Source of the DNA: Pseudovibrio sp. Alg231-02
GTDB lineage: Bacteria; Pseudomonadota; Alphaproteobacteria; Rhizobiales; Stappiaceae
Reading direction: 5' to 3'
Assembly: GCF_900143565.1 (NCBI RefSeq)
Contig: NZ_FREX01000001.1
Coordinates: 133,640 to 197,639, forward strand
DNA: 64,000 nt
Shown here: piece after piece, positions 1 through 64,000 of the stretch
How positions within the stretch are numbered: the stretch's first letter is position 1
How the letters are laid out: each line of letters opens with the position of its first letter
The notes under the pieces: generated by a model
What the model saw: the letters and a program-made list of their open reading frames with translations, nothing else
The model's database searches: none
What the model was told of the DNA's origin: nothing
Translations under genes and position numbers: made by a program

Positions 1-1092
1 TTCCAGAAACTCCGTGCCGCCCAGTCCGCACATGAAGCGGGCTTTTGTATCGTCTTGCGCGAGCGGTGCGCAGACGAGGAAATCACCAACAGGACTGGCG
101 ATAAAGCTATGAAGTGATGAGGCATTCTCGTAGCTCGGGGTGAGGATAATGCCTGCGGGTTGTGTATCACTCACATGGCTGTCAGCGGTGATACTCTGTA
201 AAACAACGGGCGCGCCGTAGGTGGTCCGGTAGAAGCTGTTCAGGGTTGGTCCCTGCCCGCTTTCCTCTTCGGCGCGGAAATAGAAGGCGCAGCGGTTGGG
301 ATCTGTTCGATTGTGTGTCGGGTAGATGTTCAACGCGTCGGTGACGTCCACAATGAGCGTCATAGGCAGAGGATTACGGCTGCCATCATCGCCTGTACCC
401 AAGGCGAAGCGTTGACCATTGACGCCGGTTTTGGTCTCCGCATCTTTCGTAACCCATTGAAAACCCAGATTCCATTGATCATAAAGGGCGCCGCGCTCGA
501 ACTCGGCATCAAACACAATGGCACCGCGATCCGGGCCGGAGCAGCGGATGTCTGCCTTGCTCACCGAGCCCGTATCCGGGCTGAGATATCCTCCCAACTG
601 GATGGCAGATTCCGAGAGTTGGAGATTCTCTTCATCTTCAGAAACACCAATGTAAGCGCTTGAATAGAACTCGATGGTCAGTTCGGGTGCCAGAAGGTAG
701 GACAGACTGCTGGTTGTCACTGTTCCCGCTGCATTAATGGAGAAGAAGGCCGGGCGTTGGCCGGTATAGTCATGAGGGACTGGAAGCGGCGTTAAGTCTC
801 TGGGAAGCCACATGAAACCGCGCAGTACATTCATGCTTTGCAAGTAGGCATGCAGGCCAGATACCAGGTCCTGTTGACTGCTCTCTTTGCCTCCACATTC
901 AAGTGGATCTGGGCAGTAGATGAAGGAGCCTGAATAGGTTTTTCTGGTGAGCGCGTCTTTGAGTGAAATGCGCTTGGGGAGTTTGGCTCTTCTGGTGGCT
1001 ACCTTGCTGACAACAAACGCAAAACCACCGGCGTTGTCGCCAGAGTTTGGAGCCAGATAAAGGCTTTTGCAGGTTTGTTGCAGGAAATCCAT
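1..1092 (-). CDS. Hypothetical protein, C-terminus cut by window edge
   Basis: An uninterrupted frame of 364 codons reads from an ATG at 1092 leftward through base 1 with no stop, so the gene continues outside the window. The protein begins MDFLQQTCKSLYLAPNSG and has no signal peptide or membrane segment that I can see. It is rich in short beta-like segments and has scattered cysteines (near residues 8, 60 and 66). I do not recognise the family. The upstream 320 bases on the same strand would hold its promoter. Codon use looks like the neighbours. The frame is strong because of its length, but the function is unknown. Confidence 0.75.
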   Translation of the reverse strand, partial: MDFLQQTCKSLYLAPNSGDNAGGFAFVVSKVATRRAKLPKRISLKDALTRKTYSGSFIYCPDPLECGGKESSQQDLVSGLHAYLQSMNVLRGFMWLPRDLTPLPVPHDYTGQRPAFFSINAAGTVTTSSLSYLLAPELTIEFYSSAYIGVSEDEENLQLSESAIQLGGYLSPDTGSVSKADIRCSGPDRGAIVFDAEFERGALYDQWNLGFQWVTKDAETKTGVNGQRFALGTGDDGSRNPLPMTLIVDVTDALNIYPTHNRTDPNRCAFYFRAEEESGQGPTLNSFYRTTYGAPVVLQSITADSHVSDTQPAGIILTPSYENASSLHSFIASPVGDFLVCAPLAQDDTKARFMCGLGGTEFLE

Positions 1093-1411
1093 TGCTCAGC
1101 TCCCAAAGCCCATTCCATCAACGGGGATAAAGACAGAATTCGGGAGCACTGCTCCGCGCTTTTAAGGGGAACATAGGGTGCAGGCAGGCTTCAATTTGCG
1201 ACAATTGAAGGTTCACAAAGTGAACTGAAAAGGTTTCATCTGTAAGAAGTTGTTTTCGCTTCACAGATCAGAATAGATTTGATTTTACTTATAAAAAACA
1301 GAGCGTTAGTGCGCTTTACACACCAAATAAGTTGTGAGCTGAAAAATGATCGTGTTTTTGTGCGTTGGTTTGCGTTTTTTACGTGTGAGCTGCGTTTTTT
1401 TGTAAAACACA
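1093..1411. other. AT-rich intergenic region with short direct repeats
   Basis: No gene is supported here. It lies between the start of the leftmost gene and the terminator after the iorB-like gene. It holds two copies of TGTGAGCTG (1333-1341 and 1384-1392) and two copies of TGCGTTTTTT (1371-1380 and 1391-1400). It is the likely promoter region of the minus-strand gene starting at 1092, but I can point to no clear -35/-10 pair. Confidence 0.4.
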
Positions 1412-1412
1412 C

Positions 1413-1447
1413 AAAAGGCAGGCTGATGGATGTTCAGCCTGCCTTTT
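1413..1447 (-). terminator. Rho-independent terminator after iorB-like gene
   Basis: A perfect 14-bp stem (1413-1426 with 1434-1447) and a 7-base loop. The arms begin AAAA and end TTTT, so it can work in both directions. It lies 16 bases downstream of the iorB-like stop codon on the minus strand, which is the natural place for the operon end. Confidence 0.85.
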
Positions 1448-1463
1448 GCTCTGCCAAATCAGT

Positions 1464-3650
1464 TTAGGCGAAGGTGACGCCTGCCTTGGTCATTGGGAGT
1501 TCGGTCACACGTGGTCCTTTCGCTGCAATGGCATTTGCCAGTGCTGGAGCGGATGGCGGTGTGCCCGGTTCGCCGACGCCTGTTGGGGCTTGTGTGGAGA
1601 GGACAATGTGCGTTTCAATCTCGCCTATATCCCCGATGCGGAGCGGTTCGTAGTCCGGGAAGTTTTGTTGGATAACTTCACCGTTCTCCAGCGTGATCTC
1701 ATCGCGCATGGCGTGGCCAAGGCCGTAGCCGATGCCGCCTTCCATCTGTGCCTTGATCACATCCGGATTGACCGGGATACCGCAATCAACTGCACAGGTG
1801 ACTTTTTCGATCTTCACGCCATTTTCTGCATCACCTGAAATCTCGACAACTTCGGCAACATAGCTGCCAAAGGATTTGTGGACCGCAACACCTTGAGAGC
1901 GCCCCTCAGCGCCTTTGCCCCAATTGCTTTTTTCAGCAGCCAGTTTGAGAACACCCGTCAGTCGTTTTTGATCTGGCGTATCGCCTGCCAGATGTGCCAG
2001 ACGGAACTCAACCGGATCACGACCCGCTGCTGTTGCAACGGCATCCATCATGGCTTCCATGACGTAGGCGGTGTGGGTGTGACCAACGGAGCGCCACCAC
2101 AAAACGGTTGTGGCTGGTTTGATGTCCGTCAGGCCGGCAAACATGCCCGGAATGGAGTACTGCGTCGGGGTGACGCCTTCTACGGAGAGATGATCGACCC
2201 CATCATGAACCGAGAACGCCTCAAACGGGGTACCCTTGGAGATGGATTGACCTGCAACGCGGTGATCCCAACCAGCGATGTTGCCATCTGCATCAAGACC
2301 AACACGAACTTTGTGCGCAAATGCCGGGCGATAGTAGCCACCGGTGATGTCATCCTCACGGGACCACACCAGTTTGACCGGGCGGCGGCGATCCGTCATC
2401 ACAAAGGAAAGCGCTGCTTCCACCTGATAATCGACCGTTGGTGTTGCACGGCGACCGAACGAGCCACCAGCGAACATGGTGTTGACCTGCACCTTGTCCA
2501 TTGGCACCTGAAGGATTTGCGCAATCGCTGCATGTGGTGAGGTTGGCATCTGACAGCCGTCATGTAGGATCACGCCGCCATCTTCTGTCGCCTCAATGGT
2601 GCAGGTGAGCGGTTCCATTGGAGCATGAGCAAGCAGTGGGAAGTAGAAGGTCTCTTCCACCACCTTGTCTGCGTTTTCAATCGCATCTGCAATCTCGGCC
2701 TGATCGTTTTTGGTCAGGTTGTATTCCGGCGCTGTGTTGAGCGCAGCCATCAGCTCTTTGTAGACGTCTTCAGAACTGCGGCTTTCAGCTGTTGAGTTGT
2801 CCCAGGTGACTTCCAGAGCTTCACGGGCTTGAAGAGAGGCCCATGTGTTTTCTGCGTAAACCGCTACGCCCGCCTTGTTGGGCAGTGTGGCAGCACGGAT
2901 GAAGCCTTTGACATCCTTCGCGGCGCTGTCATCAAAGGATGTGACAGTTGCACCTTTGCGGGTGGCCCGTTTGATGGTGACGACCATCTGATTATCAAGC
3001 TGGATGTCCATCGCGTATTTGGCGGTGCCGTTGATCTTAGGCGGCGTGTCCTTGCGGCGCACACTGGCGTTGCCGATCAACTTAAACTCGGATGGATCTT
3101 TCAGGCGCGGGTTTTCAGGTGCTGTCAGCTTGCTCGCGGCGGCTACGAACTCGCCGATTGGCGCTTTGTTGCCACCACCTGAGATCACACCATCTTCCAG
3201 CTTGAGCTGGGCGGCGGGTACATCCCAAGCCAGTGATGCGGCTTGCAACAGCACGTCGCGGGCCGCAGCGCCTGCCTGACGATACTGCTTGAAGCTGTTG
3301 AACATGGCGGTGGAGCCGCCAGTACCCTGGATAGGTCCGAATGCCGTGTTGTTGTAAAGTTTTGGATTGGATGGGGCGAACTCATACTCTATCGCATCCA
3401 TGCTGACGCCCAGCTCTTCTGCAATGAGTGTGGTGAGGCCGGTTGCCGGACCCTGTCCTTTTTCAAAATGTTTGACGATAGCAGTCACGGTGCCATCTGC
3501 TGCAATCTTTACAAACGGATTGAGCATGGTGGTGTCTGCAGCATTTGCAGCGGCCATAGAGCCGGATGGGGCCACACCAATAACAAGAACGGCGGCAGCA
3601 GAGGCAGCAGCGCCTTTGAGGAAGCCACGACGAGAGGACAACACGCTCAT
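1464..3650 (-). CDS. Molybdopterin-dependent oxidoreductase large subunit (isoquinoline 1-oxidoreductase beta-like)
   Basis: Large catalytic subunit (728 residues) of a xanthine-oxidase-family molybdenum hydroxylase of the IorB/aldehyde-oxidase type. The N-terminus starts MSVLSSRRGFLKG followed by an Ala/Val-rich stretch, a twin-arginine signal, so the enzyme is probably exported folded to the periplasm with its partner. Molybdenum cofactor motifs include GGSFGRR and, near the C-terminus, GVGEPGTPP with the expected catalytic Glu. I chose the ATG at 3650 because it gives the Tat signal and lies directly after the small-subunit stop; an upstream in-frame ATG at 3824 would overlap that gene extensively. 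The substrate cannot be told from sequence: N-heteroaromatics or aldehydes are typical. No third cytochrome subunit is adjacent. Confidence 0.9.
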   Translation of the reverse strand: MSVLSSRRGFLKGAAASAAAVLVIGVAPSGSMAAANAADTTMLNPFVKIAADGTVTAIVKHFEKGQGPATGLTTLIAEELGVSMDAIEYEFAPSNPKLYNNTAFGPIQGTGGSTAMFNSFKQYRQAGAAARDVLLQAASLAWDVPAAQLKLEDGVISGGGNKAPIGEFVAAASKLTAPENPRLKDPSEFKLIGNASVRRKDTPPKINGTAKYAMDIQLDNQMVVTIKRATRKGATVTSFDDSAAKDVKGFIRAATLPNKAGVAVYAENTWASLQAREALEVTWDNSTAESRSSEDVYKELMAALNTAPEYNLTKNDQAEIADAIENADKVVEETFYFPLLAHAPMEPLTCTIEATEDGGVILHDGCQMPTSPHAAIAQILQVPMDKVQVNTMFAGGSFGRRATPTVDYQVEAALSFVMTDRRRPVKLVWSREDDITGGYYRPAFAHKVRVGLDADGNIAGWDHRVAGQSISKGTPFEAFSVHDGVDHLSVEGVTPTQYSIPGMFAGLTDIKPATTVLWWRSVGHTHTAYVMEAMMDAVATAAGRDPVEFRLAHLAGDTPDQKRLTGVLKLAAEKSNWGKGAEGRSQGVAVHKSFGSYVAEVVEISGDAENGVKIEKVTCAVDCGIPVNPDVIKAQMEGGIGYGLGHAMRDEITLENGEVIQQNFPDYEPLRIGDIGEIETHIVLSTQAPTGVGEPGTPPSAPALANAIAAKGPRVTELPMTKAGVTFA

Positions 3651-3651
3651 A

Positions 3652-4113
3652 TCAAGCCTCCATAATTTCTGATGCACGTACGATTGCGGAGCGAATGCGC
3701 TGGTAGGTGGCGCATCGGCAGGCGTTGCCGTCCATGTAATCGTCAATTTCTTCCAATGTCGGCTTTGCGTTTTCAGAGAGCAGGCCAACGGCAGACATGA
3801 TCTGGCCGGACTGACAGTAACCACACTGGACCACGTCCAGCTCTGTCCATGCCTGTTGCACGGCTTGTGCTGGCGTGGACTTCAGGCCTTCAATTGTGGT
3901 GATCTCAGAATCTTCCACATCTTCAATAAACGTTTGGCAGGAGCGGACCGGCTCGCCATCCAGATGAACGGTGCACGCACCGCATGAGGCGACACCACAC
4001 CCGAATTTTGTTCCGGTGAGCTTAAGTTCATCGCGGATCACCCAAAGAAGCGGGGTTCCTGGTTCGGCGTCGACCTTATGCGTCTGGCCGTTCAGCTTTA
4101 AAGAAATTGCCAT
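3652..4113 (-). CDS. 2Fe-2S small subunit of molybdenum hydroxylase (isoquinoline 1-oxidoreductase alpha-like)
   Basis: A 153-residue protein carrying two 2Fe-2S clusters that pass electrons from the molybdenum subunit. The plant-ferredoxin-type cluster ligands are Cys39, Cys44, Cys47 and Cys59. The second cluster ligands are Cys97, Cys100, Cys132 and Cys134 (CGYC and CRC motifs), as in IorA. The ATG at 4113 is preferred: it has an AGGG-type ribosome site and matches the family N-terminus, whereas an in-frame ATG at 4173 adds 20 unrelated residues. It is first in a two-gene operon, with one base between its stop and the next start. It has no signal of its own and probably rides on the Tat signal of the large subunit. 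Confidence 0.92.
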   Translation of the reverse strand: MAISLKLNGQTHKVDAEPGTPLLWVIRDELKLTGTKFGCGVASCGACTVHLDGEPVRSCQTFIEDVEDSEITTIEGLKSTPAQAVQQAWTELDVVQCGYCQSGQIMSAVGLLSENAKPTLEEIDDYMDGNACRCATYQRIRSAIVRASEIMEA

Positions 4114-4390
4114 CAAAAAAAATCCCTTTTTTGATCCGTAGCGGTTGGCTGGGTCAGCAATAATCTCAGGCACTGTTTGAATGGGGCAGTGTTGTATGCG
4201 GAATGCGCTATTCTGCTTTTTGAGCCTGAAACAAATGATCTGTAGTTATCCCTAGCACTCGCCTCTCTCGCTTTCAGTGGCAAATCGCGCCAAAGTACTG
4301 CCATATCGCGCCACTATGTAAATTGGTACTGGCACACCTAGCAAAAATTCGAGATGAAAGAGTGGCAAGACCAATGAGACCGAGCCGAGC

Positions 4391-5386
4391 ATGACGAAAC
4401 ACGCACATCTTTACCCAGGCGCTGCCATGATGGCGCAAATCATTCAATACCTTGACCTGTCTGTTGACCGGGTGATGCGCCGTGCCGGAGTTTCCATTGA
4501 GCAGCTGGGTCCAGCGGCCAAGGGCATCACACAGGCGCAGTACTTTGCCATCTGGCATGCGCTGCATCAGGAATATGGCGGCAACGATCTGGCAATCAAA
4601 CTTGGACACACCATCAAGCAAGGCAGTTTTGTTCCACACGCCTTTGCGTTTTCCTGTAGTCCAAACATTGAGGAAGGCGTGAAGCGTCTTGCGCTGTTCA
4701 AGCCTCTGATTGCGCCTATCCGGCTGGAAGTTGAGCGTACAGACAGTACGGTGTCCATCTTGTTTACCTCCAGCGATCCAACAGAGCCGTTTCCTGAAAT
4801 TCTGGCTCAGTTTGAGATTGTCTACTTCACCAATTGCAGCCGCACCTTTACCGGAGAGCAGATTGTGCCGCTCAGTGTGGGAGGTCCTGTTAGGGATCTG
4901 GACTGGTCTGCTGTTGAAGCGGAATGCGGGGTGAAGGCAACTCCTGCTCCGGTGGCGCACATCACCCTTTCGCTGCAGGACGCGACCCGTCCGCTGATCA
5001 CGCAGATGGAAGGCATGTGGGATACGTTTGAAGATGGGCTGCGCCAGAAATTGCAGAGTACGGGCAGTTCTGATGAGATGTCCCGCCGGGTGAAGAATGC
5101 ATTGCTGGAAAGCCTGCCAGCGGGCCAGAACACCATTGACGTCATCAGCCAGAACCTGAACGCCAGCAAGCGGACCTTGCAGCGCAAGTTGAAAGAAGAA
5201 GGCAAGAGTTTTCAGGACATATTGAGCGAGACCCGCGCCGAACTTTCCCAGCACTATCTGGTGCGCAGTGATCTGAGCATTCCGGAAATCTCCTATCTGC
5301 TTGGGTACAAGGATACCGGCTCGTTCTTTCGCGCGTTTCACAGCTGGACGGGCAAGACACCGATGGAAGTGCGTGGGATTGCTTAA
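4391..5386 (+). CDS. AraC-family transcriptional regulator
   Basis: A 331-residue regulator with an N-terminal ligand-binding region of the AraC_binding_2/PF12625 type (about residues 20-210) and a C-terminal double helix-turn-helix (about 235-331). The last part, with IPEISYLLGYKDTGSFFRAFHSWTGKTP, is the typical second HTH; only key segments are cited here. It is divergent from the molybdenum hydroxylase operon, with 277 bases between the two starts, so it probably controls that operon in response to an aromatic or aldehyde substrate. That role is inference from position. The open frames antisense to it are shadows. Confidence 0.9.
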   Translation: MTKHAHLYPGAAMMAQIIQYLDLSVDRVMRRAGVSIEQLGPAAKGITQAQYFAIWHALHQEYGGNDLAIKLGHTIKQGSFVPHAFAFSCSPNIEEGVKRLALFKPLIAPIRLEVERTDSTVSILFTSSDPTEPFPEILAQFEIVYFTNCSRTFTGEQIVPLSVGGPVRDLDWSAVEAECGVKATPAPVAHITLSLQDATRPLITQMEGMWDTFEDGLRQKLQSTGSSDEMSRRVKNALLESLPAGQNTIDVISQNLNASKRTLQRKLKEEGKSFQDILSETRAELSQHYLVRSDLSIPEISYLLGYKDTGSFFRAFHSWTGKTPMEVRGIA

Positions 5387-5451
5387 GGGCGCTCTAATTT
5401 AGCCTCTCATGAAGAAAGCTTCATGAAACCTTGGGCTGGTAAGAGCCCGGC

Positions 5452-5979
5452 ATGGCTATTCTATTTGTTCTTTCGGGATTGCCTGGTGTTGGTAAAACGA
5501 CCTTGGCAAAGGCCCTTTCTCCGCGCCTGCAAGCCGTTCATTTACGTATTGATTCACTTGAGGCTGCCCTCAAGACCTCCGTTCTTGCGATTTCACCAGC
5601 AGAAGATGCCGGTTATGTTGCAGCAGCAGCCGTTGCCAAAGACAACTTGCTGCTGGGCAACAATGTGATTGCGGATGCGGTGAATCCGATTGAGATCACC
5701 CGCAACATCTGGCTGGAAGCAGCGCTTGGCGCTAAGGTGAAAGCGCTCAACATTGAAGTGGTCTGCTCTGATGAGGCTGAGCACAAGACACGTGTTGAGA
5801 CCAGACACAACGATATCTCCGCTATGTCTCTGCCCAGTTGGGAGGATGTACAGCGGCGACGCTATGAGCCGTGGAAGAAGCACCGCCTTGTGGTCGACAC
5901 CTTTGAAAAACCTGTCGAGGAAAGCGTCGAAGAGATCGTTGAGGCCTTCAGCCAGCTGGTGCGTTACGGGTCTTATTGA
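5452..5979 (+). CDS. AAA/zeta-like P-loop small-molecule kinase
   Basis: A 175-residue single-domain P-loop protein. The Walker A motif GLPGVGKTT lies at residues 9-17, an acidic residue follows in RIDSLE, and Arg-rich segments after residue 110 may form the lid. This is the architecture of small kinases of the AAA_33 group (chloramphenicol-phosphotransferase/gluconate-kinase-like), which phosphorylate small molecules in the cytosol. The substrate is unknown. It stands alone between the AraC gene and a convergent LysR gene whose stop is 5 bases away. Confidence 0.8.
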   Translation: MAILFVLSGLPGVGKTTLAKALSPRLQAVHLRIDSLEAALKTSVLAISPAEDAGYVAAAAVAKDNLLLGNNVIADAVNPIEITRNIWLEAALGAKVKALNIEVVCSDEAEHKTRVETRHNDISAMSLPSWEDVQRRRYEPWKKHRLVVDTFEKPVEESVEEIVEAFSQLVRYGSY

Positions 5980-5984
5980 AGCTC

Positions 5985-6893
5985 TCACGCAAACTGGCGG
6001 AGTTTCGGGCGGATCATGCTCACGCAGGTTTCCAGAAACAGGCGTGTAAGCCGGGACTGATTTTGCTTACCAGTGTGCATGGCGTGCAGGTCTATTTCAG
6101 GGAACCTCCACTCCGGCAGCACCTCCACCAGACTGCGCCTTTTCAACGCGTCCTGACAGAGAATGGATGGCAGCTCCCCTATTCCCAAGCCGGACTTAAT
6201 CGCAGATTGAAGCGCTGAGTAGTCGTTGATGGCGATGTCTGGTGCAAAGCGAATGGTCCGCTCTTCGCTTTTCCTGCTCAGTTGCCAGCTGATTTCCGGC
6301 TTTTGCCAGAACCCGAAGCCGATCAGGGCGTGTTGCATCAGGTCTTCAGGGCGCTGCGGAGTTCCCTGCTCTGCGATGTAAGAAGGAGAAGCGACCAGAA
6401 CGTGGCGGTAGGCGGCGAGCTTTGTGAGTGTCAGTCCGGAATCTGGTTTTGGACCGACGCGGAAAGACAGATCAACATCATCCTCGATAAAGTCCAGATT
6501 GCGCTCTGATACGATCATGTGGATGCGTACCTGCGGGTATTGCAGGCGAAACTGCCCGATAACGGGAATGAAGAGAGCTTCGGCCAGATTGGGTGGCACG
6601 GTGACCTTCAGGTCTCCCGACACAGCTGACTGGCTCTGTTCCACCACGCGATCTGCTGTTTTGAAGGCTTCCAATCCCGGTAGGCAGGCTTGATAGAACT
6701 GGTCGCCGATTTCCGTCAGGCGCATGCGCCGCGTCGTGCGTTCCAGCAGTTTTGCGCCCATCTGCGCTTCCAGATCCGCCACCTTTCGGCTGACGGTTGA
6801 GAGCGGCAGGCGCAACACCTTGGCAGCTCCGGAAAAGCTGCCTGCTTTGGCAACTTCAGCAAATATCGCGATTGCATTCAGGTCCTGCATCAT
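5985..6893 (-). CDS. LysR-family transcriptional regulator
   Basis: A 302-residue LysR regulator. The N-terminal winged helix-turn-helix (residues 1-60) contains GSFSGAAKVLRLPLSTVSRKV, close to the family consensus, and the substrate-binding domain follows (about 90-300). Met1 and Met2 are both possible starts. It is divergent from the VOC/NmrA pair across 99 bases, the classic LysR arrangement, so it probably regulates that pair and itself. It belongs to the large group often annotated as redox or aldehyde regulators; the inducer is unknown. Confidence 0.92.
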   Translation of the reverse strand: MMQDLNAIAIFAEVAKAGSFSGAAKVLRLPLSTVSRKVADLEAQMGAKLLERTTRRMRLTEIGDQFYQACLPGLEAFKTADRVVEQSQSAVSGDLKVTVPPNLAEALFIPVIGQFRLQYPQVRIHMIVSERNLDFIEDDVDLSFRVGPKPDSGLTLTKLAAYRHVLVASPSYIAEQGTPQRPEDLMQHALIGFGFWQKPEISWQLSRKSEERTIRFAPDIAINDYSALQSAIKSGLGIGELPSILCQDALKRRSLVEVLPEWRFPEIDLHAMHTGKQNQSRLTRLFLETCVSMIRPKLRQFA

Positions 6894-6910
6894 ATTCCCA
6901 TATTTGGAAT
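6894..6910. promoter_or_regulatory. Candidate LysR operator (T-N11-A)
   Basis: A 17-base near-palindrome with arms ATTCCCA and TTGGAAT around TAT (one mismatch), immediately upstream of the LysR start. It contains a T-N11-A spacing (6896 to 6908), the generic LysR box. Its position in the divergent intergenic region fits autoregulation. This is a pattern match only. Confidence 0.45.
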
Positions 6911-6992
6911 TATCATTTCCACTTCAAGCAATATTACCACATCAAGAAGAATAGTAGAATGCGTTCCAATCAAAACATGAAAGGAACGCGGG

Positions 6993-7352
6993 ATGGGAAA
7001 CCAGGATAAATCCATCAACTACATCGAATTTCCTCTGCTGAAAAATGAAGAGACCAAGAGTTTCTACAGCTCTGTGTTTGGCTGGGTCTTTGAAGACTGG
7101 GGGCCAAGCTACATCAGCTTTTCCGGTGCCGGTGTGGAAGGCGGTTTTAATGGAGAAAGTGGAACAGCGGTTCAGGCTCCCGGTGTTTTGGTGGTGCTTT
7201 ATGCGGCGGATCTTGAGGGCACGATAAAGGCCGTCCGTGCAGCTGGTGCGGCGATCTTGCAGGACATCTATTCGTTCCCTGGCGGGCAGCGGTTTCATTT
7301 TGCAGATCCCAACGGGAACGAACTTGCGGTGTGGACGGAGGCTTCGTCATGA
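6993..7352 (+). CDS. VOC-superfamily (glyoxalase-like) protein
   Basis: A 119-residue protein of the vicinal oxygen chelate fold: paired beta-alpha-beta units with EFPLLKNEETKSFYSSVFGW near the start and FADPNGNELAVW at the end, the usual C-terminal signature. Such proteins bind a metal and act as lyases, dioxygenases or binding proteins; the substrate cannot be read here. Its stop overlaps the start of the next gene (ATGA), so the two are translationally coupled. The divergent LysR gene is the likely regulator. Confidence 0.85.
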   Translation: MGNQDKSINYIEFPLLKNEETKSFYSSVFGWVFEDWGPSYISFSGAGVEGGFNGESGTAVQAPGVLVVLYAADLEGTIKAVRAAGAAILQDIYSFPGGQRFHFADPNGNELAVWTEASS

Positions 7353-8239
7353 ACAAGCGTATTTTGGTCACCGGAGCCAACGGGACAATCGGTCTGCATC
7401 TCCTCAGTGAGTTAAAGCAAACACCGTGGCATGTGCGTGCTTTGGTGCGCAGTGCGGAAAATGCACGGCTGGTTTCATCCCTCGGTGCTGAGGCGGTTCG
7501 GGGAGATTTTTCTGATCTGCCTTCTCTCTCTGAGGCGATGGCGGGCATTGACACACTGGTACTGATCACTTCGGCCAACCCACAGGCAGCACAACAGGCT
7601 TCTGCTGTGCTTCATGCGGCATTGGAGAGCGGTGTGCGCAAAGTGGTTCGCGTTTCGGCCATCAAGGCAGGTGCTACCGGGCCAACGGCGAACACTGTGT
7701 TGCATGCAGCAACCGAGGATGAGCTTGTTCGCTCCGGGATGGAGTATGCAATCCTGCGGCCTAACCTTTTTATGCAGAACATGTTTCTGGCAACGCAAAC
7801 CATAGCAGAACACAGCAGCTTCTTCTTTGGCATGGGTGATGCCCGGATGGGGATGGTAGACACACGCGATGTGGCTGAGTGCGCCGCAAAATGCGTGCTG
7901 AGTGATCATTTCAACGGCAACATCTATGAAGTAACGGGAGCAAAGAGCCTTTCCTATTTTGATGTTGCGTCGGCACTCAGCCCAGAACTCAAGCGTACCA
8001 TCACCTATGTGCCTGTCATGCCGCAGGATGTGTATGATGGTATTGTTGGTGCGGGTTGGGATGAGTGGATTGCGGGCATCTCTCGCGATTATGCGCAGGC
8101 CTATCGCAGTGGTTGGGGGGACTTCACAACGGATGCCGTTTCTACAATCTGCGGGCGCCCACCGCGCAGCATCAAAACTTTCATCTGTGAGGTGTTTTGC
8201 GCCAAGGCCGCTTTGAGCGTGTCGATTGGGCCGCCTTGA
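7349..8239 (+). CDS. NmrA-like NAD(P)-binding reductase
   Basis: A 296-residue atypical short-chain dehydrogenase. The dinucleotide motif TGANGTIG lies near residue 9. The protein resembles NmrA/quinone oxidoreductase 2 (YtfG) proteins, with VRVSAIKAG and YAILRPNLFMQNMF in the expected places. It probably reduces quinones or senses NAD(P) redox state. The start is the ATG at 7349, overlapping the preceding stop by four bases; an in-frame GTG/ATG further up at 7331 would run deep into the preceding gene. The last 35 residues diverge from the family and are Cys/Pro-containing, which may reflect an unusual C-terminus. Confidence 0.85.
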   Translation: MNKRILVTGANGTIGLHLLSELKQTPWHVRALVRSAENARLVSSLGAEAVRGDFSDLPSLSEAMAGIDTLVLITSANPQAAQQASAVLHAALESGVRKVVRVSAIKAGATGPTANTVLHAATEDELVRSGMEYAILRPNLFMQNMFLATQTIAEHSSFFFGMGDARMGMVDTRDVAECAAKCVLSDHFNGNIYEVTGAKSLSYFDVASALSPELKRTITYVPVMPQDVYDGIVGAGWDEWIAGISRDYAQAYRSGWGDFTTDAVSTICGRPPRSIKTFICEVFCAKAALSVSIGPP

Positions 8240-8383
8240 CCAACCATATGGCGAGCTACCAATTATCCGTCAATTGTAACCGCTTATGCGATTTCTTCAG
8301 GCACAATTCAGTTTCATGTTCTTTGTAGATGTGAAAGAGTTGATGCAAATATTGGGTATACTTCGCCCTAGTGGAAGGAACAC

Positions 8384-9052
8384 ATGCGCGTATTGTTGGT
8401 TGAGGATGAGCGGCTGATTGCGGATGCGATCAAGGCTTTTCTAGAGCGGCATGAATTTATAGTGGACTGGGTCGATGATGGTCTTTTGGCAGAAGACGCT
8501 CTGAGAACCGGAGAGTTCGACCTGGTTATTCTGGATCTGGGGTTGCCCGGTCAGGATGGTCTGGAGTTTTTACGGGCCGTTCGTGATGACAAGGCGGATG
8601 TGCCTATCCTGATCCTGTCTGCGCGGGAGACCACCAAGAACCGGATTGATGGGCTTAATCTGGGTGCAGATGATTATCTGACCAAGCCGTTTGACATGGA
8701 AGAGCTTCTGGCCCGCTGCCGTGCGCTGGTGCGGCGCTCTGTTGGGCGTACGCGTATGTTGTTGCAGCATGGGGCGTTGACGCTGGATCTGGACCAGAAA
8801 AAAGCCTGCTACGACGGGGTTGAGGTGGTGCTGCAGCCCCTCGCCTTCCGCCTGTTGACCATTTTGTTGGAGCGGCGGGGCCGTGTGGTTTCCAAGTCTG
8901 ATCTCATGGAAAAGCTTTATGGCTGGGAAGAGAATGCGGAGAGCAATGTGCTTGAGGTTTATGTCTCGCAGATCCGCAGGAAGACTACGTCCAAACTAAT
9001 CCGGACCATCCGCGGCGTAGGCTATATTGTTGATGAGGACGTACCGGCATGA
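8384..9052 (+). CDS. OmpR/PhoB-family response regulator
   Basis: A 222-residue two-component response regulator. The receiver domain (1-115) has the acidic pocket ED at 7-8, phosphoacceptor Asp51 in LDLGLPG, and Lys101 in TKPF. A winged-helix DNA-binding domain (about 125-220) ends with RGVGYI. It is closest in style to QseB/PmrA-type regulators. It overlaps the sensor kinase by four bases. The ferric-reductase-like gene that follows, with an inverted repeat in front of it, is a candidate target. Confidence 0.94.
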   Translation: MRVLLVEDERLIADAIKAFLERHEFIVDWVDDGLLAEDALRTGEFDLVILDLGLPGQDGLEFLRAVRDDKADVPILILSARETTKNRIDGLNLGADDYLTKPFDMEELLARCRALVRRSVGRTRMLLQHGALTLDLDQKKACYDGVEVVLQPLAFRLLTILLERRGRVVSKSDLMEKLYGWEENAESNVLEVYVSQIRRKTTSKLIRTIRGVGYIVDEDVPA

Positions 9053-10362
9053 AACTTTCCTCCATCCGCAGCCGCATCCTCATCTTTCTGATCCCGCTGC
9101 TGTTTGTGGTCTGGGGCGTCTTTTCCGCCATTGTCTACACTATGACAGAGGAAGAGCTTTACGAGACCCATGATGCGCAAGCCTTTCAGCTTGTCAGCGC
9201 GATTGCACAGCTGGAGGGGGATACCATTTCTCCCAAGCATCTGGATGATCATCATGAACTTAATGATTACTTCGTGATCATCCGTGATGGAGACGGCAAC
9301 GATTTATATAAGTCATCCGACCAAGTACAGCTACCCCAGTATCTGAGGCCGGGTGCTCAGGAAATTGAGCATGAGGGCGACAGCTGGGTGATCTGGAATT
9401 TTCCGGGCCAAAAGACTGACAGGCAATACATCATCGGTGTTGTGTTTGATGAAGCCATTGAGCTGGCCGACCAGACTGTTGCCACGGTTTCCATCCCTTT
9501 GGGGCTGGTGCTGGTGTTTTCCATCATCGCAACGGTTTTCATCGTCAAACGCGGGTTACGTCCGCTCACCACTCTTTCTGAGACACTGCAAACTCGGGAG
9601 CCTGAGAGTCTTGGCAAGCTGACAACGGAGAAGCAGGCAGATGAGCTTGTGCCGATTGTAAACTCCCTGAACATGTTGTTTGACAAGATTGAAGACTACC
9701 TTGCCCGCGAGCAGCGGTTTATTGATGATGCGGCGCATGAGATCAGAACACCGCTGACCGTGGTGAAGGCCCAATGTCAGGTGATTGAGCGGGACGCGCT
9801 GGATGATGCGACACGGCTGCGGTTTGACAACATCATTGAAGGTGTTGACCGGGCCACACATCTGGCCGCCAAGCTTTTGGAACATGCCCGTGCAGGTCAG
9901 GATGCCCACAAAGAGATAACAGAGCACGACTTGCTGCCTGTTCTTCAGGAAAGCCTTGCACAACAGGCCCATGCGGCACTTGATAAAAATGTGGAGCTGC
10001 AACTGCTTCAATCAGAACATGTGGCAGCTGTTGTTGATCCGGAAGATCTGGGCGCTGTGCTTGGTAATCTGATTGGCAATGCAATCCGGCATACACCGTC
10101 TGATGGTGAGGTGATCGTGGTTCTTGAGCGCGGTGACGATCATATTCAACTGAGTGTTGAAGACAGTGGACCAGGTGTGCCTGAGAAATACCGTGAGAAG
10201 GTGTTTGAGCGGTTCTTCCGCATGCCGGGGCAATCAAGTTCAGGTGCAGGCCTTGGTCTGTCTATTACGCAAACTCTGTGTCGTCGCAATGGGATCGAGA
10301 TTTCCCTTGGCAAGAGTGAACGACTGGGCGGAGCCTGTTTTATGCTCAAACTGAAAAAGTAG
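9049..10362 (+). CDS. Two-component sensor histidine kinase
   Basis: A 437-residue inner-membrane sensor kinase. TM1 lies at about residues 9-31 and TM2 at about 143-166, framing a short periplasmic sensor of about 110 residues. A HAMP-like linker follows. The H-box is DDAAHEIRTPLTVV with the phosphorylated His, the N-box is GNLIGNAIRHTP, and the G boxes are DSGPGVP and GAGLGLSI. Partner of the upstream response regulator (ATGA overlap). The signal is unknown; the QseC/PmrB-like layout suggests metal ions or envelope signals, which is inference. Confidence 0.94.
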   Translation: MKLSSIRSRILIFLIPLLFVVWGVFSAIVYTMTEEELYETHDAQAFQLVSAIAQLEGDTISPKHLDDHHELNDYFVIIRDGDGNDLYKSSDQVQLPQYLRPGAQEIEHEGDSWVIWNFPGQKTDRQYIIGVVFDEAIELADQTVATVSIPLGLVLVFSIIATVFIVKRGLRPLTTLSETLQTREPESLGKLTTEKQADELVPIVNSLNMLFDKIEDYLAREQRFIDDAAHEIRTPLTVVKAQCQVIERDALDDATRLRFDNIIEGVDRATHLAAKLLEHARAGQDAHKEITEHDLLPVLQESLAQQAHAALDKNVELQLLQSEHVAAVVDPEDLGAVLGNLIGNAIRHTPSDGEVIVVLERGDDHIQLSVEDSGPGVPEKYREKVFERFFRMPGQSSSGAGLGLSITQTLCRRNGIEISLGKSERLGGACFMLKLKK

Positions 10363-10377
10363 TATCGTAAACTTCAG

Positions 10378-10430
10378 GTAGGTTTCAGCTTCCAAGTGAA
10401 TTTAGGGGAAGCACTCAGATTGAAACCTAC
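10378..10430. promoter_or_regulatory. Inverted repeat upstream of ferric-reductase-like gene
   Basis: Two 10-base arms, GTAGGTTTCA (10378-10387) and TGAAACCTAC (10421-10430), separated by 33 bases, between the sensor kinase stop and the ferric-reductase-like start. It could be a paired operator for the adjacent response regulator or a stem-loop after the kinase gene. There is no T-run, so it is not a good intrinsic terminator. Confidence 0.4.
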
Positions 10431-10567
10431 TCCGAGGCTGCATCTGTAGCTTCATTTGGGGTGATCTGATTATGAATGGTGTGCGATGCCCCCCAACGGT
10501 GCCACTCACCTTTCATAGCCAGAGTTTCATCTGAGTGCGCATCGTTAACTCAGATGAGCGCACCGGA

Positions 10568-11884
10568 ATGAAACCGATTGGCCTGACCTTCATTATCGCC
10601 AGCATCCTAGTCCCCCTTTTGATTTTCTCCCAGTTTGGTAGCCAAGCAGACTCAGGTGCTTTGCTGAGCCAGTATTTTGGCATGGTCTCACTGATCTTCA
10701 TGGGGCTGGTTCAGGTGATGGCCACACGGATGAAAGGCGTTGAGGCTCTGTTTGGCCCGCTGGATCGCGTATATGTCTTGCATAAATGGCTGGCTATTTT
10801 CGCAATTGCTGCTGCTTTCCTGCATGAAAGCATTGATGCAGATACGCTTTCAAGCGGCGATACGGATGGACTGGCGAAAGAGCTGGGCGAGATCGGGTAT
10901 AATGGTATTTTAATCCTCGGCCTTGGTTCTCTGGCGACTTTCATCCCCTATAATATCTGGCGCTGGACCCACCGTTTGATCGGGATTTTCTTCGCCCTTG
11001 CTGCTGCGCATTTCCTGATGATCCCCAACGTGTTTTCCTGGAGTGATCCGCTTGGTCTTTACGTCGCCTTCTTCTGTTTTGCCGGTGTCGCGTCCTTCTT
11101 GTACCTGACTTACAAAGGCATGGCCGGGCGCACAAAGACCTATGAGGTAGAAGATGTTCAGATTTACGGGCGCATCACCAGTGTGACACTGAAACCTGAA
11201 GGCAAGCCAATTTCTCATGATGCCGGTCAGTTTGCTTACCTCTCCTTTGATCAGGAGGGCATGGGCGAAGTGCATCCTTACACGATTGCATCTGCGCCGC
11301 GCGAAGACGGAAGACTGCGGTTCTGCATTTCTGCGCTGGGTGATTACACATCTCGTGTGCACGAGCTTCAGGTCGGCACAAAAGCTCAGATCAGCAAGGG
11401 ATATGGCGGGTTCCGCCCAATTGCTTCCAATCGGGACCAGATCTGGATTGCGGGCGGTGTCGGGATCACACCTTTCCTGTCGTGGGCGCAGACTTTGAGG
11501 GGTGATGAGACCGGACAGTTCTACCTTTACTATGGCGTCCGTAACCGGTTGGAGAACCCGTTTGAGGAGGAGCTGGACGCGCTGCAAAGCCGTCTGCCGA
11601 ACCTTCATGTACAGTACTTTGAGTCTGACATGGGCGAGTACATCGACGCGCGGTTGCTGAAAATCCTGCAGGGAAAATTCTTTGATGTGATGCCAATTGC
11701 GTTTTGTGGTCCGGAAGTTATGCGCAAAGCGTTGATACGGGATCTGAAAGTCCTGAAGTACCCGATGCGCTTGTTTCATTATGAAGAATTCCAGATGCGC
11801 TCCGGCCTTGGTTTCCGAAAACTGTTTAAGTTTCTGCTTCAGCAAGTTAACCGGCATTCCGGCAAGTTCGCCCCGGCCAAGTAG
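10568..11884 (+). CDS. Ferric-reductase-like flavocytochrome
   Basis: A 438-residue membrane oxidoreductase. The N-terminal half (about residues 5-190) has six hydrophobic segments with paired histidines (for example in VLHKWLAIF, FLHESI, RWTHRLIG and AAAHFLM) typical of a heme b ferric-reductase/NOX-like domain. The C-terminal half is an FAD/NAD(P)H reductase: HPYTIASAP binds FAD, GGVGITPFLS binds NAD(P)H, and FCGPEVM is the terminal motif. It moves electrons across the inner membrane, possibly to ferric iron or to a periplasmic acceptor. Starting at ATG 10568 puts the first membrane helix at the N-terminus; a GTG at 10535 would add 11 residues. Confidence 0.88.
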   Translation: MKPIGLTFIIASILVPLLIFSQFGSQADSGALLSQYFGMVSLIFMGLVQVMATRMKGVEALFGPLDRVYVLHKWLAIFAIAAAFLHESIDADTLSSGDTDGLAKELGEIGYNGILILGLGSLATFIPYNIWRWTHRLIGIFFALAAAHFLMIPNVFSWSDPLGLYVAFFCFAGVASFLYLTYKGMAGRTKTYEVEDVQIYGRITSVTLKPEGKPISHDAGQFAYLSFDQEGMGEVHPYTIASAPREDGRLRFCISALGDYTSRVHELQVGTKAQISKGYGGFRPIASNRDQIWIAGGVGITPFLSWAQTLRGDETGQFYLYYGVRNRLENPFEEELDALQSRLPNLHVQYFESDMGEYIDARLLKILQGKFFDVMPIAFCGPEVMRKALIRDLKVLKYPMRLFHYEEFQMRSGLGFRKLFKFLLQQVNRHSGKFAPAK

Positions 11885-11900
11885 AGCTTGGCCAACATGA

Positions 11901-11943
11901 GGATCGCTGCATTGCCTGGCGGTGCGGCGATCCGCTCTTTCAA
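11901..11943 (+). terminator. Probable terminator after ferric-reductase-like gene
   Basis: An 11-bp stem beginning GGATCGC, with one G-U wobble and an 11-base loop, starts 16 bases after the stop codon and is followed by GCTCTTT. The T-run is short, so the strength is uncertain. Confidence 0.55.
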
Positions 11944-12093
11944 GCCAGATGCAAGGTTTAACTGTCTGGCTTCATGGTGCCTTCAAAAGGTGCCGGGACT
12001 GAAGGGATCAGTGAAATTAAATCAATATATTAATTGAGATTTGGAGGGTTCAATCAGAACCAATAATTCTGCTCTTTTTAGGATCATTGGCTC

Positions 12094-12966
12094 ATGACAA
12101 AAATCGCCTCCCGCTCGATTACGACCGACATTCCTGCTCCTTCCGAAGATCGTCGCTCCAAGTCTCCTATTGTTTGTTACGAAGTAGATCATTTGCCTGC
12201 CTATAACGCTGAGCTTTATCAGCAGGCAAAGGAGAGTCTGGAGAAGATCGACGAAGTTGTGGTGCCACCTCGTGATGGCGGTCATTTCAAGGTGCCTGCT
12301 GGTCACTTTTTCCGGATTGTGAGCGTTGAAGGCCCGCAGGTTGGCGATCTCAACTTGTGGAATGCCAATGACATTAATGAGCGGTTTTTCAGCGGCAAGA
12401 CCCGTCAGCTGCACGCCTCGCACCTTTCAACCGGAGACCGGCTCTGGAGCACCATGCCGTATCTGCGTCCTATGGCGACGATTACACAGGATACGCTGGA
12501 CTGGTACGGTTGGGATGAGGATGGCGCGGGCGTCCATGATGTGATTGGGACACGCTGCGACCCTTACACCAACCACATGCTCAAGAACGTGGATTACAAC
12601 CATTGTTGCCACTCCAACCTGACCCGCGCACTGGCAGATGCGAAAGGTCTTTCCATAGATGGTGCTGAGCCTCATGTGCATGATGTGATGAATGTTTTCA
12701 TGTGCACGGGCTTTACCCGCGATACCCACCAGTACTTTATGAAAGCCAGCCCTGTTCGTCCGGGTGATTTTATTGAGTTCTTTGCGGAGATCGATCTTCT
12801 GGGCGCGCTTTCTACCTGTCCGGGTGGTGATTGCGGCAGCAGTCACTCTGATGACAATACGCCGTGCTATCCGCTTCTTGTCGAGATCTTCAAACCGGCA
12901 GAGGGTAGCTTGAAAGGCTGGTCCGCCGCAAAACGCAGCGGTTATGCAGGCGGGCACCAAGCCTGA
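12094..12966 (+). CDS. DUF1989 / urea carboxylase-associated family protein
   Basis: A 290-residue protein of the DUF1989 (PF09347) family, often annotated as urea carboxylase-associated. Hallmarks are the central VPPRDGGHFKVPAGHFFRI region, GDLNLWNA, and conserved Cys/His residues in CDPYTNHM, NHCCHSNL and CPGGDC that may bind a metal. No urea carboxylase or allophanate hydrolase genes are nearby, so the usual context is absent. The biochemical role of the family is not settled. It is a lone gene, convergent with the alcohol dehydrogenase 38 bases downstream. Confidence 0.85.
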   Translation: MTKIASRSITTDIPAPSEDRRSKSPIVCYEVDHLPAYNAELYQQAKESLEKIDEVVVPPRDGGHFKVPAGHFFRIVSVEGPQVGDLNLWNANDINERFFSGKTRQLHASHLSTGDRLWSTMPYLRPMATITQDTLDWYGWDEDGAGVHDVIGTRCDPYTNHMLKNVDYNHCCHSNLTRALADAKGLSIDGAEPHVHDVMNVFMCTGFTRDTHQYFMKASPVRPGDFIEFFAEIDLLGALSTCPGGDCGSSHSDDNTPCYPLLVEIFKPAEGSLKGWSAAKRSGYAGGHQA

Positions 12967-13003
12967 TCCTGTTTGATTTGGCCGGTGGCAGTTGTTCTTC
13001 GTG

Positions 13004-13990
13004 TTACGGCACGAGGACAGCTGCACCGGATAGCCGTCCCTTGCGTAAATCTTCCAGTGCCTGATTGGCCTGTTCCAGTTTGTAGGGAATGCAGTGAGTT
13101 TGTACGCCTGCTTTTTTGGCGAGGGGAAAGAACTCCAGCCCGTCTTCGCGGGTCAGGTTGGCAACGGAAACAACCTCCCGCTCCTCCCACACCAATGCAT
13201 AGGGCATTTGCGGGATGTCGCTCATATGAATGCCTCCGCACACCACGCGCCCACCTTTGCGCAGAGCGCTCAGCGCTGTTGGAACAAGTGGACCCACGGG
13301 GGCGAAAATGATGGCCGCATCGAGTTTTTCGGGTGGCTGGTCTTCAGAACTGCCTGCCCAAGTGGCTCCAAGCTCTCTTGCGAAGTTCTGCGCCTGCGTG
13401 TCACCTGACCTGGTGAAGGCGTAAACATCACGACCTTGCCAGATGCAGACTTGCGCGATGATGTGAGCAGCGGCGCCAAAGCCGTAGATGCCTATCTTTT
13501 TGCCTTTGCCAGCCTTCTTTAAAGAGCGCCAGCCAATCAATCCGGCACACAAAAGTGGAGCAAGGGATACCGGATCGGCTTTGTCGTCCAACTCAAACGC
13601 AAAGTGACGATCTGCGATGGTGTGCGTTGCAAAGCCGCCATCGCGTGTGTAACCCGTGAATATGGGATGATCGCAGAGATTTTCCTGATGGCTTTGACAA
13701 AATGAACAACAGCCGCATGTATGTCCAAGCCATGGAATGCCTACTCTTGTGCCGATTGTGAGGTCATCAACACCTGCCCCACATGCGCGCACCCTGCCGA
13801 CAATTTCATGACCGGGAATGAGCGGGAGCTTTGGTTTCGTCAGGTCGCCATCCACGACGTGAAGGTCTGTCCGGCAAACTGCGCAGGCTTCAACCTCAAT
13901 CAGGATTTCGCCGGCGCGCGGTGTTGGTGGCGCAGCACGTTCCTGCAAGACAAGTGGCTTTCCAATTTCGGTCAGAACCATTGCTTTCAT
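13004..13990 (-). CDS. Zinc-dependent alcohol dehydrogenase (AdhA/MDR family)
   Basis: A 328-residue medium-chain alcohol dehydrogenase. The catalytic zinc site is CRTDLHV with downstream GHEIVG. The structural zinc loop is GCCSFCQSHQENLCDHP with four cysteines. The cofactor fold shows GIYGFGAAAH. It oxidises alcohols or reduces aldehydes with NAD(P) in the cytosol. The start at 13990 has an AAGGA ribosome site nine bases upstream and matches the family (MKAMVLTEIGKPL); an in-frame ATG at 14008 adds six residues without support. It is divergent from the coiled-coil gene. Confidence 0.92.
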   Translation of the reverse strand: MKAMVLTEIGKPLVLQERAAPPTPRAGEILIEVEACAVCRTDLHVVDGDLTKPKLPLIPGHEIVGRVRACGAGVDDLTIGTRVGIPWLGHTCGCCSFCQSHQENLCDHPIFTGYTRDGGFATHTIADRHFAFELDDKADPVSLAPLLCAGLIGWRSLKKAGKGKKIGIYGFGAAAHIIAQVCIWQGRDVYAFTRSGDTQAQNFARELGATWAGSSEDQPPEKLDAAIIFAPVGPLVPTALSALRKGGRVVCGGIHMSDIPQMPYALVWEEREVVSVANLTREDGLEFFPLAKKAGVQTHCIPYKLEQANQALEDLRKGRLSGAAVLVP

Positions 13991-14289
13991 GAGGACATTC
14001 CTTCTCACGCAGGCTTGGATTGTGCTCAGATTATACGCTGTTGTCCTAAGAAAGTCTGGCGTGGTGTTTACGGTTCCTCCTTGTTGCTGTGGGCCGCAGA
14101 ATTAGATCAAGAATAAGAGAAAACCGAACCATTTATCACAACGCATATTTCATCTGGGTCCGTCATAACAATCTGGTGCGCGTGCGCGCGACGACTTGTT
14201 GGAGTGGAGCCTTGCGGAGATGCCATGTGCGTCTGCCCGCTGGTTTTCCTGTTTGAGTACCTCTCATAATTAAGGTGAGTGAACCTCCG
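13991..14289. other. Divergent intergenic region
   Basis: No gene is seen in these 299 bases between the alcohol dehydrogenase start and the coiled-coil protein start. It must carry both promoters. It contains an alternating-purine-pyrimidine stretch (GTGCGCGTGCGCGCG, 14176-14190). I see no convincing hairpin or operator. Confidence 0.4.
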
Positions 14290-17046
14290 ATGCCCGGAAA
14301 TCAAAATACCGATACTGGCACTGACACCAGTCCTATTCCTGCAGAAGACCAAATGAACCAGAGCGAGGAAACCTGGGCTCAGCAAATCTATAAGCTATGG
14401 GGCGAAATGCTTCCAACCTGGGCAGATGCATTTGGCGAAGTTTATGAAGCAGAACGGGAACGGGAACGGGAAGAGCTTGCACAGGCAACAGCCCGAATGG
14501 ATGAAGATGACCGTCGTCAAGCTGAGCTGCAAGTACGAAGTGATGCAGCTTCTACATTGGCATTTGAGAATATTGAGCGAGTTTATGAACTTAAAGAAGA
14601 GCTGACCTTACTCGATAACAATCCCCTTGAAATGATCGATATGCCTGATACTCCTGACAGGACCTTCGGCAAGGTGATCAGCGACCAGATCGCGGCTTTC
14701 AGGTTGCAAAAAGAAGAGCTTTTTCTGGAAGTTCAGATCTTCACGGGCTTGAATATGGAGAAACAAGCTTTCACAACCGCTAATGAGCTGGTTGGGATGC
14801 TTTTAGACAAAGCCCTGATTCAAAGCGGTGTTTACAACTTTGCTGCTTGCGAAGTGACATTAGCTGAGGTGGAACGCAAGCTCAAAGACATGAAAAACCT
14901 TCTTCGAGATGCCCAAGTGCATCCAGCAACCTATGTCAGTAACGAAGATCAGGTTCTGATTGGTCAGGATGTTAAGAAGGTGAAGGAGATCATCTTTAAT
15001 TTGCAGGACGCTGGTTATACTGGGTTGGGAACAAGCCTTCTCATTGAGATGAACCAGTATCAGGATGCGGTGTCTCGGCCATCCGATGCGCGCTGGACTG
15101 AGCTTATGTCTGATGCGGAGGCCTGTAAAAAAGCTCTGCCGGAACTGCGCAGCACAGCCAAATATATTGAGACCCTGTGCGAAAGCATGACCATGGCGCA
15201 GCCAACAACTGCTGCTGCAGATACGCTTGAAGAACTCCGTGACTATCAAAGTGAAAGTTCCCGCGACCTCTCATCAACCCTGCGCGTTATCGCGAGTCTG
15301 AAGGCAAAGGCTGAACGCCGTGAAAGGTGGATCAAACAAGAGGAATGGGCCGAGAAACATCTGGATGTACGCACCCAGGCCTATCGAAAACAACTTGAGA
15401 AGTTTGTTGTGTTTGATGCAGACCATCAGGTGGTTACCAAAGAAAGCAAGACTGAAGCCCGTGCTCGCGCTGTTGATACTGAAGGGCTGGATAAAGATGT
15501 CATGGCAACAATGCCGAAGCGACCCGGCGGCAAGGATGTTAAGGCTGTTCCCCGTGCGACGATCAACAAACTTTTGGAATCTTTTGAGTTTTTAGATGAA
15601 ATGCGGTTATCGGGTGTGACAGGTATGGAAGCCATTGCACTTGAAGAGTTCATCAAGACAGAAGACATTCTGGAAGGCATTAACTCTAATCCAACCGGAT
15701 ATGATGACCTTCAAACACGCACGCAGAAGATGCTTGATAAAGTTGCAACCACCAAATCCGGCAAGAAAGCGATTTATTACGTTGAAGCCAAGATGAACCT
15801 TGAAGAGGATATCCGTCTCTTACGCGAACAAGCACCGGCTATGAACATCAACAAGGCTCTCGGTCGGTGCAACAAGCTGGAAGGTACACGATTTCATCCA
15901 CTCCTGAGACAGCTCGAGGAATCCCTCGCCTTCAGAGAGGTCTTTGAGGTGAAGCTGGAACCGATTGAGAAGATATTCAAGGAAATTCCAGGCTTGCTTG
16001 CCAGGCTGGGTAAAGCCCGCCCTGAACTCGCCATGAGATTCAAGAAGATCTGGCAACCCAAGCAGGAGAAAGTCTATCACGGTGAGCTGGAGCTGGAACT
16101 GAAACAGGCGAAAGTCACCGCTCATAACGCTGCCACTGTTGATGATGTGAAAGAAGCCATCTCACAGGTGAATACCGTCAAGATTAAAGCGGACAAGTAT
16201 GTTGAAGAGCTGAGAGCTCGTGTAGCGCTGCTTGGCGAGGATGTGGATGGACCTGTCACCACCCCTGAGCGGGATGAGTTCTTTGAGAAAATCGAAGAAG
16301 ACTACAAAAATGGTGTTCAGCTTGAGATTGACCGCAAGGTTGCCAAGGGCAAATTCAATGAAACCTCTGGCCCTATGAAGGATGAGCTGGAAATGCTCAC
16401 CGCGAAGTCCAAGAGCTGGAAAGGTGCAAAGGCACTTTTGAAGGGCTTCCCCCGTATTGACGAGGCCACTTTCGATCCGACCCGTTTCAAAGATCTACTG
16501 ACAGAGGTAAAGCTGCTTGAGCAGGAATGCGCAGTAAACTCCTCTTATGATGAAAACATGGACCGGCTGAAAGAGCTAAAGGGCATGTATGATGCCATGC
16601 GCGGCGAGCTGACAGGCTTTAGAGAAGACATCGCCAAGGATGTCGTTAAAGCCGCAGAGAAAGCTATCACGCGTATGGAATCTGCAAAGGCGTTTGCTGA
16701 AGGCGACTTCATCACTGGTGTTGCCAGCCAGCAAGAAGCTGGCGAAGATTACGTCAATACGGGCAGTTTGAAGCGGTTCACCACCTGCGTATCAAAGCCA
16801 ATTATACCAGGTGAACTGCGATCATATGCGCAGGTCATCGGTGACAGCAAGAAATCACTGACAGAGCGCAAGAAGGCCCGCGAAGAGGCGTTACGCCTTG
16901 TGCGGCCCTTGCTGGCACGGCTCGACAGCGACAAGGCGATCAAGCTTTACAGGCGGCATCCCTTCAGCGAACTGGACAATGACATCAATGTCCTGAGGCC
17001 CGTTCTGGTGCAGCTTGAAGTTAAACTGCTGACCCTCGCGTCCTGA
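14290..17046 (+). CDS. Large coiled-coil protein of unknown function
   Basis: An unrecognised 918-residue, almost entirely helical protein, very rich in Glu, Lys and Leu with long heptad-like stretches (an ERERER run near residue 55, several later blocks) and no signal peptide or membrane helix. ATG 14290 is chosen because AGGTGA lies 11 bases upstream; an in-frame GTG at 14275 sits inside that ribosome site. The last 80 or so residues (GDSKKSL...SDKAIKLYRRHPF...LEVKL) look similar by eye to the end of the acidic protein at 43323-44498. No operon partners. It could be a structural scaffold or a secreted effector; both are guesses. Confidence 0.85.
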   Translation: MPGNQNTDTGTDTSPIPAEDQMNQSEETWAQQIYKLWGEMLPTWADAFGEVYEAEREREREELAQATARMDEDDRRQAELQVRSDAASTLAFENIERVYELKEELTLLDNNPLEMIDMPDTPDRTFGKVISDQIAAFRLQKEELFLEVQIFTGLNMEKQAFTTANELVGMLLDKALIQSGVYNFAACEVTLAEVERKLKDMKNLLRDAQVHPATYVSNEDQVLIGQDVKKVKEIIFNLQDAGYTGLGTSLLIEMNQYQDAVSRPSDARWTELMSDAEACKKALPELRSTAKYIETLCESMTMAQPTTAAADTLEELRDYQSESSRDLSSTLRVIASLKAKAERRERWIKQEEWAEKHLDVRTQAYRKQLEKFVVFDADHQVVTKESKTEARARAVDTEGLDKDVMATMPKRPGGKDVKAVPRATINKLLESFEFLDEMRLSGVTGMEAIALEEFIKTEDILEGINSNPTGYDDLQTRTQKMLDKVATTKSGKKAIYYVEAKMNLEEDIRLLREQAPAMNINKALGRCNKLEGTRFHPLLRQLEESLAFREVFEVKLEPIEKIFKEIPGLLARLGKARPELAMRFKKIWQPKQEKVYHGELELELKQAKVTAHNAATVDDVKEAISQVNTVKIKADKYVEELRARVALLGEDVDGPVTTPERDEFFEKIEEDYKNGVQLEIDRKVAKGKFNETSGPMKDELEMLTAKSKSWKGAKALLKGFPRIDEATFDPTRFKDLLTEVKLLEQECAVNSSYDENMDRLKELKGMYDAMRGELTGFREDIAKDVVKAAEKAITRMESAKAFAEGDFITGVASQQEAGEDYVNTGSLKRFTTCVSKPIIPGELRSYAQVIGDSKKSLTERKKAREEALRLVRPLLARLDSDKAIKLYRRHPFSELDNDINVLRPVLVQLEVKLLTLAS

Positions 17047-17217
17047 TGCATACGAACCCTGCGGCACCGCATGTGGTCGCAGGGCACATTACACGCAACT
17101 TTAAAGTGTGATTTGCGCTTATACTCAGCAGGTTATCCATGAGATGTATGCAGAGGGTGAATTAGTCCTTTTCCTTGAGGTTTTAGTCTGGTAGTTACCG
17201 ATTTGCTCAGCAATGAG

Positions 17218-17260
17218 TGCCGGTCGCAGCCTACCCGGCAACAGCGAAAACAAGGACTAA
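17218..17260 (+). promoter_or_regulatory. preQ1-I riboswitch controlling queC translation
   Basis: A 6-bp stem (17218-17223 with 17235-17240) closes an 11-base loop TCGCAGCCTAC, followed by an A-rich tail ending AAAACAAGGACTAA. The loop core GGTCGCAG...ACCC and the tail AAAACAAGG match, from memory, the well-studied Thermoanaerobacter tengcongensis preQ1-I aptamer. The AAGGA inside the tail (17252-17256) is also the ribosome site of queC, 9 bases before its ATG, so ligand binding would hide it and shut down translation. The linker is a few bases longer than in the minimal aptamer. Confidence 0.85.
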
Positions 17261-17265
17261 ACCTT

Positions 17266-17964
17266 ATGAAGACTATCGTAATCTGCTCAGGCGGATTGGA
17301 TTCGGTCACGCTTGCCTACAAGGTTGCGCGTGAAAACGAATTGCTCGGCCTCGTCTCTTTTGACTATGGCCAACGGCACAAAAAAGAGCTGGACTATGCA
17401 GCGCATGCTGCAAAGCAGCTTGGTGTGCCACATCATATTCTGGACATGAGCCAGATAGGAGCGCATTTAAGCGGCTCCGCTCTAACCGATGATGTTGATG
17501 TTCCCGATGGCCATTATGCCGAAGAGAACATGAAGGTCACTGTGGTTCCCAACCGAAACGCAATCATGCTGTCTATCGGCTTTGGCATTGCGGCTGCTCA
17601 GCAGGCCGATGCTGTGGCTGCGGCCGTTCATGGGGGTGATCATTTCATCTACCCGGACTGTCGCCCTGGCTTTATCAAAAGCTTTGAAGCCATGCAGAAG
17701 CTGGCTCTGGACGGCTATGCCAATGTGAGCCTTTACACGCCATTTGTAGAAATCTCCAAAGGTGCCATCGTTGAAGAAGGTGCCCGGATCAACGTGCCGT
17801 TTGAGGACACGTGGTCCTGCTACAAAGGCGGAGAGAAACATTGCGGGCGGTGCGGCACCTGTGTCGAACGGCGAGAAGCCTTTGATCTGGCAGGTGTTGA
17901 GGACCCAACAGAATACGCGGATCCCGACTACTGGAAATCCGTGGTGGAACGAGCGGAACAATAA
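17266..17964 (+). CDS. queC: 7-cyano-7-deazaguanine synthase QueC
   Basis: A 232-residue ATP-dependent amidotransferase-like ligase that converts 7-carboxy-7-deazaguanine and ammonia to preQ0. The PP-loop motif CSGGLDSVT is at residues 7-15, and the C-terminal zinc site is CYKGGEKHCGRCGTC. Length is normal. The ATG at 17266 follows the riboswitch ribosome site; an in-frame ATG at 17203 would run through the aptamer. First gene of queC-D-E-F; its stop overlaps the start of queD by one base. Confidence 0.97.
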   Translation: MKTIVICSGGLDSVTLAYKVARENELLGLVSFDYGQRHKKELDYAAHAAKQLGVPHHILDMSQIGAHLSGSALTDDVDVPDGHYAEENMKVTVVPNRNAIMLSIGFGIAAAQQADAVAAAVHGGDHFIYPDCRPGFIKSFEAMQKLALDGYANVSLYTPFVEISKGAIVEEGARINVPFEDTWSCYKGGEKHCGRCGTCVERREAFDLAGVEDPTEYADPDYWKSVVERAEQ

Positions 17965-18320
17965 TGTACAAAATCACCAAGGAATTTCACTTCTCGGCGT
18001 CGCATCAACTCTGCGAAATGCCGGAGGGACATCCCTGTGCGCGCCTGCATGGCCACAACTACATTGTGGTGATTGAACTTGCCAGCAAGGATCTGGATGA
18101 ACACGGTTTTGTGGTGGACTTCACTGAGTTGAAGCCGCTCAAGCGTTTCATTGATGATGAGCTGGATCATCGCCACCTCAATGAGGTGTTCGGACACGAT
18201 CAGGTCACCTCTGAGTATCTCGCCAAGACCATCTACGAGTTCTGCAAAGGGCACTGGGTGGAGACCTGCGCTGTGCGTGTGAGTGAAACGCCGAAAACAT
18301 GGGCGGAATATCGGCCATGA
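17964..18320 (+). CDS. queD: 6-carboxy-5,6,7,8-tetrahydropterin synthase QueD
   Basis: A 118-residue PTPS-family enzyme converting dihydroneopterin triphosphate to 6-carboxytetrahydropterin, the second step to queuosine after GTP cyclohydrolase I. The zinc-binding histidines are in FSASHQL and LHGHNY, the catalytic cysteine region is [14 protein letters not shown], and LDHRHLNEV and VRVSETP are typical. Overlaps both neighbours (queC by one base, queE by four), so the operon is tightly coupled. Confidence 0.96.
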
Positions 18321-19039
18321 GCAAACTCAGTATCAGTGAGATCTTTGGGCCAACCATTCAGGGCGAAGGTGCTTTGATTGGTGAACCGACCGTGTTTGTG
18401 CGCGCTGGCGGCTGTGATTATCGTTGCAGCTGGTGTGATACATTGCATGCGGTGGACAGCGCTTATCGTCATACCTGGGATCAGATGGACAGTGCGGACG
18501 TCTGGCACAAGATTGAGGAACTGTCCAGTCATCAACCGATCACGGTTTCCCTTTCTGGCGGCAACCCTGCTATTCAGGACTTTTCGCAAGTAATCTCACT
18601 CGGTAAAGCGAAGGGTTACAAATTCGCGATCGAGACGCAGGGATCAGTTGCACGGGACTGGTTTGCGGATCTGGACACGCTGGTGCTGAGCCCGAAGCCG
18701 CCTTCCTCTGGCGAAACTGTCAATTGGGACAAGTTCGATGCCTGTCTGGATGCAGCCCTCAACTCGGCCACCTGTGTGATCAAAGTGGTTGTGTTTGATG
18801 ATGTCGATTACGACTGGGCCAAGGACGTAGGTGAACGCTACCCTTATCTGCCAATGTACCTGCAACCGGGGAACCATACCCCTCCTCCACCTGAGGATGA
18901 TGATGCGACCATTGACATGGACGGCATCATGGATCGCATGCACTGGTTGGTGGACAAAACTGTTTCCGACCAATGGTTCAAGCCACGCATTCTGCCACAG
19001 CTGCATGTGCTGCTGTGGGGCAACAAGCGCGGTGTTTAA
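18317..19039 (+). CDS. queE: 7-carboxy-7-deazaguanine synthase QueE
   Basis: A 240-residue radical SAM enzyme that contracts the ring of 6-carboxytetrahydropterin to 7-carboxy-7-deazaguanine. The cluster motif is CDYRCSWC, the CX3CX2C form common in QueE, preceded by GPTIQGEG, a substrate-loop signature. LSGGNPA binds SAM. The ATG at 18317 overlaps the queD stop by four bases. Between about residues 150 and 215 it carries a longer insertion with PPPPEDDDA that is more acidic than the rest. Confidence 0.95.
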
Positions 19040-19111
19040 AGCATATTCCGGCAAGCTGGTGATCAGCCTTTGATGACGGAAATGCATGAGAACGAAGAAT
19101 TCGAGAGAACA

Positions 19112-19579
19112 ATGAGCAACGACGATATCTATAAAAATCTGACCATGCTGGGCGGTGATACTGTTCAGCCGCAGTCCCCTGAAGAAGCGGTTCTGGAGCG
19201 TGTTCCAAACCCGCAGCAGGGCACGCCTTATGCAATTCGCTTTACAGCACCAGAGTTCACCTCCCTGTGCCCGATCACCAATCAGCCGGATTTTGCTCAT
19301 CTGGTGATTGATTATGTGCCGGACCAGTGGCTGGTTGAGAGCAAATCTTTGAAACTGTTCCTGACATCCTTCCGCAACCACGGTGCGTTCCACGAAGATT
19401 GCACTGTGTCCATCGGTAAGCGTCTTGTTGACACGTTAAACCCGATCTGGCTGCGTATTGGCGGTTACTGGTATCCGCGCGGTGGTATTCCGATTGATGT
19501 GTTCTACCAGACCGGTGAAGAGCCAAAAGGCGTCTGGATTCCAGAACAGGGCGTGCCGACCTATCGCGGTCGCGGCTAA
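19112..19579 (+). CDS. queF: NADPH-dependent 7-cyano-7-deazaguanine reductase QueF
   Basis: A 155-residue type I (unimodular) QueF that reduces preQ0 to preQ1. The catalytic Cys and Asp are in [15 protein letters not shown], and [16 protein letters not shown] is the substrate-binding segment. The ATG at 19112 gives the usual family start ([14 protein letters not shown]); ATGs at 19070 and 19073 would add about 14 acidic residues that may instead be leader. Last gene of the operon and followed by a terminator. PreQ1, the product, is the ligand of the riboswitch at the operon head, closing a feedback loop. Confidence 0.95.
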
Positions 19580-19601
19580 ATACCTGTTTAGGATGTACTC
19601 A

Positions 19602-19636
19602 GTTGGGGTTGCGAAAAGGCTGCCAACCCCAACTTT
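19602..19636 (+). terminator. Terminator after queF
   Basis: A 10-bp perfect stem (GTTGGGGTTG, 19602-19611, with its complement at 19624-19633), a 12-base loop, then TTT. It lies 22 bases after the queF stop. Confidence 0.75.
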
Positions 19637-19653
19637 GCTGTTCTGAAAGGCCT

Positions 19654-19710
19654 TAGAGCATAGCGAATTCTTGTCATTTGATTGAATTCAATCAAATGGA
19701 ACGCGCTCTA
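19654..19710. repeat. 57-base palindromic element at the end of rbsK
   Basis: The core is a perfect 24-bp palindrome (19675-19698, half-site CATTTGATTGAA). Outer arms TAGAGC (19654-19659) and GCTCTA (19705-19710) also pair. The right arm contains the rbsK stop codon. No T-run follows on either strand. It may act as a transcript-end hairpin for rbsK, but its form is like dispersed palindromic repeats of Rhizobiales. I saw no second copy in this window. Confidence 0.5.
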
Positions 19711-20625
19711 TGCACCCATCAGAGCTTCGACTTCAGCCAGTGTTGGCGCGGATGTGGCTGCACCATGTTTGGTGGTGGAGAGTGCACCGCACGCTGCTGC
19801 GAAACGGACTGCTTCAGCCAGAGATTTGCCGCTGTCCAGCGCATACGCCAGACCACCGTTGAAGCAATCTCCTGCTGCGACTGTGTCAATCGCATTCACC
19901 TTGAATGGTTCGACAAAGCCTTCACTTGTCTCATCCTTGAAGTAAACGCCGCGCGCGCCGAGTTTCACAACGGCGGCCGCAACGCCCTGTTCACGCAGCA
20001 GGTTTGCAGCATGGGCTGCTTCTTCTGCATTGGATGGGCGGAAACCAGTGAGGATTTCGGTTTCTGTCTCGTTGGGCGTTACAACATCTACGTTTTGCAG
20101 GAAACCTTCCGGCAGACCATCGACGGGTGCTGGTGCAGGATCAAAGATCACTTTTCCGCCTGACGCGCGAACTTTTTTAGCGGCACTCAGGCACGTTGCG
20201 ACCGGAACTTCCAGTTGCATCAGCATGATTTTAGCGTTCTTCAGCACATCTGATGTGCGTTCCAGATCGCTTTCATCAACAGCAAGATTTGCGCCACCAA
20301 TCACGGTGATGCTGTTTTCGGAATTTGCGTCCACACCGATCACAGCGATGCCGGTGCCGTGGTTTTCATCCAAATGCACATGCTCGGTTGAAACGCCCAT
20401 GTCTTTCAGGTGCTGGGCTGCGATGTCGCCAAACCCGTCTTTACCGATGCGGCCTACCAGTTGTGCATCACCACCCAGCTTTGATGCTGCAACGGCCTGA
20501 TTGCAGCCTTTGCCGCCCAGGTTGATGGCGTAGCTGTGTCCATGCAGCGTTTCGCCCGGCTGTGGCAGCCGGTCAGAACGGGTTGTGATATCAACATTGA
20601 TGGAACCGACAATGACGATGGACAT
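19708..20625 (-). CDS. rbsK: Ribokinase
   Basis: A 305-residue PfkB-family kinase that phosphorylates D-ribose to ribose 5-phosphate. The N-terminal signature GSINVDITTRSDRLPQPGET and GGKGCNQAVAASKLG are ribokinase-specific. The C-terminal DTVAAGDCFNGGLAYAL carries the catalytic Asp and anion hole; the family norm is DTTGAGD, so the middle Thr-Gly is Val-Ala here. It is the last gene of the rbs operon, 9 bases after rbsR. Confidence 0.94.
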   Translation of the reverse strand: MSIVIVGSINVDITTRSDRLPQPGETLHGHSYAINLGGKGCNQAVAASKLGGDAQLVGRIGKDGFGDIAAQHLKDMGVSTEHVHLDENHGTGIAVIGVDANSENSITVIGGANLAVDESDLERTSDVLKNAKIMLMQLEVPVATCLSAAKKVRASGGKVIFDPAPAPVDGLPEGFLQNVDVVTPNETETEILTGFRPSNAEEAAHAANLLREQGVAAAVVKLGARGVYFKDETSEGFVEPFKVNAIDTVAAGDCFNGGLAYALDSGKSLAEAVRFAAACGALSTTKHGAATSAPTLAEVEALMGA

Positions 20626-20634
20626 GAATACTTC

Positions 20635-21630
20635 CTAGTTAACAACAGAGCTGCGGACGATCAGTTCAGGCACCAATTGGATAACTGGCGGCATCTCTGT
20701 CTTTTCTTCCAGATGATTGATCAGCGCTTCTGCAGCGCTCAACCCAAGCTCGAAGCTGGGCTGTTTGATGGTTGTGAGCGCTGGCGCCATGTAGGAGGCG
20801 TACTCGACATCATCATAGCCGATGACGGAGATATCCTCTGGAATGCGCAGGCCACGTTCGTGAATGGCGCGGTACGCCCCCATTGCCATCAAATCGTTAA
20901 AGGCAAAAATGGCTTCGGGCTGGCTATCGGCGTCCAATATCTGCTTCATGCCCTCATACCCGCTGGATGCGGTGAGAAGGCCTGCGGCTTGCCACTTGCT
21001 TTCTACCGGCAACCCGGCAGCGTTCATGGCATTTTCAAAACCTATGTAGCGTTCAATAGAACGGGGATGATCTTCCGGCCCCATAAGACAGCCGATTTTG
21101 GTCAGGCCGCGCTTGATCAGGTGTTCTGTAGCCAATCTGCCGCCCAGTACGGAGTCATCCTGCAAAGTGCAGGCGTTTGGGTGCGGGGCGGAATCCAGAA
21201 TGGCTTTGGGCAGTTTGCCGAGCTTGCTGATTTGCTTGTACAGCGCCGGGTCTGTCTTGGTGGTCATCACCATGAGGGCATCAATGCGGCGCTGAAGCAA
21301 GGTGTTGAGGTTTGCCAGCTGCCTGTCGGACTGATGACCTGAATTGCACAGGATAAGACTGAAATTGTGTTGGTAGCACCCCTCTTCGACACCGCGCACA
21401 ACGTCAGCAAAGAAAGGGTTGGAGCTGCTTGAAACCAGCATACCGATGATGTTGGTGCGCTTTACCTTGAGCGCGCGCGCCATCATGCTTGGCTGGAAGC
21501 CGAGAGCCTGAATAACTTCCTCGACTTTTTGTTTGGTCAGGGGTGCAACATAGCGCGTCTCATTGATCACGTGAGACACTGTAGATGCGGATACCCCCGC
21601 AGCTTGTGCAACATCCTTGATACTGACCAT
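20635..21630 (-). CDS. rbsR: LacI-family ribose operon repressor
   Basis: A 331-residue LacI-type repressor. The N-terminal helix-turn-helix reads SIKDVAQAAGVSASTVSHVIN, followed by the hinge and a periplasmic-binding-protein-like sensor (about 60-331). Position inside the ribose operon, between rbsB and rbsK, supports the RbsR role, with ribose as inducer. The two LacI-type palindromes upstream of rbsD (25575-25601) are its likely operators. Confidence 0.9.
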   Translation of the reverse strand: MVSIKDVAQAAGVSASTVSHVINETRYVAPLTKQKVEEVIQALGFQPSMMARALKVKRTNIIGMLVSSSSNPFFADVVRGVEEGCYQHNFSLILCNSGHQSDRQLANLNTLLQRRIDALMVMTTKTDPALYKQISKLGKLPKAILDSAPHPNACTLQDDSVLGGRLATEHLIKRGLTKIGCLMGPEDHPRSIERYIGFENAMNAAGLPVESKWQAAGLLTASSGYEGMKQILDADSQPEAIFAFNDLMAMGAYRAIHERGLRIPEDISVIGYDDVEYASYMAPALTTIKQPSFELGLSAAEALINHLEEKTEMPPVIQLVPELIVRSSVVN

Positions 21631-21699
21631 TTCCGCTCCGGTTTTAAGGGTCGGGTCTGGCGCTTACGCCAAACCCGATCTTATTCAGATTACTTGCAC

Positions 21700-22581
21700 T
21701 TACTTGGTAACAAGCTTCAGCGCAACTGGGGTATACGCATCAACTTTTTCACCTTTGAGGACTTTGTCCGCAGTGTCGACGCCGATGGAACCAATCATGC
21801 CAGCTTGCTGCGCAACAGTTGCCAGCATTGTACCTTCTTCAACAGCTTTTACGCCGTCGTCGGTGCCGTCAAAGCCAACAACGAGGATGTCGCGGTTGGC
21901 CGCTTCAATTGCCTTGATTGCGCCCAGAGCCATTTCATCGTTGTGCGCAAATACTGCATTGATTTCTGGCTGTGCCTGCAGGATGTTTTCCATCACGTTC
22001 AGGCCTTTGGTGCGGTCGAAGTCTGCTGGCTGAACTGCAACCAGTACAATACCGGAGGCGCCGTGCATTGCTTTTTTGAAGCCTGTGCCGCGATCACGTG
22101 CAGCAGATGTTCCTGGAACACCTTCCAGCTCAACAATCTTACCGCTGCCGCGCAGGGTTTCAACGATTAGCTCACCAGCCATTTCGCCGCCAAGGATGTT
22201 GTCAGATGCCACGTGGGATTCAACTTTGCCGCGTGCTGCACCACGGTCCAGAGTGACCACTGGTACGTTTTTGCGGTTTGCAGCGCGGATGGAGCTGGAA
22301 ACAGCGTCAGAGTCAGTTGGGTTGATGAGCAGGATCGAAACGTTCTTGCTCAGCACATCTTCCACGTTTGCCAGTTCTTTTGCAGGATCGTTCTGGCTGT
22401 CGAGAACAACAATCTTATAGCCAAGCTCATTTGCGCGTGCTTCAGCACCTTCTTTCAAGGTCACAAAGAACGGGTTGTTCAGGGTGGACACGACCAGAGC
22501 CAGTGTGTCCTGTGCCATTGATACTGCTGTGGAGCCGAGAAGAAGAGCAGCACCTGCTGCCAAACTTACTAGTTTTTTCAT
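21700..22581 (-). CDS. rbsB: D-ribose ABC transporter substrate-binding protein
   Basis: A 293-residue periplasmic sugar-binding protein. A Sec signal peptide ([23 protein letters not shown], about 23 residues, cleaved after AMA-like VSMA) precedes mature [16 protein letters not shown], very close to E. coli RbsB. ATG 22581 is chosen for the signal peptide; an in-frame ATG at 22614 overlaps rbsC. Works with RbsA and RbsC. Confidence 0.95.
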
Positions 22582-22610
22582 AGAAACCTCCCGAGGTTCA
22601 GTTTGATTGC

Positions 22611-23555
22611 TCACGCGTTTGATTTGCCACGGCTGTCGACGACAACCGCCAGAAGGATAACCGCACCTTTCGCGATCATCTGGTAGTAGGATGAAACATC
22701 CATAATATTCAGTGCGTTATTCAATACACCGATAATGAGGGCACCGATGATGGTGCCAAAGATCCGCCCCTTACCGCCAGCAAGGCTTGTGCCGCCGAGA
22801 ACCACAGCTGCGATTGCATCGAGCTCGTATCCCAGACCAGCAGTCGGCTGAGCAGATTCAAGGCGAGCTGTCAGGATGATGCCTGCCAGTGCGGCGAGCG
22901 CTCCGCTGAGGGCGTAGACAAGAATTTTGACTTTTTTGACATTGATACCGGACAGACGGGCCACGTTTTCATTGCCGCCAATGGCGTAAACGTAACGACC
23001 GAAACGGGTCTGGCTGAGAACGAACCAGCAGAGCGCGAAGATGACCACCATCAGGATCACCGGGTTCGGAATGCCAAGAATGTAGCCGCCGCCGAACTGG
23101 TAGAAGCTTTCAGCCACATCAAAGTAACCCGTAGAGATTGGGCGGCCTTGCGTATAAACCAGCGTCGCGCCGCGGATCATGGTCATGCCAACCAGTGTTG
23201 CGATGAACGGCTGAACGTTGAAGTAGCTGATAATTACGCCACTTGTTGCACCAAGGCCCGCGCCAACCATAATGGTGGCGATCAGTGCAATGATGAGCGG
23301 CGTATCCATGCCAATGAGACTTGCGCAGATGGCACCAGCGAAGGCCAGAATAGAGCCAACCGCCAGATCGATGCCCGCTGTCAGGATCACAAAGGTCATG
23401 CCCATGGCGATGACTGCGTTGATCGAGGTCTGACGCAGGATGTTGAGCATGTTGTCGATGCCAAGGAAGTTGGCATTGGCGAAGGACACTGCGGCCATCA
23501 GGATGATCAGGCCAATCAGAGACTTATTTTCACTGATAAAGTCGTTGAGCTTCAT
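22611..23555 (-). CDS. rbsC: D-ribose ABC transporter permease
   Basis: A 314-residue inner-membrane permease of the BPD_transp_2 family with about ten hydrophobic segments. [20 protein letters not shown] and [20 protein letters not shown] are the signature segments of RbsC/XylH-type permeases. It follows rbsA after 5 bases. The start ATG at 23555 is the only reasonable one. Confidence 0.95.
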
Positions 23556-23560
23556 CTGTT

Positions 23561-25054
23561 TTACCCGTTCGTTTGGCCAGCAACGGCGCAGCGCATAATG
23601 TTTTCTTGAGTGGCTTCGGCTCGTGAGAACGATCCGGTCAACTTGCCGCTGGACAAGACGTGGATGCGATCAGAGATACCCAGAAGCTCTGGCATGTCGG
23701 AGGAGATCAGCAGGATGCAAAGACCCTCTGCCTTCAGCTTGTTGATGAGCGTGTAGATTTCGCGTTTTGCGCCTACATCCACGCCGCGCGTGGGCTCATC
23801 AAGAATGAGGACCTTTGGTTCCGGCACCAATGACTTGGCGATGGAAACCTTTTGCTGGTTACCACCTGACAGATTGGAGATGATGGTGTTTGCATCTCTG
23901 GTCTTGATGGCGAACGCTTCGATGTACTCGCTGATGGTGACTGCTTCAGAGGCTTTGTTGACGAACCCGAGCACATTGCAGAACCGGCCCAGCCCTGTGA
24001 GGGACATGTTGGTGCTCAACTCCTGTGACTGGACGAGACCTTCCTGCTTGCGGTCTTCAGTGACGTAGCCAATCTGCGCCTTGACACCATCCTGTGGTGA
24101 TTTAAGGCGGATTTCTTTGCCGTCGATCTTGACTGTGCCACTGTCGATTGGGTTTGCGCCAAAGATTGCCTTGGCAAGCTCTGTGCGCCCTGCTCCAACA
24201 AGGCCTGCGAACCCGACAACTTCACCAGCGTTGGCTGTGAAGGAGATCTCTTTTGCGCCGTGCGCCGTCAGTTTCTCAACCTCGATGCGCACATCACCCG
24301 GAGCGGCTGGAACGAAAGGATATTGATCGGAAAGTTCCCGGCCCACCATATGGCGGATCAGATCGTCCTCAGTAATCTCGGAGACTGGCCCCTGATGAAT
24401 CATCTCACCATCGCGCAGGATGGCGATGTCATCACACATCTGGAAGATTTCACCCAAACGGTGTGAGATGAACACGAGACCTTTGCCTTGCGCCCGCAGC
24501 TCGTCCACGACTTCAAACAGGATTGCTGTCTCAATATCGGTGAGCGCGTCGGTTGGCTCATCCATGATGATCACTTCAGCGTTCAGCGAGAGCGCTTTGG
24601 CGATCTCGACCATTTGCTGCTGTGCAATGGAGAGCTTGCCCAGTGGCGTTTTAGGATCGATATCCTGTTTCAACTGAGCGAGGTATTTTTTGCTTTCCCG
24701 CTCGATCACATCCCACTGGATTTTGCCCAGTTTGGTGGGTTCCCGGCCCAGATAGATGTTCTCGGCAACGGACAGTTCAGGCAGCAGGTTAAGCTCTTGG
24801 TGAATAATGCCAATTCCGGCATCCATGGACTGACGTGCCGTGGTGAATTTGACCTCATTGCCCTTGTAGATCACCGTGCCTGCATCGCGCTGATAGATGC
24901 CCGATATAATTTTCATCAGGGTTGATTTACCGGCTCCGTTTTCACCGGCCAGCGCCACAACGCGCCCAGCCCGGATCGTCAGATCAACGGATTTGAGCAC
25001 GTTGATCCCGGAGAAGGATTTTTCAATTCCCTGAAGTTCAAGAAGGGTTGTCAC
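23561..25054 (-). CDS. rbsA: D-ribose ABC transporter ATP-binding protein
   Basis: A 497-residue double-ATPase sugar importer subunit. The first cassette has Walker A GENGAGKST, a degenerate signature LSIAQQQMVEIAKAL and Walker B VIIMDEP. The second has a degenerate Walker A (GLVGAGRTEL), signature LSGGNQQKVSIAKSL and VLILDEPTRGVDVG, as normal for RbsA/XylG. Second gene of the operon, 41 bases after rbsD. Confidence 0.96.
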   Translation of the reverse strand: MTTLLELQGIEKSFSGINVLKSVDLTIRAGRVVALAGENGAGKSTLMKIISGIYQRDAGTVIYKGNEVKFTTARQSMDAGIGIIHQELNLLPELSVAENIYLGREPTKLGKIQWDVIERESKKYLAQLKQDIDPKTPLGKLSIAQQQMVEIAKALSLNAEVIIMDEPTDALTDIETAILFEVVDELRAQGKGLVFISHRLGEIFQMCDDIAILRDGEMIHQGPVSEITEDDLIRHMVGRELSDQYPFVPAAPGDVRIEVEKLTAHGAKEISFTANAGEVVGFAGLVGAGRTELAKAIFGANPIDSGTVKIDGKEIRLKSPQDGVKAQIGYVTEDRKQEGLVQSQELSTNMSLTGLGRFCNVLGFVNKASEAVTISEYIEAFAIKTRDANTIISNLSGGNQQKVSIAKSLVPEPKVLILDEPTRGVDVGAKREIYTLINKLKAEGLCILLISSDMPELLGISDRIHVLSSGKLTGSFSRAEATQENIMRCAVAGQTNG

Positions 25055-25095
25055 TGGGTGTCCTCTCCCAAAGCCCGAATTATCTCAGATTTCCC

Positions 25096-25515
25096 TCAGA
25101 ACGTTACGCCTGAATAAAAAATCACATTGGCGTAGGGCGTGCATTCTCCCGTGCGCACCACCGCCCGGCATTTACCAGTTAATGCCTTGAATTCCTCATG
25201 AGAGACAGTTGTGGTCTCTACGCTGTTGCCCTGACACTTTGCGATTTCGGCAATGAGTGAACGCAGGCGCAAGTGATAAGCTGGCTGGTGTTCAATCAGC
25301 TCTTCAGCAATGACAACCCGCTCTACCTGCATCTCAGCTGTGATCGCGCTTGCCGTTTCCAGCATGCCCGGCAGGCCTTTTGTAATTGCAAGGTCGATGC
25401 GTTCAACATCCTTGGAAATTGGGAGCCCGGCATCTCCTACACACAAGCCATCCCCATGGCCCATGTGAGAGATTATGGTAGAGACCGGAGCGTTTAAAAG
25501 TACGCCCTTCTTCAT
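25096..25515 (-). CDS. rbsD: D-ribose pyranase
   Basis: A 139-residue RbsD/FucU-family mutarotase that converts beta-pyranose to furanose ribose for ribokinase. MKKGVLLNAPVSTIISHMGHGD carries the catalytic His; GDAGLPI and TGECTPYANVIFYSGV are family motifs. The ATG at 25515 is chosen for this N-terminus; an in-frame ATG at 25608 would include the operators. First gene of the rbs operon. Confidence 0.95.
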   Translation of the reverse strand: MKKGVLLNAPVSTIISHMGHGDGLCVGDAGLPISKDVERIDLAITKGLPGMLETASAITAEMQVERVVIAEELIEHQPAYHLRLRSLIAEIAKCQGNSVETTTVSHEEFKALTGKCRAVVRTGECTPYANVIFYSGVTF

Positions 25516-25574
25516 TGCAGCTGTTCCTCCGCGTTGTCTCGATTGAAGAGACGTTAGCAGGCGCGCATGGGTTA

Positions 25575-25601
25575 CGCAACCGTTTGCGCAAACGTTTGCG
25601 C
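25575..25601. promoter_or_regulatory. Two overlapping LacI-type operators (RbsR sites)
   Basis: A perfect 16-bp palindrome GCGCAAACGTTTGCGC (25586-25601) and, 12 bp away centre to centre and sharing bases, a 14-bp near-palindrome CGCAACCGTTTGCG (25575-25588, one mismatched pair). Both have the central CpG and GCAAAC/GTTTGC arms of LacI/RbsR operators. They sit 60-86 bases upstream of the rbsD start. Confidence 0.8.
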
Positions 25602-25834
25602 GAGTCAACTTCTGGAATCTTTCCAGTTCAATTCAGGCATACTGAAAGACCGTCATCTTTTCTCTGCGGCGCTGAATCGCAAAAATATCAGAGGTTATAT
25701 GGATTTATTGCGGATGCACTCTGGCCCTTTGGAACGGGCTGACAGAAGGCACCTGCCCCACAACTGAGACAATTTGCACCTATTTTTTCCTAATTAGATC
25801 TTGGGGATATTAAACCCGAGGTCCTGCAGCCAAG

Positions 25835-25867
25835 CAAAAAGCCCCGCTCCTTTTCAGAGCGAGGCTT
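25835..25867 (-). terminator. Terminator of the pectin/uronate operon
   Basis: Read on the minus strand, a 10- to 11-bp stem (AAGCCTCGCTC with GAGCGGGGCTT, one T-G wobble), a 7-base loop, and a run of five T. It lies 26 bases after the kduI stop and separates this operon from the ribose operon. Confidence 0.85.
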
Positions 25868-25893
25868 GTGTCATATCGAAGAGCAGTGGTTGT

Positions 25894-26730
25894 TTACTTC
25901 AAATCAGGAACCGCGATGTGGTCCATGTCGGTGAACTCCTGATTTTCGCCAGTCATGCCCCAAATGAAGGTGTAGGACTGGGTGCCAACACCGCTATGGA
26001 TGGACCAGCTTGGGGAGATTACTGCCTGCTCGTTGTGAACGAACAAGTGGCGGGTTTCCTGCGGTTCACCCATCATATGCACCACAGCGGCATCGTCCTT
26101 CATATTGAAGTAGAAATACACTTCCATACGACGATCATGGGTGTGAGCTGGCATGGTGTTCCAGATGGACCCCTGATGCAGCTTGGTCATGCCCATGAGC
26201 AGCTGACAGGTTGGCAGCACATCTGGCACAAAGTACTTGTTGATGGTGCGCTCATTACAGTTTTCAGCATCGCCCAGAGTAACCGGAGAGGCTTCTGCCA
26301 GTGTCACTTTCTTGTTTGGGTAGGTTCTATGTGCTGGGGCACAGTTGTAATAGAGCTTGGCCGGGTTCTGTTTGTCTGCACTTTTGAAGGACACATCCTT
26401 TGCACCCATGCCAACGTAGAGCGCCTCTTCCTGCGCAACTTTGTAGGCTTCACCATCGACAGTGATGACAGCCGGACCACCCACATTGATGAAACCGATC
26501 TCACGGCGTTCAAGGAAATAAGAAACACCCAGCTTCTTACCATAGTCAGCTTCCAGAACGACTTCTGTGTCCACCGGCATCACACCGCCAACGATGATGC
26601 GGTCTACGTGGCTGTAGGTCATCGTTATTTCATCATTAGCGAAGACGCTTTCAATGAGGAACTCGCGGCGCAGACCTTCGGTGTCCAGTGTTTTGGCGTG
26701 CTCGCTGTGAATTGCTTGTCTGACTTCCAT
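25894..26730 (-). CDS. kduI: 5-dehydro-4-deoxy-D-glucuronate isomerase KduI
   Basis: A 278-residue cupin-fold isomerase converting 5-keto-4-deoxyuronate to 2,5-diketo-3-deoxygluconate in pectin breakdown. The zinc ligands His196, His198, Glu203 and His245 fall at the same numbers as I recall for the E. coli enzyme ([14 protein letters not shown] and SIHSGVG). Length equals the family norm. Last gene of the 11-gene operon, after kduD. Confidence 0.97.
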
Positions 26731-26821
26731 GGTGATCTCCTAAAATTCGGCAATTGAGCGCAGGTCTCCAGTCGCTCAATTTTTCAACTGCGCGTTATCT
26801 GCTTTTGGTTTTGTGTTTCAG

Positions 26822-27580
26822 TTAGCGGGCGAGCCAGCCGCCATCGACAGCGATGGTGAAGCCATTGACATACGAGGCTGCCTCAGAGGCGAGGAAGACG
26901 CATGGTCCCGCAACATCTGTCGGTTCGCCCCAGCGTTCTGCCGGGATGCGCTCAAGGATCGCTTGATTTCTGTCTGGATCAGCCCGCAAGGCGGTGGTGT
27001 TGTTGGTCGCCATGTAACCCGGCGCGATTGCGTTGACGTTGATGCCGTGCTTTGCCCACTCGTTTGCCAGCGCGCGGGTCAAGCCCAGAACGGCGCTTTT
27101 GGAGGCGGTGTAAGACGGGACACGAATGCCGCCCTGATAGGACAGCATGGACGCCACGTTGATGATTTTGCCACCGTGCCCTTGCTTAACAAACTGCTTT
27201 GCGACCAACTGAGAGAGGAAGAAGAGCGAGCGGATGTTGAGGTTCATCACCGCATCCCAGTCATCCTCGGAAAAATCCAGAGCCTCCTCGCGGCGGATAA
27301 TGCCCGCGTTATTGACGAGAATATCGACTTTACCTGTGGCAGCAATCGCCTCTTCGACGATGCCCGGCAGAGCTTCCTTGCTGCTCAGGTCTGCACGCAG
27401 ATCGAAGAACTTTCGACCGGTTTCAGCAATCAGGCCTACGGTCTCTTTTGGCTCAACCAAGTTGACGCCGACCACATCACAACCTGCTTTTGCCAGCCCT
27501 ACAGCCATGGCCTGACCGAGGCCTGTATCACAACCGGTGACGATTGCGGTTTTTCCATTCAAATCAAACTGATTCAGCAT
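26822..27580 (-). CDS. kduD: 2-dehydro-3-deoxy-D-gluconate 5-dehydrogenase KduD
   Basis: A 252-residue short-chain dehydrogenase that reduces the KduI product to KDG. The cofactor motif is TGCDTGLGQ, followed by NNAGIIRR and the catalytic YTASK. It ends in AVDGGWLAR, the typical KduD C-terminus. The ATG at 27580 has a TAGGA-type ribosome site and gives MLNQFDLNGKTAIVTG; the upstream ATG at 27601 overlaps the preceding gene. KDG kinase and aldolase are not in the window. Confidence 0.95.
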   Translation of the reverse strand: MLNQFDLNGKTAIVTGCDTGLGQAMAVGLAKAGCDVVGVNLVEPKETVGLIAETGRKFFDLRADLSSKEALPGIVEEAIAATGKVDILVNNAGIIRREEALDFSEDDWDAVMNLNIRSLFFLSQLVAKQFVKQGHGGKIINVASMLSYQGGIRVPSYTASKSAVLGLTRALANEWAKHGINVNAIAPGYMATNNTTALRADPDRNQAILERIPAERWGEPTDVAGPCVFLASEAASYVNGFTIAVDGGWLAR

Positions 27581-27590
27581 ATGTTTTTTC

Positions 27591-28976
27591 CTAAACAGCA
27601 CTTTGAGAACTTGCAGGTTTGCTGAAGCAAACGTTGGTGACGTGGCCGAGTTCGGTCTCTTCCACTGCCCAGCCTTTCGGCAATGGTGCGGGTCTGTGGA
27701 TCACAACATCATTGCAACGGACGTTGTTGGCATGATCCAGCCAGAGCCCCGGCAATCCGTTGGGATATGGCTCAAGTCCAAGGATTTCTCCTGCTTCGTT
27801 CTTGACCCATGCATTGCGACGCCCCTGCTCCGGGTTATCAAGCAGGTTCACATCATGCGGGCTTGGTCGCAGATCCAGATAGTAGGCATCCGAGAACTTG
27901 CCCGGCTCCAGTGAGAGCTGAACATTGCTGAGGGAGACATTCTCGATCTTCTGGGTTTCGTGCCCCACAATGTTGATTGCCCCTTGCGCCCGGCCCGTGA
28001 TGCCATCAGCAGATACATCGCGCACATAGCCAGGGACATCACCTGCCACACGTGGCAAGGCGTTGATGGTGATGGCCTCTCCACTGCCCCAGAACCCGTC
28101 CGGCGTTTGCTCACACTGGACTGTACAGTTGGAGAACCGAATGCGTTCGATATCACCGCCATCCCGCGAGAAGATGCCAAAGGCACGATTGGATTCTGTG
28201 ATGGTGCACGTGGTGAACAGCACGTCGCGCACATCCTGATAGGTTTCCGTGCCGATCTTCAGAGCGCAAGACTTTGAGGAGAGGATGGAGTTGCTGACGA
28301 TGATCCGCTCTGCCGGCCCATTGAGGCTTTCATCTTCCTTGCGGCAGGTTTTCACGCAGACGGCATCATCTGCTGCGCGGATCACGCAGTTAAAGATGGT
28401 CGCGTCTGTGCAGCTGTCGAAGTTGATGCCATCGGTGTTTGGCATGCGCATATCATTAAGAATACTCAGGCCCTCTGCCTTCACCTGATGGCAGGCGATC
28501 AGGTGAATGGTCCACATGGGCGCTTCGACAATGGAAATGCCAGTCAGACTGATGTCTTTGCAGTTTTCGAAGACGACGATACGCGGGCGTAGCATTTTGG
28601 GCCAGAACGTCCCTTCGAAGAGACCTTCACGACCGCACCATTTTGCACTGTGGCCATGAATGGTGCCGCTACCGGAAATGGAGATGCCTTGCTGATCGCG
28701 CGCTGTGATGAAGGCGCGATCAGAATCCTCTGCGATGACAGAGACTTGGCCTGCTTCATAGTCTGCATAGTTGGTGGAGCAGGAAAGTTCACAACCGTTT
28801 GGCAGGTGCAAGTCAACAAAAGACTTGAGTTTCAGCGCTTTTGAGACCCACTGCCCTCTTGGCAGCACGACCTGACCACCGCCAGCTGCGTGAACTGCAT
28901 CAATTGCTTGCTGGACGGCCTGCGTTATGTCTTTTTCGCCGTCTGTGACAGTGACATGGTGTGTATTAAGCGACAT
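27591..28976 (-). CDS. GH28-family polygalacturonase/rhamnogalacturonase-like hydrolase, cytosolic
   Basis: A 461-residue right-handed beta-helix glycoside hydrolase. NTDGINFDSC and AADDAVCVK supply the acidic catalytic boxes. The usual GHG and RIK boxes are not intact (SCALKIGTET and RAFGIFSRD are in their places), which suggests a substrate other than plain homogalacturonan. There is no signal peptide, so it works in the cytosol on imported oligomers, probably exo-wise. The start at 28976 overlaps the end of the GH105 gene by 11 bases. Confidence 0.88.
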   Translation of the reverse strand: MSLNTHHVTVTDGEKDITQAVQQAIDAVHAAGGGQVVLPRGQWVSKALKLKSFVDLHLPNGCELSCSTNYADYEAGQVSVIAEDSDRAFITARDQQGISISGSGTIHGHSAKWCGREGLFEGTFWPKMLRPRIVVFENCKDISLTGISIVEAPMWTIHLIACHQVKAEGLSILNDMRMPNTDGINFDSCTDATIFNCVIRAADDAVCVKTCRKEDESLNGPAERIIVSNSILSSKSCALKIGTETYQDVRDVLFTTCTITESNRAFGIFSRDGGDIERIRFSNCTVQCEQTPDGFWGSGEAITINALPRVAGDVPGYVRDVSADGITGRAQGAINIVGHETQKIENVSLSNVQLSLEPGKFSDAYYLDLRPSPHDVNLLDNPEQGRRNAWVKNEAGEILGLEPYPNGLPGLWLDHANNVRCNDVVIHRPAPLPKGWAVEETELGHVTNVCFSKPASSQSAV

Positions 28977-30057
28977 CTTGCAATAATTCCTCAGCGGCAA
29001 GAAGTTCAATCAAAAGAAGGCTTGCCAGTGCCTGCCCGTATGGTGTGGGAGTGTTCGGAATGTTCCGATAGAACTCAAAATCATGCCCCATGGCCGTGCC
29101 ATCGGAGACTTCCTGCACGATCCCAGCTGCATCAATTCGTTGTAGAACCGCAGCGGCGGCCTTGAGTGCGGGTTGCAAATAGCTTTCCGGCAGGATGCCT
29201 GTTCTCACGCCCCGCAGCAGACCGTAAGCAAAGCCTGCGGTGGCGGAAGTTTCTGGTGGAGAGTCTGGCTGATCCAACAGAGTTGGCCACATGCCATCTT
29301 CCAACTGGAGAGGAAGCAAGGCTTCCACCTGACGGCGGTAGAGCGCTTTAATCTGGCGAGCTGCCGGACCATAGCGTTCACCGACCAGCTCAAACAGTTC
29401 CGGCACGGCTATCGTGATCCACGCATTGCCGCGGGCCCAGAAAGCTTGCGCGTAGTTGTGGTTCCCCAGGAAGGTCCAGCCATGATACCAAAGGCCGCTC
29501 ACCGGATCTGACAGGTACCGGCCATGGACAAGGAACTGGTAGTAGGCTTCTTCCACCCAATCCGGGCGGTTCAGCCAATCGCCAGCCACCCCCATGAACA
29601 GGCCTGCCATGAACAGCGTATCATCCCAGAGCTGACCGTCATTCTCGCGTTCCTTGACCAGATGCTGGAAGCCGTCATCAACGGTTTTGGGCATATCGTT
29701 GATCAACCACTCAGCCCAATCGGTCACGATCTGCTTCCAGCGCTGGTTGTTGGTTTCACGAGCCAACAAAGCAAGGCAGAGCATGGGTGCTGTTGAGTTG
29801 ATCTGGCGCGGTGGCAAACCGCGGGCGATCTGCATGTCATACCAGTTGGCGAGGTTGCGCTTCATGCGCTCATCGCCGGTCTTGCAAGCCTGCTTGTAAA
29901 AGCCGTAGAGACCTACACCGACTTCCCAGTCCCATTCATCAAAGTGAATGGAGCCGTCATTGTCGAGTTCTGACGGGATATCGTTGATGCCCTTCAGACT
30001 GCGGAAGCCATCTGCTGTCAGAGCCAGAGCGTCTTCAAGCCTGGATGTCTCAAACAT
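28966..30057 (-). CDS. GH105 unsaturated glucuronyl/rhamnogalacturonyl hydrolase
   Basis: A 363-residue (alpha/alpha)6-barrel hydrolase of the YteR/YesR type that removes the 4,5-unsaturated uronic acid left by pectate or rhamnogalacturonan lyases. DEWDWEVGVGLYGF (about 40-52) and DGQLWDDTLFMA (about 140-151, with the likely catalytic Asp145/Asp146) are diagnostic. No signal peptide. The product feeds KduI/KduD. It overlaps the upstream gene by 8 bases and the downstream gene by 11. Confidence 0.92.
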   Translation of the reverse strand: MFETSRLEDALALTADGFRSLKGINDIPSELDNDGSIHFDEWDWEVGVGLYGFYKQACKTGDERMKRNLANWYDMQIARGLPPRQINSTAPMLCLALLARETNNQRWKQIVTDWAEWLINDMPKTVDDGFQHLVKERENDGQLWDDTLFMAGLFMGVAGDWLNRPDWVEEAYYQFLVHGRYLSDPVSGLWYHGWTFLGNHNYAQAFWARGNAWITIAVPELFELVGERYGPAARQIKALYRRQVEALLPLQLEDGMWPTLLDQPDSPPETSATAGFAYGLLRGVRTGILPESYLQPALKAAAAVLQRIDAAGIVQEVSDGTAMGHDFEFYRNIPNTPTPYGQALASLLLIELLAAEELLQDVA

Positions 30058-32563
30058 GAGCTGCCTCCTGAGTTAAGCTGGACTGATCAAGCCGTTTCAG
30101 ACCGATGCGTGGAACCGGGCTGAGGTTTTCGAAGACACTTTGCTTGCCGTTGACGCGCAACTCGCCTTCCCAATTGAGCGAGAGGTTGCCCTGCCCCTTG
30201 ATTGCAGCGCTCAGGGACAAGGGTTCTGCATTCCAGCTGATGTTGCTGGCGAGCAGACGTGCCTTGAACTCTGCGAAGGTTTCGGTTTGAGCTGAACCTG
30301 TTACGCTCACCCATGCATTGCGGCGCCCTGAACTGCGGAACTCAACACCGGCAAAGCAGCCGGTTTGCAGTGGCTCCATGCCATTTGCAGTGTAGAAGGC
30401 GGTGAAACCATCTTTGACACGAGCAAAGAGCCAGTTGCCAGTGAGCTCATGCTCATCGCAGATGTGCAGAGGTGCATAGAGGTGGGTGAAGTCAGCCTCG
30501 TTTTCGGCGGCATTGAAAATCATCAGACCCGCCGGGCCCGTTTGATCCGCACGCGGGAGCGTTCCGTTGCCGGACCAGTAAGAAGGCCGACCACTGCCCC
30601 AAACCTGGGTTTCACCTGGATGGTTGATCCAGAACCGAGCGTATGGATTGCCTGCAAGCATGACATCCTGCACATGCTGCTGGTGGCCGTGTTGCCCGGT
30701 TTTGTGGTCTACGACGGTGGAAAGCTGTGCATCCGCAGTTTTGTAAAGCTTCAGTTTGCCTGCATGTTCATGACCCTGCGTATAGCTGGTTTCCAGTGCA
30801 CGTCCTTCAGGTACCGACGCATATGTGCTGGTTTCTTCCGGCGGTGCGTAGTCGCTGAGCGCAACCAGCGTTGAGGCGAAGTTGCCGGAGGACACAAACC
30901 CGTTGCCCCATGCAAAATGGCAAAGTGTTGCCAGTTCACTTGCCGGGCCTGCGAAGATATCCTTGTCGTAACACCGCCCCATAGTACCCGCAGGAAGGCC
31001 GGACTGGGTGTGCAGGGCCATCATCTGGAAGATGGAGTCCATGAGCGCTTTGGAGCGATCACGGATGTCAGCATCCGGTGCCAGATGATACAGCGCTGTC
31101 AGGCCGATAAAATCAATCGGGTAGTATGGGATGGAGTTCCACTCTGCCAGTCCGTCCCGTTCCACGGTTTCAAACCACTTCAACAGCCGCTCATAGCCAA
31201 CCTGCTTTTGGTGTTGACCTTGTCTGCCAGAACAGAGGAAGAGATCTTCCGGGAACATGGTTCCAGCAAGGTACTGCGAGGCGTGGAAGCAGAGCGTGTG
31301 GTTTTCACTCCAGAACCACATGGCATCGTTGCCCGGTTCATCGAACCAGTAGCGGAAGCCGAGAATTGTAGAGCGGACACGGCGCCAGGTTTGCTCTGAG
31401 AACTTTGTCCATGCGTGATCTTTCCAGATCCAGAGTAGCGGTAGGAACGCAAAGTCGGCGCAATCTTCGCGGCGGGAAATCTTGCTCAGCGCTTCAAGAA
31501 GCAGCTTCTCGGCTGTGTCCAGATCAATGCCCACATGTAGCTTTGCCAAAGCATGCGAGAGATGGCTTTCGCCTGTTTGAGCGCTGGATGTTAAAAGCTC
31601 ATTGCGGCGCTCTTCCAGTGTTGAGCCAGTGCCCTTTTCCAGATCCTTCAGGCAGACAACGCCCACTTCCCGTGCAACACCAAGGCCTTGGGTGAATAAG
31701 GTGACCCGCACGAGGTTGGTAGCCGGAGCCAGATCATCGACGCTTGGACCGACCAGACGATTTGCGCCTTTGGGCAAGGTATAGGTGCCCTTGCTGCCCG
31801 CCAGTGTTGGCTTCAGCAATGGCAGAATTTCAACTTGGACCTGAGCGTCTTCTGGCAAGGAGCCTTCAAACTGCAGCTCCACATGCCCTTCAGAGTAATA
31901 GAGCTTGTCTGGTTGGACGCTGGAGATAAACGCTTCAGCTACCCTCAAGGCCTTTGCATCGTATGTGGTACTGAGGCCGACTTGTAGATCAGCGTCAGTT
32001 TCCTCTGAGCCCTCATAGAGGAGCTCGAGAGAATAAACCGTGTCGCGCTCGGCAATGTCTTCCAGATGCACGATGATTTCATTCGCACCTTCAGACAAAG
32101 CAAGCGTTTCAAGGCTTTCCTGCGGCTTATTACGAACCAGAGGCTCGAATGCAAACCCGAGCTCACCGTTCACCCAGATGCGAACACCACCGGCTGTGCG
32201 GACGCAGAACTGGTAGTTCCCTGTAGCTGGTGCGTTCACCACACAGCGCAAAACGCGTTGCAGATGGGTTGGACAGAACCAGAAGCCACTGAAGTCCAAC
32301 ACAGACTGTGACGACTGGATACGAGATTCAGTCAGTTCAACATCATGCGGACACGGAACATCCCTGCCCTTCATGTCATTCCAGAAGGCAATGCGGCATG
32401 GGAGGTCGCCGACATCGGTAAAACCGTTGATGTAGGTGTAGTTCACCTTGTCGGGCAGAGTATCTGCCTCGCCAGCAAAGGATGTCTCCGTCAGCCCAGA
32501 GACCTCCCAATAGCTTAAGGGCTCACCCTTTTTGATCTGCCAGGGGAATTGTGTTTTTGGCAC
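30050..32563 (-). CDS. Large putative polysaccharide-degradation protein, family unassigned
   Basis: An 837-residue cytosolic protein with no signal peptide that I cannot assign to a named family. Residues about 60-210 look like a beta-sandwich of the PA14/carbohydrate-binding kind (FCVRTAGGVRIWVNGELGF). The middle (about 330-650) is helical and Trp-rich (DAMWFWSENHTLCFHASQYLAG and YPIDFIGLTALYHL), like alpha/alpha toroids of lyases and hydrolases. The C-terminal part (about 650-837) is beta-rich. That three-part plan resembles polysaccharide lyase or GH families of toroid plus beta-sandwich form. Its place between the GH105 gene and the HAD fusion points to a glycoside hydrolase or lyase on imported pectin oligomers. 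Confidence 0.85.
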   Translation of the reverse strand: MPKTQFPWQIKKGEPLSYWEVSGLTETSFAGEADTLPDKVNYTYINGFTDVGDLPCRIAFWNDMKGRDVPCPHDVELTESRIQSSQSVLDFSGFWFCPTHLQRVLRCVVNAPATGNYQFCVRTAGGVRIWVNGELGFAFEPLVRNKPQESLETLALSEGANEIIVHLEDIAERDTVYSLELLYEGSEETDADLQVGLSTTYDAKALRVAEAFISSVQPDKLYYSEGHVELQFEGSLPEDAQVQVEILPLLKPTLAGSKGTYTLPKGANRLVGPSVDDLAPATNLVRVTLFTQGLGVAREVGVVCLKDLEKGTGSTLEERRNELLTSSAQTGESHLSHALAKLHVGIDLDTAEKLLLEALSKISRREDCADFAFLPLLWIWKDHAWTKFSEQTWRRVRSTILGFRYWFDEPGNDAMWFWSENHTLCFHASQYLAGTMFPEDLFLCSGRQGQHQKQVGYERLLKWFETVERDGLAEWNSIPYYPIDFIGLTALYHLAPDADIRDRSKALMDSIFQMMALHTQSGLPAGTMGRCYDKDIFAGPASELATLCHFAWGNGFVSSGNFASTLVALSDYAPPEETSTYASVPEGRALETSYTQGHEHAGKLKLYKTADAQLSTVVDHKTGQHGHQQHVQDVMLAGNPYARFWINHPGETQVWGSGRPSYWSGNGTLPRADQTGPAGLMIFNAAENEADFTHLYAPLHICDEHELTGNWLFARVKDGFTAFYTANGMEPLQTGCFAGVEFRSSGRRNAWVSVTGSAQTETFAEFKARLLASNISWNAEPLSLSAAIKGQGNLSLNWEGELRVNGKQSVFENLSPVPRIGLKRLDQSSLTQEAAHV

Positions 32564-32602
32564 AAAACCACTCCTTGTAAATGGGGTATCTTTTATAGGA
32601 CT

Positions 32603-33838
32603 TCAGGTAAGCGTAAGCTCGATTTGCTCGATACAACTGACCAGCTCGTGAAGCGAAGCGATGATCCGAGTAGGCTCTTCACTGGCGTCTTGCGGGACCA
32701 CATTTCTGCGCTGCGTCCACTTATGGAAGATGCTCTTGTGACCTGCTTCGTTCGCACCTTTGATGTCACGTTCGAGGTTGTTGCCAACCATGACGATACT
32801 GCCTGCATCTGCTTCGCTCAGGCCGAGTGAAGACATGGCGCACTCAAACATTCTGTAATCTGGCTTCAGAACACCCACATCACCTGAAATGGTGTGGCTT
32901 TCGAAATGGCCCCACAGGTCGTGCTGACCCAGAATGTTCTCAAAGGTTGCGCGTGGGCCGTCAGCCACGAGAGCAAGGCGGTAGCCGCGGGCAGCCAGCG
33001 TGTTCAGCGCTTCTCGGGCATGTGGCAGGAGCTCAGCACCGTAGGCAACATCACTGCCTTCCCTTTTGATTTCAGTGCCTTCATCGATGAGCGTGTCACC
33101 ACAATCCAGAAAGATGGCTTTGAAATGCGGGAGGGTTTTGCGCAGATCATTGATGAGGTGCTTCACACGCTCAGGGATCCAGCTTTCCGCACGAGCCCAT
33201 GGCACCAGATCGCCTTCAGCACAATCCCAGCGCAGAGTTTCGCCGTAGGATGGTTCCATCACCAAACGCTGCATTTGCAGGCGTGCGAGGCGGTGTTCAT
33301 ATGGAGTGACCTCACCAAACTCTTGCGAGAATGGATTCCCCATATGAACACCATGTAACCCCGCCCCCAACGAGCACTCGTAACGGGTGTGAGCTTCGCG
33401 TTCCTTCATGGCATCACGGGATGCAAAGTGGGCGTGTTTGCCTGGTTCTGCCCAAAGCGTGACGCGGCCATTTTCAATTGGCAGCGCATCACCGTTCTTC
33501 ATTTCAACGCGCTTGCCGTGCTGAGATGCTTCAACGGCGACAACTTGATCGTCTGCACCCAGATGAACCCAGATGTGTTCCAGATCGTAAAGATGCTGAA
33601 TATCATAGTCCCAGAAGATCGCGTATTCGATGACACGGTCAGCTTTGGGTGCAATCTCGAACTTGCTACTTGGAGACTTGCCTGGCTCATAAAAGACCGT
33701 GAACCCAATAGCGGTCGGGCGCCATGGTTCTGATCTGTCCAGTCGCAGCACTGGCGCAAATTTACGCGCAAGGTTGAGTTCGTCGGTTTCCTGAAGACCC
33801 TGCCTCAAGGCAATGAGGCTTCCGTTTTTATTGGTCAT
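32603..33838 (-). CDS. Fusion: unknown N-terminal domain plus HAD-family phosphatase
   Basis: A 411-residue two-domain protein. Residues 1-235 form an unrecognised domain rich in aromatic and acidic residues (FAPVLRLDRSEPWRPTAIGF and AIFWDYDIQHLYDLEHIWVH), with a weak likeness to Vps62-type sequences. Residues 238-405 are a HAD hydrolase: nucleophile Asp245 in FLDCGDTL, VADG for motif II, Lys325 for motif III, and GNNLERDIKGA for motif IV. The HAD half probably dephosphorylates a sugar phosphate; the role of the first half is unknown. The stop is 40 bases before the next gene, and its start overlaps the ABC ATPase end by 11 bases. Confidence 0.85.
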   Translation of the reverse strand: MTNKNGSLIALRQGLQETDELNLARKFAPVLRLDRSEPWRPTAIGFTVFYEPGKSPSSKFEIAPKADRVIEYAIFWDYDIQHLYDLEHIWVHLGADDQVVAVEASQHGKRVEMKNGDALPIENGRVTLWAEPGKHAHFASRDAMKEREAHTRYECSLGAGLHGVHMGNPFSQEFGEVTPYEHRLARLQMQRLVMEPSYGETLRWDCAEGDLVPWARAESWIPERVKHLINDLRKTLPHFKAIFLDCGDTLIDEGTEIKREGSDVAYGAELLPHAREALNTLAARGYRLALVADGPRATFENILGQHDLWGHFESHTISGDVGVLKPDYRMFECAMSSLGLSEADAGSIVMVGNNLERDIKGANEAGHKSIFHKWTQRRNVVPQDASEEPTRIIASLHELVSCIEQIELTLT

Positions 33839-34868
33839 AGTTGGCCCCTTGTAGCTTCAGGTCAGCAGAGTGATGGCAGCGGACGAACCGACCACCTGCT
33901 GTTTCAGTCAATTCCGGATTGGACATGTGGCAAAGCTCAGATGCATGCGGACACCGGCTGGCAAACGCACAGCCCACAGGCAGGTTCGCCGGATCGGCTA
34001 CCTCCCCTTTCACGAGGCCACGTTTCTTGGCACGGGCTCGCTTAGGGTCCGGGATTGGGATAGCGGCCAGCAGTGCTTCTGAGTATGGATGCAGCGGCTG
34101 TTCAAAGAAGCTGGCTGTGTCTGCTACCTCCACCAAGCGTCCAGCATACATCACGCCGATACGATCACTGATGTGTTCCACCATGCTCAGATCATGGGTG
34201 ATGAAGAGATAGGTCAGCCCCATCTGCTCTTGCAAGTCCTGAAGCAGGTTGATGGTCTGCGCGGCGATGGACACATCCAGTGCTGATACGGATTCATCAG
34301 CTGCGATGAAGGTCGGGTTCAGTGCCAAGGCGCGGGCAATGCCGATGCGCTGGCGCTGACCACCACTGAATGCGTGCGGATAGCGGCTCATGTTCTCAGG
34401 GCGCAGGCCCACTTTGCTCAACAGATCTGCAACGCGGTCTTCCAGTTCGCTCTTGTTGGTGACGCCGATGTTGACGAGCGGTTCGCTGACCAATTGCAGC
34501 AGTGTCATACGTGGGTTGAGCGATGCATAAGGATCCTGAAAGATCATTTGCATGTGCTGGCGCAACTTACGCATTTCAGCTTCGGACTTGTGCGTCAGGT
34601 CATGCCAGACACCATCTGGATCTTTGAAGCGAATTTTCCCGCCGGTCGGTTCATAAGCTCGCAGCAAAGCACGTGCGGTGGTGGATTTACCGGAACCACT
34701 TTCACCCACAATGCCCAGAGTTTCGCCTTTTCTGATGTAAAAAGACACGTCATCTACGGCTTTGACTGCACCCTGCTCTCTGCCCAGGAATCCCTTTTTA
34801 ATCGGGAAGTGCATCTGTAGTTTTTCAACGCTGATCAGCGCATCATCAGGTACATGAATGTTTGTCAT
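33828..34868 (-). CDS. Oligopeptide-type ABC transporter ATP-binding protein (OppF-like)
   Basis: A 346-residue ATPase. Walker A is GESGSGKSTTAR, the signature is SGGQRQRIGIARAL, Walker B is FIAADESVSALDV, and the C-terminal oligo-HPY domain has CPHASELC. It pairs with the OppD-like subunit next door. In this operon the importer most likely carries pectin or rhamnogalacturonan oligosaccharides rather than peptides; that is inference from context. Confidence 0.93.
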   Translation of the reverse strand: MTNIHVPDDALISVEKLQMHFPIKKGFLGREQGAVKAVDDVSFYIRKGETLGIVGESGSGKSTTARALLRAYEPTGGKIRFKDPDGVWHDLTHKSEAEMRKLRQHMQMIFQDPYASLNPRMTLLQLVSEPLVNIGVTNKSELEDRVADLLSKVGLRPENMSRYPHAFSGGQRQRIGIARALALNPTFIAADESVSALDVSIAAQTINLLQDLQEQMGLTYLFITHDLSMVEHISDRIGVMYAGRLVEVADTASFFEQPLHPYSEALLAAIPIPDPKRARAKKRGLVKGEVADPANLPVGCAFASRCPHASELCHMSNPELTETAGGRFVRCHHSADLKLQGANYDQ

Positions 34869-34880
34869 GGGAGTTCGCCC

Positions 34881-35879
34881 TTATGCCTGATGGAGATGGC
34901 AGCGCGCCATCTGGTCGTTTTCAAAATACGTCAGCTCAGGGATCTGGCTGGTGCATTTGCCTGCCATCTTTTCAGCGCAGCGCGTATGGAACACGCAGCC
35001 TGTTGGCAGGTTGAACGGATCAGGCACCATGCCTTCGATTGTTTGCAGACGGCGACGCTTTTGCCCATCCAGACGCGGGATGGATTGCAGCAATGCACGG
35101 GTGTACGGGTGCTTTGGATTGTAGAAAATGTCGTCCACGGCAGCCGTTTCCACCGCATTGCCCAGATACATAACCGAGACACGATCTGCGATTTCTGCTA
35201 CCACACCGAAGTTATGGGTGATGAAGATCACCGCCATATTCAACTCATCCTGCAAGGACATGATGAGATCGAGGATCTGCGCTTCTGTGGTCACATCCAG
35301 CGCGGTTGTCGGCTCATCAGCCAGCAACAGGCTTGGGTTACAGGAAAGCGCCATGGCGATCATGGCACGCTGTCGCATGCCGCCAGAGAGCTGATGTGGG
35401 TACTTTTTGAGCATTTCCATAGGCTTTGGCATTTGCACCATAGCCAGCAGATCTGCTGCCCGTTCTACCTGCGCCTTTTTGGAAAGGTCCGTATGCAGGC
35501 TTAGCGTGGTCATGATCTGTTTGCCGATGGAATGCACCGGGCTGAGAGCTGTCATAGGCTCCTGAAAAATCATACCTACGTGGCCGCCACGCAGTTCACG
35601 CATCTTCCGGCTTTCTCGCTTTTCAGCAAGGATATCGACAACTTCGCCATCGCTCTTGCGGAACTTTACAGAACCATTGGTGACTGTTGCGTTGCGGGGC
35701 AGCAGGTTCATGATGGAGCGGGCACTCAGGGACTTTCCGCTGCCGCTTTCGCCTACGATGCCAAGCACTTCACCTGGTTTGACGGAAAAGTTGACGCCAT
35801 TAACGGCATTAACGGTTCCCTCACGCATCTCAAAGCAAATGTTGAGATCTGTGATTTCGAGAATGGTTTCATCCTGCAT
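34881..35879 (-). CDS. Oligopeptide-type ABC transporter ATP-binding protein (OppD-like)
   Basis: A 332-residue ATPase with Walker A GESGSGKSLSAR, signature SGGMRQRAMIAMAL, Walker B LLLADEPTTALDV, and an oligo-HPY tail with CVFHTRCAEKMAGKC. It lies 12 bases after the OppC-like permease and is second of the two ATPases of the importer. Confidence 0.93.
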   Translation of the reverse strand: MQDETILEITDLNICFEMREGTVNAVNGVNFSVKPGEVLGIVGESGSGKSLSARSIMNLLPRNATVTNGSVKFRKSDGEVVDILAEKRESRKMRELRGGHVGMIFQEPMTALSPVHSIGKQIMTTLSLHTDLSKKAQVERAADLLAMVQMPKPMEMLKKYPHQLSGGMRQRAMIAMALSCNPSLLLADEPTTALDVTTEAQILDLIMSLQDELNMAVIFITHNFGVVAEIADRVSVMYLGNAVETAAVDDIFYNPKHPYTRALLQSIPRLDGQKRRRLQTIEGMVPDPFNLPTGCVFHTRCAEKMAGKCTSQIPELTYFENDQMARCHLHQA

Positions 35880-35891
35880 GATCCGTTCTCC

Positions 35892-37034
35892 TTATTTCTG
35901 ATAGGGATCGGCAGCATCACGCAAGCCATCGCCGAGGAAGTTGAAAGCAAGGATTGTCACAACAATCGCTACGCCAGGAATGAGGAGCCACGGAGCCAGA
36001 GCGATTGAGCGCAGGTTCTGAGCATCCTGTAGCAGCACACCCCAACTGATGACCGGAGGACGCAGACCCAGACCAAGGAAGCTGAGTGCTGTCTCACCGA
36101 GGATCATCTCCGGGATTGCCAATGAGATTGCTGCGATCACATAGGACGTCATGGATGGCAGCATGTGACGGGTCACGATGCGGGTTTTGGAGGCACCAGA
36201 CAGACGAGCTGCCAGCACGAAATCCTGATTGCGGATGGTCATGAAGTGACCGCGCACCACACGGGCAAGGTTGGTCCAGCCGATCAATGCCAGAATGACC
36301 GTGATGAGCAAATAAACGAGGATCGGATCCCAATTCACCGGAAGAGCAGCTGCCAAACCAAGCCAGAGCGGGATGGTTGGAATGGACCGAACCAGTTCGG
36401 CCATACGCTGGATGACGGTATCAATTGTTCCGCCGATGAGACCTGCCAGACTGCCGAGTGTAATGCCGATCACGAAAGAGAAGAACACGCCGATCAAACC
36501 AACAGAGAGTGTGACACGAGCGCCGTAGACCAGACGAGAGAACAGGTCACGACCGAGTTTGTCTGTCCCCAGGATGTAAATCCGGTTGCGACGACCTTCG
36601 ACGCCGAACAAGCGCAGTTTGGTTGGGACGAGACCCCAGAACTTGTATTTGTCACCTTCGACAAAGAACCGAATGCGATTGATCTTGCTGGTATCTTCCT
36701 CAAAAGACAGACGCGCGGTTTCTGGGTCACGCTGACGTTTCAGGCCATAAACGAATGGGCCCTGAAATGTTCCATCTTCACTAAACAGGTGGATGGACTG
36801 CGGCGGAACGAACGGGTGAAGCCTGTTGTGCTTGAATGGATCATACGGCGCCAGAAAGCCAGCGAATGCGGCAACCAGATAAAGCAGGATGATCACGCCC
36901 AGAGACCAGAGGGCCAGTTTATGTTTTTTGAAGCGCCACCACATCAGGGTCAGTGGCTTGGCAGTGTAGGAGGAGTTTTCCTTCACCTCGACTGCAGGTT
37001 CAACAGCAGTATCACTTAGAGTTTGCTCTGACAT
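35892..37034 (-). CDS. Oligopeptide-type ABC transporter permease (OppC-like)
   Basis: A 380-residue inner-membrane permease. TM1 lies at about residues 40-62, then a long periplasmic-facing insertion of about 100 residues, then five more TM helices with the EAA-like contact loop (RLSGASKTRIVTRHMLPS). The insertion is longer than in peptide OppC proteins (about 300 residues) and is seen in large OppC-like permeases tied to oligosaccharide uptake. Confidence 0.92.
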   Translation of the reverse strand: MSEQTLSDTAVEPAVEVKENSSYTAKPLTLMWWRFKKHKLALWSLGVIILLYLVAAFAGFLAPYDPFKHNRLHPFVPPQSIHLFSEDGTFQGPFVYGLKRQRDPETARLSFEEDTSKINRIRFFVEGDKYKFWGLVPTKLRLFGVEGRRNRIYILGTDKLGRDLFSRLVYGARVTLSVGLIGVFFSFVIGITLGSLAGLIGGTIDTVIQRMAELVRSIPTIPLWLGLAAALPVNWDPILVYLLITVILALIGWTNLARVVRGHFMTIRNQDFVLAARLSGASKTRIVTRHMLPSMTSYVIAAISLAIPEMILGETALSFLGLGLRPPVISWGVLLQDAQNLRSIALAPWLLIPGVAIVVTILAFNFLGDGLRDAADPYQK

Positions 37035-37041
37035 AGTGCCC

Positions 37042-38028
37042 TCACGAATGACGAATGCGTGGATCGGTCAGCACCAGCAGAATGTCTGAAAGCAACGTGC
37101 CGATGATGGTGAAGACGCTCAGTATGAGAATGAAGCCACCAGCCAGATACATGTCCTGGTTCTGCAAGGAGCGCAGAAGCAGTGGGCCGGTTGTCGGGAG
37201 GTTCAGCACCACTGCTGTGATGACATCGCCAGAAATGAGTGCAGGCAATGCCCAACCTACGGTGGAGATGAACGGGTTGAGAGCAACGCGCACCGGGTAG
37301 CGCCAGACGACCTGTCGTTCGCTTAAGCCTTGTGCATAGGCGGTCTCAACATACGGTTTGCCCAGCTCTTCCAGCATATTGGCGCGCATGATGCGCAACA
37401 GGCCAGCTGCACCACCCGTGGAGAGTACGAGAACGGGTACCCAAAGGTGGGAGAGAAGGTCACCGAATTTAGCAAAGGACCACGGTGCATTTTCGTAGGC
37501 TGGCGAGAACAGACCGCCAACGTGGAAGTTGAAGTAGAGGAAGCCCATCCACATCAGCACCAAGGCGAGTAGGAAGTCTGGAATACCACGTCCGAGGAAG
37601 CCAAGAACGGTGAACAGATGGTCGAGGAACGAATACTGGCGAGTTGCAGAATATACGCCAATTGGAATAGCGATCGCCCATGTCATCAACAATGAGAGCA
37701 TGGAGATCAGCAGCGTGAGACCGATACGATCCCAGATCAGCTCAGATACCGGGAGTTTCCAGTCGAGAGACAGCCCGAAGTCACCATGAAGCAGGATTCC
37801 GCCGATCCATGTGAGGAACTGCTCGTACATTGGACGGTCCAAACCAAACTCATGACGAATGTGAGCAGCTGTTTCCGCATCAATAACTTCACCAGTTTCT
37901 ACCAGTTCTGCAATGTATGCTGTTACATAATCACCCGGTGGAAGCTGAATGATAACGAATGTGGCAATCGTGATAACGATCAATGTCGGGATCGACCACA
38001 GTAGGCGATGCGCAATATAACCTGCCAT
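37042..38028 (-). CDS. Oligopeptide-type ABC transporter permease (OppB-like)
   Basis: A 328-residue inner-membrane permease with the usual N-terminal helix (RLLWSIPTLIVITIATFVII), GDFGLSLDWKLPVSELI, and the contact loop AYAQGLSERQVVWRYPVRVAL, cited here in parts. It follows the binding-protein gene after 97 bases and precedes the OppC-like permease by 7. Confidence 0.93.
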   Translation of the reverse strand: MAGYIAHRLLWSIPTLIVITIATFVIIQLPPGDYVTAYIAELVETGEVIDAETAAHIRHEFGLDRPMYEQFLTWIGGILLHGDFGLSLDWKLPVSELIWDRIGLTLLISMLSLLMTWAIAIPIGVYSATRQYSFLDHLFTVLGFLGRGIPDFLLALVLMWMGFLYFNFHVGGLFSPAYENAPWSFAKFGDLLSHLWVPVLVLSTGGAAGLLRIMRANMLEELGKPYVETAYAQGLSERQVVWRYPVRVALNPFISTVGWALPALISGDVITAVVLNLPTTGPLLLRSLQNQDMYLAGGFILILSVFTIIGTLLSDILLVLTDPRIRHS

Positions 38029-38125
38029 ATCCCTTTTCCGTTTTATTGTACTTGTAAGGACGCATTGAAGTTGTGAACTGGCGGCGGCATCGGGATCCCC
38101 GCCACCAGTTCAACCGCAAGGCAGG

Positions 38126-40027
38126 TTAATCTTGGGAGAAATAGAGCTGCTGCGGATATGCGAGGCCAACGCCGCGTAAAGCGTCGTCGTGGACGAACCC
38201 CGCAGGGAAGTTTTTCAGGCTGTTTTTGCGCACGTAGATTGCAGGCGTTTCACCAACGAGCCCCACATGCCAGCCGTATTGTTTGTGCAAGGTCACCATC
38301 TGCTGCGCATAGACATTTGCTTCTTCAAGGCTATGTGCTGTTTGGGCGCTTTCCCATGCTTTCCAGACTTCTCTGATCGGATGATCTTTCGGCGGCTCTT
38401 CACCGGCCTTACCGTTGGTGCTCCACCAGTTGAAGTAGCTCTGTGCAAAGCCATAGCGACCAAGGAACCGAAGCGGGTCAGCTGTAATGACGGAGGAACG
38501 ATCAAACGTGTCGAGGACCATATCGAAGTCCGCCGTATCAACGTGCTGCTGGTAGAGCGTGCGATCGATAATACGCACCAGAACTTCAATGCCAACATCC
38601 TGCCAGTAGGTACGGACCACTTCGAGCAGTTCGCCCTGGATATCCCAACGGGTTTCCAACACGAGGCTGAGACGACGACCATCAGACATCAGACGATAGC
38701 CATCCCCGTCTTTCTCGGTCAGGCCGATCGCATCCAGAAGCTCTGCGGCTTTGTCCGGGTCATACTCTGTCCAACGCGCTTCAGCTTCCTCGTCGTAGAA
38801 TGGAGAACCGGAGATCGGCGAAGCCTGACGCGCCTCACCTAAACCGGAGAACGCCAGTTCGTTGATCGTTTCGCGGTCAACTGAGATGTTTAGTGCTTCG
38901 CGGAAGCGGATGTCTTCGAACAGAGCCTGCTTGACCTCATCTTTGGAGTTGAGGTTCGGAATGATCGACCATGTCAGCGCCTTGGTCCATTTTTCAATGG
39001 TGTAGTCGCCCTTGGCCTCGTTTTCCTTCAGCAATGTGAAGTCAGCCACGTTGATGTGGCGGTTTTGGAGGTCAATCTCGCCCTGAATCGCCATGAAGTT
39101 GATGGCTTGCGGGTCCTGGAACAGGCGGTGCTCAATCTGGTCGATGTAAGGAAGCTGGTTTCCTTCTGCATCCACGCCGTAGTAATAAGGATTTCGCTCC
39201 ATCACCACGGTATCGGATGGCGGAGGTGTCTTCACGCGCCATGCGGTGAGAACGGGCATATTCGGGTTGAACCACCACGCCTGAATCTGGCCTTTGGAGT
39301 CCCAGAGATCTGTCCATTTCTTAGCGCCATACTTGGCAATGGCTGCCTCCAGCTTGGCAGAATCAGCGTAGGCTGGGTGATAGTCTTTGAGGTAGTGGAA
39401 GGGCTCGATGAAGCCAGGGCGATCCAGACCCGGACGGCCTGTGCTTTCTTTGGCCAGAACGGTCAGGAACAGCGGGTATGGCTTCTCAAAGGAAACAGTG
39501 AAGGTGTAATCATCAGCAAAAGACAGCTTCATTGGCACACCGTTGGAGGTGTACAGCGCCTTGATGGAGGGCATCAGATCTTCGTTGAGGAAGACGTCTT
39601 CATACCAGAACCGCACATCGCGGGTGGTGACGGGTGCGCCGTCGGACCAGCGCAGACCTTCGCGGATTGTGAAGGTGAACTCACGAGCGTCCTCACTTGC
39701 AGAGTATTCGCCGATCCAGCCTGGAACCAGAGACAGGTTCTTGTCGCCGTCCATGTAGGTTTCAACCACACGCTCTTCCATGAGCTTGGTTGGCCCCCAA
39801 CGGTCACTTGGGCCTTTGAACGCACGCTTCAGGACACCACCATAGGTGCCGATACTGTCGTAAACAGGAATAACGCGCGGATTTTTCGGCAGACGCTCTT
39901 CAACCGGTGGCAATTGACCGGCTTCAACCAACTGCTTGAGCATGGGCGCCTCGTTATAGGCCCAGCCATTGGCGGCCAGAAACGGCAGCGTCAAAGCAGC
40001 AATCGACGTGAGTGTAACGCTCTTCAT
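38126..40027 (-). CDS. Oligopeptide-type ABC transporter substrate-binding protein
   Basis: A 633-residue SBP_bac_5 family periplasmic binding protein with a Sec signal peptide (about 22 residues, cleaved near NGWA). FTFTIREGLRWSDGAPVTTRDV is the family core, cited in part. It is about 100 residues longer than peptide-binding members, as in homologues paired with GH105/GH28 genes. The ATG at 40027 has a GGGGGAG ribosome site. First gene of the operon, with a candidate LacI operator 168 bases upstream. Confidence 0.93.
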   Translation of the reverse strand: MKSVTLTSIAALTLPFLAANGWAYNEAPMLKQLVEAGQLPPVEERLPKNPRVIPVYDSIGTYGGVLKRAFKGPSDRWGPTKLMEERVVETYMDGDKNLSLVPGWIGEYSASEDAREFTFTIREGLRWSDGAPVTTRDVRFWYEDVFLNEDLMPSIKALYTSNGVPMKLSFADDYTFTVSFEKPYPLFLTVLAKESTGRPGLDRPGFIEPFHYLKDYHPAYADSAKLEAAIAKYGAKKWTDLWDSKGQIQAWWFNPNMPVLTAWRVKTPPPSDTVVMERNPYYYGVDAEGNQLPYIDQIEHRLFQDPQAINFMAIQGEIDLQNRHINVADFTLLKENEAKGDYTIEKWTKALTWSIIPNLNSKDEVKQALFEDIRFREALNISVDRETINELAFSGLGEARQASPISGSPFYDEEAEARWTEYDPDKAAELLDAIGLTEKDGDGYRLMSDGRRLSLVLETRWDIQGELLEVVRTYWQDVGIEVLVRIIDRTLYQQHVDTADFDMVLDTFDRSSVITADPLRFLGRYGFAQSYFNWWSTNGKAGEEPPKDHPIREVWKAWESAQTAHSLEEANVYAQQMVTLHKQYGWHVGLVGETPAIYVRKNSLKNFPAGFVHDDALRGVGLAYPQQLYFSQD

Positions 40028-40194
40028 CAAATTCTCCCCCAACACGTTTTGCCAGATCCTCCCCGCCAAAACGCATTACTTCTATTAATGCAACAAGCCC
40101 ACCCCACTGCACCTGGCAGCCCGAATATGACCTTGTTGACAATCGGTTACCTGGCAAAGATGACAGGAGCACCGTTTGACAACAAGGCGCCTTT

Positions 40195-40210
40195 ATGAAA
40201 ACTTTTTCAT
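40195..40210. promoter_or_regulatory. Candidate LacI-type operator for the uptake/pectin operon
   Basis: A 16-bp palindrome ATGAAAACTTTTTCAT with seven paired positions per arm and an unmatched centre. The same arms occur at 40430-40445. It lies upstream of the substrate-binding protein gene on the minus strand. Confidence 0.6.
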
Positions 40211-40429
40211 GATTGGTTCTTCAACTTACTTGAAGGTCATCACTCAATCTGGCTCATTTGCCACCAAAAGTTGAGCAATGCAGACTTTCTTAAATTTATT
40301 CATCACCTTAGATCATAATCACGAATGCGACTGCGAAGTTGTCTGAGTATCAAATGCGTATTGGATAAGTAATATTCATCAATCAGTTCCTTTCAGTGAT
40401 ACACAGCAGCACGCACGTAGGCGTTGCAC

Positions 40430-40445
40430 ATGAAAAGATTTTCAT
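40430..40445. promoter_or_regulatory. Candidate LacI-type operator for the regulator gene
   Basis: A 16-bp palindrome ATGAAAAGATTTTCAT, same arms (ATGAAAA / TTTTCAT) as the site at 40195-40210 but with a different centre. It lies 40 bases upstream of the regulator start, consistent with autoregulation. Confidence 0.6.
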
Positions 40446-40485
40446 TCAATAATTGCCTGTCCTATTGATGAATGGTGGAAGTCGC

Positions 40486-41535
40486 GTGGCAACGGGTATC
40501 AAGCAGATCGCAAAGCTTGCGAACGTCTCAATCAGCACTGTTTCCCACGTTTTGAACGCTTCCGCTCCCATCGGCAGTGAAGTGCAGGAACGTGTGTTAG
40601 GCATCGCGCGTGAGACCGGTTACCTCGCCAAGCGGAGACGTAAGGCTTCTATCTCCCTGCTCTCTACAGTGCTGCTGGTTGGCACCAAGAAAGCCTTCCC
40701 TAAGTCTGATCGCAACTTTGTGGCCTGGACTATGCTGAACGCCTTCAGGAAAGAATGCCAAAGCCGTGGTATTCGCCTCATTCCTCAGATCGAGGAAGAA
40801 AATGAAATCAATCCGGACAATATTGTAGAGGCCGTTGCAAAACACCGCCCTCAAGGCATCGCAGTCATGCAGGATGACAGGCAATGTCTCATCGATATGC
40901 TTTACAAACTGCCGTCTGCCTCCGTTATTCTGAGTGGGCAGGATCAGTCGATGAGAGTGGATACAGTTGCTCCCAGCAACCGTTTTGGGGCAAAGCTGGC
41001 GACTGATCACCTGCTGGAGCTGGGCCATAAAAAGATTGCCCTGCTCACCTGGGGCAATCGGCGGGTTGCGAAGCAACGGACTGAAGGGTTTCTGGATGCC
41101 TTCAGACAAGCTGGGCTCGACGTTCCTGTCTCCGACATTATCGATGTTGGCGACTATCAGCAGGATGTGGTGGAGACCAACTTCAGCAAATGGCTGAGTG
41201 AACACAATGGTCCCTCCCCGTACTCCGCGTTCTTTTGCTCAGCAGACAACGTTGCGCTTGGTGCGATGAAAGCCCTACAGACCCACGGCTACTCCGTCCC
41301 CAACGATGTTTCAGTTATGGGCTTTGACAATGCACTGTTTGGCGAACTGTCCAGCCCATCTCTTTCTACCATCCATGTTCCCATGGAAGAGATCGGTCAT
41401 GTCGCGCTGAATCTGTTGGAAGAAGCTTTAACCCTGCCTGATGGCGAGCGCAGTGCGCGCCGCGTGGAGCTTGGGTGCCGCTTGATCCTGCGCAACAGTA
41501 CGGGCGTTCCAAACTCGTCTTTTTCCAAGTCATAA
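40486..41535 (+). CDS. LacI-family regulator of the oligosaccharide operon
   Basis: A 349-residue LacI repressor. The helix-turn-helix is IKQIAKLANVSISTVSHVLN, followed by a sugar-sensing domain (GFDNALFGELSSPSLSTIHVP near the end, cited in part). The GTG at 40486 gives the standard spacing from start to HTH and follows GGTGGAAG; an ATG at 40468 or a TTG at 40453 are alternatives. It is divergent from the 11-gene uptake and degradation operon and is its likely repressor, with an unsaturated uronide or KDG-like inducer (inference). Confidence 0.9.
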   Translation: MATGIKQIAKLANVSISTVSHVLNASAPIGSEVQERVLGIARETGYLAKRRRKASISLLSTVLLVGTKKAFPKSDRNFVAWTMLNAFRKECQSRGIRLIPQIEEENEINPDNIVEAVAKHRPQGIAVMQDDRQCLIDMLYKLPSASVILSGQDQSMRVDTVAPSNRFGAKLATDHLLELGHKKIALLTWGNRRVAKQRTEGFLDAFRQAGLDVPVSDIIDVGDYQQDVVETNFSKWLSEHNGPSPYSAFFCSADNVALGAMKALQTHGYSVPNDVSVMGFDNALFGELSSPSLSTIHVPMEEIGHVALNLLEEALTLPDGERSARRVELGCRLILRNSTGVPNSSFSKS

Positions 41536-41908
41536 CACACCAACACCTTCCCTTAGGGGACCTCTTTTAGATTCAAGTAAGGTTAGAAGACGTTTTCTGC
41601 AGCCATCTTTTGGTGGGTTTGCCTTGCTTTCTATTGTCATCACATCAGCCCTAAAGCCCTATAGCGCTTACTTTTACCGCTGTGTCTGATGAGCCCAAAA
41701 CCATTGGTTACTCAGAGTGTTTTCTCTTGATTAGCAATCAAACAAAATTTGCGGCGTCCCGAAAGCAAATCTCTAAGAGGGCTGTTCTATATTCCCGCAA
41801 AGCACTATTGCGCATGGGTTCTCACCTACTTCTCCTATCGGCTTGCGCTGATGATGTTGGGAAATGTGCGGAAGTATTCCAATTTCCGCCGCAACATGAA
41901 TGTAGATA
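41536..41908. other. Intergenic region before the P450 gene
   Basis: No gene is supported in these 373 bases. Two short overlapping plus-strand frames (41682-41909 and 41749-41988) lack a ribosome site and family resemblance, and I do not call them. A 14-bp near-palindrome AGAAGACGTTTTCT (41585-41598, one mismatched pair) has a LacI-operator look. Confidence 0.35.
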
Positions 41909-43294
41909 ATGGAAAACAAGATTTCATTATATCGTCCGCCAGCACCCTATCCGGGAGAAGCCGCAGAAGGCTGGAGAAACTTCAGTAATTATTTGAGCTC
42001 TGACCCTCTTGGTGTCATCCCAAAGGAGCTGTACGAGTGCGCGATTTTTCAGTTTGACGATGATGACCCGCGTAAATTCCTCGTAAATGAGCCCAAGTTG
42101 CTGTCCCGAGTCCTGGAAGAGCAACAAGCGATTTTCCCAAAAGGCGGCGGAATTGCAGAGCTGTTGAAGCCGATCCTGCATAATGGTCTGGTTTCTGCAG
42201 AAGGTGTTGACTGGCAAGACCAGCATGAAATGGTTGCGCCTATTTTTTCCAACACCAGTGTCCGCATCTCGTTTGGCTATCTGCAAGAAGCACTCAGCTC
42301 CTTTGTTGAGCGTTTTCAGCAACACGCTGAGACTGGTCAAACCGTCAAACTGGCTGAAGAGATCAACTTTCTGGTTGCCGATGTTAATTTCCGCTGTGTG
42401 TTCTCAAAGCCCATTGAGATTCAGCTGGAGCATCAATGTTTCGACTCCATAATGAAATATGAGGAGGAAGTTGCTGGGACAGCGTTGGATCTGAAGCGCT
42501 TTACCGGTCGATCACAGCCGGTGTTTACGGAAGCTGCCTTGAAGACCGCAGAAGACGTGCGTGCTGTCATTTCGCAGATCATTGACGAGCACATGCATAA
42601 CAAGCCTCCAAACTCTCAAAACTTCTTTCAAGTGTTTCAGGATGCCCGTGTTCCATCGACCGGCAAGCGTTTCACGAAATCACAACTTGTTGACCAGGTC
42701 GCGAGCATTTTCCTCTCCAGCCACGAAACAACATCTGCAGCGCTGTGTTGGTCTGTCTATATTCTTGCGCAATGCCCAGAGATTGTTGAGCGCATCCGAA
42801 CAGAAGTGCAGCTGGTGACAGCTTGTGGCCGTATCTCTTATGAGCATCTGCCCCGTCTGCGTTTTACGCGTGACGTCTTTAAAGAGGTCCTGCGTCTTTA
42901 TCCACCCGTGCTTTATCTTTCCCGCGTTGCCCGTGAAGACACGACACTTGGGGACACTCTAATCCCTAAGGAATCCATGGTAATCATCAGTCCATGGGTT
43001 GTTCATCGCCACCGTTCATTCTGGGAAAATCCAGATATGTTCGATCCTGATCGATTTTCACGCGGAGAAGCGAAAGCAACACTTGGGAGCTATTTCCCCT
43101 TTGGTTTGGGCCCGAGAATGTGTACGGGCGCCAGCTACGTCACCTTCCTTGGAATTAAAGTGATCGCGCGATTGTGTACCATGTTTGATTTTGAAACACT
43201 CAACACTGATGACGTGCGCCCAGACAGTACTCTTTATTTAAAACCGTCGAGACCTGTTTTATGTAAAGTACATAAAAGGAAGTTTAGTAAGTAG
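41909..43294 (+). CDS. Cytochrome P450
   Basis: A 461-residue soluble bacterial P450 monooxygenase. The I-helix oxygen motif is SHETTS, the K-helix is KEVLR (ExxR), and the heme-binding loop FPFGLGPRMCTG has ligand Cys405. No N-terminal membrane anchor. It is closest in style to P450s that act on fatty acids or terpenoids (CYP4/CYP102-like core), but the substrate cannot be told. No ferredoxin or reductase gene is adjacent. It is 28 bases upstream of the acidic protein gene and probably co-transcribed with it, just before the T6SS cluster. Confidence 0.93.
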   Translation: MENKISLYRPPAPYPGEAAEGWRNFSNYLSSDPLGVIPKELYECAIFQFDDDDPRKFLVNEPKLLSRVLEEQQAIFPKGGGIAELLKPILHNGLVSAEGVDWQDQHEMVAPIFSNTSVRISFGYLQEALSSFVERFQQHAETGQTVKLAEEINFLVADVNFRCVFSKPIEIQLEHQCFDSIMKYEEEVAGTALDLKRFTGRSQPVFTEAALKTAEDVRAVISQIIDEHMHNKPPNSQNFFQVFQDARVPSTGKRFTKSQLVDQVASIFLSSHETTSAALCWSVYILAQCPEIVERIRTEVQLVTACGRISYEHLPRLRFTRDVFKEVLRLYPPVLYLSRVAREDTTLGDTLIPKESMVIISPWVVHRHRSFWENPDMFDPDRFSRGEAKATLGSYFPFGLGPRMCTGASYVTFLGIKVIARLCTMFDFETLNTDDVRPDSTLYLKPSRPVLCKVHKRKFSK

Positions 43295-43322
43295 TCGGAA
43301 GATCAAACGTCGAGGTTACCCA

Positions 43323-44498
43323 ATGGACCCCAAAGAACTACAACAGCTAAAAGCAGGCATTCAGAAGGCACGTAAGCAAGAAGTCAACTTTGCGTATTCG
43401 CCAAATAAGAATCCAAAGGAAGACGACGCTTTGATGATTCACCCGCGGAAAAAGCCAAAGATGCTTTTGGTCGCGGTGAAGAAAGAGACCCAGAACCCCA
43501 AGAGCATGTGTGGGGTTGTGACCATTAAAAGTAAGGAAATGACCATCGAATGCGTTGGTAAGCCACCTACCCAAGGGCTTATCAAAATGATGCGTAAGTT
43601 CCTAATCAGCCAAAAGCTGAACTTCAAGATCCATGTAAAAGATGAAGAGGGCAACACCGTTCACTCTGATCACGCAGAGGAAGAAGGTGCAGAGACTCCA
43701 GATCATATGCTGGATACGTTCTCTCATGAGACTGATGAAGTTTCAGACACCGGCAGTGATGAAGCTTTTACTGATGAAGAACTGGCTGCCAGTGGCGAAA
43801 GTCTGGAAGACACTGAAGACGACGAGGACACATCTGCTGAAGATGCCGCAGCAGCTGCCGCGGAAGACGCAGCACAAGAAGAAATACTGCGTGACAAGCT
43901 GACGTCGATCCTGGCTGCACTCACCCATAAAGTTGAGAAAGCTCTCGGCAAGGATGAGGAATATGACGGCAAGCTGAGGCAGCAACTTGCAGCGGTTGAA
44001 GCCTCCGTCAATGCGCTGGACGATCCCGGTACGCAATCAGGTGTGAAAGCGATGCTTGCTCTGTTGGCGCAGGCTCCAACGCCAGAGAAGGTCGACCAGA
44101 AAGAGGTCTTTGCCGCGATCAAAGAGTTTCAGGTTCAGCGTGCAAATGTTGAAACAGAAATTGGCAGTCTCCTTGACAAGCTAAAGGCACATTCAGACCC
44201 ACGGATGCGGCTCATTCAGGCTAAGGGCCCCTCTCAAGCATTGACCGGTGCAGCCAGTGTCCTGCAAGGGAATCTGGATGCGGTGCTCGGTGATCTGAAA
44301 GACTGGGGCACAGCTGATCCAAAGCAGAAAGTTGCTGTTGCGAAAAAGCTCTCTGCAAGTATCACAACGCTCAACAAGCATATGGCCTCAGATACACTGA
44401 TCAACTTGCTCGAGAAAAATCCACTCGGTGTATCAGTTTCAATCAAAAAGCCGATTGAAGCTGCGCTGAAAGATATCGAACAGAAGATTTCTATCTGA
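43323..44498 (+). CDS. Acidic three-part protein of unknown function
   Basis: An unrecognised 391-residue protein. Residues 1-110 are basic and beta-like (KKPKMLLVAVKKE and MCGVVTIKSKEMTIECVGK). Residues 116-187 are a very acidic, low-complexity linker of Asp/Glu/Ala/Ser. Residues 188-391 are helical. The last 80 residues resemble by eye the C-terminus of the 918-residue coiled-coil protein at 14290-17046. There is no signal peptide. It follows the P450 after 28 bases and is closed by a strong terminator. It could be an effector, adaptor or scaffold linked to the neighbouring T6SS; this is speculation from position. Confidence 0.85.
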   Translation: MDPKELQQLKAGIQKARKQEVNFAYSPNKNPKEDDALMIHPRKKPKMLLVAVKKETQNPKSMCGVVTIKSKEMTIECVGKPPTQGLIKMMRKFLISQKLNFKIHVKDEEGNTVHSDHAEEEGAETPDHMLDTFSHETDEVSDTGSDEAFTDEELAASGESLEDTEDDEDTSAEDAAAAAAEDAAQEEILRDKLTSILAALTHKVEKALGKDEEYDGKLRQQLAAVEASVNALDDPGTQSGVKAMLALLAQAPTPEKVDQKEVFAAIKEFQVQRANVETEIGSLLDKLKAHSDPRMRLIQAKGPSQALTGAASVLQGNLDAVLGDLKDWGTADPKQKVAVAKKLSASITTLNKHMASDTLINLLEKNPLGVSVSIKKPIEAALKDIEQKISI

Positions 44499-44504
44499 TC
44501 TAAA

Positions 44505-44548
44505 CGCCCCATGCTGCGGTCTTTGTAGCATGGGGCGACCTTTGTTTT
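44505..44548 (+). terminator. Terminator after the P450/acidic protein pair
   Basis: A perfect 11-bp GC-rich stem (CGCCCCATGCT, 44505-44515, with 44527-44537), an 11-base loop, then a T-rich tail (ACCTTTGTTTT). It starts 6 bases after the stop codon. Confidence 0.85.
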
Positions 44549-44576
44549 CGGGAACAAGCTGAAGGAGCACCCCGCA

Positions 44577-45590
44577 TTGCCTTGCTTCTGTTTTTGTCCA
44601 GATATCATTCCCGACATCAACCTCAACCTGCTTGTTCCTCTTGTGTTGAAGGCAGGAGAAGCGACGGCTTTGCCACGCATCAAAGGGCCTTCCCTTCGTG
44701 TCACATCCCCCCATCTGTTCATGCGGTTTCGTCCGTTCAACTTCCTGAGCCTTGCGCAACTTTTGGCGTTGAACGCCAGCATCAATCATCGCCTGACCGC
44801 AGCTGCCGACCTGGCTCTTCGGGTGACAGAGTCTGCAACACTTCCCGCTGCCAAGCTAAAACTGAAAAAGCTTGCGCAAACCTCAGCGAAGTTCGCACTC
44901 CCTCTTGCGCTGAAGCTTGGTTCCCTTCCCGGCCATATCCTTGCGAAATTGGGGCTTGCCGCGCAACTCATCCTTCAGATTAAGGGGCTCGGACTGAACC
45001 CGTTTAATCTCAATCTTGGCAAGCTAAATCTCATTCTCCCGAAGGCCAAAATCAATCTGCCTTTGCTTGGGCTCGTTGATCTGGGTCTGAAGCAGAATTT
45101 GAATATGAACGCTCAGGCTGATCTGAAGGCTCTTGCTAAGATGTTGGCTGACTTTGGCAACTGGAACCTTGGCTTCAAGTTCGATTTGAAAGCAGCATTC
45201 AAAATTTTGGCAGCTCTGAACATCATTGGTCTTTTGCAGCTGGCATTTGGCGAAAGTCTTTTCTCAGGAAACGTCAAAGCCTGGGCTCGCATTACTGCAA
45301 AGCTAAGCCTCTTTTCCAGATTGCTGCCCCAGCTGAACCTGAAACTGCCGACAGCTAAAGTGGATCTAAGTGATCTTGACCTGAACATTGGTCAGGCTGA
45401 CTGGCTTCGCAATGCAAACCGCATTTCAATGAGGGCATCTGCACGCGCATCACTTCGAGCATCCGCACGCCTCAATGCGGGTTTATTTGCCCGAACAGAG
45501 GCTGCCATTGGGCTCGCCTATGCCCTCTCCGCAGCTCTTAACATCAAGCCCACGACTAGGTGCTGTAGTCGCTGTGCGTTAATATTCTAA
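44577..45590 (+). CDS. Leu/Ala/Asn-rich protein with cysteine-rich ends, unknown function
   Basis: An unrecognised 337-residue protein translated from a TTG: GAAGGAG lies 10 bases upstream, and the next ATG (44721) would lose the cysteine-rich start MPCFCFCPDIIPDINLNLL. The body is low-complexity and amphipathic, with repeating Leu-Asn-Leu and Leu-Lys-Leu patterns, and short hydrophobic helices (IIGLLQLAFG), then Ala/Arg repeats (RASARASLRASARLNAG). It ends in RCCSRCALIF. Paired CXCXC and CCXXC at the two ends suggest metal binding or disulphides. The 3' end overlaps the convergent kinase gene by 35 bases. Proximity to the T6SS makes an effector role possible; evidence is positional only. Confidence 0.7.
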   Translation: MPCFCFCPDIIPDINLNLLVPLVLKAGEATALPRIKGPSLRVTSPHLFMRFRPFNFLSLAQLLALNASINHRLTAAADLALRVTESATLPAAKLKLKKLAQTSAKFALPLALKLGSLPGHILAKLGLAAQLILQIKGLGLNPFNLNLGKLNLILPKAKINLPLLGLVDLGLKQNLNMNAQADLKALAKMLADFGNWNLGFKFDLKAAFKILAALNIIGLLQLAFGESLFSGNVKAWARITAKLSLFSRLLPQLNLKLPTAKVDLSDLDLNIGQADWLRNANRISMRASARASLRASARLNAGLFARTEAAIGLAYALSAALNIKPTTRCCSRCALIF

Positions 45591-46302
45591 CGCGTTCTTC
45601 AGGCACAAATTTCAGCAGTTGAGTAACCATTTGCCGCCGGTCTGGCGGTAGTTTTCTGAGGTCGGGATTGCTCTGCCGAAACGCAATGGCAGCTTCATAT
45701 GTGTCCTTGATATGATCCCGATTTCCAAACATCTCGCGTATAATCAAGCCGAGTGCATACAGGTCTGCTTTCTCGGTGATTTGATCCGTACCTAACCCGA
45801 GTTGTTCTGGAGCGGCATAGTTCAAATGACCAGTAAAACTGCTACGGGGTCTTATAAACGGCAGTTCATCAGCAAAGGCACAATAGGCAAAGTCCAGAAT
45901 GACTAAGCCATGCTCTCCCTGGTTGCTTAGCATGATATTGTTGGGAGCGAGATCCAGGTGAGCAATCCCTGCGTTATGGAGATGATTGATCGTCAGAACC
46001 AATTGCTTACAGAGTTGGACACATTCTTTTGAGGACAGCAACGCCTTACTCATCTTTTCGGCAAGAGTTTGGCCTTCCACCAACTCCATAATCAACTTGA
46101 TGTTTCCGTCTTCGGCTTTCAGCGCTACAAACTTCGGCGCAATAGTGCCTGACAGACGCTGCAGGGCTTTCGCTTCTCTAAAAAAAAGTTGCTGCGGAGC
46201 AGATGGTGAGATGAGCGTCTTCTCTGCCAACATGCGATTTGTCGACGGGCACTTGTAAAACCTGACAGTGCTTGTTGATGTGTTCTTTGCAGGTTCCAAC
46301 AC
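45556..46302 (-). CDS. Short Ser/Thr kinase-like protein, T6SS-associated
   Basis: A 248-residue protein with a Hanks-type kinase core. Lys28 (AEKTL) and Glu43 are the ion-pair candidates; the catalytic loop is HLDLAPNN (His115, Asp117, Asn122); the metal-binding motif is DFA (Asp137) rather than DFG; NYAAPEQLG is the APE segment. The glycine-rich loop is missing. T6SS clusters of the Agrobacterium and Pseudomonas type use the PpkA kinase with an FHA protein to switch secretion on, and an FHA gene starts at the right edge here. It has no membrane helix, unlike PpkA. It may be a cytosolic kinase or a pseudokinase. Confidence 0.85.
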   Translation of the reverse strand: MLEPAKNTSTSTVRFYKCPSTNRMLAEKTLISPSAPQQLFFREAKALQRLSGTIAPKFVALKAEDGNIKLIMELVEGQTLAEKMSKALLSSKECVQLCKQLVLTINHLHNAGIAHLDLAPNNIMLSNQGEHGLVILDFAYCAFADELPFIRPRSSFTGHLNYAAPEQLGLGTDQITEKADLYALGLIIREMFGNRDHIKDTYEAAIAFRQSNPDLRKLPPDRRQMVTQLLKFVPEERVRILTHSDYST

Positions 46303-46553
46303 AATATCCTCATATCTGTCAAAGTGTTCTGGTCGCAGAGAGATTTTTCCCTATCAAGTCAACGAGTTAATAACGATATTACCAGTTCCTCTTATACTGT
46401 ACACACAATGAAATGATCTTGCGGAATATTATAGGCCCATCTCGAGTGGTCGCCCCACTCATTTGGCAACCTCTACCAATCCTATGCGCAAATACTTGGT
46501 AGTGATCGGACTTCCAGTCCCAATAAGCAGTAGCAGAGCGGGATAGATTTCGA
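46303..46553. promoter_or_regulatory. Divergent promoter region of the T6SS cluster
   Basis: These 251 bases separate the kinase-like gene and tssA and must carry both promoters. A small 6-bp hairpin (GAGTGG/CCACTC, 46444-46460) is visible. I found no convincing sigma-54 pair; the best TTGGCA match has no TTGC element at the right distance. Confidence 0.4.
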
Positions 46554-47603
46554 ATGGATCCAACGGCTTCCCTTCAACCTATTGAGGAGAATGCACCTTG
46601 CGGGCCGGATCTTGAATACGATCCTGACTTCCTGACGATGGAGACTGCTGCCAGTGGCACCCAAGATCACCAGATCGGCGAAGCCATTATCAAAGGGGAA
46701 GAGCCTGACTGGAAGGAAGCGCTGCGCCTCTCCACCCAGCTGCTTACACGGACCTACGATCTTCGCGTTGCCATCATTCACGCACAATCTCTAATTGCAA
46801 TTGAAGGATATCCAGGCTTCGCCAAAGGCATGGATTTCATTGCACAAATGCTGGATTCCTTCTGGGATACGCTGCATCCAGAACTTGATCCTGCAGAGGG
46901 GCATGACCCGATCATGCGTGCGAATGTCCTTTCCGCTCTCAACGACAGACGCACAACGCTTGCTTTGATCAGAAATGCCGCTTTGGTTCAGTCTCGTATC
47001 TTCGGAGCATGGTCTCTCAACGAGATCGCTATTGCCCGCGGGGAGACTGAACTGCCTGATGGTCGTGATAGGCCGGACATTGCCTCTTATGACGCAGCTC
47101 TCAGAGAGACTGATCGCGAAAACATTGCAGAGGTTGTTAATGCAATCGAAACCGCGATCAAAACATCCGAGCATATCAGGGATTTTTTCGCGCAGCACGG
47201 TGGCCTGATCCTTGACGACCTGCTGCGAGAGTTGCGTCAAGCGCAGTTTTTATTGGCTCCAGCACTGGAAATCGAAGAGGAAGAGGAGGAAGAAGAAGGA
47301 GAACCTGACTCTGAGGAAGATGGACCAGTTAAAGCCCGAACAGGTAAGAAAAGCGCAAGTTTTACCGGAACAGTTATAAACCGAACTGACGTGTTAAGGG
47401 CTCTTGATGAAGTTTGTGCGTATTACAAGCGTAGCGAACCTTCAAGTCCGGTTCCACTTCTACTGGGTCGGGCCCGACGTCTTGTTGATCTCGACTTTTA
47501 TTCCATCATCAAGGACCTCGCTCCAGATGGGGAAGCACAAGTTTTGAATATCAGAGGGGTACGCCCCGACGACGATGACGAGCATTCTGGTTCAATCGAA
47601 TAA
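46554..47603 (+). CDS. tssA: T6SS protein TssA (ImpA)
   Basis: A 349-residue TssA/ImpA protein. The N-terminal ImpA_N domain (about 1-200) shows PCGPDLEYDPDFL and the GKDL-like region LRVAIIHAQSLIAIEGYPGFAKG, cited in part. An acidic run of Glu (about 240-265) leads into a short C-terminal domain (NRTDVLRALDEVCAYYKRSEPSSPVPLLLGRA, cited in part). TssA organises baseplate and sheath assembly in the cytosol. First gene of the main T6SS operon. Confidence 0.92.
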   Translation: MDPTASLQPIEENAPCGPDLEYDPDFLTMETAASGTQDHQIGEAIIKGEEPDWKEALRLSTQLLTRTYDLRVAIIHAQSLIAIEGYPGFAKGMDFIAQMLDSFWDTLHPELDPAEGHDPIMRANVLSALNDRRTTLALIRNAALVQSRIFGAWSLNEIAIARGETELPDGRDRPDIASYDAALRETDRENIAEVVNAIETAIKTSEHIRDFFAQHGGLILDDLLRELRQAQFLLAPALEIEEEEEEEEGEPDSEEDGPVKARTGKKSASFTGTVINRTDVLRALDEVCAYYKRSEPSSPVPLLLGRARRLVDLDFYSIIKDLAPDGEAQVLNIRGVRPDDDDEHSGSIE

Positions 47604-47645
47604 CCCAGGTCTGAATAAGAACAAAAGTACCGGGAACCCGATCAC

Positions 47646-48179
47646 ATGGCAAAACAAAGTAGTCAGAAATTTATAGCGAGGAACAGAGCCCCTCGAGTGC
47701 AAATTGAGTACGATGTTGAATTGTACGGTGCAGAGAAGACCATCCAGCTGCCTTTCGTGGCTGGCGTGATGGCTGATCTTTCTGGCAAGCCCGAAGATCC
47801 ACTTCCTCCTGTAGGGGATCGCAAAGCCCTTGAGATCGACGTCGACAACTTCGATGAACGCATGAAGTCGATGAAGCCACGTGTGGCATTCCGGGTTCCC
47901 AACACCCTCACAGGCGAAGGCAATCTCAGTGTTGATTTGACCTTCGAGAGTATGGACGACTTTTCTCCAGCAGCTGTTGCCCGCAAAGTAGACGCTTTGC
48001 GTACCTTGCTGGAAGCCCGTACTCAACTTGCAAACCTGATGACCTATATGGACGGCAAGTCCGGTGCCGAGGAGTTGATCGGTAAGGTTTTGAATGATCC
48101 TGCCCTTTTGCAAACACTAGCTGCCACACCGAAGGAAGGTGATGCTGCTGCTGAAGAGAAGGACGAAAATAATGGCTGA
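47646..48179 (+). CDS. tssB: T6SS contractile sheath small subunit TssB
   Basis: A 177-residue VipA/TssB protein that interlocks with TssC to build the sheath. Family segments are RVQIEYDVELYGAEK, LPFVAGVMADLSG and DNFDERMKSMKPRVAF. Length is normal. Its stop overlaps the tssC start by 8 bases. Confidence 0.96.
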   Translation: MAKQSSQKFIARNRAPRVQIEYDVELYGAEKTIQLPFVAGVMADLSGKPEDPLPPVGDRKALEIDVDNFDERMKSMKPRVAFRVPNTLTGEGNLSVDLTFESMDDFSPAAVARKVDALRTLLEARTQLANLMTYMDGKSGAEELIGKVLNDPALLQTLAATPKEGDAAAEEKDENNG

Positions 48180-49677
48180 AGCTGAAAAACAACCGGAAGT
48201 CGAAGCCGAAGAGGCACAGGTTGAAGCTATTGATCCCAATAACTTTGAATCTCTCCTCACTCAAGAATTCAAACCCAAGTCAGACAGCGCAAAAGAAGCC
48301 GTGGAAGGTGCAGTGGCAACACTGGCTGAGCAGGCTTTGGCAAACACGACGCTGATTTCAGACGATACGCTGAAGTCAATCGAGTCAATTGTTGCCGAAC
48401 TTGACCGCAAACTTTCCGAGCAAATTCAAACGATCCTTCACCACGAAGATTTCCAGAGCCTGGAAGGCACCTGGCGCGGACTTCATTATCTCGTCAATAA
48501 TACTGAGACTGACGAAATGCTGAAGATCCGGGTGATGAATATCTCCAAGAAGGAACTGAGTAAGACCCTGAAAAAATACAAGGGTACGGCTTGGGATCAG
48601 AGCCCGGTCTTCAAGAAAATCTACGAAGAAGAATACGGCCAGTTCGGTGGTGAGCCTTATGGTGTGCTGATTGGTGATTACTACTTCGACCATACGCCAC
48701 CAGACGTGGCACTTTTGAACGAAATGGCAGAGATCGCCGCGGCGGCTCATGCTCCGTTCATTGCAGGTGCAAGCCCTAGCCTCTTCCAAATGGAATCCTG
48801 GCAAGAACTCTCAAACCCCCGCGATCTCACCAAAATCTTCCAGACACCAGAATATGCCGCATGGCGATCACTACGAGAATCTGAAGATTCCCGTTATATC
48901 GGTCTTGCAATGCCGCGTTTTCTGGCCCGGTTGCCTTATGGCCCGCTTACTGAGCCAGTGGATGAGTTTGATTTTGAAGAGGACACATCAGGTGCCTCCT
49001 CCTCAAAGTACGTCTGGTCCAATTCTGCTTTTGCAATGGCAACCAATATCACCCGTTCATTCAAAATGTACGGCTGGTGCTCCCGCATCAGAGGTGTTGA
49101 ATCTGGTGGCGCTGTTGAAGGTCTACCCTCACATACGTTCCCAACGGATGACGGCGGCGTGGACATGAAGTGTCCAACTGAGATTGCTATCACTGACCGC
49201 CGTGAAGCTGAACTTGCAAAGAATGGCATGATGCCATTGTTACACCGAAAGAATTCAGACTTAGCCGCGTTCATTGGCGCACAGTCTTTGCAGAAACCAG
49301 CAGAGTATACGGACCCTGATGCGACAGCAAATGCGAACCTTGCAGCTAGGTTACCTTACTTATTTGCAAGTTGTCGGTTCGCTCATTATCTAAAATGTAT
49401 TGTTCGAGACAAGATTGGCTCGTTCAAAGAACGTCAGGATCTTCAGAACTGGCTGCAAGATTGGATCATGCGTTACGTAGATGGCGATCCTGCAGGCTCC
49501 AGTGAGCAGACAAAGGCGGAAAAGCCTTTGGCGTCAGCCGAAGTGGTCGTCGAAGCCGACGATTCAAACCCAGGCTACTACAGCGCGAAGTTCTTCCTGC
49601 GTCCTCATTACCAGTTAGAAGGTCTGACGGTTTCCTTGCGACTGGTTTCAAAGCTTCCGTCAGCCAAGGGAGGATAA
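48172..49677 (+). CDS. tssC: T6SS contractile sheath large subunit TssC
   Basis: A 501-residue VipB/TssC protein. Signature segments are ILHHEDFQSLEGTWRGLHYLV, the WDQSPVFKKIYEEEYGQFGGEPYGVLIGDYYFDH region (cited in part) and FLARLPYG. The C-terminus ends FFLRPHYQLEGLTVSLRLVSKLP, the conserved part recognised by ClpV and neighbours. The ATG at 48172 overlaps tssB by 8 bases; an earlier in-frame ATG at 48139 is unlikely. Confidence 0.97.
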   Translation: MAEAEKQPEVEAEEAQVEAIDPNNFESLLTQEFKPKSDSAKEAVEGAVATLAEQALANTTLISDDTLKSIESIVAELDRKLSEQIQTILHHEDFQSLEGTWRGLHYLVNNTETDEMLKIRVMNISKKELSKTLKKYKGTAWDQSPVFKKIYEEEYGQFGGEPYGVLIGDYYFDHTPPDVALLNEMAEIAAAAHAPFIAGASPSLFQMESWQELSNPRDLTKIFQTPEYAAWRSLRESEDSRYIGLAMPRFLARLPYGPLTEPVDEFDFEEDTSGASSSKYVWSNSAFAMATNITRSFKMYGWCSRIRGVESGGAVEGLPSHTFPTDDGGVDMKCPTEIAITDRREAELAKNGMMPLLHRKNSDLAAFIGAQSLQKPAEYTDPDATANANLAARLPYLFASCRFAHYLKCIVRDKIGSFKERQDLQNWLQDWIMRYVDGDPAGSSEQTKAEKPLASAEVVVEADDSNPGYYSAKFFLRPHYQLEGLTVSLRLVSKLPSAKGG

Positions 49678-49810
49678 ACCTCAGGCTGACGCGGAAGACG
49701 GCAGCGTTTTTTATCAACCCATCCAAAACGCTGTTAATCGGCACTACGCCTCATGCGGCAAGCCGTTTAGTGCCACAACAACGTAAGCAACAAAAAGTGG
49801 AGCAAGCGTC

Positions 49811-50341
49811 ATGTCAATTGATGCATATGTAATCTTCGAGGGGCCCGGTGCCGGTGCTATCGCCATTGAAGGCGAAACACAAGATGACGAAATGGCCAAA
49901 AAAAAGGCTTTCGAAATCGCCACTTTCAGCATGGGTGCTGAAAACACTATGGACATCGGTTCCATGCGTGGCGGTTCTGGCGCTGGTCGCGTGAAGTTTA
50001 AAGAATTCCAGATTGAAAAGAAAAGTGACCGCGGTTCGCCAGGCCTTTTCCTTGCTTGTTGTAACGGTGGTATTTACGAGACCGTGACACTTTTGCTTCG
50101 CCGTTCAGGTGGTGCATCCGGTAAGGCTGGTGTGATCTTCCTTACCTTCACAATGAAGCTGGTTGCCATCAAGGAAATCAGCTGGGAAGGTAACGACGAA
50201 GAGTGTAAAGAATCCATCCAGATGGAATACGGTGCTGTTCAGATTGATTACACCATGATGGATACCACTGGTGCGATGGGCAAGACACTTACCGAAAAGT
50301 GGAGCCGCATCAAGAATACTCGCGACCTCGTCGTCAAATAA
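49811..50341 (+). CDS. hcp: T6SS tube protein Hcp
   Basis: A 176-residue Hcp that forms hexameric rings of the inner tube and can carry small effectors. MSIDAYVIFEGPGAGAIAIEGET and the FKEFQIEKKSDRGSPGLFLACC region are typical. A 133-base gap after tssC and a hairpin right after the stop suggest a separately tuned transcript, as Hcp is needed in large amounts. Confidence 0.95.
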   Translation: MSIDAYVIFEGPGAGAIAIEGETQDDEMAKKKAFEIATFSMGAENTMDIGSMRGGSGAGRVKFKEFQIEKKSDRGSPGLFLACCNGGIYETVTLLLRRSGGASGKAGVIFLTFTMKLVAIKEISWEGNDEECKESIQMEYGAVQIDYTMMDTTGAMGKTLTEKWSRIKNTRDLVVK

Positions 50342-50365
50342 TCGAGTATTTTCCCTACCTTATCT

Positions 50366-50390
50366 GTTTGCCGGGGCTTCCCCGGCAAAC
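50366..50390 (+). terminator. Hairpin after hcp (terminator or transcript stabiliser)
   Basis: A perfect 11-bp stem (GTTTGCCGGGG, 50366-50376, with 50380-50390) and a three-base loop, followed by CTTCCTC. The T-run is poor, so it may let some transcription pass to the downstream T6SS genes while protecting the hcp message. Confidence 0.7.
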
Positions 50391-50423
50391 CTTCCTCATC
50401 GCAATAGTCTGGAGTGATCCCGT

Positions 50424-51275
50424 ATGCCTGCGAAGGAACATCTAGCCACAGGTAATTTACAAGAAGCGCTCAAGATCACTCAGGAGCAAGTGCGAAAAAA
50501 GCCTGAGGACGTAAAAGAACGCATCCTCCTTTTCCAGCTCTATTGCGTCAATGGAGACTGGCTCAAAGCCAAAAAACAACTTCCAATCATCCGGCAGTTT
50601 GATGAAAGTGCTGTGCCTATGGTGGAGACTTATTCCCGCTTGCTGGATATGGAGCAATTGCGCGAAGAAGTCTTTTCAGGTGACAAGACGCCCCTGCTCT
50701 TTGGCGAACCCAAAGAATGGCTTTCTTTCCTGGTTCAAGCCCTCAAGTTCGATAGTGAGAAGAACGAACAAGCGGCAATTGAGCTTCGGGATAAAGCCTT
50801 TGAAGAAGCAGACGCTATTTCTGGAACCATCAATGGTGAAAAGTTCGAGTGGCTGGCAGATGCCGATCCGCGACTTGGCCCCGTTCTTGAGCTTATGATG
50901 AGCAACGCCTATTACTGGGTTCCGTACTCCGCAATCAAATCCATCAGAATTCCAGAGCCTCGTGATCTGCGGGACATGTGCTGGACACCTGTGAACCTTC
51001 TTTGGGTCAATGGTGGCCCTGCAAATGGTTTCATTCCAACACGTTACGTTGAGACTGTTCATTCAGACGACCCAAACCTCAAGCTTTCCCGTTTAACTAC
51101 CTGGAACGAAGACAGACCGATCGGGCAACGTATGTTTGCGCATGAAAGCGCAGAGATCCCTCTGCTTGAGGTGCGAGCGATCAACTTTGACACTGAACTG
51201 GATATTCATAAGGACATCGGCCCCGTAACGGGCGCAGATGATGCCGCATCTTCAACGGAGGGAGGCCATGGCTGA
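50424..51275 (+). CDS. tagJ: T6SS accessory protein TagJ (ImpE/SciE)
   Basis: A 283-residue ImpE-family protein. The N-terminal TPR-like part (HLATGNLQEALKITQEQVRKKPEDV, cited in part) leads to the C-terminal VPYSAIKSIRIPEPRDLRDMCWTP region typical of ImpE. TagJ binds TssB and is linked to sheath recycling by ClpV. It overlaps tssE by 8 bases. Confidence 0.92.
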   Translation: MPAKEHLATGNLQEALKITQEQVRKKPEDVKERILLFQLYCVNGDWLKAKKQLPIIRQFDESAVPMVETYSRLLDMEQLREEVFSGDKTPLLFGEPKEWLSFLVQALKFDSEKNEQAAIELRDKAFEEADAISGTINGEKFEWLADADPRLGPVLELMMSNAYYWVPYSAIKSIRIPEPRDLRDMCWTPVNLLWVNGGPANGFIPTRYVETVHSDDPNLKLSRLTTWNEDRPIGQRMFAHESAEIPLLEVRAINFDTELDIHKDIGPVTGADDAASSTEGGHG

Positions 51276-51774
51276 ACGCCCTCTTGCTGATCGGTTGGTC
51301 CCGTCTTTGTTGGATCGTCTTACAGATGACAACCCGTTTCAGCAGGTGGAGCCTCGCGAAGCCCGTGTCACCAGTTCGGTTAATCTTCGGTATTCCATTC
51401 AACGTGATTTGGAGTGGCTTTTTAACACAACCCGCCTGGCATCAGACATTGATTTGGCACCCTATCCCGAAGTCCAGTCCTCCGTCTTAAATTTTGGAAT
51501 TCCAGACCTAGGCGCGATGACAAGCAAAAGTGCTGAAGAGATTGAAGACATCTTGCATGAGGCAATCGTACATTTCGAGCCTCGCCTTATCGCAGATAGT
51601 CTTTTGGTTTCTATCGTTGAACCTAATAAGCCACGCCGCTCCAATCGTCTGGACTTCCAGATTGAAGGGCAGTTGTGGTCCCAACCTTTGCCACAAGCCT
51701 TGTACCTGCGCACTGAGTTCGACCTTGATGTGCATGCGGTGCAAATAGCTAAACCGCGCCAGCGAGGTTCTTGA
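51268..51774 (+). CDS. tssE: T6SS baseplate protein TssE
   Basis: A 168-residue gp25-like baseplate subunit. SVNLRYSIQRDLEWLFNTTR with a later NFGIPDLGAM and IVHFEPRL (the EPR motif) are the gp25 hallmarks. The ATG at 51268 follows GGAGG within the end of tagJ. Confidence 0.94.
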   Translation: MAERPLADRLVPSLLDRLTDDNPFQQVEPREARVTSSVNLRYSIQRDLEWLFNTTRLASDIDLAPYPEVQSSVLNFGIPDLGAMTSKSAEEIEDILHEAIVHFEPRLIADSLLVSIVEPNKPRRSNRLDFQIEGQLWSQPLPQALYLRTEFDLDVHAVQIAKPRQRGS

Positions 51775-51775
51775 C

Positions 51776-53653
51776 ATGAAGCCTTGGCTGCTTCCGTATT
51801 ACAACAGAGAATTACAGCATATTCGCGAAAGTGCCTCTGAATTTGCAGAGGCTTACCCCAAAGTCGCCGGACGTCTTGGGTTGAGCGGTTTCGACTGTGC
51901 AGATCCGTACGTTGAGCGTCTTCTGGAAGGCTTTGCGTTCTTAACCGCGCGTGTTCAATACAAGCTGGACGCCCAATTCCCTCAGTTTACGCAGCACCTT
52001 CTGGAAATGGTGTATCCTCACTTTCTGGCGCCAGTTCCATCCATGCTTATCGCAAGTTTGGAGCCGGATATGACGCAAGGCTCCCTGAAGGATGGGTATG
52101 TGATCCCTCGCGGAACGCAGTTACGCAGCCGCAAGAGTGCCCGCGGAGCGACGCCTTGCATCTATAACACTGCCCATGAAACAACCCTTTGGCCAATTAC
52201 GATAGAGGCCATCGATTATCTGGCGAGCCCAAGTGAACTGGCCGCTCAAAAGGTTGAAGTGAAAAATGGAGCAAAAGCTGGACTTCGTATTCGACTGAAA
52301 ACGGTTGGCAACATCCCGTTTAATGAGCTCGCACTGGACGAACTGCCGCTGTACCTGCGCGGTGGAGGCTCGCAACCGGTGAAGCTTTATGAGCAAATCA
52401 TCGGCAATTGCACTGGCGTTTCGATCCGTCCAACAAGTTTGCCTACTCCCTGGGAAATCAGTCTGTCCCCCGAGATCGTGAATACGCGTGGGTATGGAGA
52501 TGAAGATGCGCTTCTTCCTTATGGTCCACAATCCTTCAGCGGGTACCGTCTGTTGCAGGAGTACTTCGCATTTCCGCATCGTTTCCTGTTTGTTGAACTG
52601 ACCAATCTGCAACCTGCCGTTCGTCAATGCGAGACGGATGAAATGGATATCTTCCTGCTCTTTGATCGGATTGACAAAGATCTGGAACGTGCTGTTGATC
52701 GCGCCAACATCTCATTGTTCTGCACGCCCGCAATCAACCTGTTCTCAACGCGCCTTGACCGTTTGCATATCAACGATAAGCGCAGCGATCATCATGTGGT
52801 GCCAGACAGATCGAAACCGCTCGACTACGAGATTTATCAGTTACAAGAGGTTGAAGGGTTCAGCTCGCAAGGCGATGCCCCACAGATCTTCAAGCCGTTC
52901 TACAGCCTATCAAGTACACAAGACTTACAAAGTGAAGGCGCCTATTACACGGTAAATCGCAAACAGCGGCTTGCGACGGCCAAACGCCAGATGACAGGTG
53001 GGCGGAGTAATTATCTTGGCACTGAAATTTTTGTCAGTCTCGTAGATGCGAAAGATGCTCCCTATAATCTGGCACTCAACCAGCTGGGCATCCGCGCACT
53101 TTGCACAAACCGGGATCTGCCATTGATGATGCCGATTGGTGCGGGAAAGTCGGATTTCTCCCTTCCGGAAGGTGGGCCAGTTGAAGCGGTCAAATGCATT
53201 GATGGTCCTAGTCGCCCACGTCCCTCAAACATCTTTGGTGAGACCGCATGGCGTTTCATCAATCATCTCTCACTGAATTACCTCAGCATTGCAGACAACA
53301 ACGATACAGATGGTGCACAAGCGCTGCGTTCCATCCTACATTTGTATGCGCCACTGGGTGACAGTTCCACAACACAACAGATCGACGGCGTACGCTCGAT
53401 CAAATCCACACGAGCTGTTCGCCGCCTCCCCGGACAAGGCCTTTCATCCGTGGCGCGCGGACTTGAGCTCAACATTACGCTTGATGAAGCTGCCTTTGAA
53501 GGCACGGGTGTGTTCTTGCTTGGTGCTGTGCTCAATGAGTTCTTTGCTCGTTACGTTTCGATCAACAGCTTCACCGAGACAGTGATCAGATCCAACGTAC
53601 GCGGTGAAGTGATGCGCTGGCCCTGCCAGATCGGGAGGCGTCACAGATTATGA
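51776..53653 (+). CDS. tssF: T6SS baseplate protein TssF
   Basis: A 625-residue TssF (ImpG/VasA). The N-terminus LLPYYNRELQHIRESASEFAEAYPKVAGRL, cited in part, and PHFLAPVPSMLIASLEPD are strong family segments. It forms wedges with TssE, TssG and TssK. One base separates it from tssE and its end overlaps tssG by four. Confidence 0.96.
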   Translation: MKPWLLPYYNRELQHIRESASEFAEAYPKVAGRLGLSGFDCADPYVERLLEGFAFLTARVQYKLDAQFPQFTQHLLEMVYPHFLAPVPSMLIASLEPDMTQGSLKDGYVIPRGTQLRSRKSARGATPCIYNTAHETTLWPITIEAIDYLASPSELAAQKVEVKNGAKAGLRIRLKTVGNIPFNELALDELPLYLRGGGSQPVKLYEQIIGNCTGVSIRPTSLPTPWEISLSPEIVNTRGYGDEDALLPYGPQSFSGYRLLQEYFAFPHRFLFVELTNLQPAVRQCETDEMDIFLLFDRIDKDLERAVDRANISLFCTPAINLFSTRLDRLHINDKRSDHHVVPDRSKPLDYEIYQLQEVEGFSSQGDAPQIFKPFYSLSSTQDLQSEGAYYTVNRKQRLATAKRQMTGGRSNYLGTEIFVSLVDAKDAPYNLALNQLGIRALCTNRDLPLMMPIGAGKSDFSLPEGGPVEAVKCIDGPSRPRPSNIFGETAWRFINHLSLNYLSIADNNDTDGAQALRSILHLYAPLGDSSTTQQIDGVRSIKSTRAVRRLPGQGLSSVARGLELNITLDEAAFEGTGVFLLGAVLNEFFARYVSINSFTETVIRSNVRGEVMRWPCQIGRRHRL

Positions 53654-54810
53654 CCGGCTCGCAAACACCACCTCCCCCCGGCTCATCTGGCCCACCCAAA
53701 CCACGCGATGGGCAAGGCGCATTGCCCGTACCGGTTAAAGCAGACGTAACGCCTGAAGTTCGGTGGAAGCAGCGTTTGCGCTCGGCTGAGAAAGATTACC
53801 TCAGTTACGAATTTTTGCCTTTGGTGCGGCTTATTGAGTGTTCTAACCCGGATATGCCTCGGATCGGAACGTCACGACGCTGTCAGGATGATCCTGTTCG
53901 ATTTTCTCATGAACCGCATTTGCAGTTTGAAGCCTCAACAATAACGGCATTCAAGCAAGGTGTTGGAACAAACCCATGCCGACTAACCAGCCGGTTTTTA
54001 GGGCTATTTGGACCCAACGGTCCAATGCCGCTTCATCTGACTGAGTATGCCTTTAAGCGGGAACATCAACACCGCGACACCACTATGCGTGCATTCGCGG
54101 ATGTCTTTCACCACCGTATCCTGAGCTTATTTTACCGCGCGGCGATTACGGGAGAGCCCGCGTTCAGCTTTGATCGCCCCGAACAAGACCGGTATTCGAT
54201 CTATACCGGAGCGCTCGCGGGATTTGGACCAACTGAGTTTCGGCATCGTGATGATCTGCCGGATGTGGTGAAGTACCACTTCGCTGGCCGTCTCGCCTTG
54301 CAAACGCGCGGGGCTGATGGATTGCTGGCTATTTTGAGCTGTTACTTCAACCTTCCTGTGGCTCTGGAAGAGTTTATCGGAGAATGGCTGTATCTACCCA
54401 AAAATCAAGTGACGGCCCTCAACGGCTTTCGCAATGCCGGGCTTCTCGGTGTTGGAGCTGCACTGGGGGGGCGTGTTTGGTCCAGCGACACAAAGTTCCG
54501 TGTGGCGTTCGGTCCTCTGAGCTTACGTGACTATGAAGGTCTGCTTCCTGATGGTGTTTCCATGCCGCGTTTGCTTTCAGCCGTCAGAGCCTATTGCGGC
54601 GATGAACTGGAGTGGGATGTGGCTCTTGTCCTTAAGCGCAATCAGGTGCCGACTACCCGGCTTGGACAATATGGAAAGCTTGGCTGGACCACCTGGTTGT
54701 CTCCTAAAAAACAAGGCGATCCGGTCCGAGATCTCAATTTACGCCCACGACAAGTCACTGAAAAATCAAAAGCATCTGTTCACAACAACAATCGTGCGAA
54801 GGCTGCCTAG
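53650..54810 (+). CDS. tssG: T6SS baseplate protein TssG
   Basis: A 386-residue TssG (ImpH/VasB). After a Pro-rich N-terminus of about 35 residues come FEFLPLVRLIE-like YEFLPLVRLIE, LTSRFLGLFGPNGPMPLHLTEYA (cited in part) and the C-terminal TRLGQYGKLGWTTWL. Its start overlaps tssF by four bases. Slightly longer than usual at both ends. Confidence 0.95.
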   Translation: MTGSQTPPPPGSSGPPKPRDGQGALPVPVKADVTPEVRWKQRLRSAEKDYLSYEFLPLVRLIECSNPDMPRIGTSRRCQDDPVRFSHEPHLQFEASTITAFKQGVGTNPCRLTSRFLGLFGPNGPMPLHLTEYAFKREHQHRDTTMRAFADVFHHRILSLFYRAAITGEPAFSFDRPEQDRYSIYTGALAGFGPTEFRHRDDLPDVVKYHFAGRLALQTRGADGLLAILSCYFNLPVALEEFIGEWLYLPKNQVTALNGFRNAGLLGVGAALGGRVWSSDTKFRVAFGPLSLRDYEGLLPDGVSMPRLLSAVRAYCGDELEWDVALVLKRNQVPTTRLGQYGKLGWTTWLSPKKQGDPVRDLNLRPRQVTEKSKASVHNNNRAKAA

Positions 54811-54818
54811 GAGTTCCC

Positions 54819-57500
54819 ATGAGTGATATCAAACGAGCGTCCCTCTTCGGTAAATTGAATCCGACCTGCTATCAGGCAATCGACAGCGCTACGACCTTTT
54901 GTAAGATGCGCGGCAATCCTTATGTGGAGTTGGAGCACTGGTTCCAGCAGTTGTTGAGCGGTCAAGATTCAGATCTGCACCGCATCTTGCGGGATGCAGA
55001 GATCGATGAGGCCCGGCTCGCAAGTGATCTCACCAAAGCCTTGGACAAGTTGCCTCGAGGAGCCAGTTCAGTCAGCGATCTGTCTCAGCACGTGGAAGAG
55101 GCCGTTGAACGCGGTTGGGTTTATGCCACTTTGATGTTTGGTGATAATGCCATCCGCAGCGGTTACCTTCTGATTGGCATCCTAAAGACCCCGGGCCTTC
55201 GCAATACGCTCTTTGGCATTTCGCGTCTGTTTGAGAACATTTCAGCCGATGATGTTGCGACACGATACAAAAAGATCACAGAGGGCTCTCCTGAAGAGGG
55301 AAAAGCCAAGGATGGAACGCAACTTGATGCTGGCGAACAGAAAGCCACTGCTCCGGGGCTAAAGTCAGCTGATGAGGCGTTAGACGCCTATTGCACAGAC
55401 ATCACGGCAAAAGCAAAAGCTGGACAGCTGGATCCGGTTATTGGCCGTGAAGAAGAAATTCGCCAGATCATCGATACGCTGATGCGCCGTCGTCAAAACA
55501 ATCCGATCCTAACTGGTGAAGCGGGTGTTGGTAAAACGGCAGTGGTCGAAGGTTTAGCCATCCGCATTGCAGAGGGCGACGTGCCCCCATCCATCAAAGA
55601 TGTGCGCGTTCTGTTGCTTGATGTCGGGTTATTGCAGGCTGGTGCTGGCGTAAAAGGCGAATTTGAAGATCGCCTTCGCAAGATACTGGATGCGGTGCGT
55701 TCCTCTGTGCAACCGATCATCCTGTTCATTGATGAAGCTCACACGCTCATTGGTGCAGGCGGTGCTGCGGGAACCGGTGATGCAGCCAACCTCTTGAAGC
55801 CAGCCCTTGCCCGTGGTGAGCTTAGGACGATCGCAGCAACAACCTGGTCTGAGTACAAGAAGCACATTGAGAAGGACCCTGCCCTTGCTCGCCGCTTCCA
55901 GAACATTTTGGTCGAAGAACCAGATCCAGACAAAGCCGTTGCAATCATGCGCGGTGTAGCTGCGATGCTTGAAGAGCATCATCAGGTCCAGATTCTAGAT
56001 GAAGCGCTTGAGGCTGCCGTACATTTGTCTATGCGTTTTATTCCAGCACGGCAGCTGCCAGATAAGGCAATCAGCCTGATTGATACAGCGTGTGCCCGTG
56101 TTGCTCTTTCACAGCATGCGACCCCAGCCGCTGTAGACGACTGCCGTAAGCGTCTCGTTATGATTGAGACAGAACGAGATATCCTTGAACGAGAGGCGCA
56201 GTCCGGGTTTGATGTCGGAGACAAGCTAACTGACGTGCACAAGAAGCTTGCAGAGCTTGAGAAAGAACGCGAGGCTCTTGAAGCAGAATGGCTGAAAGAG
56301 CAATCACTTGTCACAGAAATTCTCAAGCTGCGTGAGGTGTTCCGCCAGACCAATGGAGATGAGAATGCAGATACGGCTCCAATCAAGAAAGAGCTGGATC
56401 AGAAACTTGAGGAACTGACCGAACTTCAAGGTGAGCATCCCCTCATTCTTCCTGAAGTAGATAGCCAAGCTGTCGCAACGATTGTTTCTGACTGGACGGG
56501 TATCCCAACCGGGCGCATGGTCTCTAACGAGATTAAGACTGTGTTGCATCTGAGCGATATCCTCAGGAAACGGATCATCGGTCAGGATCACGCCATGGAG
56601 GTGATCGCTCGCCGCGTAAAAACCTCCCGTGCTAATCTTGATAACCCAAGTCGCCCTATTGGTGTGTTCCTTCTGGTTGGACCAAGTGGGGTTGGTAAAA
56701 CCGAGACAGCCTTAGCGCTTGCAGAGACCCTTTATGGCGGTGAGCAGAACCTTATTACCATCAACATGAGTGAGTTTCAGGAGTCCCATACAGTCTCCAC
56801 GCTCAAGGGCTCTCCTCCAGGTTATGTAGGCTACGGTGAAGGCGGCGTTTTGACGGAAGCTGTGCGCCGCAGACCTTACAGCATTGTGTTGCTGGATGAG
56901 GTTGAGAAAGCCCACCCTGATGTGCACGAACTCTTCTTTCAGGTCTTCGACAAGGGCATGATGGAGGACGGCGAAGGCCGGAAGATCAACTTCAAGAACA
57001 CTTTGATCCTGCTGACCGCCAATGTAGGCAGTGACCTCATTTTGGATATGTGCGCAGACGAAGATCTGACACCGGATCCAGAGGGAATTGCCAAGGCTTT
57101 AAGACCCCCACTCCTGAAGGCCTTTCCAGCCGCCCTTTTAGGCCGGCTTGTAACTGTGCCTTATTATCCTCTGAGCTCTCCTGTCATTCATAAGATTATC
57201 AATCTGCAACTTGGCCGGATTGGTGATCGTATCCTTGAAAACCACAATGTGACGTTCACTTGGGATGACTCAGTTGTTGCTTTGATTGAGAGCAGGTGCG
57301 CGGAAATTGAGAGTGGTGGTCGTATGATCGATGCGATCCTGACCAACACCCTTCTCCCGGATATCAGTACAGAGTTCCTTAAGAACATGAGTGAAGACAA
57401 GAAGATCACAGAACTCAAGGTTCTGACTGATGGTGATGCATTTGACTACAAGTTCAAGAAGTCACCTGTGGCTAAAAAAGATAAACACAAGAAGAAATAG
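54819..57500 (+). CDS. clpV: T6SS sheath-disassembly ATPase TssH (ClpV)
   Basis: An 893-residue AAA+ ATPase that disassembles contracted sheaths. An N-terminal Clp_N domain (1-160) is followed by NBD1 with Walker [14 protein letters not shown] and Walker [14 protein letters not shown], a coiled-coil middle domain (about 430-530), and NBD2 with [14 protein letters not shown] and [17 protein letters not shown] in the NBD1 loop is ClpV-like rather than ClpB-like. It ends in a Lys-rich tail. The next gene starts 130 bases later. Confidence 0.96.
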
Positions 57501-57630
57501 GCCCTTCACAGACCATTCAGATAAATCTGAAAGCAAAATCAAAACATAGTCTTATTACTTTTTTTACCACAGAAACTAACTGAAACAAAACACGTCGGAA
57601 CTACTTTTCCAAGTGACGAGGAGTCCAACG

Positions 57631-58518
57631 ATGCAGAAAGTTAAACAATCGGCGAGGAGACGGTCGACACGCATTCCTGCGTGGCGTCTTACTTTGCGCC
57701 GTATTGTTCGTTCTGATACCTTTCAGTACACCTTTCTCATCTTGATTGTTGTCAACGCCATCAGCTTGGGTCTGGCGACGTCTCCTTCCGTGCGACGCTT
57801 GACCGGTGATGGTCAGATCATTTTTGACGATGTGATTATCGGACTTTTCATCTTGGAATTTGTTCTGAAAATCATGGCGTTTGGCACGCGGTTTTTCAAA
57901 AGCTGGTGGAACATCTTCGACATTTCAGTGGTTAGCTTCTCACTGCTCCCACAGTCGGGTTATCTCAGCGTTCTGCGTGCCCTTCGGGTTATGCGGGCCA
58001 TGCGTGTCCTGTCCTTCCTGCCACAATACCGGCAAGTGATGCAGGCGTTGTTGGACGCATTGCCTGGCATGTTCTCCGTGATGATCGTTCTGGCGCTGAT
58101 TTATTATGTGTTTGCGGTGATGGCGACTGGCCTGTTCGGCGCAAGCTTCCCGGACTGGTTCGGAGACATTGGCCGATCCTTGTACTCGCTGTTCCAGATC
58201 ATGACGTTAGAGAGCTGGTCCATGGGGATCGTGCGTCCCGTAATGAAGATCTATCCCTACGCCTGGGCTCTTTTCATACCCTTTATCTTCCTGACTGCAT
58301 TTGCGGTACTCAACCTGTTTATCGGTCTGATCGTCAGCTCCATGCAAGGCATCTATCAGGAAGAACACAGTGAAGACGTCGAACGCCTTCGCCTCCTCGT
58401 ATCCGCAGAAAACCGTGCAATCGCCGCTCAATTGGAAGCTGCGCAGTTACAGGTAATCAAAACCCTCGAACGTCTTGAGGACCAGATAGAAACCAATAAG
58501 AGAGATTCTGATGAGTGA
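57631..58518 (+). CDS. Voltage-gated sodium channel (BacNav/NaChBac family)
   Basis: A 295-residue six-helix ion channel subunit expected to form a tetramer in the inner membrane. S1-S3 span about residues 31-107. S4 has four arginines at every third position (116, 119, 122, 125). The pore loop carries TLESWSMG (192-199), the Na+-selective filter of NavAb/NavMs-type channels. S6 is about 208-238, and a coiled-coil tail follows (about 245-290), as in BacNavs. The ATG at 57631 has GAGGAG 7 bases upstream. It is inside the T6SS cluster, and its stop overlaps the next gene by 8 bases, so it is translationally coupled to the TssB-TssC fusion. I know of no standard T6SS role for such a channel. Confidence 0.93.
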   Translation: MQKVKQSARRRSTRIPAWRLTLRRIVRSDTFQYTFLILIVVNAISLGLATSPSVRRLTGDGQIIFDDVIIGLFILEFVLKIMAFGTRFFKSWWNIFDISVVSFSLLPQSGYLSVLRALRVMRAMRVLSFLPQYRQVMQALLDALPGMFSVMIVLALIYYVFAVMATGLFGASFPDWFGDIGRSLYSLFQIMTLESWSMGIVRPVMKIYPYAWALFIPFIFLTAFAVLNLFIGLIVSSMQGIYQEEHSEDVERLRLLVSAENRAIAAQLEAAQLQVIKTLERLEDQIETNKRDSDE

Positions 58519-60499
58519 CTCTGACAAGGACGATGATCTTGATGCACTGCTCAATGACATCATAGAGGAAAGTGATGCTCCCACAGAAGGTGAAACCGCT
58601 GAAGGTGCATCTGCAAGTGTTTTTGAGCCAGATTTTGGCGAGGTCACATGTGAAGCCCCAAAGCTCAACATCACGCTGGATAGTCCATTCCATCTTGCCG
58701 TGATCGGTGATTTTTCTGGTCGTGCCAACCGTATGGCTCTTTACAATGCTGATGAGCTCGCTGTGCTCAAGGGGCATAATGTTGATGTCGATACTGCAGA
58801 AGATCTCCCTGCCCGTTTCAAGATCAACATCGAACTTGACCTTGCTGGTGATGAAAAAGTCATTCGGTTTGAACCGAACTGCATTGAAGACTTCCACCCT
58901 GACGAAATAATCGATGAATTCGAGATATTTGATGAGCTGAAGGCGCTGCGTTCTTCCCTCAAGAACCCCGGAACTTTCAGCAATGCGGCTGCAACCATTG
59001 ATGAGTGGCTGGAGAACAAAGGCGAAAAGCCTGTCTCACAGCGCAACTCGCGTGGATCAGTCATTCCAGTTGACAAGAAGCTGAGTGACTTTTCAGCTCT
59101 CATTGATCGCCCCGTTGAAGAACATGAAGAGGCCGACGACTTTACAGATCTGATTGGTAAGATTGTCTCGCCCCACATTACTCCAGCCGACAACCCACAG
59201 CTCGATGATTACCTTGAGATCGTCGAGACTGTGATGACCACAACACTGCGTAAAATCCTTCAAAACGCTGACTTCCAGTCTTTGGAGAGTGTTTGGCGCG
59301 TTATTGATATGTTGTCACGCCGAATTGAGACCTCAACGGCGCTCAAGATAACGCTCTATGACATTTCTGCGGAAGATTTTGCAAGAGACCTCAGCGCCAC
59401 CAACAAGCTTGAAGAAACAGGTTTGTATCGTCTGTTCGTAGAAAATGCGTTGCAGGATGAAGGTGTTGGCACGCCGAGTGCTATTGTTGGCCTTTACACA
59501 TTCGACATGACACCACCTCACGCAGAGCTTCTGGGGCGTATGTCAAAGATCTGTGCGCATGCGCATGCACCTTTCCTGACATCCCTGGACCGTAACAATG
59601 CCACCAGAAAATTTGCTGAGCTTCCTAAGATTACCGAAAAGACGTGGCAGAGTCTGCGTGCCATGCCAGAAAGCAATTACATTGGCCTGAGCTTGCCACG
59701 CTTCATGCTCCGAATGCCTTATGGCGCCAAAACTGACCCTATTGATGCATTCAACTTTGAAGAGTTTGACGAGCAAGTTGGCCTGAAAGCCATGTTGTGG
59801 GGCAATCCTGCAGCCCTGATTGGTCTTGTGCTTGCAAAAGACTATGAGACCAATGGCGGCGGCATGAAGCCAGGATCGATCCTGACACTCAACGAAATGC
59901 CCTTCCACTACGTTCACGACCAGTATGGTGATCAGGTTGCCTTACCCTGTACTGATCGCATGATCAGTCATCGCAGCGTCGAGCCACTAATGAGACAGAG
60001 CTGGATGCCCATTGTCTCTATGAAGGGGCAGCCCGAAGTTCGCATAGCCTCTCTTGATGGCCTAGCTGGTGACACGATTTCTGGACGCTGGTGCGATCAG
60101 ATTGCAGTGACCAAAGCTGCCGAGACACCAAGCCCAAGCGCTGGTGCCCGTGTCAGCATCAGTGGTGGCGACGGCTTAACCCCAGGTATTCAGGCAACAA
60201 AAGGTGCTGTTGTTGTCGAGACCATCATTGATCCTAAGAAAACACCAGAAACCATCTTCAGAATTGAGGCTGATCCGCCAGAACCTCAGGTAAGTGAACC
60301 TGAAGCGGCAGAGGAAGAAGAAGACGAGGTTGAAGAGGCACCAGTACCTGCGCCAGCTGCAGCAGCTGCCCCGCCTGCGCCTGTCCACGACACAACAGAG
60401 TTGGACAACCTCCTAGCCGATCTTTCAGCAGATGATGAGGAAGAAGCGGATGAAGAGGGTATGGATCCGGAACTCGAAGCACTGCTTGCTGATCTATAA
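58511..60499 (+). CDS. TssB-TssC fusion, second sheath-like protein
   Basis: A 662-residue protein that joins a TssB-like and a TssC-like domain. Residues about 50-170 match the TssB plan (SPFHLAVIGDFSGRANR against LPFVAGVMADLSG in the TssB here). Residues about 205-580 match TssC (ILQNADFQSLESVWRVIDML, GLYTFDMTPPHAELLGRM and FMLRMPYGAKTDP). The conserved TssC C-terminus is missing and is replaced by a Pro/Ala/acidic tail. The motif L-D/E-x-L-L-x-D-I/L occurs near residue 10 (LDALLNDI), at 631-638 (LDNLLADL) and at 655-662 (LEALLADL). It overlaps the channel gene by 8 bases. It could be a sheath cap, adaptor or antagonist; its role is unknown. Confidence 0.88.
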   Translation: MSDSDKDDDLDALLNDIIEESDAPTEGETAEGASASVFEPDFGEVTCEAPKLNITLDSPFHLAVIGDFSGRANRMALYNADELAVLKGHNVDVDTAEDLPARFKINIELDLAGDEKVIRFEPNCIEDFHPDEIIDEFEIFDELKALRSSLKNPGTFSNAAATIDEWLENKGEKPVSQRNSRGSVIPVDKKLSDFSALIDRPVEEHEEADDFTDLIGKIVSPHITPADNPQLDDYLEIVETVMTTTLRKILQNADFQSLESVWRVIDMLSRRIETSTALKITLYDISAEDFARDLSATNKLEETGLYRLFVENALQDEGVGTPSAIVGLYTFDMTPPHAELLGRMSKICAHAHAPFLTSLDRNNATRKFAELPKITEKTWQSLRAMPESNYIGLSLPRFMLRMPYGAKTDPIDAFNFEEFDEQVGLKAMLWGNPAALIGLVLAKDYETNGGGMKPGSILTLNEMPFHYVHDQYGDQVALPCTDRMISHRSVEPLMRQSWMPIVSMKGQPEVRIASLDGLAGDTISGRWCDQIAVTKAAETPSPSAGARVSISGGDGLTPGIQATKGAVVVETIIDPKKTPETIFRIEADPPEPQVSEPEAAEEEEDEVEEAPVPAPAAAAAPPAPVHDTTELDNLLADLSADDEEEADEEGMDPELEALLADL

Positions 60500-60520
60500 C
60501 AATTGATAATGGAGTTTCAA

Positions 60521-60802
60521 ATGGCTGAACTCATTGAGATAGAAGAAGTACCTGAGATTTACGTCATGGAGTACGGCGGCAACTATTATCTTGTTCGCGG
60601 CGCCGCTTACCTTGACCAAATCCTGTTTGGCAAAGAGCCACTCAGCTTCCCCGTACTCATCAAATCCGTCAAAACCTGGGATGAGGTTCTCGTGAATTGG
60701 GAGAATACCGGGGGCTCCATGCCCTGGATCCTCAATCCCAGCATTGTTGAACGGATGGAACGAGACAATCGCAAACTGACCTCAGACAGCTTCAACGCCT
60801 GA
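60521..60802 (+). CDS. Small T6SS-cluster protein of unknown function
   Basis: A 93-residue acidic protein beginning MAELIEIEEVPEIYVMEYGG, with no signal peptide. ATG 60521 has GGAG six bases upstream; an in-frame ATG at 60503 adds six residues. It contains PVLIKSVKTWDEVLVNW and ends with a polar tail. I do not recognise it. It lies between the TssB-TssC fusion and vgrG, a place where VgrG adaptors or chaperones are often found. Confidence 0.8.
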   Translation: MAELIEIEEVPEIYVMEYGGNYYLVRGAAYLDQILFGKEPLSFPVLIKSVKTWDEVLVNWENTGGSMPWILNPSIVERMERDNRKLTSDSFNA

Positions 60803-60842
60803 GACCGAACGAGAAACGTTTTAGAAATAGGCAGGTCCTGGA

Positions 60843-62951
60843 ATGTGTGCGAGCAAAGTAACTGAAAATCGGCTGTTCACGATCAGCTTCGATGGTGGAG
60901 ATGACAGCTTCCACCTTTGGAAGATGAAGATGACCAGCGAAATGAGTGAGCTCTACGAAATGGTCGTAGATTGCCGATCATTCGAGCATGACCTGAGCCT
61001 TGATAAGATGCTTGGGCAGACGCTTACGCTTGAAATGAAAAAAGTGTCCGGCACAAGCCTGTCTTCTGACCAGTATCTGAATGGGTTTGTAACCAAGGCC
61101 ATCTATACGGGACAAGATCATGGCTATTCAACTTACCGGCTTATTGTACGCCCGTGGCTTTGGTTTTTGACCCTCACCAGCAATTGCCGGATCTTCCAGG
61201 AAAAGTCGACGCCAGACATCTTGAAAGAAGTCTTTCAGGAAGCAGGTTTTACTGACTTCAAAAACAAGCTGAGTGACAGTTATGATCCCCGGCCCTATTG
61301 CGCTCAGTTTCAAGAAACCGACTTCAACTTTATCTGCCGCCTGATGGAGCAGGAAGGGATCTATTATTACTTTGAGCATGAGGACGGTCAACACACCATG
61401 GTATTGGCAGATTCCTATAGCGCTCATGAAGACATCAAAGGCGAGTCCAGCCTTCCCTTTTATTCTGAGGAAGACCATTTCCGTCGCGGAGCTGATCACT
61501 TTTGGGATTGGCGACACAATGAAGAGATCCAGACAGATGAAGTTGAAATCAATGACTACGATTTCACTAAGCCCACGAGTGATTTGAAAGCTAATGCTAG
61601 CGAAAAGAAGTCCCACCAGCTTTCTGGCCGCACGCGTTACATGTATCCAGGCCATTACGAGGAAGTCAGTGTAGGTGAAAAGCGAGCCAAGGTGCGCGTT
61701 GAAGAAGCCAGTGCGGCTTATGCCAAGGTATATGCTCGCGGCAACGTCCGTGGATTGCGACCCGGATACCTTTTCAAATTGGATCAGTTTTCAGACGACC
61801 CAAGTCAAGAAAAAGAATACCTGATCACGAAGGCGATCTGTGAGGTCTCAATCGAGTTTGCGCGCGATGAAGAGCAGGAATTTTATGACGCAATCACCTA
61901 CGAGATTGAGGCGGTCGATTCCAGCGTTCAATACCGTAAAGCCTCTACTACACCCTGGCCTAATATGAACGGGTTGCAGTCCGCAGTTGTTACTGGCGCG
62001 GATGGTGAAGAGATCTGGACCGATGAGTATGGCCGGATCAAGGTGCAGTTCCATTGGGATCGTGACGGACAGAACGATGACAAATCTTCTTGCTGGGTGC
62101 GTGTAGCGCAAATGTGGGCTGGTAAAGGTTGGGGTGGTCTCCACATTCCCCGTGTTGGGCAGGAAGTCCTCGTTGATTTCTTAGATGGTGATCCCGACCG
62201 ACCTATTGTTGTGGGCAGTGTTTACAATGGAGAGCAGACTGTTCCTTATGACCTGCCCGGTGAAGCCACAAAGTCTACGCTTAAGAGCGAGACATCCAAG
62301 GAAGGCGGCGGGAACAACGAGTTCTTGTTTGAAGACAAGAAAGATGAGGAACTCGTTCAGCTCACAGCTGAGAAGGACTACGAGCGCACCGTTAAAAACA
62401 ATGAAACCGTCAAGATTGGTTTCGACAAGCAAGAAGATGGTGACCAGACAATCGAGGTCTATAACAATCGCAGTCTGACGGTTGATCAGGGTGACGAGAC
62501 CTACACCATCAAGACCGGTGGCCGAACCACAACCGTCGAAAAAGACGATGCCCTCTCAGTCAAATCTGGCAACCATACAATCACAGTTGAGAGCGGCGAC
62601 CAGAGCATCTCTATGAAGCAAGGTGCGCAGACTGTTGAAGCCATGAAAGACATCGGTGTGACCTCGCAAACCGGCGATGTGAAAGTGGACGCATCTGCTG
62701 GATCGGTGAAGGTCTCCGGAACTCAAGCCATTGAGCTCACCTGTGGTGGCAGCTCGATCAAAATGGATCCCATGTCCATCACCCTCACCGCTGGCCCCAG
62801 CTCTCTCAAACTCGAAGCCGCTCAGGCTGAGCTGAAAGGCTTGATGGTGACCGTAAAGGGTGATGTTCAGGCGACCGTTGACGGGACATTGACCACCTTA
62901 AAGGGTGCTGGCATCACGACGGTACAAGGTGCTCTCGTCAAGATTAACTGA
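60843..62951 (+). CDS. vgrG: T6SS spike protein VgrG
   Basis: A 702-residue VgrG. The gp27-like N-terminal part (about 1-390) has YCAQFQETDFNFICRLMEQEGIYYYFEHE, cited in part. The gp5-like OB-fold has EIWTDEYGRIKVQFHWDRDG and CWVRVAQMWAGKGWGGLHIPRVGQEVLVDFLDGDPD, cited in part. A beta-helical needle follows to the C-terminus (repeats of the S-I-T-V-x-x-G kind). No enzymatic extension is present, so the effector is likely a separate protein. Confidence 0.95.
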   Translation: MCASKVTENRLFTISFDGGDDSFHLWKMKMTSEMSELYEMVVDCRSFEHDLSLDKMLGQTLTLEMKKVSGTSLSSDQYLNGFVTKAIYTGQDHGYSTYRLIVRPWLWFLTLTSNCRIFQEKSTPDILKEVFQEAGFTDFKNKLSDSYDPRPYCAQFQETDFNFICRLMEQEGIYYYFEHEDGQHTMVLADSYSAHEDIKGESSLPFYSEEDHFRRGADHFWDWRHNEEIQTDEVEINDYDFTKPTSDLKANASEKKSHQLSGRTRYMYPGHYEEVSVGEKRAKVRVEEASAAYAKVYARGNVRGLRPGYLFKLDQFSDDPSQEKEYLITKAICEVSIEFARDEEQEFYDAITYEIEAVDSSVQYRKASTTPWPNMNGLQSAVVTGADGEEIWTDEYGRIKVQFHWDRDGQNDDKSSCWVRVAQMWAGKGWGGLHIPRVGQEVLVDFLDGDPDRPIVVGSVYNGEQTVPYDLPGEATKSTLKSETSKEGGGNNEFLFEDKKDEELVQLTAEKDYERTVKNNETVKIGFDKQEDGDQTIEVYNNRSLTVDQGDETYTIKTGGRTTTVEKDDALSVKSGNHTITVESGDQSISMKQGAQTVEAMKDIGVTSQTGDVKVDASAGSVKVSGTQAIELTCGGSSIKMDPMSITLTAGPSSLKLEAAQAELKGLMVTVKGDVQATVDGTLTTLKGAGITTVQGALVKIN

Positions 62952-62959
62952 GGCGCATT

Positions 62960-63553
62960 ATGGAAAATAGCGTGACAAATACTACACTGCTCCTCAACTC
63001 CTACAAGGATCTACTGGAGAAGAGACCTTTAGAACTTGGAGATGAAGCAGTACCATTGATAGAGGGACAGAAGCCTTCTATCGAAGTTGTGGATACCTTG
63101 GCAGAAGCGGAGCTCATGTCTGATGCCATTAAGGTTCTCGCTCACGCCCTGAGTAAACCACGCGCAGTGTGGTGGGCCAGTCAAGTCAGCAGAGCTACTT
63201 TTCCGGAAGGCAGTCAACCACCCGATGAAGACGAAATAGCGCTGAAAGCCGCCGAAGACTGGGTCCGCAAACCCGAAGAAGACCTGCGCCGTGCAGCAAT
63301 GAAAATTGCTGATGACGGAGGATATAAAAGCGCCGCTTCTCTTGCCGCGGCAGCGGCTGGTTGGAGTGGCGGTAGTATGGGATCTCCCGAATTTGACCCT
63401 GCACCTCCCCCAGAAAACCTAACTAGTATTGCTGTAGGGTCATCTATAGTTTTGTCTGTATACGACAGTAACGTGGAGGACCCTGAAGAGTTCTTAGTCA
63501 AAGCTTACAAGTTGGGACGAGCACTCGCAGATAATGAAATAGAGGCCCTATGA
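62960..63553 (+). CDS. T6SS-linked protein between VgrG and PAAR (DUF6931-like)
   Basis: A 197-residue soluble protein. DAIKVLAHALSKPRAVWWASQVSRA (about 48-72, cited in part) is the most conserved-looking part and fits my memory of DUF6931, a family found in T6SS clusters, though I cannot confirm it. An Ala-rich helix (AAMKIADDGGYKSAASLAAAAAGW, cited in part) follows, then a Pro-rich stretch. It starts 8 bases after vgrG and overlaps the PAAR gene by four, so it belongs to the spike module and may be an adaptor. Confidence 0.82.
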   Translation: MENSVTNTTLLLNSYKDLLEKRPLELGDEAVPLIEGQKPSIEVVDTLAEAELMSDAIKVLAHALSKPRAVWWASQVSRATFPEGSQPPDEDEIALKAAEDWVRKPEEDLRRAAMKIADDGGYKSAASLAAAAAGWSGGSMGSPEFDPAPPPENLTSIAVGSSIVLSVYDSNVEDPEEFLVKAYKLGRALADNEIEAL

Positions 63554-63840
63554 GTTTCCCAGCAGCACGCATGACAGACATGCACGTCTGTCCAATGGTG
63601 ACCGGTATCGTTCCTCACGTTGGAGGCCCGATATCTCTTGGAGCACCGACGGTTTTGATCGGAAACTTACCAGCGGCGCGCATGACTGACATGTGCGTGT
63701 GTGTTGGGCCTCCAGATACAATTATGAAAGGCAGTGTCACCACTTTGATCGCCGGATTGCCGGCGGCGCGTATGCTGGATGTCACTGCTCACGGCGGCAC
63801 CATCATCCTTGGCTGGCCCACAGTTTTAATCGGGGGCTGA
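63550..63840 (+). CDS. PAAR-domain spike-tip protein
   Basis: A 96-residue PAAR protein that sharpens the VgrG spike. Three Pro-Ala-Ala-Arg motifs are visible (SFPAARMTDMHVCPM, NLPAARMTDMCVC and GLPAARMLDVTAHGG), with Cys and His positioned to bind zinc at the tip. No effector domain is attached. Its start overlaps the preceding stop (ATGA). Confidence 0.95.
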   Translation: MSFPAARMTDMHVCPMVTGIVPHVGGPISLGAPTVLIGNLPAARMTDMCVCVGPPDTIMKGSVTTLIAGLPAARMLDVTAHGGTIILGWPTVLIGG

Positions 63841-63844
63841 GGAT

Positions 63845-64000
63845 ATGACTGATAACACGAGCATGGTTTTAGTACTCATTTTGACCAAGGGGCATGAGTT
63901 GGTCGACACAGGAAAATGCACGCGCATACTGCGACAGGAACGCTGCGTTATTGGACGTGGAAGCAGTGCGGATTGGATTCTACCCGATCCTGCAAATCAG
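63845..64000 (+). CDS. FHA-domain T6SS regulator (TagH-like), N-terminal 52 residues only
   Basis: An open frame from the ATG at 63845 to the window end. The start of an FHA domain is visible: a beta-strand MVLVLILTKG, then CVIGRGSSADWILPDPAN, the phosphothreonine-binding GRGSxxDW signature. FHA proteins (Fha/TagH) are substrates or partners of the PpkA kinase in T6SS switching. The rest of the gene lies outside the window. Confidence 0.85.
   Translation, partial: MTDNTSMVLVLILTKGHELVDTGKCTRILRQERCVIGRGSSADWILPDPANQ

Follow-up and report, generated by a model that had tools for sequence, protein, structure and literature searches.

The window, by which we mean the whole 64,000-nucleotide stretch of Pseudovibrio sp. 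Alg231-02 DNA analyzed here, carries a gene for a BacNav-type voltage-gated sodium channel inside a complete type VI secretion system (T6SS) cluster (Table 1). The gene lies between clpV and the gene for a sheath-like fusion protein, and its last 8 bases are also the first 8 of the fusion gene; both neighbors and the overlap are as a sequence-only reading of the locus had described them. Profiles recognize all 13 core components of a T6SS in the cluster (TssA, B, C, E, F, G, H, I, J, K, L and M, together with Hcp), with tssJ, tssK, tssL and tssM located downstream of the PAAR gene, beyond the window (L077). By gene content the cluster is a T6SS, and secretion activity is predicted.

Table 1. 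The T6SS cluster in the window, in order along the DNA, with profile matches or sequence features
Feature	Coordinates	Strand	Match or features
tssA	46554..47603	+	ImpA_N E 3.2e-31
tssB	47646..48179	+	T6SS_VipA E 2e-58
tssC	48169..49677	+	TIGR03355 721 bits
hcp	49811..50341	+	T6SS_HCP E 7.3e-21
tagJ/impE	50424..51275	+	ImpE E 7.1e-36
tssE	51238..51774	+	GPW_gp25 E 2.8e-19
tssF	51776..53653	+	T6SS_TssF E 1.4e-229
tssG	53650..54810	+	T6SS_TssG E 3.8e-96
clpV/tssH	54819..57500	+	TIGR03345 1257.9 bits
BacNav-type voltage-gated sodium channel, 295 aa	57631..58518	+	S1-S6, four S4 Arg, TLESWSMG filter, helical tail
Sheath-like single-chain TssB-TssC-like protein, 662 aa	58511..60499	+	acidic ends, C-terminal MDPELEALLADL
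Small conserved ORF	60503..60802	+	no Pfam/NCBIfam match; kept in 7 genus clusters
vgrG/tssI	60843..62951	+	TIGR03361 597.6 bits
DUF6931 protein	62960..63553	+	PF22011 E 4.4e-41
PAAR protein	63550..63840	+	PAAR_motif E 4.9e-23

Other genes accompany the cluster. A protein-kinase-like gene (window 45556-46302, - strand; Pkinase E 1.6e-29) runs on the opposite strand within it, and a cytochrome P450 gene (41909-43294; E 4.5e-61) stands at its upstream edge; each occupies the same place in 7 of 7 genus clusters compared, the P450 gene being split by a frameshift in one (G005). Farther upstream, window positions 14275-17046 encode a 923-aa protein that falls in no Pfam family and shares 35% identity, along its entire length, with a 916-aa ORF (L077:7593-10343) at the distal end of the cluster, ~47 kb away; the two may belong to a T6SS-linked family. 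A promoter scan of the + strand in the clpV–channel interval found no promoter. The stretch before the channel start (~57560-57640) is, by eye, strikingly alike in five Pseudovibrio genomes and recognizable even where the channel has decayed or been lost, and is a possible control site.

The window channel has a six-transmembrane ion-transport domain with the BacNav fold, regularly spaced S4 arginines (R116, R119, R122 and R125) and a TLESW-type filter, TLESWSMG, bearing out the earlier claim of an intact S4 sensor and sodium-channel filter. It resembles NavMs, NavAb and NaChBac in fold, in its four S4 arginines, in the TLESWSMG-type filter and in its helical tail. The gene encodes an intact channel of BacNav type, for which Na+ conduction is predicted. 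It is set apart from these BacNavs by belonging to a clade that is tied to T6SS clusters and that has its own S4-S5 residues (PQxRxVxxALLDALPGM) and neck residues.

The protein encoded directly behind the channel falls below the NCBIfam equivalog cut-offs for TssB and TssC proper (TIGR03355, 157.1 bits vs 271.5; TIGR03358, 21.7 vs 97.25), passes the looser Pfam cut-offs and has the contractile sheath fold, as judged by its structural match to sheath subunits. The single-chain sheath proteins of contractile phages and extracellular injection systems are among the closest known systems. Agrobacterium TssC40, which accompanies TssC41 (PMC3702570), likewise adds a non-redundant TssC-like protein to a true TssB and TssC; the fusion, comparable to it in this respect, differs in combining TssB-like and TssC-like parts in one chain, in its acidic extensions and in its position next to a channel.

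The placement of the channel recurs well beyond the window. We took the nearest 80 BacNav loci of named genomes, from a set of more than 80, chosen by similarity to the T6SS-linked query. Twenty of these 80 lie in a T6SS cluster, a proportion that is not a frequency because the loci were picked by their similarity to a linked channel. The linked channels come from Leisingera, Ruegeria, Phaeobacter, Sulfitobacter, Pseudosulfitobacter, Roseobacter, Cribrihabitans, Defluviimonas, Szabonella, Halocynthiibacter, Pseudovibrio and several MAGs. The other 60 have no T6SS cluster in their flanks (up to 10 kb, with several contigs shorter), which rules out that just any BacNav may adjoin a T6SS; one of these unlinked loci (L158) contains a single short TssL match, in an OmpA-type stretch. 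In a tree of 94 rows, all 23 T6SS-linked channels fall on one side of a single branch (SH-aLRT 96) and the 71 unlinked channels on the other, so that the linkage label changes once, compared with a mean of 20.6 changes when labels are shuffled. This tree was built by a quick method and midpoint-rooted for drawing; its 71 unlinked rows include one duplicate, as L002 and L003 are the same paralogue of the window genome, and the second own paralogue was left out. Unlinked BacNavs from genomes that also carry a linked one fall outside the T6SS-linked clade. The sequence-only reading had proposed that the link would be accidental if homologues lay mostly outside T6SS clusters. This holds for BacNavs at ~45-55% identity, as 60 of the nearest 80 loci show no T6SS cluster in their flanks, and fails for the orthologous clade, in which 23 of 23 tree rows are linked.

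Public annotation of plasmids gives a similar picture. Among 39 plasmid records with a BacNav match, eight were examined, and in seven an "ion transporter" is flanked by a sheath gene and by a hypothetical gene that follows tssH; in the eighth (Peteryoungia, H23) the BacNav is not part of a T6SS. In many clusters of other genera, one or two lysine-rich genes of no known identity are found between clpV and the channel (for example L087:8666-9901, L084:7004-9907, L081:7773-9971 and L250:178-1374), and Pfam returned nothing above its cut-offs for seven proteins from such clpV–channel gaps.

A survey of 295 genomes from 294 genera of one family (f48, treated as Rhodobacteraceae given the likeness of its channels to named loci from that family) separates the clade sharply. 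The channel profile scores at least 414 bits in 29 genomes and at most 373 in the remaining matches listed, and the fusion profile has matches in 32, none weaker than E 1.2e-202. Channel and fusion occur together in 28 genomes, and in 25 of these they share contig and strand; in the other three (G343, G388 and G529) contig ends interrupt the pair, and the channel is nevertheless followed immediately by the fusion's N-terminal TssB part. TssC (E 1e-100 or better) is present in 72 of the 295 genomes, and these include every one of the 29 with a clade channel; in the 223 genomes without TssC, no clade channel was found. The earlier proposal that a link between BacNav and sheath genes be sought in other genomes is thus answered positively, with 29 of 29 clade genomes TssC-positive and 28 of 29 having the fusion adjoining, a linkage beyond chance. 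The junction itself is tight, as at 23 of the 29 loci the following gene has a start codon that overlaps the channel stop and at four more its start lies 1, 7, 43 or 52 bases past it, with L234 ambiguous (for L228 and L240-L243 the next-gene ATG was taken from the printed start). The one clade channel without a fusion (L250, in genome G461) sits between a lysine-rich gene and vgrG.

In four of the 32 fusion genomes the channel is missing. In G376, G487 and G561 clpV is followed directly by the fusion, and in G474 one gene of no known identity lies between them. On a tree of the fusion core with 37 rows (31 with and 6 without an intact channel), the channel label needs five changes, at least four of them on starred branches. 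Together with the single origin on the channel tree, this points to repeated loss: the channel was lost about five times while the T6SS cluster survived. Hence, with four of 32 fusion genomes lacking the channel, a decayed copy in one Pseudovibrio genome (G008) and a remnant in another (G006), it is not required in every such T6SS and is at most an accessory component.

Wider sampling adds little to the clade. In a class survey of 240 genomes the sole further fusion-like match (G208, E 6.1e-89) has no channel beside it, and the top non-clade channel score, 386.9 bits (G270, L164), falls inside the 373-414 gap seen in the family and has no T6SS gene adjoining. Neither the 29 further best-matching loci of the class survey nor the 24 best-matching loci of the family and phylum surveys have a T6SS gene within 1.5 kb. 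A phylum survey of 299 genomes found no clade channel besides the window's own. The clade tree and the co-occurrence with TssC and the fusion across the family rule out chance or a local oddity of this genome.

Within Pseudovibrio, 61 genomes (the window's own and 60 relatives) were compared. Some BacNav match is present in 50 of them and a strong fusion match in seven, four of which (G000, G015, G009 and G002) have an intact channel between clpV and the fusion. In G005 the channel is split by a frameshift, and since its P450, tssA, tssB and fusion ORFs are frameshifted too, assembly quality appears to be the reason. The copy in G008 is decayed, with ~74% identity and residues 149-256, which hold the pore, missing, and in G006 tblastn finds no channel, just the first and last few codons being left by eye. 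Compared with the window gene, the three other intact channels give dN/dS values of 0.005, 0.026 and 0.044, next to 0.005, 0.025 and 0.021 for tssC and 0.008, 0.017 and 0.020 for clpV; the G008 remnant gives 0.30. Such values are rough where dS is near or above 1. Strong purifying selection acts on the intact Pseudovibrio channel, at a level similar to that on core T6SS genes, and the low dN/dS where it is intact, together with its decay and loss elsewhere in the genus, indicates that it is selected for yet dispensable.

The window genome contains three BacNav matches, all on the same contig (C8), two of them unlinked to T6SS; its second T6SS region, on contig C5, has no BacNav. The two unlinked genes stand in tandem (L075:9161-11348, ~909-911 kb on C8), away from any T6SS gene, with the filter TLESWSMG in one and TLEGWSDA in the other. 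In CavMr the glycine at filter position 4 is the Ca2+ determinant (PMC7041947), so that the TLEGWSDA paralogue, which has a glycine there, may not be a plain Na+ channel.

Residues peculiar to the clade were sought by comparing 53 clade channels with 122 others. The four S4 arginines and the TLESWSMG filter are invariant among the 53, and the filter is kept in all 29 family-survey loci. Eleven marker positions, at which one residue reaches at least 90% in the clade and is rare outside (120, 127, 132, 142, 233, 237, 241, 242, 249, 253 and 257), map to lower S4, the S4-S5 linker, the S6 end and the neck; the Pseudovibrio rows, including the window, depart from the clade majority at 237, 241, 242 and 249. 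When divergence was scored in a second way, segments 120-146 and 232-262, which make up 58 of 241 columns, contained 15 of the 20 most divergent ones (p 6.5e-7), these segments having been drawn after the first result was seen. Clade-specific residues thus lie mostly at the predicted cytoplasmic gate and neck, with sensor and filter unchanged. Across 16 loci, channel distances track those of ClpV (r 0.895) and of the fusion (r 0.914), with none of 2000 permutations as high, as core genes also track one another.

The acidity of the fusion tail may vary with the presence of the channel. The median charge per residue of its C-terminal tail is -0.279 where the channel is present (n=31) and -0.155 where it is absent, lost or decayed (n=6), in a set compiled without G517 and G005 (raw Mann-Whitney p=0.0004 for four absent and two lost or decayed; p 0.003 for the four channel-absent genomes alone). 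Tail minus core also differs (p 0.0046), with p 0.22 for the core alone. In four phylogenetically independent pairs the difference is never reversed, in a test too small for significance, as none of the three thresholds tried was able to reach 0.05. This correlation is a weak hint, and the sole one, that Na+ rather than movement is the signal.

Collectively, the data support well the conclusion that the genomic link between channel and T6SS is real, old and maintained, because all 23 clade rows of the channel tree lie in T6SS clusters and all 29 clade channels of the family come from genomes with TssC, 28 standing directly before the fusion. The conserved unit is channel plus sheath-like fusion, and it belongs to one T6SS subtype. 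This conserved pairing, the intact sensing and conduction residues and the clade features facing the cytoplasm lead us to read the channel as an input device. On balance we lean, without strong confidence, toward a T6SS-dedicated voltage-gated Na+ channel that serves a distinct alphaproteobacterial subtype of T6SS as an accessory component in the inner membrane and feeds membrane potential or Na+ entry to the machine, probably by way of the acidic sheath-like fusion. The tetrameric channel would sit near the firing apparatus and open upon depolarization; its gating movement or the local Na+ influx would be read by the cytoplasmic, acidic fusion, and this readout would license, time or withhold sheath assembly or firing, so that the weapon would be tuned to membrane potential or Na+. 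Counted against such a dedicated channel are the four of 32 fusion genomes without it, its decay in G008 and remnant state in G006, the G461 channel without a fusion, the four of 11 marker positions at which the window protein departs from the clade majority, and the two unlinked BacNavs of the window genome. A more specific form, which we regard as speculative, is an electrically triggered weapon, in which depolarization, for example by a rival's attack, would open the channel at the T6SS base and the polyanionic stretches of the fusion would act as an ion-sensitive tether licensing assembly or firing.

Other functions could underlie the same arrangement. The channel might serve ion flow or protection at the firing site, letting in Na+ or equalizing charge under the strain of assembly, firing or attack and with no signaling to the sheath. 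Its location within the machinery genes and the filter and gating residues intact in 53 of 53 clade members would fit such a role, which we nevertheless hold to be unlikely, as it leaves unexplained both the kept sheath-like neighbor (28 of 29) and the clade residues at the cytoplasmic gate and neck. Among the three roles that the sequence-only reading had proposed, self-protection against a pore-forming effector is the least favored because the gene sits among machinery genes. Improbable, in our view, is a channel that is only a scaffold, anchoring the fusion to the membrane with conduction irrelevant: the conserved pairing with a cytoplasmic sheath-like protein and the long helical tail suit an anchor, which would need neither the TLESWSMG filter found in 29 of 29 survey loci nor the four S4 arginines of all 53 clade channels. 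We give similarly little credence to a passenger, inserted once in an ancestral cluster and kept for a T6SS-unrelated function or by operon inertia. The single origin on the 94-row tree and the roughly five losses, with the T6SS surviving each time, are what such a passenger would leave. Set against this, the junction is kept in 28 of 29 clade genomes, each of a different genus and with ClpV down to ~60% identity, while surrounding genes were gained and lost, and unlinked BacNavs are common in the same genomes, yet no clade member occurs in the 223 TssC-less genomes. Least credible is a delivered toxin, by which the channel would be T6SS cargo that depolarizes a target, in the manner of known pore-forming effectors (T6SS effectors that form ion channels are on record, PMC6889166 and PMC12169545), since effector cargo is disfavored by gene position (in 28 of 29 survey loci the channel precedes the sheath-like gene rather than following vgrG or PAAR) and by conservation across genera, with very low dN/dS and no immunity candidate recognized beside the channel. 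Ssp6 (PMC6889166) and Tse4 (PMC12169545) have in common with the window channel a T6SS and ion flow across a membrane; they are delivered toxins, in contrast to a conserved neighbor of machinery genes.

The cluster is very probably the Pseudovibrio T6SS-II of Romano et al. 2016 (PMC4811931), which has hcp, vgrG and all 13 core genes in the genus. Its main text has no match to the word "channel", the T6SS-II passages mention none, and shared genes not assigned to the T6SS are drawn grey. A term search of the available text of PMC4811931, PMC3806328, PMC4337385, PMC13098142 and PMC5959193 found no link between BacNavs and T6SS, nor did the titles and opening lines of abstracts listed in literature searches yield a report joining a BacNav and a T6SS cluster.

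What leads cells to fire a T6SS at a given moment is an open question. Natural roles of BacNavs are, to our knowledge, little known outside alkaliphilic Bacillus (cf. PMC4225499). With a channel clade that descent ties to a single T6SS subtype, BacNav roles and T6SS firing control both become directly testable in culturable marine strains. If the electrically triggered reading were true, this would be the first case of a secretion machine equipped with a voltage-gated ion channel of its own, and if gating controls firing, it would be a voltage-controlled bacterial weapon, loosely parallel to voltage-coupled secretion and contraction in animal cells. The T6SS genes of many marine bacteria, across dozens of genera, include a dedicated voltage-gated Na+ channel beside a sheath gene, which suggests that voltage or Na+ may help control the weapon.
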